Assembly (NCBI RefSeq): GCF_026151205.1
Contig: NC_087078.1
Location: 6,715,675-6,779,674 of the forward strand
Direction of reading: 5' to 3'
Source: Bolinopsis microptera
Lineage: Eukaryota; Ctenophora; Tentaculata; Lobata; Bolinopsidae
DNA length: 64,000 nt
The translations under genes were made by a program, and so were the position numbers. Under the pieces are notes generated by a model that had not been told where the DNA came from, did not search any database, and saw only the letters and a list, made by a program, of their open reading frames with translations. Positions 1-64,000 of the stretch are shown here, one piece after another (position 1 is the first letter of the stretch; each line of letters begins with the position of its first letter).

Positions 1-2797
1 TTATACTCAGAAAAACGACCACGATTGCTGAGTGCTGACCACAGTCCACATCCACAATTTTGTTCATCTGTTCAAGGCTTTAAGTTTAGCCCTCGTGGCG
101 TAGGCCGTAGATGTTGGCCGTTGGTTTTATTTAATTTGAATTTGATCGTTTTTTACTGATTTCGGCCGAAAAAACCCAAGACACCTAAGTGTGACCTATG
201 GCATAAACATTATTGATTCGTCAGAGACTGAAAAGAACTGGAGAAAAGCACATTCGGCGTTTTGATTTGTGCCCATTACATTATGTGCATTATGTGTTAC
301 TGAGACCAGCGACCGGACGACAATATGGGAAATTTCCCGGTCTGAAATCGTAAGACAATTAATATTGTCCTGTTTCACTTGATCTCACAGTAAGATTCTC
401 ACTCACACCAGAAAATAAATAGCATTAGTTTCGCCCAAAAAGGCAGCCAAACTTCACGATGTGTTTCATCAAATTTCAAAACCACTTTAGTCCAATATGC
501 TAAGTATGATAACACAGTGTTGCGAAGTAAGATATATTATATATATATATTTTGTTGCTGTACTCCTACACATTAAAAGTCGGTATATATATATATATAT
601 TTAGAAGGATCCTGGTAGAGATAGACCTATCTATATCTTTGACTTTAGTAGTTTTAAATCATTCATTTCTCTGGGCTTAAGTGACCTTCGACTGTGCAGT
701 TAACCGCAAATAATGATTCGCTCGCAAAGATGAGAGTTGTATTAAAGTTAGCTTACAGTTCGGCTACTGCTGGTGGCTCGATTTGGGTAATTCCGTGTGA
801 TGTGACTTGCTTTCTTTACTTATCCGGGGCATAAATTAATTGAAATATGATCGATATTAATTTGTTCTCTTGCCCGTTCATTTTGACCTTTTCAGGCATT
901 TGAGAGCTATGCTATTTATATATTATGTCCGGTAGAACATATTAGTGATTTCTCATTTATCAATACTCTTTCTGTAACTGTCTAATTCCACCGATAGTTA
1001 AGTTAATAATTTGTCACTCGCGACAAATTCTGTCAAAACTGTGAAATCTTGACACAGGAAATTAAATGAATCAATGTTCAATATGCGCTGTGTTTAGCGA
1101 TACAAACTTGCTGCAGCACAACTTTTGCTAATGAAAATATTAGCTTAAGTATCTACTTTACCCATCAGAACGGTGTTTACTGTTTACAGGTAAATTACAT
1201 TTAAACATCGAATAACCAGATGTCCTGCCCGCAGGGGACTCACAATCTTGTTTCAAGTGTACTTATGTTACAATTAACTCTATCACAGTAATTAAACAGA
1301 TCAAACAAATTACAACACTACAAATCTATTACATTTATTGGGTATTTAAACAGGTAAAAGCCTATCCAATTCCTGGCTCCATAACATGAAGGCCTCGTTT
1401 TTATTTATATTGAAAAGCACTAATAACTAAAACAGTAAAACTAACCTGAACCTCTGAAGAACTGGCAGTTACACCCACTCTATCTCCAGTGAATCCTCTG
1501 AAAATTTAACGTATCGTTTGGAGAGAATTTGTCAGTTTAACCTGGTAGTGGTAACTACTTCCCTGACGTCTGGTTTTTAAGTGACCTGCGTGCAATTTCT
1601 GACTCAGTTCGGGTTACCAACTGCAGTTTTCACTTGTCAGGTCCCATTATGGTGGTAGATTAAGATGAACAGAAAGTTTTGGTTCCTTTAATTTCAAATA
1701 TGATGATAAATTCTGTGTGATTACAAAATGCACAATATTCATTGGTCCGGCTTGAGATATTACCTGTAAATGAAATCCAGTCTTATCCAATCACAGTCCG
1801 AATAGTAAATACGTCTGGAGACATGTATATATTTATCTGGAGACATGTATTTTCTTCAACAGCATCGCACAATATTGAACACTTAACAGGCTCTTTATAC
1901 GGGTTTTTTCGATAAACGGGATCAGAATTCTTCAAAAACTCATACTCCGAACAGGTCCTTACTTCGAGTTCGTATCTTGTCTAGTCTCCTAAACGGCTGC
2001 TTTTTTGTATTAATAAGCTTCGACCTAAAGGAAATGTGTGTCATTAAATTATTATTCCCATTAAAATTATAGCGCAGAGAAATATGTGTGCATACTGCAT
2101 ATGTTTTTCATTAGAACCAGATAATTGCTTTCACAAATCTCTCTTTAGTAATCCGTTAAATTGTTAAACCTAAAATTCCTCTTTCAACCGTACATTATGC
2201 ACATATTCAGTTAAATTTAACTTACATAACTAAAACAGGAAATAAAATTAACAGATCTCATTGGTTTCTTGGGATCTTGAACCTCTTACCTGTTAAGCAA
2301 GTAAACCGGGTGCCTCTACTAAAGATATAAAAGTGGTCCAGTTTTAAAGTAACCCTCGTCTGATCTCAACTTGTCTGAACCTCCTCTCACTGTGCGCTTC
2401 TGCTTGGTTCCTGCAGTTTTCAGTATATTATCATGGCAAATCATGGAGTTCAGGTGTATTTATTATTAATCTTGTGCTGATAAAGTTCTGACTCTCACCC
2501 AATCAGGAGGGTCAGATGTGTTTATCAACATACCCAAACATATCACGTGATCCGCTCGAACTTCAAAATAACGGTCGTGTTTTTACTCATTAGATACGCG
2601 ACATTAAATTAGTTTATATAGTGTCATTCGAATCTGTAGAGAATTCTTCTAAATACAACACCACGTGGATATGGTGCAAGTCACTAAAAATGCTTCTGTT
2701 CGACTCTTTATAAACACTGGTTTACCCTGCAAAAACGTGACAAAAAACATCTTATTTTCATACGCGACATCATGCTCATTGTAAATTATATGTTGTG

Positions 2798-3055
2798 TTA
2801 GTTGAGACTTGGGAGAATCCTTCTAAATCTTTCAAACCTGTTATGACTAATAGAACTTTTAGAACCTTCTACGACATTCTGAAGTTGACTTATTAGCGGC
2901 GAATCAACGTGGTAAAAAAGTGGTAATTGTGGAGTTATCTGACGTAGGAAATTTTGGGATCCCTCTGGGCTCTGGGTTGATTTCTGAAATTTGTCCCGAC
3001 CATCTCCCGTTGAAATCATTTTGTTGCGAATTATTTCCGACAAAGACTTTGACAT
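2798..3055 (-). CDS. Possible small ORF or exon, 85 codons
   Basis: This is an isolated 85-codon frame that starts MSKSLSEIIRNKM and ends RFRRILPSLN. Its amino-acid mix is ordinary for a protein (charged, no homopolymers) and does not come from a repeat. I recognise no domain, signal peptide or membrane segment. No neighbouring exon with matching phase was found, so it may be chance, a lone exon, or a decayed gene. It is kept only as a low-confidence entry because the surrounding 7 kb has nothing better. Confidence 0.2.
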   Translation of the reverse strand: MSKSLSEIIRNKMISTGDGRDKFQKSTQSPEGSQNFLRQITPQLPLFYHVDSPLISQLQNVVEGSKSSISHNRFERFRRILPSLN

Positions 3056-6000
3056 ATTTTACTGTACTTATAACTTCATAATTGATTACTTGTGAAACTA
3101 GCCTTCTCTTGAAGTTAAAGTGGAATTTTAATTTTTACTAATTGTAATTATTTCCTATTGTTTCCTCGGCCCTCGTTCAATACTCCATTGCTTTAGCTAA
3201 GTCTATGACAAAGGCATTAAATTTAATTATGCTAATACCTCTTTATAGATCAAACATAAAGTCATAAGAAATACGGATGCCTAGTACTTGGCGGAACAAA
3301 TAACAATATAAATATTATGTTAAAACATTTACTAGTTCTTTGAGAGTGCGCTATTCAAAACGTGACTTATACTCACTTGTTTAACTCATTAAACTATTGA
3401 ATAAAGCTGGTCTTAACACGAACCGGACAGTCATTCCTAAATCTGACCCATCACAAACATGCAATTAATCCTTTCAATGCTATATTTGCCATGCCGATTG
3501 CCGACGTGACAGTGTGTTACAGTTTGTACTTTGTTCTAGCAAATATTTTGGAGACACTTATTCACTGTTTCATTTAGGGGGCATCGTCATTATTTGCCAT
3601 CGACTGGTAAATGCGATTCATTAGCAGTAAAATTTCAATTAGTTACTGTGCAGCATGTTTCAAATCGAATGAAATTTTGCATAGTGTAAAACTAAAATTG
3701 GAGTTCTATCTTTCATGTTCCGCAGTACAGGTATGCTCAATTTAATATTGAACAATATGCTATAAAAGTATAAAGTTATAAGCCTCAAACGTGAAATATG
3801 GCTACGTTGTGAGCCTAAACGTTACCATAGTAATATATACTTCTCCTCCTCCTAACCCCAAATAAGCCAAGTTATTCATAAATCAGACCCACTCTGAACA
3901 TGCCAACGATCCGATAAGGGTTATATCTCAAAATGTAATAGTAATATCTTATGCCGACTTAATAAATATCAATATCATGAGAGTTTGTTGCAGTTTGTTC
4001 ATGTAAAAATATAATAAGATTCTCGGGTAAAAGACATATCACAATTTTTCCATCGACTGATAAATTCGAATCTGTTGTGGTAAGATTTTAAGTTAGCTGA
4101 AAACGATTTATTTGAAAGCTTCTGGAACAAACCTGTCACTCTTATCTTTCCAGAACCCCCTCCAGTACTAAAAGTAAGCGGTTAAGATAAATCAAAATTA
4201 CACCCCCGTATCATTTGAATTATTTTCCATCTTTCCGACAAGTTTTGTTTCCTTTTAAAAACATTTAATTTCGCTGGAATATTAGCAGAAACCGACAATT
4301 TCTCGTTATAGTGATGAATTTTGAAGATATTTTCCGATCTGCTAGTACAATTAACCTCAACTTGATCGAATAATATTACTTCCCTGGCTTATTATACCAT
4401 TAACTTCATGCATAACATTTACCGGTTAAAATTCGATGGTCACTGTAGCACCATTTCTACAAGGTAACAAGATGAACCTTATAACTTTCACCACTACGGT
4501 GACATGTGCATTGCGCCCCCGGGTTTATTGTCCTTATTAAATTAGCTAGTAGTATGAGGGGGTAAGTGTAAACATTTTAGTACGTACGAGGAGGAGCCAA
4601 TAATCTGATGATATTTTGTGATAAGATATTCGGAGATTTATAGCTATCCCGGCATCACACGCTTCAGCTTGTGCCAGAGTAGATTGAAATAACGGGTGTG
4701 TTTAAGAATTCAGTATTTGATTGCACGAGAGAGTCGGCCAAGATAAGTTGGAGTGTATTGGTCTGCTGGGGTAAGTCATGTGACCTTAAAACTCTCCTTT
4801 TCATGCCGTCACTTGCATGACCCGGGGAAAATTTAATCAGGTGTATCCTTATTATCGATATTTTCACCGATTTTGGCACAATATTTCAGTCTGAACCAGT
4901 GAGTATTGCAAACGTTTACACCAGCACATAGAATCATGGGTAGATTTAATCTGATAAATCGATATTTTCACGCGATGCTATCACGAGTTTGGCAATCAAA
5001 CTAACATGGTGGACATGATCAGCCGGTGACATGAAGTTGTTACTTGCTTGTACATTGCTGTCCCAACAAATCGCTAGTCCATCAGCTGACACCGTACAAT
5101 CAGCCTCCGATCAATATTAGACGAAATTGATTAATCATCATCAGATCCTATGATCATGTTCGCTCCATTTCATTTGCAGTTCCGTGGAGTATATCGTTAA
5201 TTCGTATCTCTAATAAGTAAGGGACCGAGGTCTCAGGTATTTATCTTTATGTTCCCAGCTACCCTCTTAAGACAGTGACGACTGGTAGGATTAATCATTA
5301 ATTTTGAGCATTTTATCATAGGTTTGAGTTGACATACACCCAAGAAATTCCCCCGTTTCTAGTATTGTTGATTTTGAGCATTAAATCATGGTTGCTTTTA
5401 AGATTAAAAAACCCCAAATCATTTATTAATCCCCTTCCCCCTCCCTCCCCCCACCCCCCTTCGCCCCACGTACAACTTCCCAGTTGTAGTTGTACGTGGT
5501 GTGGTAGTTTACTAATCAGCCTGAGCACATAATCACATATATAATATTATTACGAGTATAGGAGTTCTGTGGTATTTAATCAAAATCTGTTAGCTTATGG
5601 CACTGCTCGGTCGAGAAGTAGTAACCGCTTTCAGCAAATTATCAACTGAATCTTGGAAAAGGTGGAGATTTTGTCATTTTCTGGAGCCTGTCTCAATGTA
5701 TTCCGGCAAATTGTCAAATGATTCATAGAATTAGAATACCCCGAACATGATGTCAATATTCGGAATGACACTGAATGAGAGTGAATGACATCTCATTCTA
5801 TAAGATATTGGGAGGATGTCGGGGAGAATCCTATAATTACCACACAGATTATGTTGATGGTAAAACATGGGGTATCCCGAGACTATCTTTCTATTCGTAA
5901 AATCTACCCTAGGTTCAGTATGGACAGCTAGGTCAGTGTATTATTTTACTGTTATTATTCATCAGACACTGTGGCCATTGAACTAGGAGAGGTTGTAGAT

Positions 6001-6767
6001 TGCATATAAAATCCGTTGGTGATGATCGCTCCAACGACTAGAAGGAATTTTCAAAAGAACAATTACAGTCATATACTGCTTATCTTGCAAGAGTTAGTGC
6101 GAACGATTTAATCGGCGGATTTAATCACTTTTTCTGTCACATATGCTGGGTAACTGGAAGATTAGTGAGCGACAGTTTTTGCTCGTTTCGAAATTAAGCA
6201 GCCAGTCTTGCGTAATATTTAAAAGCTTGAAATTGCAATTATAGTATGGCACCAAAAACCGGAAATTTTGAGGCCAACTTTTCGTTGCTGTGACAATTAC
6301 ATGTCTACCTCCACCTTGTTTCTGCCATGTGCCAAACGAAGGTGACACCTCCAAATCAAGATGTTGGGAGTATATAACGCACGTTTACAGCATCAGCTGT
6401 AATAGCAATTGTGACTTGCCAAAATCCACTGCACGGATTCAAATGTCATTAAATCAGCTGCCAACATTGACAGTCATGGGTTTTTCTCGAACCAACAGAT
6501 CTCTAAATCTCACATATTTGCGGCTGCGACCAGCTTGTGCAATGTAGCCAATAGAAGCCCATTTCGTCAATAATTTATAGTTATATTAATTTACGTCTAC
6601 ATCTAAGATCAAAATGTCATATTTTGTTTCCGGTCGACGTCCTTCAGGCTTCAGGGTTCAGCATTTCAATTTCATTAAAGCGCATCAAATCATTTAATGG
6701 CATTTAGCGATGTAACCGTTATCATACGCATTGATATATTAATAAACATATATAAAATTCCCGGGAT

Positions 6768-6808
6768 TACTTCGTGTCCGTCTGGTTTACTTCGTGTCCG
6801 TCTGGTTT
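6768..6808. repeat. Two-copy 20-bp tandem duplication
   Basis: The unit TTACTTCGTGTCCGTCTGGT occurs twice back to back with no mismatch. It lies about 210 bases upstream of the GPCR start codon. No function is evident. Confidence 0.8.
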
Positions 6809-7019
6809 CTCAATTTGAATTTAAGCTGTTTAAATAGTACTTAAATAAAGCTGGTGCCAACTTTGTTAGTCTTGTTCTGGTTATTTATTACTTTTGTAAA
6901 CTCTTTCAAAGTCTGACTACGATTTATATAATAGCATTACAACAACAATTACACCACTTGTATTCGTTTAAGAAACACTTCTTAAGTTACTTAGTCTTAC
7001 AATATCACCCCATCAGGAT

Positions 7020-8288
7020 ATGAACGGGACAGAAGGACTGGTATCAGGGCTTACCAGCACCACCTCACTGGATGTAGTTATAGGCCCCGCTACAACCCCC
7101 CTGATAGACGTGGTGTCAGGTCCCACAACTACCCTGGAGGTGATGACAGTCATACTGATCCTCTCCCTCATGATCCTAGGAATCCACTTTAACTCCCTGG
7201 TCCTGTATATGTTCTGCAAACACCGTCATTACCGTCTCCCCTCCCGACTCCAGCTATTCTCCCTGGCTGTCGACGATATCGGAACTGCTATCTTTGTGGA
7301 GCCCATGGTCATTTCCATGTTCTACAAGATTGAACTCTTCGCCCAGAACAATGTTCTCTGTAGAATCTTCTCGAACCTTCTGCACATTTTCCCCTGGGGC
7401 TCCATCATCAGTTTAATGGTTCTCAGCTTCACCAGGGTCGTCATCGTGCTCTATCCTCTAGCCTACAAGATCTGGGTGACTCGGAGGAGAGTGGTGCATG
7501 TCATAGTTGCTAAGTACTTGTTTATAGGCATCTTCCTGACCGTCTCCAACCCGCTGTGGACGTTCATCTTCATCCCGAGCGTACAGTCCTGTTTCGTGAG
7601 CTACACGGGGACGGTTAACGACCACGTGCCCCACGTTAACGTGATCCCCTATATCATCCTGATGGGGAGTGTGATAATAGTGCTGCTGTCTGGTGTGGTG
7701 CTGGCACAGTTCTGTGGGATACCCTGTAGTAGGGGGGTCGGGGGAGGCCTGGCTAAACACAGAGCCCAGATGCCAGGGATAGCTAGAGAGCTGCTCCTTT
7801 TAGTAGCAGTTTACCTCTTGACCACTTTCTCTGTTCCTATGGTAGCCCTGAAGCGCTATCTCAACTTCAACCTCTCCCCTCAGGGGGAAGTGGTGTTCGC
7901 TCAGGTTGCCAAGGTGCTGTTCTATGTCGGCCCAGTCGCTAACCCTGTGATCTACGCACTGAGACGAGGTGAGTATCGGGACACACTAGCCTCTTCTTTT
8001 AAGCTCACTATCAGCGCCAGACGAATAGTCCGGGAGAGAACCACGGCAAAGAACGAGCTGGTAATCGACACCGAGCTGAATCATCATCAACAGAAGGGGA
8101 TCTGTAAGGTCAAGTTGAGGAGAGGATCCTCAGAGAATCAGCTACGAGCAGAGCGGAGTATTGAGCTTGAGGATATCACTGTTCGGAGGAAGTCGACTCT
8201 CTATCTCCGCAAGAAGTCTTATAATGTGCGCTTGCCAAAGGGTGGGTTCATTTTCAAGAACAATGCTGCACCTCACGGTTATGATTGA
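7020..8288 (+). CDS. Class A (rhodopsin-like) G protein-coupled receptor, single exon
   Basis: This intronless 422-aa frame has seven hydrophobic segments and class A landmarks. The N-terminus has an N-glycosylation sequon at N2 and a Thr-rich stretch with a repeated LDVV/IDVV...GP...TT pattern. N58 (GIHFNSLV) marks TM1 and D85 (LAVDD) is the TM2 sodium-site Asp. C114 before TM3 and C191 in the second outer loop can form the usual disulfide. The TM3 DRY motif is T138-R139-V140. TM6 has FSVP (270-273) instead of CWxP, and TM7 carries NPVIY (308-312). A basic tail of about 105 residues follows. It should sit in the plasma membrane and couple to G proteins. The ligand cannot be told from sequence. 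Start chosen at ATG 7020, the first in frame, giving a short extracellular N-terminus. The degenerate DRY and CWxP motifs are common in lineage-expanded invertebrate orphan receptors. Confidence 0.93.
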   Translation: MNGTEGLVSGLTSTTSLDVVIGPATTPLIDVVSGPTTTLEVMTVILILSLMILGIHFNSLVLYMFCKHRHYRLPSRLQLFSLAVDDIGTAIFVEPMVISMFYKIELFAQNNVLCRIFSNLLHIFPWGSIISLMVLSFTRVVIVLYPLAYKIWVTRRRVVHVIVAKYLFIGIFLTVSNPLWTFIFIPSVQSCFVSYTGTVNDHVPHVNVIPYIILMGSVIIVLLSGVVLAQFCGIPCSRGVGGGLAKHRAQMPGIARELLLLVAVYLLTTFSVPMVALKRYLNFNLSPQGEVVFAQVAKVLFYVGPVANPVIYALRRGEYRDTLASSFKLTISARRIVRERTTAKNELVIDTELNHHQQKGICKVKLRRGSSENQLRAERSIELEDITVRRKSTLYLRKKSYNVRLPKGGFIFKNNAAPHGYD

Positions 8289-9242
8289 GATGTGAACATT
8301 AGCCCGAGTCAGGCTGACAATTTAAAGACACTTAACAAAATTTATAGTTTTCAGGGCATCAAACGCTGCCCGCTGGCATATGATTACAGCAAATCCTAAC
8401 ATTATTATTGGAACTAAGAAACAATATACACTGGCCTCACGCATCCTTAAGTGAGCAGTAAATTATGAAGCGGCATAATTTGAAGTTGTAGTTATAGACA
8501 GAAAGGAAAAATGAAATAGAAAACTGGCGGCTACCTGATAAGAGACCATCCTGTCGAGGAGAGGCTCGATTATCGCTTCATTCACTGTTCTTCATTTTAC
8601 TTTTTCTTGATCTGTAATCACCTACATGTTCATAAACTGCTGAACATTGTTTTGGTTGTAAAGTTGAGTATTGTTGTGTTTTTGTTTATTAATTCATATA
8701 TTTGTGATGGTAAGAAAATGTAAAGTCTGTATTATTTTTCGAAGCCGGAGGTTCTCGAACATCCCTCTTCAAACAAGTCATCTGTGTCATTCTTTTAAAA
8801 ATTATATTGAGTCAAATCAAAGTCGAAATTCGAATAATCTCCATTAGAATTGATCTCCATTAGAATTGATACAATTTCAAAATAACATAGACGGGAGAAA
8901 AATCTTAAAACAATAATAAATCTATAATCTGGAAACACGGCAAAATGTTTACTGCATCATGACGTAAACATGTAGTTAAAAAGGTATTATAGACAAAGTC
9001 AATGAATGGGGTCAGAATGGTTTAGAGTTCAGAAATAATTCTTTGTGAAATTGGTCGATGCTTGTAAATTCTATTACTTTTTCAAGTGATTGAGTGTCAT
9101 GTAGGTTTGGACCGGGTAAAAACAATAATTTATCATTAAAAATGTCATCATGGTAAAACACATAGGGCTAAAATTACCTAAGAATGCAATTTCAATTGAG
9201 GTTCAGATTCTACAAAAAACAATCGCAACATCGAGTCAAGTA
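8289..9242. other. Intergenic, no gene seen
   Basis: This AT-rich stretch lies between the GPCR stop and the stop of the convergent minus-strand gene. It contains a short direct repeat (CTCCATTAGAATTGAT, twice near 8840-8870). No exon is recognised. Confidence 0.5.
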
Positions 9243-12200
9243 CTAAACAAATGCCCCAAAGTATCTCAACAAAATTACCCATCTTACAACTACCCCAGTC
9301 CTCAAACTCTCCCCCGAACCCTTCAAACCCCCCGCCTTCTCCTCTTCAATAATCCCTGCCAGCTCCTTGGCATCTTGCAAATACAACCTCTCAGAGAAGC
9401 TGGGTGGCACTACAGTCCCCCTGATGGTACACTGAGGCCAGGGGCACCCCCGGGTGTTGAAAACAGCAATACTTTTCTGGTAGGACGACCAGTAACTGGT
9501 GGTGTTTAGGTGTTTGAGGAGGGAGAAACAGATCGGGCAGTCGCTGTGTACTTTGTTGAGAGGATCAGCGTAGTTACACCATTCTCTCCTGAGGGAGATC
9601 TTAGTTACTAAGTGAAATTGAAACAGATCGGGCAGTCGTCGGATTTGCACTATTCTCTCCTGGGGGAGATGTTAGTTACTAAGTGAAATTGAAACAGATC
9701 GGGCAGTCGTCGGATTTGCACTATTCTCTCCTGGGGGAGATGTTAGTTACTAAGTGAAAGTGAATGTGAAACAGATCGGGCAGTCGTCGGATTTGCACCA
9801 TTCTCTCCTGGGGGAGATGTTAGTTACTAAGTGAAAGTGAAAGTGAAACAGATCGGGCAGTCGTCAAATTTGCACCATTCTCTCTGGGGGAGATATCATA
9901 TGCCAAGTAACATGTGCTCTGTATTCTGTCGAGAAGATCTAGATAGTTGGACCATTGTTAGTCCCCCTAAAGTCTACCTCAAAGTCTACCCTTATTGGCA
10001 GAGCTTCTTGGATATTGCCAAGATCTGGCCTAAGAAATTCGAGCTTTTAGTGTAATTCTACTGCAGTTTCAAACTTTTATTATAATTCTACTGCGGCTTG
10101 GAGCCTTCAACAGCAACCTTTTTACTATCATTAAATTAATTCGGTTGGGGGATTTAAAAGGGTTCTGTAGAACGATATCTTACTACTCATTATGTTAAAA
10201 GGTTTCCGGTATTTAAGTACCCGTTTAATTTGGCTCCAAACATTAGAGCATTAGGATGCCTTTTGATATTTAACTTGACAGGTGGTTTAACAGTCAAGGT
10301 GTCAATAATCTTATATTATAACCCACTTAGGGGCCATCTACTTAGGACGTCCGCCAAAATCGCACATTTTCAGACCACCCCCCTCCCCCTGTCCGGGTGT
10401 GTCCGAATTTTCAAAACCATCCCCTCCCTATTTGCCGGACGTCCTAAGTAGATGGCCCCTTTTATAGCCCACTTGTAACTTACCCAATATATTTAGGCAT
10501 GGCCTCCATGTAGTAATCTAAGTTGTACTGGTGTAGTTCTGCTAGGAGTTTGTCAGCGAGGGAGGTTGAGTTGTACTCCTTCAGGGTATCATTGTTACAA
10601 TTCAATCTTTTCAGACACGCTCCGTACTCTCTGACGAAGAAGGGTTAGGAAGAAATCGAACATTCGTTTACAGTAGTTATTGAAATTAAACAATAATCAG
10701 GCATAAGAGATGGAATTGTCCAAAGCAGGTAGCTATGAATTGCACTGCAAAATAATGAGTAACATATACATCATACAGTTATTTAATTGTGATATGAATG
10801 TAATGAATTGGTTTCTGACGAAAAGATGGTGACGAATAAGTAACAGTTTCTCACTTCCGATGTGTACAGGAATCCTCCTTTGTAGAGTATCTGAAGTCTC
10901 TAATCTCGGAGTCCCACAGCCAGTTCAGATTAGATGTGAAGTAGTACCGAGAGAACCGCCTCCCTACCATATGCCTCCACCGGCATTCAGACAGGTTCCA
11001 GATACTGCACTCTTCTAGATCTGCGGGGGTCGCATTTTGGTTTGAAATTAGAAGTTGTGAGTTAATCTCACACTAAAAAAGGGTCAAGATAATACCTACG
11101 AGGAGTTCTGGAAATGGTGGAGGGCAGGATCAAATAGCTGTCATTAAGAATGACATATAAGATTCAAAGAAAACACAAATAAAAAACCTCTCATCACTTT
11201 GCTTCTCCTGTCTAGTCTCCATTGAAGGTGAGTCTTTTCACATCTGTGCTGTACAAGGAAACTCGTAGCTCTCCTGGCACCACTTCTGATATCCCTCTTT
11301 GTCCCCGGGTTCTCACAGTCTGACCAGATAGTTTTTGTTAATTAGTTAATCACTTAACAAGCTCATAAGCTAATTAGTTTATAGGTAAATTATTACTAGC
11401 AAAATGCTTACGAAGACACTCATATAAATAACGTCTTCAAAAACTGAAAATGGGAGAATACTAGTATTCATATGTTTTTAACACAGAAGTTCACACTATG
11501 ATTAAATACCAGTAATCTCAATAGAATCAAAGCAGATGAGCTGAAAGAGGGCCATATCACAGTTGTTTCTGGGATGTTTAGGGGGCTTCCAGGTCATCCC
11601 ACTCAAGTAAGATAATGAACCCATCATCAGGAACTCATCTTCAGGTGATCCACTAAATGGAAACGCGTAATACAGCTCTGTAATGATCAATATTAAGGTT
11701 TGCTATACAACTATCTAGCGAAGATATTTAAATATAAATCAAATATCTCTGATAGTAAAGGGCCATCTACTAAGGACGTCCGCCAAAATCGCAGATTTTC
11801 AGACCCCCCTCCCCCTGTCCGGGTGTGTCCGGATTTTCAGAAACCACCCCCTCCCCCAGTCCGGATTTGTCCGAAATCCCAAAACCAGCTCCTCCCTATT
11901 TGCCGGACGTCCTAAGTATATGGCCCCTTTCTTATAACATGAAATTTGAAAATAATAATCAAGGGAAAGAGAAAGTGAAACTTGTGACGCTAACCTTTCC
12001 AATACCACCAAGTGTGGTCGGTAGTGAAGCCGGAGCACCTTTCTCTGATACCCCCCTTACAATCTGTACGTGTTAACCGCTTCTGTAAGCAGTAGTTTTA
12101 ATAAAGGTTTAATTAGCTTTTGATATCAAAATTAGGGGGATGATCAGCGATAATAAAAAATAAGAAAGAATTCAGAAGCTTTTAGGCGTATTGAAAATGT

Positions 12201-15200
12201 TCAACAATCTTTGCAATTTATGACATGGTGAAAAAGTATAGGGAGATGGTGAAAATGTGTAGGAACATGGGAACACCCCAGACAAACTTACAAGATTGCC
12301 GTCATGGCTGGGTCCAGGTACAGTGGTAGTGAAACTCATTGTACTAAAGGGGGTTGTCATGGTACTACCGAAAGTACGGGTAAAGTTGGTTCCTTGTATT
12401 GTGTTCGAGGAAAGAAGAGGTGGAGGAGAAGTATAGTTCTGCTGCACTGTCTCGTTTATAAAGCTGCACGATACCCTGGGATAGTGAAAGTGAAAGTGAA
12501 TGTTAAAGAGTAGTTCTGCTGCACGATACCCTAGGATAGTGAAAGTGAAAGTGAATGTAAAAGAGTAGTTCTGCTGCACGATACCCTGGGATAGTGAAAC
12601 TGAAAATTAAAGCGAAGGTTAACGAGTATTTCTGCTGCACTGTCTCGTTAATCGAGATGTACGATACCCTGGGATAGTGAAAGTGAAACAAAAAGGTAAT
12701 TTCTTGGACAAAAGTTTCACAGTTTTGACTAAATTTCACTCCAGTGACCAATTAGTCGGTTAACTATGGATGGCAAAAACACTTTCTGAATTCTGTCCCA
12801 TTTTCTCCCCTGACCAATGAGTCAGTCAACTTGAACTATGGAATCTGTAAGTGTACTAACTTTGGATCAATTCCCATTCTTCTGAGCTCATTGTACATTG
12901 TTATCATCCTCGGGTAGGGTTGAGTCTTCGTCTCAAAACTAGCCGCTCCACTCGTGTGATCCACCTGATGTTTAATTATGGTTTTACCACCGAGTTTTGG
13001 TTCAGCCGAAATAAATTTTACTTTGATGTTTACATAATGTTTCTCACTCCAGCTGTAGTCTGGTAGTGTTGAGTCTCATGAATATTTTTCTAGCTCTCTT
13101 TTTCCATGTTTAAGCCTCACAGGAGATATTGTGGTCTTTTTTTTATTGAATATAACTGTAATACATTGATGTAAAGTTTATTTGAATTTTGAAATTTAAA
13201 AAAATTAATACATAAAAAATAAAATGGATAGTTAAAGTTGGTCAGACTACTCAACATTTGATCAAAACAATCAGTTGTTGCCTGGTTGTCCAGAAACAAC
13301 TGACTAGCAAGAGCATCATATAATTTGATGTCCATACAACAACATGCCTCCTTTGCCACGTCACCTCCATCATCTCCGCTTAGATAACTCCGGCAACCTC
13401 CTTCAGGGTTGCCATACCCCAGAGGCAGACAGAGCATCATATCACCCAATTATTTTCTAAAAAACTGACCTGCCAACAATATGCGTTATCCTCCCAGAGC
13501 AACATGGCACGACTAATGTTGTGACAGAAAGTCTCAGTATCATTGTTGTCCTTGGTTGCCGCCATTAAGTCGATCTCTGAATCTAGATCATCACGCTCTT
13601 TAACAAAACATGAACCTGACATTTAGAGACTATAAACGACTTGTCTCTTTCTCAGGTTTGGGCAAAATCAAGTGTACCCGAGAGAACGCAGCAGATTCAC
13701 TTCAACTTCAAGCTAACAGAGGGGCCAAAAAAAGACGAACTCACCACAAACGTCACTAGCAGTGATGATATCAGGGGAGGAGTATCTATCCAGCACAGTT
13801 ACCCCAGTAACAGGTTCTCTAGAGTCAGCAGGGGAGAAGTCGGCCCAGGTCAGGGTGTACCTGGTGTTTCGTCTCCTCTTGTTTGAGTACAGGTGGGGTA
13901 TCATACAGCTGCGGAGGTGGAGAAAGTGAACCTGACATTTAGATACAGAAAGTGAAAGAGAAGCTAACAGAAAGGTTCATTAAGTCAAAATGACACTTAC
14001 TTGAAGGTATAGAATATGAAAATGAAAGTGACAGACAGGACAGTGAAATTAACTTGCGAGTGGATAAAATGATTCTGAAAATAACTTGAAGGGAAAGAAA
14101 TAAAGAAATTACGCACACTAACCTCAATGGTTGGTCAATGGTCATAAATAAAGTAAAAACTGTGAATTTCGGTCAATGAAACGGCAAAAAAGCTTCTAAT
14201 CACAAATCTTCCAAAATTTCTCCGTATATTCTGATGATTTTCAGTTGTTTAAAACTTTATTTGGTAATCTGACTTTCGATACCTTAATCATGTCTGGTGC
14301 CATCCACAGTGAACTCATTCATTGGTCATTCAGCAAAAATTCAGTCAAAACAAAGAAATTTGGCAAAAGACACGATTGAGGTACTCAAAGTTCTATTCCC
14401 AAAGAAAGCTTTGATAAACGGAAAATCATCAGAATATAAAAAGAGATTTTCAAAGATTTTTGAAGAGGAGCTTTTCTGCCGTCCCCTTGGCCGAAATGTC
14501 GCGGTTTTTACTGAAATTTTGACCAGTGACCAATCAGTGAGGTCGGTGAGAGTGACACAAGTCGCCATCAATGTACTGAAAGATTACATCCGGAGAAAGC
14601 TTTGATGCAATGAACATTTCAAATATGTCTCCAGATATTAAGTTTCCAGTTTCTCGATGGTGACTTGTGCCACTCACCATGATCTCACCGGTTGGTCACC
14701 GGTACAAATTTTGTCAAAACTAACGTTGACGTGGGTAAAATGATCGAGAAACAAACTTGAAGGGATAGAAATTATAAAGTTAAAGCGAAACTTACTTGTA
14801 GGTGGAGTGAGCGTGTGAAATATCATCATTGAACATGTCTGTGATCAGAGCGTAGACTATCAACCCATCAAACTGTCTAAACATGTTGCCAACTTTCGTT
14901 AAACTGCGACCTGGTTACAAAAGGTTATAAGCATCCCACTCTACAGTCTACAAGACTACACAATATGAATATATACGGCTGAGAAGTGTAATGGAGGGGG
15001 GGGGGGGGATATAAAGTTCACTTTTCTTTCCATGTGAACGTCAATAAGAACAAACATAAGGGGGATATCTCGGGTCATCAACCTCCTAGCCTTCCCCTCC
15101 GCAACATCCTTCATCCAACCTCTGAAACTTATTGGTATACATCCCCAATACCCATCCCTTTGAGAGTTGAGTTTTAAACGGACTCTCACCTAAAGCAACA

Positions 15201-18200
15201 GTACCAGGAAGAAGGAAGCTTTTGTAAGGTTTGACAGTGTTGAGGATGGGAGTGAGAGTGACCATGAAGTGGCCTGGTTGTTTGTACCACAGAGTTACAT
15301 TACCAGTCATCATGTCAAACCGCAAACATACTAGCCGCAGATGATCCTTTACTCTCTGGAGAAGACAAGTTTTGTATTATTTTAGATTGGGTTTAAAATG
15401 GCTAATATCTGGCTAACGTGATGTACGGATAATTTTAATTGAAATTTAGAAATTAAATTCAATAAATGAATGAAACAAACCCATGTGTTCGGTTTATAGG
15501 AGTAAGGAACAGACCACCTCACCCAGCGTATCACATTCTGTAGGGTCCCCTGTGAGTTGGTCCAAGAGAACTTCTGAGCAAGCCATATGGTGTCCCAATT
15601 AGCTGTGAGAGTCAGACTTTTCGTCGGTCTGTTGAGCCCATTTCTCGATACCTCTGATGGCCGAAATGTACCGTTATACAAAGCCAGATTTGTTAATAGA
15701 AGTTAACTGTTTTGATAACAAAATTTAAAAAAAAACCATTAATGCAGAGTAATAGATGGTCATATATAGCCAATAAATAAGTAAATGAAATGGGAAATTT
15801 CGATGTTGAATAGCAAATAAATGGCAATAGTCATTTCTGAAATACAGTAAAACAACTCATGCCTAACATTATGGACACCTTTGAAGCTGAAGATGTCGTA
15901 GTAAGTGTGAGGGTTGCTGGGAGCGTATTTCACACACCACGTAGTGGGTTTGTCACGACGAGGACTGAAGGGTCTCAGCACTCGGGGTCTGGGACTCACC
16001 TGGTCATCTAGGTCTAGCGGGGTGAACTGGAACACGTGCTCATCTGAAACACAAGGATATATCGTAACCGGGTGTTGAAATATAAGGTGGGTTGAGATAT
16101 ACTGAAACACAAAGAAAAGTAGTGTAAGATGCATTATATCAGACCAGCTGACATCAACAAACAGCAACTGAACAACAGCTGCAATCATCTGTACCTAAAT
16201 TTCCAGATTTAGGAGCCAGTTTTTCGCAGCTGAGGTAAGATAATAAGAAAATAGTCCCACCTGTAGAACACCAACACAGTCTAACAAACCCTTCTTTAGT
16301 AGCGTCACACCGCTCCTTAGCAGTGTGTGAACGTGTCCACCGGGAGGTGTCTTTACTCTTGATACCCTGACACACTGCTCTTTGACTCTTATCCGTCAAT
16401 TCTTCGTACCCTGATGGAATGTTGGTGAATATACATACTAATACTGTATCTGAGAAAGCTTTTTTTAAAATCAATAAACTTTCAAAATGTTTACAAATAC
16501 ATCATTTTATTTCAAAGAAAATTCGCCGAATGACCTTTCATGCCTTGACGAGTGACCGAGTGTAAACAAAATTAGGGACACCGAAACATCAGTTGACCAG
16601 TAAACTGGTCATAGCAATTACATCGGGCCCTATATGCACCTATAAGTAAAGCGATGCTGCAACCAAGGCATGCTAGTTTTATTCCATAGGACTAAAAAGG
16701 TTACAATCTAAAATATAAATATAATAACTATGTGCCATAATTATAAACACAATTTATAAAACATATTTTATTAATTTGATATTGAGATATAATTAATTTA
16801 AAGATAACAAAAACTTTCAATTATCAAAATATATAATATCGTTATCTATAACAAGAGATTATAATTACTGATTAAGGATTTGTGGCTTTTGTACGTGGAA
16901 TGCGCACGGATCTTTAATCAGTAAAATGACAGTGAAATTGTGCAGAGGTGTTTAGCATTGTAAAACTGCTCGAGATTAATCATAATTCGTCTTGATAGTT
17001 TGGTAGAAGTCATTACAAAAAAATGTTCTAGATAAACAGATGAATAAAATGAAGGTTAGGAGCAGTTAATAAGACTAAGAACATTTCCATATAGCATATT
17101 CCCAAAGTGAGGCCAGTAAAACTAACCAGGCTGATGAATTCCCTTGAACACCTCGTTAAGGATCACAGCTTGGCACATCTGTTGAGCTATAGTCTCTATA
17201 ACATCAGGGTAAGGAAGGTCCTGGGAGCACACCATTGACTTAGCAGAGCAGGCAGCAGAACAGGATTCACCAGGGGCGCTCCATGTGTGATCTGGAGATT
17301 TTGTGAGTTTAAAACTGCAAAAATTGCTGTCTTATCAAATTCATGTACGTTTGTTAATTGCTCTTGTTATCAGCATCGCACAGCCTTGCTTAAATCGAGT
17401 ACAACGTGTACATCGCTACTTGTACATAAATCATAATGAGCTATACATTGGAATCCCTGCATCGATTGGAGAAGGACATTCGGGGAACTTTCGATTCGTT
17501 GACTGGAGCAGCTAAGTGTAAAAACATCACTGAAGTTACGAAGCATGTTCTTATGAAAGGGAACAATGTCAGCAAAGACTCACTTGCTGGATTTGTCATG
17601 GAATTTGTTAAGATTGTAAACTGCAGCACAGACATTCTTAAATCTGCGTCATCAAATATTGACACTTTGAAATCTGATCAGATTGTAAATCAGAAACTTA
17701 TGTTGGAGCTTAAGGACGAAATTATTCAGAAGAAGGACAATCATGTTCAGAAAGTTCAGGAGGTCGTCAAAACAGAAGTTAAATCGTTTAGCGACATAGT
17801 GAAGCAGAACAGTCCACAGATCCCAGGCAAAACTTTGCAAGCGGCTGTGAAATCAGCAGTTGACAATGATAATCGCAGTCGCTGTGTGATGGTATACGGA
17901 CTCAGGGAGGATCCTAAAACCAATCTTGATACAGTTGTGGGAGATATGCTTAGTGAAATTGCTGGAGCAGAAAAACCCTTCGTGAGGGAATGTTACCGTC
18001 TGGGAACTGCGAAGCCTGGCCAACATCGTCCAGTCAGAGTTTGCTTCAGCCGATCAGACTCAGTTTCTGTTTGTGCTCAGTAATGCTAAGAACTTGAAGC
18101 AGTCGTCACAGTTCAATAAAACATTTCTGAGTCCTGATCGATCTCCTGAGGAGAGGCTGATACGGAGAAAACTTGTTGAATCTTTAAAAGCAAAGATGGA

Positions 18201-19123
18201 GAAAGAGCCAGAAAAGTATCACTTCATACGAGGAGGAGAGATCTGCACCACTGAAAGAAAAGTGACCCCGCAACACAGCACGGAAAAGAAGACGATTCCA
18301 CAACACTCAGGATTCTCGATTCCGCAACATTCAGGATTCTCCACTTCGAGTAATCGTGCTGCTGGCCTCAACAAATCTTTTACGCAGGGACCATGGATTC
18401 CAGGAACACTGTCCATTAGTACTCCGATGAAAAAGCGATGAATGTCGATTTGCCGTGATTCTAGCTTTGTGTGTTATTGTGTGATTTCAATGCACGGCAA
18501 TGAAGGGACTCAGGTACCACGATCTGGCAGACAAACATGTCTGAACAGACATAGCGAGTCAGATCTGGTTCAGGAAATTTTATCGTTAAAGAGATATTCA
18601 TATTTCATATGAATCAATACTCAGGTTTCTAATTTTGGACTCGCCCGGGGTTTGATTATGATACTTTGAGGAATGATGCTTTGCTGACATTTGATTTATA
18701 AGTTGATTTCAAATCCCCTATGGGTACCAGAAATACTGGTTTCACAACAACCGTGATTGTTACTCAGGTGTGTGATGATTTGTGGAGCACATAGTAATCG
18801 CGAAGCAGGTCTCACCGAGGCTAGGTATATAACTGGTTGTTCCAATTTACCAACTTACTAACTTACTAAACAATATCCTGTTAGCCGACACTTTCTAAAG
18901 TTAATGAAGAGCATATTGTCACTTCTGCGGGGTGAAAATTGGAAAGGAGCATGGGTTTTGGCGGCTACCGGACAACTGAACCCAATTTAGACAATGTAGA
19001 CTAACCCAAACCCTAACCAATTAAGCTGATTGGTTAGTGGGAACTAGGTTCAATTGGGTTCAGTTGTCGGTCACCCGTTTTGCGGCTATAATACATCAGG
19101 GTTTCATAGTATAGGATGTTCCA

Positions 19124-19157
<34 letters not shown>

Positions 19158-19681
19158 TGACTGACTAACTGACTGACTGACTGACTGACTGACTGACTGA
19201 CTGACTGACTTACCACGGAAGGGGTACGGGTCACCGCCCCACCACGAGTAAGAACTCAAACTCTTCTTGAAGAGTTCTTCGTTATAACAGTCTGAGATTC
19301 CAGAGATTATGAGAATACATTAACACCTACATGTTAATCGTTATTGTTTAAGTCCTACTCGTAGTTTTCTGTTTGCTTCAAGTGATAAAACATGATAAAA
19401 CATGTAAAGGACGTAGAGTAAGTTAAAACATTTCAATTTTCATTCATGAGTTTTATATGAATTAAAAAAATAAGAATACACCGTTAAAACACTTACTGTG
19501 CTTCCTGGCTTGAATCTCAGTTTGTCTAAAACAGATCTTAGCATTGTAGAGCACCGCCACTTTCTTCCGGCTCACCGAGCCAATGGTCGGGTTCCTAGGG
19601 TAACCGCTAACATTCTCCGCACAGTACAAAGGGTCACAAACTGAAGATATAACCTTATGAGCTTATGGTTATTAGCTAGGA

Positions 19682-19716
<35 letters not shown>

Positions 19717-22700
19717 CGGGTGCCGAGTACTGTACGTGAATGAGTCGTTCTAAGAGAATAGTTGAGAAGAGTTTTTCTATGGCACTGCTGACAGCAACTG
19801 CACGGTAGTTGTCAGGATTCGATTTATTTCCCTTTTTATGAAGTGGAGATATAATGCTGACGTTCCAGGGATAAATTCCTTGTGAGAAGCAGGCGTTGAA
19901 GAGGTTCAACATAAACAATTTATGATTGGTGTCCAGAGATTTTATAATTTCGTTATTAATCATGTCGAGTGAGGAAGCTTTACCATTTTTGAGGAATTTT
20001 ATACTAGAGTCAAGTTCTGTTATGGTAATTAAGGTGTTGAGTGACTCAGGATGAGTTGCACCTTGATTTATCAAGTCAGCCTGATCAATCATAGAAACTT
20101 TTTAATTTTCATTTATTGTTTTGTGGTTATCAGAATATAGGTTACCAAAAAAAGTCTCGAATCTATTCATATCATGACTGTCAAAATTTAAAGTTTTCTT
20201 TTTCTGATTTTTTAGTTTTTTGAAAGATTGCCAGTTGAGAATTTCCCCCCCCCCCCCCCTCTATGTCCTCATTCATACGTGCGAAGAATTCGTTTTTGTG
20301 CAGAGTTCTTCAAACGCTTATAGCTACCCTTGACAAGATAATAGTTTCCACGTATAAAGTTGTTTGACGGGAATTTTGAGGTTGCATCTGTACCTTTACG
20401 AAATTTTCTTTTACCTAATCTCGTTTTCCAGTTAAATCAAGGTTTGTTTGAGGTGTGAGATTTTTTGGGTGGTTTGGTTTGTTTGAAACACTTCGAGGCC
20501 ATGTCGCGAAGATGTTCTGAAAGTAGTTTGTTAATGTCTTTAAGTTCAGTTTCATAATTACGGTAATTGTCTGCTAAAATATTTTGATTGGTGAGTAAGT
20601 CGATTTTCGACTGAAGATCTTGGATTAAGGTCAATGATAGATTTTCTGACTGCGCTTCGAAAAAGTCGTCTTTGTTCTCTTCGTTGATAATGATTCTGGT
20701 TGGCGCTGTCTGATAAGTGTCCTGTAATGGGACGCATTGGTTGATCGCGAATATATTGCATTTTAATTCAGTACTGAGGGGCTTATGATCAGAATGTTCG
20801 GTGAATGTCAAGATTTTGAGTCGATGTTGACATGCAGTCTCTTAATCTGTTAGTTTTATTGTTTACATTCAATATCGGATCCTTTTAAAATTAAAAAGTC
20901 ATGTTTAATGAGCTGTTTAAAGCAATTTCCTGGTGGGTATCTTATTTTATATACCAAGACACAGTTAGTACCGTGATTTCTCAACAGTTAGTACCGCAAA
21001 AGCCAGCAAAAGGGGTGGGTGTCTTAATAATTATCCGGAAAAACAGTTAGTACAGTGAAGGGGGTGGGTGGGTCTTTTGAAAAATTCCAAAATTACACTT
21101 AGTTAACGTCAAGTACAGAACTTAGTTCTATAATAGCTTAGTTCTATAATAGCTTAGTTATAGTCTATAATAGCTTAGTTCTAGAATAGCATGGCAGCTA
21201 TAATAGCTGCCATGCTATAATAGCTGCCAAGCTATAATAGCTGTCATGCTATAATAGCTGTCATGCTATAATAGCTGCCATGCTATAATAGCTGCCATGC
21301 TATAATAGCTGCCTTGCTATAATAGCTGCCGTGCTATAATAGCTGCCATCCCACATCCAGAAAGGTTTATATTTCCTCCCAGATGCTTTTTTTTCTAAAT
21401 TCTGTGGCCAGCTCGCTTCGCTCGCAAGTTTGGGGGGGGGGGGGGGCTGTCGGCGAGCGAAGCGAGTAGACGTGTCCAATCCAGCTGCGCAGCGAGCGAA
21501 GCGAGCAAGCTGTGGCAGGGGTCTGGGGGCGGAGCCCTTGGCGGGGGCTAGGGGGCGCAGCCCCCGGAATTTTTTTGCGAAATAGGGTGTTTTAGACGGC
21601 ATTTGGCATTAAAGAAATTTGTAGGACAGCAATAAACTGGGATTGAAAAGAATCAAGTACTCACGTAAATTTGGTAACTTCACAACAGCAATCTGCATTC
21701 TCCAATCAGAATATTTCACTGTGTTCCAAAACTGACGGGATGTTCCCCTTTGATTTTTATACAATCGAAACATTTTCTTCAAAAATTTCCTCAATTAATT
21801 TGTCTTTATTCCTAAAAATATTTCGAAATTTAGGAGTAACTTCTCAAAAATGTCCTCTTTTTCTCCCGTTTTTCCTCCCAAAAAAAAATTTCCTCCAAGG
21901 CTGCCTTGCAAGATGGCGTGTTTCTGGATGTGGGGCTGCCATGCTATAATAGCTGCCATGCTATAATAGCTACCATGCTATAATAGCTGCCATGCTATAA
22001 TAGCTGCCATGCTATAATAGCTGCCATGCTATAATAGCTACCATGCTATAATAGCTGCCATGCTATAATAGCTGCCATGCTATAATAGCTGTCAAGCTAT
22101 AATAGCTACCATGCTATAATAGCTGCCATGCTATAATAGCTGCCATGCTATAATAGATACCATGCTATAATAGCTATCATGCTATAATAGCTGTCATGCT
22201 ATAATAGCTGCCATGCTATAATAGCTGCCATGCTATAATAGCTACCATGCTATAATAGCTACCATGCTATAATAGCTGCCATGATATAATAGCTGCCGTG
22301 CTATAATAGCTGCCATGCTATAATAGCTACCATGATATAATAGCTGCCGTGCTATAATAGCTACCATGCTATAATAGCTGCCATGCTATAATAGCTACCA
22401 TGCTATAATATCTACCATGCTATAATAGCTGCCATGCTATAATAGCTGCCATGCTATAATAGCTACCATGCAATAATAGCTGCCATGCTATAATAGCTGC
22501 CATGCTATAATAGCTACCAAGCTATAATTGCTGCCATGCTATAATAGCTGCCATGCTACAATAGCTGCCATGCTGTAATAGCTGTCATGCTATAATAGCT
22601 GCCATGCTACAATAGCTGCCGTGCTATAATAGCTACCATGCTATAATAGCTGCCATGCTATAATAGCTGCCATGCTATAATAGCTGTCATGCTATAATAG

Positions 22701-25315
22701 CTGCCATGCTATAATAGCTGCCGTGATATAATTGCTGCCGTGCTATAATAGCTGCCATGCTATAATAGCTGCCATGCTATAATAGCTATCATGCTATAAT
22801 ATCTACCATGCTATAATAGCTGCCATGCTATAATAGCTGCCATGCTATAATAGCTACCATGCTATAATAGCTGCCATGCTATAATAGCTACCAAGCTATA
22901 ATTGCTGCCATGCTATAATAGCTGCCATGCTATAATAGCTGCCATGCTACAATAGCTGCCATGCTGTAATAGCTGTCATGCTATAATAGCTGCCATGCTA
23001 CAATAGCTGCCGTGCTATAATAGCTGCCATGCTATAATAGCTGCCATGCTATAATAGCTATCATGCTATAATAGCTGCCATGCTATAATAGCTGCCATGC
23101 TATAATAGCTGCCATGCTATAATAGCTGCCATGCTATAATAGCTGCCATGCTATAATAGCTGCCATGCTATAATAGCTGCCATGCTATAATAGCTGCCAT
23201 GCTATAATAGCTGCCGTGCTATAATAGCTGCCATGCTATAATAGCTGCCATGCTATAATAGCTGCCATGCTATAATAGCTGCCATGCTATAATAGCTGCC
23301 ATGCTATAATAGCTGTCATGCTATAATAGCTGCCATGCTATAATAGCTGCCATGCTATAATAGCTGCCATGCTATAATAGCTGCCATGCTATAATAGCTG
23401 CAATGCTACAATAGATACCATGCTATAATAGCTACCATGCTATAATAGCTACCATGCTATAATAGTTACCATGCTATAATAGCTGCCATGCTATTTGCAG
23501 TTCCCAAAGGGCAAAGGTCGTCCCGCCGCGCCAAAGTAACCATCGCCATGTTTACTGGACTATTCCACACTTGTAATCTCCCTTACTTTTCCCTCTACAC
23601 CCTAGAGGCTAGACACGGTCACATTTCTAGCAGCATTGAGCTGGCCATGCCCGTTCTTCGCGAATAATTTCATGTTTTTCTACTCGTGGACCATCGGGAA
23701 GATTCTGATGACAGCAGTTAATGTGACCCTTAATCCGCTGCTCTGCTATTACCGGATGACGGAGTTTAGGTTGTGGATTTTGGAGCTGTTTAGCAAGATA
23801 TTCAGAAGACAGTAAATCATGATAGTCGAGTGATGTGGAAAGTTTTGACGCCACTAAGTACTTAAGTACTATTTAGTAACCACCCTATATAAGTATATAA
23901 CCAATATGTAACCAGGGTAGATTAAAAAGTTTCCAACTGGAGATAAAGATAAAATCACTTACTCTCTCTACACACAGGTTTTCGCTCAAAGTTGAAGACT
24001 CTAGCATCTCTCCTGGAGCAGTTCGCCTTGAACTCCCATGTAACTGTGAATCCCCAAACTCTTGGATCTGAAATGGAACGTTATGCAGTACTTCGACAAT
24101 GTATTGTTGCACTTTAAACACAGCGTTGAGGTGTATTGTAAACACTTATGAAGAGATCAATGACTTGAGTATATCAATTGTTGATAAAACTGTAAAAGTG
24201 AGACTGTGTGAGCATAACAATTGTTAGTGTAACTGTAAAAGTGAGACTGTGGGCAAAAATTGGCACAATCGTTGCTACTTATTCGTGGAACAGGGTTCTA
24301 GCTTGTAGCTGTAGCATACAGCTTATTTGTATATTAATTCGTATTTAAATTAAATAATGTTGATAGTTTTGGATCGAGAATAATTGTAAATGCTCTTGAA
24401 AAAAGAAGTAAAATCTATGATTAATGCATAATGAATAGGGTGACTAAATACGAAATGAAGAGATAAAGCGTGGTTCTGGGAACATACAGTGCGACAAGTT
24501 AAACTAATAATAAGTTTGAAGCATCCCTTACCAGCATTCCCTACTGCTCTTAGTATTGTAGAATAATTAAATTGGAAATGAGGATCGGACATTGTTAAAT
24601 GTTTTTGTTGTGCATTCAACATTACTTTTATCTAAGAACCTTTGGGTTCCCTCCGTTATAAGGATCTAACAGTCCAGAAGGTGTGCCAGTTATATTTAAA
24701 TTATCGACTAGCGGTCTATAAAATCAGTTAGATCCAAACAATGAGGCTTCGCTTCTCATCGTTCCATTTAAGCACGCCGAGCCGGGGAAGAAGAACGATA
24801 GAAATATTGAATAAATAGAAAAGAATATTCAAACAATATACACATAATATAGCAATGGCCAATTGGCTGACTATAAGGTCATGGCCTGAACAAACAATTT
24901 TTTTAAATAGTCAAGTGATGCTAAAGCAGAGCAAAAATATGTAATAAGTTAATAGATCAAAAACTGAACGATAGAAGTAGGGTGCTAAGTGCTCTGACAA
25001 AATTACGGGCCCGATTCTGATAAAGGCCGCAGTCTTATAAAGTTAGAAGAAAAACCTAAAGCGTTGACACAGATTACACACTTTAAATGACCGGCCTCTT
25101 CCAAAAGCACTGAAATGTTCACAGCAATAGCCAATAGTACAGACTGACCAATACTGAAGGGCGAAGGCCAGTGAACAAGGAGTTACATCATTTTTACAAC
25201 TCACATCTAAACCAAACTATATGTAGAGTGTAGACTTACCAGGACCACTTCCAGTACCGGAGATAACAACACAGATCAGTATCGATAGGAGCAAGAGGAC
25301 ACATATTGCAATCAT
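9243..25315 (-). CDS. Large secreted modular protein (MGAT5-type Cys module plus LamG/pentraxin-like domain), 19 exons, 914 aa
   Basis: The exons join with consistent GT-AG sites and phases: 25315-25240, 24067-23963, 19640-19497, 19291-19214, 17291-17127, 16437-16261, 16043-15879, 15653-15523, 15355-15190, 14910-14796, 13908-13745, 13615-13470, 12964-12861, 12044-11995, 11677-11510, 11319-11188, 11020-10855, 10630-10484, 9588-9243. Residues 1-19 are a signal peptide or anchor (MIAICVLLLLSILICVVISG). Residues ~134-248 contain W-S-A-P-G-E-S-C...C...C with LCWC at the end, the cysteine pattern near the C-terminus of MGAT5-type proteins and of many secreted protist proteins. Residues ~250-440 resemble a LamG/pentraxin sandwich (HLRLVCLRFD...TGNVTLWY, then GTVALG and FDGLIVYAL). 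Residues ~441-914 are Cys-rich and unrecognised, ending with WCNY...CPICF and an acidic stretch. It is predicted to be extracellular, with unknown function. It runs divergently from the SV2-like gene. Certainty is high for the exon chain and moderate for domain names. Confidence 0.85.
9588..9900 (-). repeat. ~70-bp tandem array made of decoy copies of a 3' splice site and exon start
   Basis: Four extra copies of the last intron/exon junction of the 914-aa gene lie just upstream (in gene sense) of the real terminal exon. Each has a pyrimidine tract, an AG, and the start of the exon (GAGAGAAT.GTGC...CTGCCCGATCTG) with an internal deletion compared with the real exon. The junctions are near 9660, 9730, 9808 and 9885. 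In the two copies nearest the real exon the codon equivalent to TGG is TAG. All copies also run into an in-frame stop soon after CPICF. Confidence 0.85.
10329..10460. mobile_element. MITE with 25-bp perfect terminal inverted repeats, copy 1
   Basis: The left end AGGGGCCATCTACTTAGGAC and onward is mirrored exactly at 10436-10460. The ~80-bp interior is C-rich, with a repeated GTCCG. A second family member lies at 11759-11928. The element is non-coding and sits in an intron of the 914-aa gene. No convincing target duplication was seen, so the superfamily is unknown. Confidence 0.85.
11759..11928. mobile_element. MITE, same family, copy 2
   Basis: It has the same termini as the copy at 10329-10460 with small differences (ACTAAGG for ACTTAGG, AGTATAT for AGTAGAT) and the same interior start (CGCCAAAATCGCA). 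It has about 40 more bases because the GTCCG-containing block is repeated once more. It sits in the intron between the exons at 12044-11995 and 11677-11510 of the 914-aa gene. Confidence 0.85.
12425..12690. repeat. ~57-bp tandem repeat with GTGAAA runs
   Basis: Four imperfect copies of a unit holding CTGCACGATACCCTGGGATA followed by (GTGAAA)n and TAAAGAGT. On the gene strand it reads as repeated pyrimidine tracts (TTTCACTTTCAC) followed by CCCAGGGTATCGTGCAGCAG, so it looks like reiterated splice-acceptor-like sequence. It is intronic. Confidence 0.8.
14297..14605 (+). other. Open frame of 102 codons inside an intron, function unknown
   Basis: This frame (MPSTVNSFIGHSAKI... to ...LKDYIRRKL) lies in an intron of the minus-strand 914-aa gene. 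I recognise no family. Nearby introns contain related fragments (CAGTGACCAAT.AGT), which points to a dispersed repeat and not a gene. Listed so the stretch is described. Confidence 0.2.
17436..18441 (+). mobile_element. LINE ORF1-like fragment, frameshifted
   Basis: Two frames meet near 18065-18075. The first (215 codons from 17436) has a coiled-coil-like Lys/Glu/Val-rich region and then an RRM-like segment (RCVMVYGLRED...FVRECYRLG...RPVRVCFS). The second (from 18073) continues with AKNLKQSSQFNKTF, SPDRSPEERLIRRKLVE and KYHFIRGGEI. This succession is typical of ORF1 proteins of CR1/Jockey-type LINEs. One frameshift separates the halves. No endonuclease or reverse transcriptase follows, so the copy is 3'-incomplete or a processed fragment. 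It is antisense within an intron of the 914-aa gene. Confidence 0.75.
19124..19211. repeat. (GACT)n microsatellite abutting a splice donor
   Basis: About twenty tetranucleotide copies with a few changes. On the minus strand the array begins within the donor of the exon at 19291-19214, reading GTAAGTCAGTCAGTCAG, so the donor itself may be part of the array's first unit. Confidence 0.9.
19683..19714. repeat. Poly(G) tract, 32 bases
   Basis: An uninterrupted G run at the 3' break of the truncated minus-strand LINE. Its true length is likely uncertain because such runs assemble poorly. Confidence 0.9.
19715..20830 (-). mobile_element. LINE fragment: end of endonuclease to start of reverse transcriptase
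   Basis: On the minus strand the order is: endonuclease end (FTEHSDHKPLSTEL), linker with W-to-NYY...Y-type residues, and reverse transcriptase N-terminal half (KNGKASSLDMINNEI, WNVSIISPLHKKG, NPDNYRAVAVSS). The copy starts at the end of the endonuclease and stops at the poly(G) run, before the YADD active site. A poly(C) run at about 20247-20261 shifts the frame. It is a dead fragment in the long intron between exons 23963-24067 and 19497-19640 of the 914-aa gene, on the same strand. Clade not decided (CR1/Jockey group). Confidence 0.85.
20950..21128. other. Spacer with three CAGTTAGTAC motifs
   Basis: CAGTTAGTAC occurs three times within about 100 bases (near 20957, 20985 and 21045) between GGGGTGGGTG blocks. 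This is possibly the edge of a repeat family. No coding potential. Confidence 0.4.
21129..23494. repeat. 17-bp satellite array (GCTGCCATGCTATAATA)n
   Basis: The array occupies about 21129-21349 and 21935-23494, interrupted by an inserted element. Units are 17 bp with recurrent variants (GCTACC, GCTGTC, ATGAT, GCCGTGC). The left edge is a less regular CTATAATAGCTTAGTT repeat. That suggests an older seed from which the array grew. The array is intronic in the 914-aa gene. Higher-order repeats are visible: blocks such as GCTACCAAGC followed by a CTATAATT unit recur near 22510 and 22890. Confidence 0.97.
21350..21934. mobile_element. Non-autonomous hAT-like element inserted in the satellite
   Basis: Perfect 14-bp terminal inverted repeats (CCCACATCCAGAAA / TTTCTGGATGTGGG) bound 585 bp. 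The bases GCTGCCAT flank both ends (21342-21349 and 21935-21942), an 8-bp target duplication as made by hAT-superfamily transposases. The interior has GC-rich inverted blocks (CTCGCTTCGCTCGC / GCGAGCGAAGCGAG), a poly(G) run and GGGGGCGCAGCCCCC. No transposase frame. Confidence 0.85.
23495..23815 (+). pseudogene. GPCR 3' remnant (TM6-TM7) with a frameshift
   Basis: From the satellite edge the frame reads RRAKVTIAMFTGLFHTCNLP, a TM6-like helix with a basic cytoplasmic start. It continues as a loop until a stop at about 23666. The overlapping second frame supplies WPCPFFANNFMFFYSWTIGK, then NVTLNPLLCYY, a TM7 NPxx(C)Y motif, then a short helix-8-like tail ending FRRQ and a TAA at 23815. One frameshift near 23640-23655 separates TM6 from TM7. 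TM1-TM5 are missing, replaced by the satellite. The family is class A-like. It differs from the intact receptor at 7020. Confidence 0.7.
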
Positions 25316-27310
25316 TTGTAGACGGAACCGGAGGTCAAACTAGATAATGTGGTAAGTAATTAAGAATGAAGTCCTGCGGCATTGCAGTGCGTTACAAACC
25401 ACGCGGTCGCCTCTTCCACAGTACGCCTCTTCCGCTGTGAGATCCCCCAAGGGCCCACGTGTTGCGCGCAGTAGTTTTCCCAGTATAATAATTATCAATT
25501 ATCATGTTTCGATGAGACCCCTCTACAGTTAATAGTACTGACAAAAGTACTGATAAAAGTTTGGAATTTCTTATCGATTTAATTTGAACTTTGACTAATG
25601 TAAAATGGTGAATCGTTCCTTTTATTATTCTATAATCGTTAATAATATTGTTATTACTTTATTATAATATAATCGTTCCTTTCATTATTCCTAGAGAGAT
25701 AAGGATTCACGGTCAATATTAATATATTATAGTTACGATACTGGTATTCCGTATCGTAACTATAATATATTAATCTTGTTTCCAGTTTGCTATAAAAAAC
25801 CTAAAGATTAAAAAGATATTGACTGGCATGAATGTCTCAAACTATTCATGCTATACATGCTATAGTCGATTGTAGATAAATAGTCTGATTTTAATAGTCT
25901 GATTTTAATCTTCGGATGTACTGATGAAAGAATGTCTGCTAAAGTTTACATGACGAGACAAATTTCGGCACTGATAACTAAATTCCAACATCCGATATGA
26001 TCGGCTTGTGTCATTATGTAATTAATTATGTGGGCATCAAATATATTCACATTATAACCAGATCTGGTGCAGGAAAAGATCATAATTTTTTTGCCTTGCT
26101 GTAAATATGCAGCATGATATTTGTTTAACTTCTTATTTTTCAGTCTTACCACGGGATAAACCCAAATATATCACTTTTTAATTGGTCATTTGCATTATTT
26201 CCGTGAATCGGTTGATTAGGTCAGACTCTTTTCCTAATCCAATTACAACCCAGCTACGCTGAGAATTTTACAACAATCCCAGATCATAAGCATCTTAGGG
26301 CAAATAATTTTATACGAAAATAAATGATACTGATTTCTGATTTCTTATCAGGAGCTCCACACCAAATCCACAAGCAATACTCCAAACCCTGAAACTGTCT
26401 TTCTCTGAAACACAGCTGTAAAAGTCACGTGCTATTAATTGTCACGTGATGTGCTGGATAGACCACGTGACACTGGTCTGATCAGTCCGTTAATTAAAGC
26501 AGGCGCTGTGATCGTAGTTACCATGACGACTGTTATAGTTACCATGACAACCGTTCCTAGTTACCGTGTAGACACGTTGCCGGGGTCGGTTCTGTTGCTT
26601 TAGTTAAACTGATACATATACCCACTATAATATAGTATATTATACTTATATACATCACCCAATCGCATTTTAATGTGGAGCGCATAATATGTTTGTTACT
26701 GTCGTAAATGTACTATATCTTTTTGGTTGGTTGATTTTAAGTTATAACATCGGCACGTTATACACGATTTAATCGCGCAATCTCTCGGAAATGATAATAC
26801 CATCAGCTATATTACTAATATACATAAATCGGGGAAAGTAGAAAATATTTTCTCGAACATTGCATCGATTCCCTCATTAACTGGTGATTCCCACGCGAGA
26901 AAGTGCAAGCAAGTAAGTAGGAATAAGTTGGTAGGTGTGTCAGGTTAGCGTGGTTTCCACGACAACCCAATATCAAATACAAACACGGACCTAATGACTT
27001 GTCAGTACATGATTATTGTACACTAACTTGCCTCTCTACGGTCTGCCTTTTCATATGTTTTTGTATTTTATTATTGCAGGATTATAAGTCAATCATATAT
27101 GTCTGCTCTTATTTTAATTTTCAGTTATACTTATCCCATCTATGAAAAGGATGCGATTTTAATATAATTTATAATTTGATAACTCGAATCGAAAGCGTCG
27201 GCTTCGGTGATTATGAGGCAGTTAGACGGTATAGATGAATGCTTTTACTAGACTTGATGTACATGATATTGTTGCTCCAACCTTAGGGCGTTGTCATAGA
27301 CACCGTTACC
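25316..27310. promoter_or_regulatory. Divergent intergenic region
   Basis: About 2 kb separates the start codons of the 914-aa secreted protein gene (leftward) and the SV2-like gene (rightward), so both promoters should lie here. No TATA box can be assigned with confidence in such AT-rich sequence. The main visible structures are a perfect long hairpin at 25718-25774 and repeats of GTTACCATGACAAC-type sequence near 26517-26565. No coding exons seen. Confidence 0.5.
25718..25774. repeat. Perfect inverted repeat, 24-bp arms and 9-bp loop
   Basis: ATTAATATATTATAGTTACG and four more bases (25718-25741) pair exactly with 25751-25774 around the loop TGGTATTCC. The arms are AT-rich, and the structure could extrude as a cruciform or be a tiny foldback insertion. 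It lies in the divergent intergenic region. Confidence 0.95.
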
Positions 27311-30300
27311 ATGGAGCCTGCACCATTTGACAAGAAACTCAACTTTGCCATGAGACGAGAGCGTCCAACAAATACAACCCTGCTATCTATCGTTACAGGT
27401 AATTTAAATTATTAGTTAATGAATTTCCTAATTTTACCAATTATTATTAAGGACTATTACTAATCGAATATTCTTTTTCTCCAAAAGTTGATTAATTATG
27501 CCGTTATAGATGTGTTTCGATTGATTCATTTCACGAGTCAAACTATCAGCTATAACTTGTAATTGTATTTACATTTGAAACATTATTTACTGAACATTGT
27601 TTATAGTGCCAACTATTTTTTTAACGAAGCTTGTAAATCATTATACGATTAACTAAATAACTATTTTTTCCATCAATTTATTAATGTTTTTAATGTCTTT
27701 TGAAATATGGCCTGGACGATTGATCTAAATTCATTCGTTACCTCTGATTCTATAAATCATCGAATATTGATCATTATTATGTTATTCTCCTAATCATTTC
27801 CAGATCCCGCAGATTTGCTAACTGGTATGAATATCGAGTTTTAGCTGAGCTGAACTTTATTTTATACGCTAGTTTAACAGTCTAACTATCGGGCGTAGTG
27901 ATCTTGCAAGAGCTTCGTTTTACCCGATGCAATAACCATAATCATTGATTTGGTTTTGTATCTCTAATAATGCTGTATCTTGATCTTGCAAGAGCTTCGT
28001 TTTACCCGATGCAATAACCATGATCATTGATTTGGTTTTGTATCTCTAATAATGCGGTATGTTGATTGTTGATCTTGCAAGAGCTTCGTTTTACCCGATG
28101 CAATAACCATAATCATTGATTTGGTTTTGTATCTCTAATAATGCTGTATGTTGATCTTGCAAGAGCTTCGTTTTACCCGATGCAATAACCATAATCATTG
28201 ATTTGGTTTTGTATCTCTAATAATGCTGTATGTTGATCGCTAAAATTATAATACTAACAGTATACCATATGATTTTGTTTCTGCACAAAAATTATAAAAC
28301 GGGAGTGTAAGTGCTCCCACTGAGAATTTAATGTTTAGTTCCTGTTATATTTCTTATTCTAGTATAAACCCTTAACTCAATACTGCAGGTGTGAGTCAGG
28401 AGGACGAGGAGGGACTGGTAGACAGAGAGGAGATCCCCGAGACTGACTACCCTGACGTTGATGAAATGGTCAGAGAAGATGAGCAGCTCTATAATACATC
28501 AGGACTGAAAGCTACTGGTAAACATTCAGCAGGTATTGTAATAGAGGCATGCTCGGACTATGTATCACAATGCTGGCAAGCATTACCGTTGCCATTATAT
28601 TCACAATACTATCTTACTATTTACACACTATACTATTATATCCCCTTTATTGTTTTTCAGGCATTAAGACTCATCGAAAGTAGTTCAGCAGGTATATTTA
28701 AGTTCAAAACATTCATTGTCGTGAATAAGTAAAAAGTGCCATATTCAGTCTGTTATCGACATATATGCCTACCTAAACACAAGGAAACATTTTCAAAGGT
28801 AAAATTTCGAAATCGTTGAAATTTCCTCCTTATTAATGAAGTTGCGACTGTGTAAATTATCCTGACATTATAATCAAAAAGATATGATATTTGACCAAAA
28901 CCCATAATCATGGGTAGAGTGAACCGCTGCCAGTGTCTCTCTTTTCCAAACAAAAGGAAATGATATTAATTTGAGGTACCGTCCGCAAATGCAAATTGAT
29001 ACCGAGAATGAAATCGGTCGCTCGCTTTTCCCATTCATTCACGGCTTACGAATTGTAATAAAGCTTATTGAATGTGAAAAGCGAGCGACCGATTTCATTC
29101 TCGGTATCAATTTGCATTTGCAGACACTTCCTCAAATAATATCATTCCCTTTTGTTTGTAAAAGAGAGACACTGGCAGCGGTTCACTCTACCCATGAATA
29201 TGGGTTTTGGTCAAATACTGATATAGTACTTATTGCTTTATTGGGAACTTTGTTCCCTTACTTCAAGGCTTTATTTTAAAATTAAAATAAAGAATTCTTA
29301 CTTATCTTGACTTGAGATTTGCTAACAACAAACCTCTGTAGATAAAGAAAAAGCAAAGAAGAAGAAGAAGAAGAAGAAGATAGTTCCGCACGCAGACCTG
29401 AGTAGCGAGGAGGGTGATATGGAGAGTGTGACTATTGTTAACCCTATGCACTCCTATCTGGGGGATAGCCCTGACCAGATGACTATTGGTAGGCATCTTG
29501 TTACTTTGTTACGAACTAAACTTGGACAATATTTTTTCTTTTTATACGGAATTGTTAAGTCATCACAAATCATTGTATCATGATGCATGAATAATATTAC
29601 CCTAAACATGAATTTGCAGCCCAGGATTTTAATTTAGAATAACTTTATAATTGGTTGTTATCTAATTAATCAGGAAAAGACGAAGAAGAGCCGAAACCAG
29701 CTCTAAAACTACCAGACATGAACATATCCGGGAAGATCCAGTCCCTAAAAGACATCAAACAGACCATTAAATCAGAAGCTGGGAAGTTAGGTCACAAACT
29801 CAAAATCAAACAACCACCTAGTGCACCGGGTGGCAAGAAGCAGGTAGTGTTTCTTTCATGTTTATGATCTTTGATTAAGTGTTCACTGAATGTGGTAACT
29901 GTTTTAGTTACTTTTTCTGGTCGGTCAAAACTTTTAAACTGCTGCCAAGATTCGTTTATCAATTCACGGTACTCGGTAGCTTTCACCACGGTGCAATTAT
30001 ATCACAGTGTTTCAATCACAGGGTGGCGCACCTGAAGATAACGGGTTGACCTACACTATAGACGAGGCTGTGGCACATATGGGAATGGGCAGGTGGGTTT
30101 TCAACTTCCGCTGTTTCACTGCTAAGATTAGAGATAGAACAGATATTACTCCTTACAACTAAACTTATTATACTTCTGGCATCTGGCTGTAATGACTGTA
30201 TCACATGATGCAAGTCATGTGGTTGCCCTGACGAACTCGTGGTAGCCCTGACGAGACACGTGGTTGCCCTGACGACATGTTATCCCAGGTATCAGATAAC

Positions 30301-33300
30301 TTGGTTTATCCTACTGGGCATGAGTTCGATGGCACAGGCTTCAGAGATAGCACTAGCCAGCGTCATTCTAAGTGATCTGATATGCGAATGGAAAATCTCT
30401 GTTGCGAAGGTAAGTCTAATATAAGACTTTTGGGTCATGCAGTTTGTTCAAGTTACACCCTGTTTTGTATCAAAATATTTTGTATTTTTGTGCGAGTACA
30501 TGGATGAACTATGCTAATAAAGCATAACCACTTTAGGCATCACTTATCCCCGCTCTGGTGTTGCTGGCTGCCGTCCCAGGGGGCTATATCGGCGGGGTCA
30601 TCGCGGACAGACGGGGCCGGAAAACTGTCATCATTACTGGCCAGTGGCTCATCTTAAGTGAGCGACAGAGTGTGATACAGAGTGTGAGCATTGTGTATTT
30701 TGATGGTGTAAGCATTCTGTGACTTAATAATGGTGTGTGATATTAGATTGTGTGTTATTGAATTGTGTGTTTTCAGTTTGAGAATTGAGTGGAAACATGT
30801 TCGTGCTTCGCCGGATTTTTATGTTTAAGGTTGTGTCTCTCATCATATCCATAAGATTTTTTGGAAGTAATTTATAAAGCACGTAATTTTTAGTGACTGT
30901 CGTCACATTGACAAAAAACAAAACCACTCTGTCCACCTAATATTCTTCAAACCTCTCTACTTTTCTACGCCCTCTAAACTCTCAAACTATCCCAGTATTC
31001 GGAGTTCTGAGCGCGTTCATGACCAGTTACCACTCCTTCGTTCTAATCAGAATGGTGGTAGGGTTTGGGTTCGGGATCGTAACGTCACTGGTGATAGTTC
31101 ACGTGAGCGAGATCTCTCCTCCTCAGTTCAGAGCTTACAGTATCGCTCTCAACGTCTTCATGTGGTCGGTTAGTAGCTTGGTGGCTCGGTAGCCATGGTG
31201 ACTTGTTTACGTTGGTTATTTAAGTATTTAGCGATAACTTACAAAATCAGAAACTTAGTGATCTTGGTAACCTGGTTACTTAGTAACTTATCAGCTCACC
31301 AGCTCCCCCCTAGATAGGAGACTGTTTCATAGTGCTGATGGGTTACTACTCCCTTGGTTACGGGTGGAGTGTGGTGGTGTTAGCAGCCTGTATACCTGCT
31401 CTCATCATGTGTATTGTTATCCTATTCCTGGACGAGTCACCCAGATACCTCTCTATATCTGATAACGTGAGTGAAATTTTAGAGTCTAATTACTTGACCT
31501 CTCTTGTTTTCATGTTTTAGCAAAAAGTTAGTTGTTGAAATTGATCATTTATTCAGTACGTTACGCAAATTAAATTATTTTTAAAAAAAGCCTTAAACAC
31601 TGTAACCATACCAGATACACGAAGCAGAGAGAATACTAAATAAAATGGCAATGATAAACTATAGCACCTTACCACCTGGGAAGCTAACAGCAATTCCGGG
31701 TAGGATTTAATTACCATTTTAAAATGTTAAAGTGTAAAAGTATAAAAGTGTTCTGTATTTGTGCTAACTTCAATATCCTACTGACCTGAATAGTATGATA
31801 TCGGATTTTTACCAGATTTTCACACGCAGTTTTTAATATGTTGGCTGCTTGAATCTATTCTCATCGTCAGAATTGGAAATAAAATGTTTAATGAATTTGA
31901 TAATATAATTATTTGATCAGAGCCTGATAGAGGAAACATTAGGGATATGTTCACTGGACAGTTTAAAAGAAATTCTTTACTACTGCTCTTCACCGTCTTC
32001 GCCGCCAATTTCGTATATTACGGGAACATCTTCAGTCTTCCTTACCTCTTTAAGGTTCGACCTTCGAAAGAAATGTGTAGATGTTAACTTTAAATCGCGG
32101 TCGAATTTTGAATTAAATATATATAAGCGTGTTTTTAGATTAATCCAATCATTTTAAAATTTGACGTCTGAATAAATCAAATATTGGATTAACTTTTTAA
32201 ATTCCATCAAATTCACTGAACGGAAGTCGAAAATTGAATTAAAATTACTGTAGTTGTTATATTTAGACTTGGCATCTTTGTAAGCATATGGATGTTTGTG
32301 TATAATGTATATGTATAATGTATGATGTATAATGTATAATGTATAATGTATAATGTGTTTATTTCAGGACGAGTACTGCGCAGTTATGAACTCCACAAAC
32401 CTGAATGTGACCTTTGTTGACATCGACTGCACTTTCAGTAAATCCGAACTCATGGCAACCCTTGAGGTATTTATATGTATTAGGATTGATAATGATACCG
32501 AAATTTTGTGTGTTTAATCTGATTGTTCCACCATAATTTCCATTTCAGCTCCTTTGATATAATTGATAAATAACTCTAATTTTTGTTGGTGAAGCGAATC
32601 AATAGCCAGAGTTAGGTTTTTGAAATCTTATATTTACTCAATACTCATCATAACCCAAATAAAACCTCAGGTGTCAGCAGCTGAATTCCTCTCTATCCCA
32701 ATATTCGCTCTGCTGGTTGAGAAGCTGGGCAGAATCAAGACCGGCATGATACTAGGTGAGGCCGGGTATAATTTGTAAAACTTTCCAGTGTCTCCACTTT
32801 TTGAAAAACTGGACTAGCATAACTAAAATCGAGCAAATCGAAATTTTGGAGGGAGTAAAGTTGTAATCCGAAAATTAATCCTCCTACGTATCGTCGGATC
32901 TCTTCCAAGGTGCTGTTATTCCGATTTGATCACCAAGTCACACCACCGTATCTTCAGGAGTAGCTACTGCGATCTCCACTGCTGCTTGTGTCCCATGCCT
33001 GGGTCTCATACTCTTCAAATCAGAGCTGTTTTTACAACGTATGGTGGTGAACGCCTGGCTCCTCCTTATATTCATCTACTCTCCTGAGCTCTACCCAACT
33101 TATATCCGCAGGTTTCTTGAATGTTTTGAGGAAGTGCTGTTTGCAAATTTTAATAATTTAGATTGTCATTGATTGTAGAGGGCAGAGAGCTTAACGAGGA
33201 AGTATAAACTCCTAAATCGTCAGATACCCACTAACCATTAGGACCCGCCAATCTCTACTCAGTGCTCACTTGACCAACATCGGACACCAAAGTCCCACTC

Positions 33301-36300
33301 TAATATTTAACAATAAAAACTGCTCCCTCAGTTCACTATTTCATTATTTCACTATTTCACTATTTTACTATTTCACTATTTCACTATTTCACTATTTCAC
33401 TATTTCACTATTTCAACGTAAAAATCAGGCATATCATGATTTTGTTAAGGAACCAGTTGATAGGAACCAGCTAAAATACGACCGTTTGAAAAAGTTTTGC
33501 ACCAAACACGTTGACAAAGCCAAAAACATACACTACAAAAAATTCTTTGAACAACACAAAGATAATTCTAAGAAGCAGTGGCAGATGATTAACAGTCTTC
33601 TGAATAGGAAACCAGCTAAACCTACATCGATAAAACTGTCGGACGAAAACGGACAAGTCAGCACTCCGGCAGCAGTAGCAGAAAAATTTAATGATCACTT
33701 CTCAAACATCGCTCCAAAAATTAAATCTGAAATTAGTAGTAGGACCACTTTCGATCCTGGTGGGGCCCAGGGGACACTTCGCAACCCTTCTCCAAATAGT
33801 ATCTACATAAAACCAGTCACAACGACCGATGTTCAAGACGTTATTAACCTATTTAAGAATAAAGCTACTCTTGACACCAAAATCCAACCACTAAAAATTG
33901 CCAACAGCTGTCATAATTTTACCACTGTATTGGCCCACGTTGTTAACAGCTCTTTCGAACAAGGGGTCTTTCCCCATGCCTTGAAAACGGCAAAAGTAGT
34001 TCCTGTACATAAAGGTGGATCTAAAACTGACATCAAAAATTACAGACCGATATCTCTACTTGCCACTTTCTCAAAAGTCTACGAAAAGCTTATGCAGAAT
34101 CGAGTCATAAATTTCTTGGATACCTACAATATACTTTGTGAAAATCAATACGGCTTCCGCCCAGGTAGGTCTTGTGAACATGCACTTCTTAATGCTAAAG
34201 ACAGAATCCTCAATTCAATGTCCAAAAAGCAAGTTACTTTGCTCCTTTTGATTGACTTTAGCAAAGCCTTTGACCTTGTGGATCACTCCATACTCCTGAA
34301 TAAGCTCGAGCACTATGGCATAAGAGGTCTAGCTTTAAACTGGTTTAAATCTTATCTTATGAACAGAAACCAGTTTGTATCAATTGGATCCTCTGAATCC
34401 TCAGCCAACCCCATTATTTACGGTGTTCCCCAAGGTTCAATTTTGGGCCTCTCCTTTTTATAATCTACATAAACGATCTTTCTCAAATATCAGAAATAGC
34501 TAATTTCATCATGTACGCAGATGATGCAAACATTTTCCTAACAGGAGAAAATATAAACGAGGTTTATGATAAGCTCAAAATTCTTAGCGATGTCTTAGTT
34601 AAATGGGTAGATAACAACGGATTAGCTCTAAATCTTAAAAAACGAATTATATGATCTTTTCTCGACAAAGAAACCTCATTTATCGCGATGTAGTAATTTC
34701 CGGTGTCACAATCGAAAAAAAAACAGAAGCCCGTTTCTTAGGAGTTATAATAGATAACAAACTGAACTGGTCGCAACATATTTCTGCCATGAAAATGAAA
34801 ATGGCCAGATACATTGGAGTCATGTACAAACTTAAAAAATATTTGCCTCTGGAAGCACGTTTACAAATATATCACAGCTTTGTGCAGTCTCACCTTAATC
34901 ACTGCTCCCTCGTCTGGGGTTTTGCTACCAAATCCCATATAGAAACACTATTTGTAAAAAAATGGGTCTTAGAGCAATACTACCAGGTTTTGTTAATTAC
35001 TGGTACAAAGATGGTACACCACCAGCAAGTACCAAGTCTGGTTTCTATGTACACAAAATATTGACAGTTCATAGTATCATCGTAAAGAACGCATTAGTTT
35101 TTATACATAAGCTGAAAAACATCCCAAGTCTAGTGCCTCCTTCCATAAAGAAAACAATACCTAACAGTGCACCAATATTTAACGTCGCCGATCCGGATTC
35201 GAGTCTTACAACTTTATGGTCAGATGAATACGGTAAACACCCTTACAATAATTCAGCATTCTACAAAGGTCCACTATTAGCAATAAACAGATATAGTGTC
35301 GCAGCAACTTCCTTGCCAAGTCTATTCAACCTTAACATCTACAAAAGGTGCATAAAAAACATGCTCATTGATCAAAAAACGAGGGCATTGCAGACGAATG
35401 GCCTAACTTTATGTTATACAATATAACGGGACTAAGGAAATCAGAGCGCAACATCAACCGTAATGCTTATAATAACTCTGTCTCATAAGCACGCCATCAC
35501 AGAATCAATTTCACTGCATACCATCTCAGTTACACTGCCATCAATTCGCCAGCAAAAACGGCATGACGCTGTGCGACTGATAACAGTCGTTAAATTTAAC
35601 AAATTTTTGGAATAGCTAGCTAGCCATAGCTCTGCGCCTGTTTCCACTCTAACAACTCTAAAAGCGCATTAATATGATAATTTCAACTAAAGGCAACTTT
35701 ATATGTGCTCAGCTATGTTTTCTTCGACAAGCTCCATTATATACATTTTAATCGTATATATACGATATATATAGATCTAAACTAAGAATCTTGTGTGAGT
35801 TTTGAGTTTGAATTGATAACACTTATTATATATATTATTTTTTGAGTAAACATTGGCTGGTACTTCGGGCCGGTCCCCAACAAAAAAAAATCACTATTTC
35901 ACTATTTCACTATTTCGCTATTTCTCAGTGCTGCGTTTGGGATGATAATGGTGTTCTGTAACCTTGGAGGAGCGTTTGCCTCCCTCATTGTATACGATGT
36001 GGGTCTGGACTACAGTTTCAGAGCCATGTTTCTCTTTCTTTCTCCCTTCGCTCTGTCAGGGGCCATCCTCACTTTCTATTTTAAGTAAGTACTTACGTTG
36101 TTTGTTCCAAATCAGAAATTCTGATTCACCAGCTCTTGGTTAAATCTTGTGTGGCCCTCTTACATTTCATCTCATAACTTTTTGAATGACTCGTATCAGG
36201 GCACTTCTAAATTTTATACAACAATTACCATTCTTGATCTTCATCAAATAAACTGCACAGGGAAGAGACGAAAGGAAGGTTGCTAGTTGACAACAAGACA

Positions 36301-36420
36301 CAAGAGGACACTGAGCTGAAGACAATAACATTAACAGATCAAGGGAAGAAGCAGTCCTCAGCATCTTCAGCAAATGATGAGGAGAAGTGTTGTGATAGGA
36401 AACAGATGTCCCCCTACTAA
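27311..36420 (+). CDS. SV2/SVOP-like major facilitator superfamily transporter, 17 exons, 688 aa
   Basis: Exons with matching phases: 27311-27398, 27804-27824 (21-nt microexon), 28389-28517, 29342-29488, 29674-29843, 30022-30092, 30289-30409, 30537-30657, 30996-31168, 31314-31466, 31615-31699, 31921-32054, 32368-32466, 32671-32755, 32958-33111, 35929-36084, 36261-36420. The acidic cytoplasmic N-terminus carries a Lys run (~84-92). TYTIDEAVAHMGMGR (~195-209) matches the SVOP/SV2 signature before TM1. GGVIADRRGRK (~268-278) is the MFS loop 2-3 motif. DESPRYL (~387-393) ends TM6. IYSPELYPTYIRR follows TM10. A short outer loop has two Cys and two sequons (NST, NVT). SV2 and SVOP are vesicle-membrane transporters of poorly known substrate. 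The same role is inferred here. The model is complete from Met to stop (SPY). The microexon is the least certain piece. A LINE sits in intron 15 and a foldback element in intron 3. Confidence 0.92.
27900..28236. repeat. Four-copy tandem repeat, ~81-88 bp unit
   Basis: The unit begins GATCTTGCAAGAGCTTCG and ends CTAATAATGCTGTATGTT. Copies start near 27900, 27981, 28069 and 28153 and are nearly identical. The array lies in intron 2 of the SV2-like gene. The near identity implies recent expansion. Confidence 0.95.
28563..29215 (-). mobile_element. Foldback element, copy 1 (element A, internally deleted)
   Basis: 28890-29215 is a long hairpin with ~140-bp arms, starting TTTGACCAAAACCCAT and ending in its complement, with TA on both outer sides. 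The leftward flank is also shared, in reverse orientation, with the copy at 50386-55510: 28730-28890 with 50890-51095, 28640-28715 with 52238-52300, and 28563-28625 with 55445-55505. So the unit is larger than the hairpin, and this copy has lost interior pieces. It fills most of intron 3 of the SV2-like gene. The 102-codon frame at 28971 is only the hairpin read through. Confidence 0.8.
33337..33415. repeat. (CTATTTCA)n octanucleotide array, left part
   Basis: About nine near-perfect 8-bp copies just left of the LINE in intron 15. The array resumes at 35891-35925 on the other side of the LINE, so the LINE landed inside it. Confidence 0.9.
33416..35890 (+). mobile_element. 5'-truncated, inactivated LINE (CR1/Jockey-type reverse transcriptase)
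   Basis: The copy starts after the endonuclease domain and runs to an A-rich tail at 35881-35890. Reverse transcriptase signatures in order: ALKTAKVVPVHKGG, NYRPISLL, NQYGFRPGRS, LLLLIDFSKAFDLVDH (first Asp block), GVPQGSILG, then a one-base frameshift near 34446. After that come INDL and YADDAN (second Asp block) in another frame, and a thumb/C-terminal region (LGVIIDNKLNW, HLNHCSLVWG) that ends at about 35426. Further frameshifts occur near 34640 and 34965. The insertion is in sense in intron 15 of the SV2-like gene, 38 bases before the acceptor of the exon at 35929. Confidence 0.92.
35891..35925. repeat. (CTATTTCA)n array, right part
   Basis: This continues the array seen at 33337-33415. 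The repeat directly flanks the LINE poly(A) and runs into the polypyrimidine tract and AG of the exon at 35929. It is the likely target-site duplication of the LINE. Confidence 0.85.
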
Positions 36421-38257
36421 GATTATAGAGACTAGAGACTATAATCGGGATTATTATCTTCATTATTATCTTCTTCAATTATTGCTTCTAGCTGAGCAGC
36501 TGTGATGTCAAATGTGATAGGACTTTGGAAACTTAGGAACATTGATTCAGGAGACGCTGTGGTGAAAAACAAAAGTATTTTATATGTCTTGCAAGTAAAT
36601 ATGAAACAATGATTATATATTCGACTAAAACTAAAATTAATAACAGCATTTTTGCCCAATGTTTGGGATGATGGCGTTTAATGGCCCTGAATTTTAGGTA
36701 AATTATAGGTATTAATGATGTAAACCTTTTTTGTTTAAAAAATGTAGACGCCTTTTTGGCGAGGATTTGAGCGAATTCAATATTTAATGTGAGCTGCACG
36801 TTTTTTTTTCGATCAGTGGTATTTTCCCGTCCGACAAATTTAACCGTTTCAATTTGTAATCAGTTAATTATTACTATATTGATTTTTCAACGAACAAAGA
36901 CTTATCACTTCGGTTAAAAAGATCAAATAAAGCTACTGACCAGCTTCTTTTAACAATATCCACGTGACCAGCGTGAAGCAAGCATATTTGCTCACAGAGA
37001 GCTCACACACTTCAACAAGCACACCACGAGAAAGCAAGATTCGTTCTCGACGTTATTGTCTGTTAGCTTGAGTTTCGGTAGGTCGCTAGTAAGACATTGC
37101 GTGGGATTGACTTTGTTTTTGTAACACCTTGCGGTTTTCATGTTAACAAATTTGGGCTCACTCCTAAAATATTAAACCGCAGGATCTCTGCTCGATCTCA
37201 AAAGCTGATCTTTGTTATTTTGCGGTTACTTCCGATATTTTCATTACTCAATCACCCTCCCCCGTGGCTTAGTAGCTTATTGTTGAAAGTTTTTTGTGCA
37301 AATGACGCCCCCTGCAACTGATATAGTAACAACAAAATCACTATCATTCATCCAATATTAACCAATAATGAGAGATATTTCTACTAGTATCATTCAGGAA
37401 AGAAAGTTAACTTTCCTTCACTCTCAAGTGATGTAGTGCACGTGGGTGTCGTTTTACAACCGGGGTAAGTTTAAATAACTTAATAAGTTTTAAAAGACAA
37501 ATCGTCTCATTTCTCGACAGATACTCATGATCTTGATAACAGTTTGATGTCTGCTCATGCACTAACATCATTTCTTTTTTACTGGGTTTCGTTAATTACA
37601 AATTTATCATTCATTGATGGATTACTATGATACTGAATACAATGAAGGCCCTCCCCAGTTATCGGTAAGAGCTAACCCTGACACACACACCCACACACTG
37701 ACACACTGACACACTGACACACTGACACACTGACACACTGACACACTGACACACTGACACACTGACGCACTGACACACTGACACACTGACACACTGACAC
37801 ACTGACACACTGACACACTGACACACTGACACACTGACACACTGACACACTGACACACTGACACACTGACACACTGACACACTGACACACTGACACACTG
37901 ACACACTGACACACTGACACACTGACACACTGACACACTGACACACTGACACACTGACACACTGACACACTGACACACTGACACACTGACACATACATGG
38001 ATAAACGTCCGAAATTCAAAGCCTAAGCAGAGACTCTGATAAAATCCTGATTTTTTAGCCTGATAGTAATAGCTCTTGATACTGGTGGTGAATCATATTT
38101 AATTTGAAAAGTGACTATTGAAGATATGGTTCACAGCTCTTCACCAGCATCCAGATCAAATACCAAATCTTACAGGCGGAACCTTACAGTTACATAACTT
38201 ATTACGTTGCTTTAATTTAATACCCCAATTTCCCAGGTCACAGCTCTCGTATACAGA
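36421..38257. other. Intergenic between SV2-like gene and innexin
   Basis: No exon recognised. It contains the octanucleotide array listed separately and AT-rich sequence. A pyrimidine-AG at about 38232-38239 (TTTCCCAG) could be the acceptor of a 5'-UTR exon of the innexin. Confidence 0.5.
37680..37993. repeat. (ACACTGAC)n octanucleotide array
   Basis: About 38 copies of an 8-bp unit with only a single ACGCACTG variant, about 265 bases upstream of the innexin start. All three minus-strand frames stay open through it and read as Cys/Val/Ser/Gln periodic peptides, which is an artefact of the repeat. Confidence 0.98.
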
Positions 38258-39625
38258 ATGGGACTGTTTGAGGTTATCACTTCCTTCGCTATCGTCGGCA
38301 AGAACTTCAAAACAAACGTCTACAAATTGATAGGGGTAGACGACGGATTCGACCGATGGAACAGAGGTTTCATGGTTTTTATTAGCGTTCTGTTCGGAAC
38401 TGCAGTGGTTATGCATCACTGGATGTACGACGTCATCAACTGCTTGGACTTTCAGTCGCCTCCCAACGGGTACCAACCCACTGAGGCGACATCAAACTTC
38501 CAAAGGTTTGCGGAGGAGTACTGCTGGGCGTACGGAATGTACACAATAAAAGAAGCTTACGATCTGGAGAACACCGCTACACCCTTTCCAGGGATTATCC
38601 CCGAGGAGATGTCCGTGTGTATGGAGAGGGAACTGGTGGGGGGAGGTAAAATTATTTGTCCTAAAGCTCACGAGATGAAACCTTTTCAACGGATATATCT
38701 CAGGTGGTACCCGATTGTTTTCTTTTACTTCTGGATCGGGGCCATGCTCTATTTTTTTCCTTGGAGGATTTACAAGTTGTTGGGATTACGAGATCTGAAA
38801 GACGTGGTTATGATGCTCCAAAACAGACCTCAGTTCGCTGACGATCTCCCATATTACGTGAACCGGGCAGCAAAGTGGCTTCACAACACACTAACAGTCT
38901 ACGTTGAACAGCGAGACAGTCTCCGCGGTAAAATCCTCCGACATTGGTACCTCATCCTGTTAGTCGGGTTTAAATTCGTGTATCTTGGTATCAGTTTAGG
39001 GTTGATGCACTACACCAACAAGATGTTGATCACAAACCACAACCACGGCGCGTCCTTCATGAACTATGGTCCGCTTTGGTTCTCAGATGTGACCAACAAC
39101 ACCGCCTCCAGGTTCACCCCAATACAGAACAAGTTGTTCCCAAAGATGGTGGCATGCGAGGTGAAAAGATGGGGTGTTAGTGGACTGGAGGAGTGGCAGG
39201 GCATGTGTATTTTATCTGGAAACGTCCTCTATCAGTGGTTGTTTCTATTCTACTGGGGTGCTATTGTGATATCCATCTTCATTAACTGTGTGGCTATTCT
39301 CACCATTCTCTGCTCCGAGATTCGCCCTAACATCAGCTACGCTAGGTTCCTAAACTCTACCTACGTTGAGGATACCAAACAACTCAGGCTTATCTACCGG
39401 AGTATCGGCTCCTCCGGCCGCATTATCCTCAGAGTGATTGGGAACAATGTGGAACCAATTGTTAGTGAGGAGTTGGTTAAGTACATGGTGAGGTTTATGA
39501 TGGATCAAGAGGATGATCAAGGGGCTGGGGAGGGTGAGGTCGTGAGTCAGAGATATAAACAGGTGCCATTGTTCGAACAGACTTCTAGTGATCTCCTCGA
39601 TAAGTTAGCTTTAAATGAAACATAG
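38258..39625 (+). CDS. Innexin gap-junction/hemichannel protein, single exon
   Basis: The 455-aa frame has four membrane segments in the innexin layout: TM1 ~38-60, TM2 ~148-170 (RWYPIVFFYFWIG), TM3 ~229-250, TM4 ~329-352. The first outer loop has C62 (NCLDF), the YCWAYGMYT cysteine, and two more Cys (SVCMERE, IICPKAH). The second has C (MVACEVKRW) and C (GMCILSG). Innexins normally keep two Cys per outer loop, so the first loop is enlarged. The N-terminal MGLFEVITSFAIVGKNF is the pore-lining helix region. Six or eight subunits form a channel in the plasma membrane. The ~100-residue cytoplasmic tail is acidic near its end. The start is the first ATG in frame. The gene has no introns. The loop motif resembles ctenophore innexins as I remember them. 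Confidence 0.95.
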   Translation: MGLFEVITSFAIVGKNFKTNVYKLIGVDDGFDRWNRGFMVFISVLFGTAVVMHHWMYDVINCLDFQSPPNGYQPTEATSNFQRFAEEYCWAYGMYTIKEAYDLENTATPFPGIIPEEMSVCMERELVGGGKIICPKAHEMKPFQRIYLRWYPIVFFYFWIGAMLYFFPWRIYKLLGLRDLKDVVMMLQNRPQFADDLPYYVNRAAKWLHNTLTVYVEQRDSLRGKILRHWYLILLVGFKFVYLGISLGLMHYTNKMLITNHNHGASFMNYGPLWFSDVTNNTASRFTPIQNKLFPKMVACEVKRWGVSGLEEWQGMCILSGNVLYQWLFLFYWGAIVISIFINCVAILTILCSEIRPNISYARFLNSTYVEDTKQLRLIYRSIGSSGRIILRVIGNNVEPIVSEELVKYMVRFMMDQEDDQGAGEGEVVSQRYKQVPLFEQTSSDLLDKLALNET

Positions 39626-41354
39626 TTTAAGGCATTCAAGCTTGTTTCGGCATTATTGGTGTTGAGTCAATAATGCAAAAGCATGGAGTGTGGATCAAAT
39701 TCATGATGTGTTGCTGAAGCCGAAATTTTGTTTCTAAATTTGACAATGTTACTTGTAAAAATGTTACTTCATAAAAGTAAGCCAATGCAATCTAGTGAGT
39801 ATGTACTCATTTTAAAAGACAAAATCTACTTTTGGCATTTATAAAACAGGTAATCCGTGAGTCTGAGCTGACTATTAACCCTTAATACTATTCCAGTGTT
39901 CCAGTGATTCGTTAGGCTGTGTTGCAATAGTAACTTATCCGACTCAAAATCAAGTGATCCGAGACTCAAATCGGTAGTCGGTTTGTTGGCCTAACTAGAT
40001 CTTATCGGCCTAACTTTAACTAGGTATATCGAGGAAAAAAACGGACGGATGGCCTTTATGAGACGTTAACGGCAGTTAAGTTTTCCATTGTGTCAATTCT
40101 CAATTCTGCTAACTAGAAATTTGTGTTTAATCTTCAAGTTCTTACAGTTACAAATAAATATATATCATAATTGTATATAATAGTTTATGCTAGAAAACTA
40201 AAATCCCCTTTCTGGGATTGCTCTTATTATAGAACATGACAATACGGTTATAAAATACCGTGTGCTCCCTTTACTGATTCATATAAGGTTCTAATCGTTT
40301 AGTCAAATATAGCTTCAAAGTTTTACATCTATAGCAAGGTTAAACTCAAATTAAAGGTCCGGGACCTCTCTGCAGTCTGGCAAGCTATTGACTTATTCAG
40401 CGATTTGCTGCACTCCCTCTCTACTCACCAGGTTACTCGTACATTGCTCTTCTGCAGAACAAAAGAGGCTAGGATATTGTAAAGACCACATTCTCGATTT
40501 AGGGGCAGCACATTACATTTTCGTAGCTCCATTTTGTCAACCTGGACTGTAAGGAAATGGGTTATATACCTCATCTTATTATCTTACAACTCGAGTAAAC
40601 ATTTAGAGATCGGGAACGTTGGCGTGCCAGTTTTTGATCCTTTACTTTAATAGGACATATTATAACTAGAATTGCTGGAGGATCAGTTTCAGACAAAGTA
40701 GTTAAGCCCAAATAATTTTATAGCTATGCCTGAGTTGGTTTGAAAATGGGGCATGGGCCATCATGTTAGCCCTACTTGTTTTGGTAGGAATTTTTACTGA
40801 GTCAAATTTTACTAAGAACATTAAAAACTGACCCGTTATCTGTCTAAGTTAGGAAAAAAATACAAAGTTGTACCAACGAATTTTAGGATACGTAATGTTA
40901 TGGCCTTGGCTATTGTCTTCTCGTCCTCGTTCAAAAATAAAATTATGTTAAGCGTGACTTGTGTCTTATACCATTGGTTGGTATAAAATATACTGAAAGA
41001 GAAACTGAGATGGAAGCATTTTCTGAGTTCTGATTTCAATCATATTCACGGGTATTTAAATTGAATGATTTAAATCATTTTGCCCAAGTGATCATGTTTT
41101 AATGAAACTTTGAAAGATTTCATAATGTCCTTTTGTTTCACTTTCACATGAAAGACTTGTGTTATTTTTTGAACAAACAACTTGTATTGCCCGAAGATTG
41201 CCGTTTACAGTTTGTTTGTAATGCTACTTTTGAATAATGGAACAAGTTTAAAAATTTCAATGCATTGTGAAAATGTCTCCATATACACATTTATTCAAAA
41301 GGATAGCTTGGTATATAGTTAGGTTTGAATAAATTGTCTCCCGATAAAGATCTC
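39626..41354. other. Intergenic, no gene seen
   Basis: AT-rich spacer between the innexin and the CCP mosaic gene. No splice-consistent exon and no repeat family was recognised. Confidence 0.5.
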
Positions 41355-44300
41355 ATGAAGATATTGTATTTGGTTCTCCTCCTTTTCCGGAGTTGCTCTA
41401 GCGCTTATACGGAAGACGATGGTAAGAATTTATTATATATACTTTAATTTATTATAAAATATACATACACTTTAATGTCTAATAAATTAATTAAAACAGT
41501 AGTTTCGAAAACTTAAGCATTTTTTGATACCTATAAATACAAAAAATTGCTAAATAAAAGTCCCGTTTCGTTTATAAACGAATTGCATAAATGTAAATTG
41601 TGAGCTGTATAAAATTCAGTACCTGCAAATCTGAGATTTCACAGAAATTTTTTTTTTAAATTGTAATATTAGAATATTAATACTCGTAAAAAGATGTTGG
41701 GCTAGCTGATCCACCAATATTTGTATACTATGGTAGTCATTTAACTTTAACGCGGCAACGTGCACCTGAAATACAGCCTAGGCATTTGTAATTTATGCAT
41801 TACCGATTGACTGTTGGTTCTTTGCAGGTTTCTTAGATATTTGTTAGGAAGCGCTATATACTAATATACTTATAACTATTATAATAGCTTCCGCCATTTC
41901 ATAATACAAAATGCAATGCGAATATCCTTTTTTTACTCTTTAACTTCCACGTCCATGTTTTAATAATTCGGATTTTTTGTTTTCAGGAGGGCCAGAATGG
42001 GAAACTCAACAAAAAGATGTCTGGTTTCCACACTCCTGGGAGGATACACCTTTTGAATTGAAGACAATCTCCTCGATAGGAAGTGGTGATCATATCTTTT
42101 TTGAAGTTGGGCACTTAAACGGCATAGAGTTTTCAAGAGTTAAAGTGAAATTAAGTGACACTCCTACCTTCAAAATTAACAACTGCCAAGGTGATACTAC
42201 GCTGCCAGATCTACCCGACGCTCAAAATGACGTGAGGATTTGGACATTCATTAAGCAGGGATTGAAAGGAATTTCAATCAAGTGTAACGGAGTATTGGTG
42301 GCAGAAATGAATTTTGCTGAATCTGGTCAATGTTCGTCCTCAGAGTGGGTGACTAGTACAGTAGAATTCATAAAATTTAATCCTGATTGGGATAAATCAG
42401 TGGGTCTTAGATTTGGTCAGTGGGTCTCAGGTGGGTTAATATTGTGTATAATAGCTTCCGCCATTTCATTATACAAAATACAATGTGAATATCCTTTTTT
42501 TTACTCTTTAACTTCCACGTCCATGTTTTAATAATTCGGATTTTTTTGTTTTCAGGGGGGGGAATGGGAATTTCCCGATTGGGAAACTCAACAAAAAGAT
42601 GTCTGGCTTCCACACTCCTGGGATGATATACCTTTTGAAGTGAAGACAACCTCCTCGATAGGAGGTGTTGATCGAATCTTTTTTGAAGTTGGGCACTTAA
42701 ACGGCATAGAGTTTTCAAGAGTTGTAGTGAAATTAAGTGACACTCCTACCTTCGTCATTCACTACTGCCAAGGTGATACTACGCTGCAAGATCTACCCGA
42801 CGCTCTAAAAGACGTGAGGATTTGGACATTCATTAAGCAGGGATTGAAAGGAATTTCAATCAAGTGTAACGGAGTATTGGTGGCAGAAATGAATTTTGCT
42901 GAATCTGGTCAATGTTCGTCCTCAGAGTGGGTGACTAGTACAGTAGAATTCATCAAGTTTAATTCTGATTGGGATAAATCAGTGGGTCTCAGATTTGGTC
43001 AGTGGGTCTCAGGTGGGTTAATATTGTGTTTTCATTATTACCTGGGGACCCCAGGCTATTCCGCCGAATTGAGATATATAAGTTCTCGAAACTTCAAAAG
43101 TTTAAACCAAATAGATCTAGTGAGCTGATCGTGGGATCAAATAATTTACTGGCTAGCTGCCTGATACTCAGCTGCATGCTAGCGAGGTAAATCAATAATA
43201 GTACTAAATAGAATAGTAATACTTAATAGAACTAAATTTTCATTGTGATAATATAATCTTCTCACTTCATATTTTGTTCATTGTTACAGAATGTCAAGCT
43301 GGAAAATTCAGTGCTGCCGGATCTGCAACCTGTTCTGAATGCGAAGCTGGGGAATTCAGTGCTGCTGGATCTGCAACCTGTTCTGAATGCGAAGCTGGGG
43401 AATTCAGTGTTGCTGGATCTGCAACCTGTTCTGAATGCGAAGCTGGGGAATTCAGTGCTGCTGGATCTGCAACCTGTTCTGAATGCGAAGCTGGGGAATT
43501 CAGTGCTGCCGGATCTGCAACCTGTTCTGAATGCGAAGCTGGGGAATTCAGTGCTGCCGGATCTGCAACTTGTTCTGAATGCGAAGCTGGAGAATTCAGT
43601 GCTGCTGGATCTGCAACCTGTTCTGAATGCGAAGCTGGGGAATTCAGTGCTGCAGGATCTGATTCTTGCAGGTCTTGCGAAATAGGAAAAGAGGCTAACT
43701 CTGAGAAAACTAATTGTAGTGAGTATTGGGATTTCAACTGTTAATTTTGTATTTTTAAAATTCAAATAAATTTTACATCAAAATGTTGCAATTAAATTTA
43801 CACAAGACCAAAATATCTATACAATGAGGCAACAACAAGATTGATGAAGGTAAGAAAAATAAAAACACTACCAGACTGCAGCTGAAGTGAGAAAACATTT
43901 GTATAATCTATTTCGATTAAACCAAAACAGTACACGACGGTTCAACCATAATGACATCAAGTGTAATATTGTCCAGGAACAAGAAGAGTGGTTCGTAATC
44001 AGGGTAATATAATTTATTTTAAAATAAACATGGAACCAACTTCCTAATGGTTGATAACCTTTTCAGTGTCCTGTCTGGCGGGTACCTACAAAGACAGTTC
44101 CGTGGAAGCGTGTCAGCAGTGTTCTAGTAACACCTACAGTGCAGAGAGTGCGGGATTCTGTACTGCTTGTCCTCAAGGATCTCAAGCAAATGAAGATCGG
44201 ACCAAATGCGGTAAATCTTTTAAGTTTTTATTTGACTCGAAGCTTTGCAATTCATTTTTTTCTATACCTGCTTTATGGTTTTGGCAAATAAATGTAGGAC

Positions 44301-46869
44301 TTACGACGTAAACAAAGTGTCTGTTACCTTGCACAAAAATCATTCAATAATACTTATTTGAACAAATAAAAAAAATATGATTAACCACAATATCAATCAT
44401 GTACTCCATCCTCAGTTTCATGTGAGAGCTTACCCTCAAGCTGGGAACAGATAATGACACAGTCACAGTTCCCCCTCGCACCTAGGAGTGAAGTGTCCTT
44501 GATGTGCAGCACCGGACACACTCTGACTGGAGCCAGCACTGTCACGTGTATTGAGGAAGATGACTTCTCCTTCAACGAAGAGCCTTTTTGCGTTGTAGGT
44601 TTGAAGATCCGCTGTATTAAAGTATTAGATACGCTATTGTTTCCTCAAATTTGTAATTTGATGTAGTAATATAGCATATTATCATTAATAAAGTGTTTCT
44701 GTTAACTTTTCTCCATCAAGGCTTCATTTTGCTTTTCTTTAAAAAGTTAATTTAAAGCATCATATTTTTCGCATATGAGTGTGGTGTTAAATCATGTGTT
44801 TTTTCTCCTTTTTATTTCCTAAGTCATTTTAATCGTCGCACCTTGACTTATAGCTTAGTAATTAAAATATACATACAGACGACTGCAGCAAACTGCCGAA
44901 CATCCAGAACCTAGGAACAACCACCCAATTTCCTGTTTCCTACGATACCCGGGTAACAGTGCATTGTGATGCTGGGTACTCTCTTGTAGGTGGTGACGTC
45001 ATAACATGTATCAAGGATGAAAACTATCAAACTATTGATGGTCAACTTCCTTCTTGCGAAGAAAGTGAGTCTATCGCTGTTACTTCTACCATTAACGGTT
45101 TTATGCATTTAGAGCTGAATATGGAAAAGATTACTACTTTGCAAGATAAACCACACAATTGCACGATACTGTTGACTGTTGACCTTCTGAATTAATAAAA
45201 ACTTTTAATAATAATCAGAGTTCTGTTCCGGCTTACCTCCTGATATCTCACATTTAAAGTCGAGCACGATCTTCCCTGTAAGTTACGGAATAGTTGTGTC
45301 AGTGAGCTGTACGGAGGAGAAAGAATTAAGGGGCGACAAATTGTGATCACGTGTAACCAGGGTGTGCACTTCGAGTTCCTGGAAAAACCCAAGTGCAATG
45401 ATTTCGGTACGTGCGATCTTGAGCTGACATATACATCTTTTTGAATTTTATACAATTTCTGTTTCAGCCGGTTAGAAAATGAAAATCTCTTCACAAACAA
45501 TGTTCACGCAGAAGTGATAACACGTAAATTCAATATACGTGCACAAGTTTAGCATTTATATAATATAAGCAACAAAACAATTCGTATAATACTGGAGATA
45601 ATATTAGATTCCACAGGAACTTGCACGGAGTTGCCGATAGGACGACACTTGAAAACGGACTCTGTATTCCCGGTGAAGAAAGGGGCTGAGATATTCGTGA
45701 ACTGTGTTGAGGGGTTCATCCTCACTTCAGGAGACAGAACGATAACCTGTGTTCAAGACGCTTACTACATCTCATCGAGTCAACTTCCTACTTGCATCCC
45801 TGGTAAGAAATTATTATTCAAAAGGTGAAATACATTGTGATGCCTGCACTATCGATCTGAATTCAAAAATTATTATACCAAGAAAGACAATCAGAAATCA
45901 GACTCTATGTAAATACTAAAATTTGTTTACAGAAAAGTGCACAAAATTGCCAAATATATTTGACTTGAAGACCAGCACCTCACTTCCTGTGGATCACGGA
46001 ACAATTGTGGAAATGGACTGTATCCCGGGGTACAGTCTGTCAGGGAGCAGACTCATCACCTGTATCAAGGACAAAAACTGGAGTTACTTGGATTCCCCAC
46101 AGTGTATTTTAGGTAGGTTTTTGTAGTGCTCTAAATAAGGGATTATGATTAAGGAATTGAGGCACGTTAGCAGTGTTGATTTGTGAGAAAGGGCAATTTG
46201 AGAGCACTTGGTATATCCAACCGGCAGCCTGCTATCGTCAACATTGAGATAGGTAACCGGTAACATCAGGAAAACGAAAAATTGGTTGATTTGAATAAAT
46301 ATTTCCGTATTCACCTGAAATTCGTTACTTCGCAGTCTTTGTCCAATTTATCATATCCTGTCCACAAACGGTCACCTCATCATCTCAGATACTTGTACAG
46401 AACTACCAGCAGCTGTATCAGACATGATAACAACCAGCACCTTCCCCGTGATAGTAGGAACAGTGGTGGAAGTGAACTGCAAGCCTGGCCACACTCTCGC
46501 CGGGGACAACGGCATTACGTGTATCAGGGACACTTCCTTCACAATCAGTCAACGCCCTACCTGCACCATAGGTTTGATAACCATTAAATCACAAATTTAG
46601 ATCCATCATTAATATCAGAATAATAAAGAAATTTATGATAGTTGACAAGTGGAAGATACTAAAACTGTAACGTCAATCTGCAGATCGCTGTACGGGTATG
46701 ATGATTGAGAACTACCTTTCAACTGACGCTACATTTCCTATCACGTACGGAACTGCGATCACAGTAGCTTGTGATCCTGAGTACTTGCTGGCGGGCAGTA
46801 AAGTGATAACTTGTGAGAAAGGGATTGTCTACTCTCACAAGTCTTCACGGCCTCAATGTGTTAACCCAG
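41355..46869 (+). CDS. Secreted mosaic protein: signal peptide, duplicated novel domain, GCC2/GCC3-type repeats, seven CCP/Sushi modules
   Basis: Exons, nearly all phase 1-1: 41355-41421 (signal peptide MKILYLVLLLFRSCSSAYT), 41987-42430 and 42556-43012 (novel ~148-aa domain, two copies), 43290-43718 (eight 16-aa CEAGEFSAAGSATCSE units), 44067-44210 (GCC2/GCC3-like), then CCP modules 44416-44598, 44879-45064, 45219-45406, 45617-45802, 45933-46112, 46389-46571 and 46684-46869. CCP modules show C-L-P, FPV, V..C..G..L.G....TC and P.C. Such proteins act outside the cell in adhesion, complement-like recognition or as receptors. The ligand is unknown. Oddities: the second novel-domain exon starts with G7, one base off phase, and CCP3 lacks one base (188 nt) and hits a stop. 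These may be sequence errors or decay. The 3' end is unresolved: candidate last exons are at 47031 and 48498. Start at the ATG before the signal peptide. Confidence 0.82.
41870..43012 (+). repeat. Recent tandem duplication of an intron-exon unit (~565 bp)
   Basis: The block of intron tail (AATAGCTTCCGCCATTTCAT...TCGGATTTTTTG) plus exon is present twice, at about 41880-42435 and 42447-43012, with only scattered differences. The repeat encodes the novel domain VWFPHSW...GHLNGIEFSR...KGISIKCNGVLV. The near identity, introns included, shows a young event. Confidence 0.9.
43297..43680 (+). repeat. 48-bp coding minisatellite, eight copies
   Basis: The unit GAAGCTGGGGAATTCAGTGC with 28 more bases encodes a 16-residue Cys-containing module of GCC2/GCC3 type. 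Copies differ by a few silent or conservative changes (GCT/GCC, Val for Ala once), so homogenisation is ongoing or recent. Confidence 0.95.
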
Positions 46870-47124
46870 GTGAATAAGCCAATATACTAGCTGATATTAA
46901 TATTATTGCATGTGGATTGTGGAAATAGCATATTGAATAACATAATAATTTTTTTAAATGTAAGATTATCACAAATGTGATGAAAATTGTAAGTAACATG
47001 AAGTTTCTGATCAAGTGTTTGGATAATTTTTAGTGACCTGGCTCATTATCACTCACACTCACTCACCATTTCCGCATTCCTGTTTCATTGTTGGAATGTG
47101 CAGTGAAAATGCTGTCAGATAATA

Positions 47125-48030
47125 TACCTTATCGGACCTTATTTGGACGGACATTACTTGAACGCTGGAGGCCCTAGCGTTCATCTTAATGTCCGTTCAA
47201 ATAAAGTCCGTTCAATTAATGTCCGTCCAAGTTAAAGTCCGTTGAAATTTTTTCAAAAATTTTTCCATTTCGAACTTTTTGTCCAGAATATGACAACTTT
47301 GAGAACTTTATTGTGCCGTAAGTTAACGACGGAAAGGTTCTCCTTGGTCTGCCGGAGGCACAGAAAACTCTACTACTACTAGTATATGATGTTTTCAAGG
47401 GTCACTTGGCGGAAAAAAGTCAACAAAATTATGGCACTCAACAACATAGTTCATGAGTTAGTCCCCGCCAAAATGACAAACTTGTTCCAGCCTCTAAATA
47501 TTACGGTAAATCGTGTTGCCAAGGACATTGTCCGACGTTGTTATAGTTCATATTACTGAGGGGAGGTAATGAAACAGTGCTAGGAAAGCTCTACGTGATG
47601 TTAAGGTTAACCTAAAGTTGTCTAAGATAAAACCACTTCACGCCGAATGGCTTGTAAAAGTTAACAATGAAATGCAGGACCGGGGTATAAGTTTGATAAA
47701 AAAAGATTTCCACAAAGCTAGAAATCACTAATGCTTGTTTAAGCATTGACTATTTCATGCACGAAAACCCATTTAATGAAGATGATATGTGATATTAGAC
47801 ACTGATCATGTACACATATTTTAAAATTTTTACTGCTTAATGACTGCTTTTCTTACTTACTGTATGAAAAATGGATTAAAAAATCATTTGCTGAAATTTA
47901 AAAATAGTCAAAAAATTGAAAAAAAATCGGATTTTTTATGGTTTTGAATGCCTTCGAGCGTTCATATTAATGTCCGTTCACAATTATGTCCGTTCATGTA
48001 ATGTCCGTCCAAATAAGGTCCGATAAGGTA
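47125..48030 (+). mobile_element. DNA transposon remnant with DDE_1-type transposase fragment
   Basis: 33-bp perfect terminal inverted repeats (TACCTTATCGGACCTTATTT... and complement) with the direct repeat AATA on both outer sides. Subterminal GTCCGTTCAA motifs repeat inside each end. Broken plus-strand frames at about 47322-47731 read GLPEAQKTLLLLVYDVFKGH, then NNIVHELVPAKMTNLFQPLN, then KIKPLHAEWLVKVN. They resemble the catalytic-Asp block and the (D/N).P..T...QPLD...N and LKPLH.KW regions of DDE_1 (pogo/Tigger/jerky-type) transposases. At least two frameshifts. Dead internally deleted copy. Confidence 0.85.
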
Positions 48031-48610
48031 AATATTTCTATTTGACGACCAGTCCAACCGATGTGCTTGTATGTTGTTATGTAGTGTTATTTAAGTCACC
48101 TCAGGATACTAACGTCAGAGTTAAACTATAATTCCTTAAAGACAGATATCTTGTAATGAAGCAGGTACAATCCATGCTCGATATTTTATCGAGGGGAAAT
48201 TAGATTTTAGTATCATGTTTGAATGACATGGATCGATTGTGGGTTATAGTAGTCGAAATCTTTCAATACCAATTTATCGTTCATTGAACAGACCAAACTG
48301 ATAGCAGATAAGTGCAGATTTCAAAAATAAGCTGGTAAGGTTATTAGTATTGAGTTGAAAATTTTGAAACCTCGAAGCGACTCACCTGATTTAAATATTT
48401 TAATCTGTTTGGATATTAAGTTAGTTTCAATGGAAAAAACTAGTATATCTCTGTACCGCGATTTCACGATCTTGTCACTTATATGACTCCCCCATTCAGT
48501 GAAAGAAAATGTGAGCTAAGGAGAAGAAAATGATTGCGACTATCAACTTAAACTACGGACTACCGCAACTTCGTCGGAATTAAAGACGAACAACCTATCT
48601 AGCATCAAAC

Positions 48611-56756
<8,146 letters not shown>

Positions 56757-57213
56757 TCAGCAGTCCTCTCATTTGAACATTGTGAAATCAATACATTACT
56801 GTGCACAGACATGATACAAAACACTTATTAACTTTTTAGTCATTCATGAGGGAACATATTTTTAGAAACCAATAGCTTTAAAGGTATTATTTCTATTTCG
56901 CTTTTACTTGGGTGGTGATTTTCGCATTTTTAAATAGAATATTTTGGACTGAAGATGAGCCTTCTAAACAACTTCTGAGTCTAAATACTTTTATTTTTCT
57001 CTTTTAAAACCTCCGGTCGTAAAAAGTAACTTAAATTACTTTTTGTTATTTTTCTCGGTTTAACAGAATATGTTTGTTTTATTGTATGATTACCCCTTTA
57101 AATTTTAAACCTGGTACCAATAATATAGAACAATTAGACAGTTAGGGGATATCTAATTTCTAGTACTTTAAACTTTACTAGTTAACTTTAAAGTTAACTC
57201 TTTAAGTTAAGAT

Positions 57214-59262
57214 TCAAACTCCATTTCCTATCTCGAACCCCCATAACTTGATGTTCTTCAAAGGTGAACGTGGGTTTACAATTTGCCCCCCGCATTCATT
57301 ATCCGAGTCAGAGTTTTCTAAGTTAAGGTGAAGGTTTCTTTGGAGGCCATAAGGCTTATCATCCTTCGGAAACTTGTCTTGGGCTAAGTTTATGGTGTCC
57401 CCACTGAGGACTTTAGGGGACTTGTCGCTCTTTGAGATGGAGTTATAGCGTCGGAAGGTGAAGACCTTGTTGGGTTGAGATATTTTATCAGAGTAAGCAT
57501 GTTCAGCTTTTGATTCTTCAGGTGCACCAACATTCAAATCACCGTTCTTTCTATCGGTGTGTGGAATGTTAGACTGATTTTGACAAGCTTCCCGATAACT
57601 TGGGGGCGACGTTTTATAAGGAGCATTGATACGAATTTGTTCGAGGTTTCCATCGGAGTCATTCGGGGTGTTACTAAGTTTTGCAAGCCTTGCTGCCGAT
57701 TTACGATTAATTCTGCTAACCAGACATTCTTTCCACTTATCCTGAAAAAAACGTGATGGTGGTAAGTTTAATTTTCAAGTTATTCCTTGATATTATCAAC
57801 AATCAGCAATTTACGATCGATTAACCACAATTAACCACTTGCAATGAATATTCAAAACATAAATTTCCTGTTTACACACCCCAAAAGCATTGACCTCCTC
57901 TAATGTCAGATAAACTTCCTCCTCCACCGCTGTAAATAGGTAATTGTAATGATCCTCTTCAAACCTGCAACAATAGATTTTTATCTTTAACACAAGGTGC
58001 TGGAAATTGATAGATAGGATCGATGAGATATTCATAAATAGAATCTTTGTTTAGCTAGTAATGGTAAACTCTTGGATTTATTTTTAACTAATTTTATACA
58101 ACTTCAAACATGTCAGCGTCCAATAATGTAAATAACGCACTGTATAGCGATGGCATAAGGATAGTCTCCGATCTTTATTGAGAAGTACTCTCCTTTTCTT
58201 GGGTCTAGAGCTAAGATGATTATACTAACTTCGTACAAACAGCTCAGTATCGCAGCATCTATGTACCCTGTAATTAAATTCCAATTTAAGTGATTAATCC
58301 GTATTAATAAACTTAATAATGAGACTAAAGGTTCCACGAAATGAATTGCTAAGGAAGAGCCCGGAGCATATGAAAGTAGCGTCATTTGATGTATTGTATG
58401 TAACACCCCCATACCATTATAATAGGGTTAAACCGCTTTCCTGATGTGTTGAGTTATGATTAAAAAAACTGCTTTGGTCACGTGCGACAGTCTGATATTA
58501 ATAAAATACTGATTTGATTTTTTTACTGTTTAGGGCTCGGATTAAAGGGTTATAAAGGTCGCAGTTAGGGTTATGGCTAGCTTCATGGGTATGGTTATGG
58601 TTGGGGTTAGGGTTTCGGGGGACCTTTTCTTTCGGTTACGAAACGGTAAAACCTAACTCACGTGACAGTGTGCTGGTGAGTGAACTATCAAAAGCCTTTT
58701 ATTAAACAAATAATTTGTTACAATAAAAGTACAAGGTACAAACCTCCCCACATTAACGACCTTTTGATGATGTCAGCGTATTTTTCAGGGCTGCAACCAA
58801 CCTCTTCTTTCAAATGTAATCTGTATTTATCAGGATTTTCTAAAACCTGATGTAAATTAAAATAAGATTTCACCACAATATGACCCAATAAAAATATAAA
58901 CCAAACGACTGAATATTCCGGGGAAACGTTTTACCTTAAGAAAATTAGATCAACAAACCTCATTTGCTACTTCCTCCCTTAACGTCCTACTAAAAGTTTT
59001 CATTTCCTTGGCAGACAGGTCGGTTTCGAAGCCAGAAGAAAGGCGAAGGAGACTTCCGATCGCTGTGAAGAAGCAAGACCCATCGGCTGGCACATCTCTG
59101 GTATATTACTAATTTTAGTTGTCTCCACTTTCCGATATTTCCTAAGCGAGAACAAATACCAAACAACATCGATTACTACAACAAGAAAGGGTTGATTATA
59201 TGGAAAATGACCAACCTGCTTAGTAGGGATCTTGTTGAAACAGTAGTCGGAAAAGCTAGCAT
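57214..59262 (-). CDS. OTU-family cysteine protease (deubiquitinase-like), six exons, 342 aa
   Basis: Exons: 59262-59216, 59097-58959, 58846-58744, 58267-58141, 57964-57880, 57741-57214, all phases consistent. The OTU core covers ~16-150. DVPADGSCFFTAIG contains the catalytic D21 and nucleophile C24, MWGGYIDA (~94-101) is the WGG motif, and EEDHYNYL supplies H144 with following Asn. OTU enzymes cut ubiquitin or ubiquitin-like chains by a papain-like Cys-His mechanism in the cytosol. All three key residues are present, so it should be active. The last exon encodes ~175 residues of polar, likely disordered tail rich in Asn, Ser, Lys and Asp. The protein starts with only 15 residues before the core, shorter than most family members, so an additional upstream exon is possible. 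The gene is transcribed in the same direction as the downstream-numbered PLAC8 gene, about 0.65 kb away. Confidence 0.92.
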
Positions 59263-59908
59263 GAACCAAATTACGATGTGAAAATACAAAGTCTCCTGTT
59301 GAGACAAATAACGGAGGCGATATTTTAAACTAAGACAAGTGTTAAGTGTTTTTTTATGTGCTTGATTGAGGTTATGAGTACGGCCGATGTCTAAAATTGA
59401 TAATTATCGTTTTATCTGCGAGTGTGGCGACTAGCATGAAATGGCTGAAGTAATGTTGTTTTTGACCAGGTACTACACTGATTAACTGATTGTTTATTTA
59501 AGATGTAACATTATAATGGGCGTTGATTATTAATCATTTTTGATGAATTTAATGGCAAAAATTGGCAACATTAAAAATAAAACCACTAAAGTTCTATACA
59601 CAAATTTTTAAGTTTATTCAATCATATTCAATTTAATCCGACAAAATGCAGATGTAATTTAAGATTGGCGTTCTTGAACACATCAATTGCTTTCTATTTC
59701 TATTTTCAATTACAAATTTCAAACTTTCACATATAATGCAGATATTGCCATTCAATACAACTACAATACCGCAAACTCTTCATTCGTGAATGTCGGATGT
59801 CCTCATCAGCGACAAAAAATCAACGCCACAGCAATTCCGCCACAGAAACATGGCGACTAATTCTGTCAGGCGGATTAAGGTGACATACAGTTCACGCCAG
59901 GATCAAGT

Positions 59909-61297
59909 TTAGTTTCGGACAACTCCGTGAGCAGCAGCCATGGGATCACAATCCAGCTGCTGAGCTTCTTGGACCAAAGCACAGAGACCACAACATAAGA
60001 TGTGCATTAAATCTGACAGAAATCCGCCCTGGGGGAATAGGATTTTAGAATTTTAAACTGTCTGGTTATATCGACGGAATCGTGGAATGTTTAATTTTGG
60101 AGAAGCCACAGCTCGCCTTGGTCTAACTCTAACTTTTAGAAAAATGTGATTCTAGAGACAACAATCGACCTTTCTCGAATGTGAGAGAAAGCTGTTTGAT
60201 ATATTTGATAAATACAAACCTCTATGTGGTATTTTTCCCGAATGTTTCCTCTGATTTTCAGCCAACAGAAGATGTTAACGAAGGGCACGAAGAAGAGAAC
60301 GGCGGCTACACAGCAGTTGGTAGTATCTGATTTCTGGGCGTTTCTGGCGTAGGTGTAACATGGCACGAAGTAGGTAATCGCGCCTGAAAAAGTGAATAGA
60401 AACACGTTATTACTTTATTAGGTACGTTATTACGTTATGACGTTATTACTTTATTACGTTATTACGTTATTACGTTATTACGTTATTACGTTATTACGTT
60501 ATTACGTTATTACGTTATTACGTTATTACGTTATTACGTTATTACGTTATTACGTTATTACGTTATTACGTTATTACGTTATTACGTTATTAAGTTATTA
60601 CGTTATTACGTTATTACGTTATTACGTTATTACGTTATTACGTTATTACGTTATTACGTTATTACGTTATTACGTTATTACGTTATTACGTTATTACGTT
60701 ATTACGTTATTACGTTATTACGTTATTACGTTATTACGTTATTACGTTATTACGTTATTACGTTATTACGTTATTACGTTATTACGTTATTACGTTATAA
60801 CGTTATTACGTTATTACTTTATTACGTTATTACGTTATTACGTTATTACGTTATTACGTTATTACGTTATTACGTTATTACGTTATTACGTTATTACGTT
60901 ATTACGTTATTACGTTATTACGTTATTACGTTATTACGTTATTACGTTATTACGTTATTACGTTATTACGTTATTACGTTATTACGTTATTACGTTATTA
61001 CGTTATTACGTTATTACGTTATTACGTTATTACGTTATTACGTTATTACTTTATTACGTTATTATTTTATTATGAAATTGCTTTATTACGTTATTACTTT
61101 ATTATTAAATTGAAGAATGGGCCCTTTAAAGTTAAAAACATTTTTAATTATTAAATCTTTGCTTCGAAATGATACACGGCATTGCTGAAAACGTGAATCT
61201 GGTGAAACTGACACAATAGTTATTTTAACTTATAGTTAAACTTACATGTGCCGATGTCATCGAAACAACCAAAGATACTGTGACTCCAATCACCCAT
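59909..61297 (-). CDS. PLAC8-domain (cornifelin-like) Cys-rich protein, three exons, 107 aa
   Basis: Exons: 61297-61246, 60383-60216, 60012-59909. The protein begins MGDWSHSIFGCFDDIGTC, the usual PLAC8 start (W..LF.C..D...C). YFVPCYTYARNA and CWLKIRGNIREKYHIE follow, then the hallmark CCGLCALVQEAQQL near the C-terminus. Two hydrophobic Cys-rich stretches suggest membrane association. PLAC8 proteins act in calcium or cadmium handling, cell size and differentiation in various organisms. No specific role is inferred here. Length is typical of the family. The donor of exon 2 is taken at GTATTT (60215), because the nearer GTTTGT would leave a stop. The intron between exons 1 and 2 contains the ACGTTATT array. 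A 5'-UTR acceptor may precede the ATG. Confidence 0.88.
60402..61104. repeat. (ACGTTATT)n octanucleotide array, ~0.7 kb
   Basis: More than 80 copies of an 8-bp unit with only a few substitutions (TTATTAAG, TTATAACG, ACTTTATT). It fills most of intron 1 of the PLAC8-like gene. The long plus-strand frame through it reads as a Tyr/Val/Ile/Thr/Leu/Arg octamer and is an artefact. Confidence 0.98.
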
Positions 61298-61618
61298 TGC
61301 GCAGTACAGTCTCTAAATGGAATAAAACAGTTAAGTTTCTCAATTGGTTAAATCAATAAATTAATCAACTAATTAAAATGATTTCAGCACTCCTTGTATT
61401 TTTGCTAATAAAATTTCCTTTGCACATTGAGGTATCGCTCACACATAACACATGCCATTCTAAACCCCTCTTCCCTACGTCCTCTCACCTCTATTAGTCT
61501 TATATTGCACATAGTTATTGTTATTGAGTTATTGAATTACATCAGGTAACTTTTCCGAATCCTCTGATCTGCAGCTTCCCCCTGTTTTATGTTATATGTG
61601 ACCAATCACAAACAGATA

Positions 61619-62052
61619 ACAGTACGTACATAGTTTTCCCAGCATTTGAATATTTTCCAATACGTCTTAACCCATTAGGGACGATAGGGTCGTTTTTATG
61701 ACCCACCTTTTCTCAAAATCTATTGGGCTACATATAATGAAGCCCAATAAATTTTGAGCATATATGCTATAGATTCGTTATAGCGTTTAGTGATTTGGTT
61801 TTTCGTCTAGAAAAGGTGGGTCATAAAAACGACCCTATCGTCCCTATAATGTCTGTCACTATTTACATTTTAACAAATTTTTACAATATAAGTCGTTCGA
61901 TTAATAGTTTGATAAATTAATCAATTTAAATGATTTCAGCACAACTTAATCTTATAACGACGCGGTATAATTTTCTATTTGCATATGTATTTCACAACAT
62001 ACCAGTACGTACATAGTTTTCCCAGCATTTGAATATTTTCCGGTACGTCTTA
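61619..62052. repeat. Direct repeats of ~50 bp flanking a MITE
   Basis: CAGTACGTACATAGTTTTCC plus about 30 more bases occurs at 61619-61670 and again at 62003-62052. Related sequence (GATAAATTAATCAA...AATGATTTCAGCAC) also recurs near 61350 and 61910. This indicates a diverged tandem duplication of the neighbourhood. Confidence 0.75.
61676..61846. mobile_element. MITE with 38-bp perfect terminal inverted repeats
   Basis: The left end TAGGGACGATAGGGTCGTTT is mirrored exactly at the right end, and the arms contain the inner palindrome GGGTC...GACCC. Total 171 bp. The interior has a second short inverted repeat (TATTGGGCT / AGCCCAATA). Target duplication unclear. Non-coding. Confidence 0.85.
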
Positions 62053-62099
62053 AGCTTCATATCTGCCTTTATTTAACAATGGAAGGTTACTGAATTTTA

Positions 62100-63763
62100 C
62101 CGGTGTTACTGAATTTTACCGGTGTTTTACTAAGCTGGTAGTGCGAATATCATTACTATTTAAAGTTAATAGCAATAGATAAGACTATTAATTAACAATA
62201 ACACACTTCTGTACAATGGACTAGTAAAACACATGATTCGATATCGGTGCAAACATCTACTGTCAATGAAAAAATAAAAGAGGAGAAAGAGGCCGAAATT
62301 TACGAAATTAATATAAAATGTTAATTGGTTAATGATAACGTTATATAAGAAAGTGAAAATTTCATTATCACACGAATGTTCATTGCACAAATTCATGACC
62401 AGTAGTTGAAGTTTTAAAAAAATAAAGACACGCCTATCTGTGAGCTGATACAACAGAACCCACTCTACAGCAGCTTTGAGCTGGGGTGCTCTGTGTAAAC
62501 ACTATGTAAACAGCTTCCTGGGCGTTGTTTGTTTAGGACGCAGTGCTTTGCTCGACTTACTTCCTTGTGCTTACTTCGCACTAGCTCGGCTGTTTATAGG
62601 TGGGAATATGACGACATTTTGTGGCTTGTAACAGTCAAGATTTAGGTTAGGTGATATTTTAGTTCTCGAGAGCACTTGCAGTTGGCATTGCAGTGGTCTC
62701 TAGTGTATGATCCTATATAATTATATAGACGAGGGCCAGGGCTGGTTAGCCGGTCTATATCGGCTGGCTACGAAAAAAATCGGCTGGTCATAAATGTTAT
62801 ATGAGACGTAAGATTCGGCTGACGAATATTGCATGATTATGAGATTGCATAAATATGATGAACACTAATAATAATATATTATATTTATATATTTATATAT
62901 CAACGTTACTTCTTCAAAATTTAAGTCTTTTTGAGTTGATTTACTTTTAGATTTTCACATTTTGATCATTCAGGTTTGAAAATCTTATCAACTAGTATAT
63001 CTTATCGGCTGGCTTAACCGATTGAAATTATCGGCTAGTTAAGTCGTCTAGCTCACGCCTTAATCAAATCGTAGTTCGATCATTTTCAGCCTAAAGCTCG
63101 ATATAGACGCGGATTTATAAGATCAAAAAACTCCATAAGAATTTTAACCTTAAAAAGACCAGAGAGTATACATTAAGTCTGCACTCATTCTCCACAGATC
63201 AGTAATCACTCATTGCGAATCATTCTGTAGATACAAAAATGTAAAAGAAGTAAAATGTAAGGACAACGAATTAGCAAAGTATAAATTGTTGCCTTGAACT
63301 GCAAAAAATACGAAATAATTAAAGGAAAATACCCGAAAAATTTATTAACCAACCTGACATTCATGCTAACTAAAAATAAAAGTAACTATACTCTCAAAAT
63401 AATTGTAACCCTATACATAATACAAATGCAACAATAACGTGACTAAAACTTGACTCGAGAACATAAAATTTCTAGTTCTACTATTTCGAGGGAGTTTAAA
63501 GTTTAAGGACTAATGCTCGGGATAGGATGGAAGTGGTGAAGTAGAGTGTGATGTTGGGTGGTATTCTTTTAAGGGTTCTGTGGAATAAAACAGCGGCATA
63601 TTTTCCGAATTCTGATACGAGATAGAAGATAATTACTACTTTATTACCCTGAATTCCTTGCCAATGAGTAGGTTTTTAAAAGTTTTCTGATACATTTACT
63701 GAGAGTTGGCGATAGCCTGGGCATTCGGTGGCTCTATTTAAAGTGGTGTTTCTACTTATCCAG
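62100..63763. other. Gene-poor stretch
   Basis: No exon chain found. It holds short repeats such as ACTGAATTTTACCGGTGTT twice near 62091-62130 and several TCGGCTGG(C/T) motifs between 62750 and 63050. Confidence 0.4.
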
Positions 63764-63857
63764 ATTCCTGGAGTGCCGCCTGAACCAGGAGTACAGACAC
63801 GTTCAATACTTTAACGGCATCTCATTACCACCGTACGGGGACAGATATAATGCTTAA
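63764..63857 (+). CDS. Possible terminal exon of an unidentified gene
   Basis: After a pyrimidine tract and CAG the sequence opens in phase 2 and encodes FLECRLNQEYRHVQYFNGIS, ending GDRYNA with TAA. The composition is protein-like and distinct from the repeats around it. The FLECR start recalls twin-Cys mitochondrial assembly proteins, but the match is too short to name. No upstream exon was located. Confidence 0.3.
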
Positions 63858-64000
63858 AAGTGCAGTCGTTAACAGACAGTGTACTGATAATACACTAATA
63901 CACATAATCATATGTCAAGTAGTAAGATGATGAGTAAGAAACCTTTTAAATTCTGTTTACTCAGCTTCTTCCTGGACCATTCATCCAGGCATAATCTCGA

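Follow-up and report, generated by a model that had tools for sequence, protein, structure and literature searches.

Among described proteins, GnT-V (MGAT5, glycosyltransferase family GT18) comes close to the one examined here through its C-terminal part. According to the available excerpt of one report, its residues G628-L741 form a separate C-terminal domain that holds five of the enzyme's eight disulfides (PMC6107550). In our comparisons, the cysteines of the human GnT-V C-terminus are spaced by 3, 6, 20, 20, 10, 10 and 1 residues. In Pfam this domain corresponds to the end of PF15024. Intron phase 1 at both borders is the usual signature of shuffled extracellular modules. Literature queries combining MGAT5 with ctenophores, or using Glyco_transf_18, returned nothing, and neither the module nor the gene described below was recognised in the titles and abstract openings returned by our searches.

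Here we analyse a stretch of 64,000 nucleotides (the window) from the ctenophore Bolinopsis microptera, which corresponds to G000:C7:6715675-6779674 in genome coordinates. Its minus strand carries a gene, with its ATG at 25315 and its stop codon at 9245-9243, whose product contains a cysteine module resembling the GnT-V C-terminal domain. We think it fairly likely that the gene is real and encodes a secreted extracellular protein, rich in disulfides and assembled from several parts by exon shuffling, in which the module is an MGAT5 homologue and the whole would serve a matrix, mucus or adhesive role.

Gene model and coding signal

Exons were joined by phase and by GT-AG sites, so that all 19 introns are GT-AG and every join is in phase by construction of the model. 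Our preferred model comprises 20 exons; its product has 973 residues if exon 8 ends at 15523 and 987 if that exon ends at 15481. A first-pass annotation of the same DNA had described nineteen exons splicing in phase from a signal peptide to a stop and a product of 914 residues. Its gene ends, 9243 and 25315, are exactly those of the revised model, and the open frame from ATG to stop and the hydrophobic leader also stand; the exon count and the protein length are superseded. The features are as follows (codon rank is the rank of the chosen frame among six, as described below).

Exon 1: 25240..25315, minus strand; start codon and hydrophobic leader (residues 1-25); donor GTAAGT; codon rank 5
Exon 2: 23963..24067, minus strand; phase 1-1, N-terminal cysteine-bearing region; codon rank 1; copied on C7
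Exon 3: 19497..19640, minus strand; phase 1-1, N-terminal region; codon rank 1; 144/144 bases identical in the C1 copy
Exon 4: 19214..19291, minus strand; phase 1-1, N-terminal region; codon rank 2; 78/78 bases identical in the C1 copy
Exon 5: 17127..17291, minus strand; first half of the MGAT5-C-type module (PGESC-x3-C-x6-C ... C); phase 1 in and out; codon rank 2
Exon 6: 16261..16410, minus strand; second half of the MGAT5-C-type module (C ... C-x10-C-x-C, RLCWC); phase 1 in and out; codon rank 1
Exon 7: 15879..16043, minus strand; start of the region earlier called LamG-like; codon rank 1; no family match
Exon 8: 15523..15653, or 15481-15653 with a weaker donor (GTTTGT), minus strand; codon rank 2; extension scores +4.2
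Exon 9: 15190..15355, minus strand; codon rank only 5
Exon 10: 14796..14910, minus strand; end of the region earlier called LamG-like, without LamG/pentraxin support; codon rank 2
Exon 11: 13745..13908, minus strand; top codon score, +27
Exon 12: 13470..13597, minus strand; codon rank 1
Dispersed repeat: 12973..13208, no strand assigned; non-coding, within the intron that follows exon 12; copies elsewhere in the genome
Exon 13: 12861..12964, minus strand; begins just beyond the dispersed repeat; codon rank 1
Exon 14: 12292..12475, minus strand; Ser/Thr/Pro-rich linker (19 Ser/Thr and 6 Pro among 42 residues); codon rank 5
Exon 15: 11995..12082, minus strand; start of the C-terminal Cys-rich region; codon rank 2
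Exon 16: 11510..11677, minus strand; weak donor GTATTT; codon rank 1
Exon 17: 11188..11319, minus strand; weak donor GTTTTT; codon rank 1
Exon 18: 10855..11020, minus strand; codon rank 2
Exon 19: 10484..10630, minus strand; codon rank 1
Exon 20: 9243..9588, minus strand; C-terminal part and stop codon; codon rank 1

The coding signal was measured by a leave-one-out codon test, in which the chosen frame of each of the 20 exons was ranked among the six. The chosen frame was ranked first in 11 of the 20, against an expectation of about 3.3, with a total of +192 bits, and 10 of the 20 exceed 9.5, the highest score among 110 stop-free intronic runs of at least 30 codons each. Third-position GC is about 54%, against 38% GC in the introns. 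By these sequence measures the gene is real in outline. Nine exons are not ranked first, which makes individual exons less certain, mainly exons 1, 9 and 14, all at rank five.

An earlier model of ours, with 21 exons, contained a false candidate exon at 13350-13251 (codon score -0.6) and an exon begun at 13059, inside the dispersed repeat, where the repeat stretch scores -7.9. This repeat is 95-97% identical to three copies elsewhere, and residues 561-592 of the 21-exon model were matched at 20 of 47 places among the matches listed in a genome scan. Both were dropped: with the candidate removed and the exon start moved to 12964, a phase-0 to phase-0 join links 13470 to 12964 and leaves the 20 exons given above.

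The protein begins with a hydrophobic leader (MIAICVLLLLSILICVVIS), the first residues of which include no basic one. Hydropathy peaks at 3.22 in the 19-residue window starting at residue 1; the next separate maximum, 1.23, lies at the C-terminus, which is mildly hydrophobic and under the usual level for a membrane segment. The 987-residue form holds 39 cysteines and 12 N-glycosylation sequons.

It could be that two neighbouring genes, or a misjoined chain, have been read as one: an N-terminal gene of exons 1-13 and a C-terminal gene of exons 15-20, with exon 14 a Ser/Thr-rich frame that is open by chance and connects them. Although the splice sites of exon 14 are good and in phase on both sides, its frame ranks fifth of six with a score of -4.6, and the donors of exons 16 and 17 are weak. 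The fragments of the gene copied elsewhere in the genome are also separate, covering exons 1-2, exons 3-7 and part of exon 20. Against a division, the frame runs from ATG to stop with every join in phase, and visual inspection of the frames that follow exon 14 revealed no further leader. We regard two genes as rather unlikely and continue with a single gene.

The cysteine module and its kin

Exons 5 and 6 encode PGESC-x3-C-x6-C-x17-C-x28-C-x20-C-x10-C-x-C. All eight cysteines align with those of the GnT-V C-terminal domain (residues 628-741), the spacings x3, x6, x10 and x1 are common to both, and both share a PG-x-SC start and an R[LV]C-x-C end. The loops differ in length between the gene and GnT-V (Cys3-Cys4, 17 versus 20; Cys4-Cys5, 28 versus 20; Cys5-Cys6, 20 versus 10) and overall sequence identity is low. 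The position also differs: in GT18 enzymes the domain follows GT-B catalytic domains, whereas here it is internal, only about 110 residues separate it from the leader, and no catalytic domain is matched. PF15024 is absent from the 987-residue product at E<=10, from an early 1038-residue model at E<=1 and from pieces of that model at E<=10. When the shared spacings (x3, x6 ... x10, x1) were fixed as a pattern, picked post hoc from both sequences, 10 of 300000 shuffles of the module matched it, and with the Gly included 0 of 300000 did. The claim of an MGAT5-type cysteine module with no glycosyltransferase domain ahead of it is thus borne out by the cysteine alignment, the shuffles and the spacing tests.

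The same genome holds two further modules of this type. A genome scan with the gene's module returned the module itself, a partial copy on C1 (discussed below) and one weak match on C2 (E 3.1). At full length the C2 match, C2a (G000:C2:14.235 Mb), plainly looks like the same module, and a second copy, C2b (14.250 Mb), lies 15 kb further on. An alignment of the gene, C2a, C2b and MGAT5 has 11 invariant columns (8 Cys, Gly, Pro and Arg); once MGAT5 is left out, the fourth cysteine no longer lines up in every sequence, and a ninth cysteine is present in C2b. Pairwise scores were compared with those of 5000 full shuffles and of 5000 shuffles with the cysteines held fixed. Against C2a the gene's module scores 70, a value reached by 0 of the full and 0 of the Cys-fixed shuffles. 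Its score against human MGAT5 is 50 (5 full, 35 Cys-fixed; 8 and 47 for a longer cut) and against C2b 40 (61 and 268). The score summed over the three relatives, 160, was equalled by 0 full and 1 Cys-fixed shuffle. C2a and C2b in turn reach MGAT5 scores found in 1 and 0 of 5000 full shuffles, respectively. On these alignments, we consider kinship of the gene's module with C2a secure and kinship with MGAT5 likely, the latter drawing on the cysteine frame with the C2 modules as a bridge.

It is here that convergence has to be weighed, that is, the possibility that the module is kin to the C2 modules and unrelated to MGAT5, the cysteine pattern having arisen twice. Profile searches supply arguments for this reading. 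The gene's module alone has no Pfam match at E<=10 and no PDB match. A search of PDB with a profile of the genome's three modules gave MGAT5 as five of six matches, all short (profile positions 2-24 only) and at E 3.7-5.3, with an unrelated protein on top (E 0.37); a two-module C2 profile did not find MGAT5. A hidden Markov model of MGAT5 only gave no signal on the whole protein (1.2 bits, reached by 20 of 1080 window ORFs, 299 of 5000 shuffles and 751 of 5000 Cys-fixed shuffles). Models that include the C2 modules gave the whole protein 8.6 bits (C2a, C2b and MGAT5 together; reached by 1 of the 1080 ORFs and by 7 full and 71 Cys-fixed shuffles of 5000 each) and 9.1 bits (C2a with C2b; 0, 0 and 21, respectively). 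The 35 or 47 Cys-fixed shuffles that equal the pairwise MGAT5 score point the same way. The full shuffles oppose it, being so rarely as good for any of the three modules, as do the shared start and end motifs. Moreover, C2a and C2b agree in the part of PF15024 that they match, its very end (471-557 or 476-557), at E 0.048-0.19, under the cut-off, with DUF702 slightly outscoring PF15024 for C2a. We judge convergence improbable and keep to common descent. In the reverse direction, the human MGAT5 C-terminus found one spurious match in the genome (E 1.2), and PF15024 found none in a search that is uninformative, since its control was also found nowhere.

The surroundings of the C2 modules are informative. 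Between 14.234 and 14.258 Mb on C2, single exons on one strand match F5/8C, SUEL lectin, LDLa, MAM, trefoil and Pentaxin in Pfam, none of which Pfam finds in the gene's protein. Both modules lie less than 10 kb from the Pentaxin match (E 9.4e-8) and on the same strand, possibly in one gene with it. As for the borders, exons 5-6 together are phase 1-1, both borders of the C2a exon are in phase 1, and so is the end of C2b. Symmetric phase 1-1 borders in varied contexts, the mark of exon shuffling, are therefore found for exons 5-6 and for C2a. This suggests that the module is a mobile unit that moves between animal extracellular proteins.

Alternatively, the gene could be what remains of an MGAT5-like enzyme gene after loss of the catalytic part, which would make the module a leftover instead of a shuffled unit. 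Homology to the MGAT5 C-terminal domain speaks for such a descent. Against it, two more copies of the module lie close to unrelated extracellular domains, the borders are phase 1-1 in both the gene and C2a, and the gene's own copy is internal, with about 750 residues after it. We find such a descent quite improbable and prefer a shuffled module. A wider proposal is possible, though we hold it more tentatively: the MGAT5 C-terminal domain would be just one instance of a mobile extracellular disulfide module of ancient origin, which still occurs free of any enzyme in ctenophores and which Pfam would cover only through the end of PF15024, and the gene would represent a secreted family of its own around it, possibly ctenophore-specific.

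If the module is mobile, a domain of the well-studied, cancer-associated GnT-V would join a wider class of extracellular modules. This would offer a route to the role of that domain and a new profile with which matrix proteins of animals could be annotated, and the gene's product would become a candidate for a secreted protein specific to the ctenophore lineage. The module finding alone alters no known mechanism.

With regard to the C2 segment itself, G000:C2:14231001-14260000 contains many MAM, LDLa, SUEL, F5/8C, trefoil and Pentaxin segments, and further ones can be picked out by eye, one of them kringle-like.

The remaining regions and the proposed role

The first-pass annotation had placed a LamG/pentraxin-like sandwich directly after the module, in exons 7-10, and had regarded the pairing of the two as new. 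We could not substantiate the LamG label. Neither splice form of exons 7-10 has a Pfam match at E<=10. Against PDB these exons gave three chance-level matches, none of them LamG or pentraxin (the best was galectin-9, E 0.087). Scores against human CRP and SAP were equalled by 552 to 1567 of 2000 shuffles across the two splice forms. A LamG/pentraxin consensus of our own drafting scored marginally (45 to 148 of 2000 shuffles), with another part of the protein one point higher. By eye, a stretch of exons 9-10 (TGNVTLWY ... LPGTVALGRS ... FDGLI) resembles what we take to be the end of a LamG_3/pentraxin domain, although neither profile nor pairwise tests lend it support. The novelty of an MGAT5-type module paired with a LamG-like domain is weakened by the C2 locus, where both modules lie within 10 kb of a Pentaxin match, so the pairing may be less singular than it seemed.

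The rest of the protein was placed in no family by these searches. The final 987-residue product has no Pfam match at E<=10, and NCBIfam gave no match at E<=1. Exons 2-4 gave one sub-threshold Pfam match (Fer4_19, E 0.015), which we take as chance. The early 1038-residue model had two chance-level matches in PDB, and the window has no Rfam match at gathering scores. Exon 20 folded alone reached a pLDDT of 40.9, which is uninformative. The proposal of an undescribed protein family consequently survives in a weak sense: the libraries searched (Pfam, NCBIfam) place the whole protein nowhere and give it no name.

Taken from its N-terminus, the predicted protein would consist of a signal peptide, about 110 cysteine-bearing residues without a family, the phase 1-1 module of about 100 residues, about 340 residues without a family, the Ser/Thr/Pro-rich linker and about 350 Cys-rich residues, again without a family. 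Within it, the module would act as a structural and binding or assembly unit and not as an enzyme. Its eight cysteines, probably paired in four disulfides, would staple a small domain, which may make contact with proteins or glycans in the extracellular matrix, in mucus or in an adhesive secretion. From the composition of the protein and the domain company that the module keeps, we infer that the product is most likely a secreted, disulfide-rich matrix, mucus or adhesive protein, probably O- and N-glycosylated, in view of its 12 sequons.

Partial copies and genomic neighbourhood

Parts of the gene recur elsewhere in the genome. A copy of exons 3-7 lies at about 14.41 Mb on C1 (G000:C1:14411262-14413998), in pieces that are 88-98% identical to the window, introns included. 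Its exons differ by 13 substitutions and 0 gaps over 702 aligned bases, and its introns by 33 substitutions and 38 gap positions over 1199, a contrast that adds to the coding signal. We considered whether this copy is a diverged paralogue and ruled this out in favour of a recent partial copy with alignable introns. On C7, some 160-190 kb from the gene, exons 1-2 and exon 20 recur as fragments (G000:C7:6900594-6918216); the copy of exon 2, at 6.917 Mb, is identical at 35/35 residues. Read from their alignments, the C1 and C7 copies are recent partial duplications of the gene. No diverged paralogue was found in genome searches at E<=10 with exons 2-4 and exons 18-20, which gave only the gene and its copies. 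The early 1038-residue model at E<=0.01 likewise returned only the gene, the copies and the repeat (44 of 115 candidates scored); for exons 7-12, relatives in the genome were sought at E<=0.01 only.

The copies raise the question of whether the gene itself is decaying and not expressed. Both are partial, the C7 fragment of exon 20 has stops, and in exon 5 of the C1 copy a His replaces the fourth cysteine of the module, so the C1 copy may be decaying. Repeats have also entered the introns of the gene. In the window copy, however, all 20 exons are open, flanked by GT-AG sites and jointly codon-biased, and we see decay of the gene as very improbable; an intact gene remains our preferred reading.

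The introns hold several further features. In intron 2, at about 21130-23490, there is a long array whose unit, judged by eye, is about 17 bases long and of the ATAATAGCTGCCATGCT type, and related repeats adjoin the C1 copy. Long frames within introns at 17430-18438 (plus strand) and 19679-20841 (minus strand) look by eye like retroelement remains, with no Pfam match at E<=0.01. In the intron before exon 20, at 9574-9894, the acceptor and first bases of that exon are repeated in tandem at intervals of 71-77 bases and could provide alternative acceptors. Intron 10 contains an imperfect foldback (14121-14543), a 429-column match that is 72% identical to its own reverse complement.

The plus strand of the window carries other long frames. 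At 6972-8285, convergent with the gene, a long single frame matches rhodopsin-type receptors (PF00001, E 4.8e-15). A reverse-transcriptase frame occupies 33216-34460 (PF00078, E 1.1e-21), and a long single frame at 38216-39622 matches innexins (PF00876, E 9.3e-31). Similar frames at 41944-42528 and 42535-43125, which have no Pfam match at E<=0.01, appear by eye to be tandem copies of the one at 43220-43741, where near-identical ephrin-receptor-like cysteine repeats are found (PF07699, E 1.4e-13).
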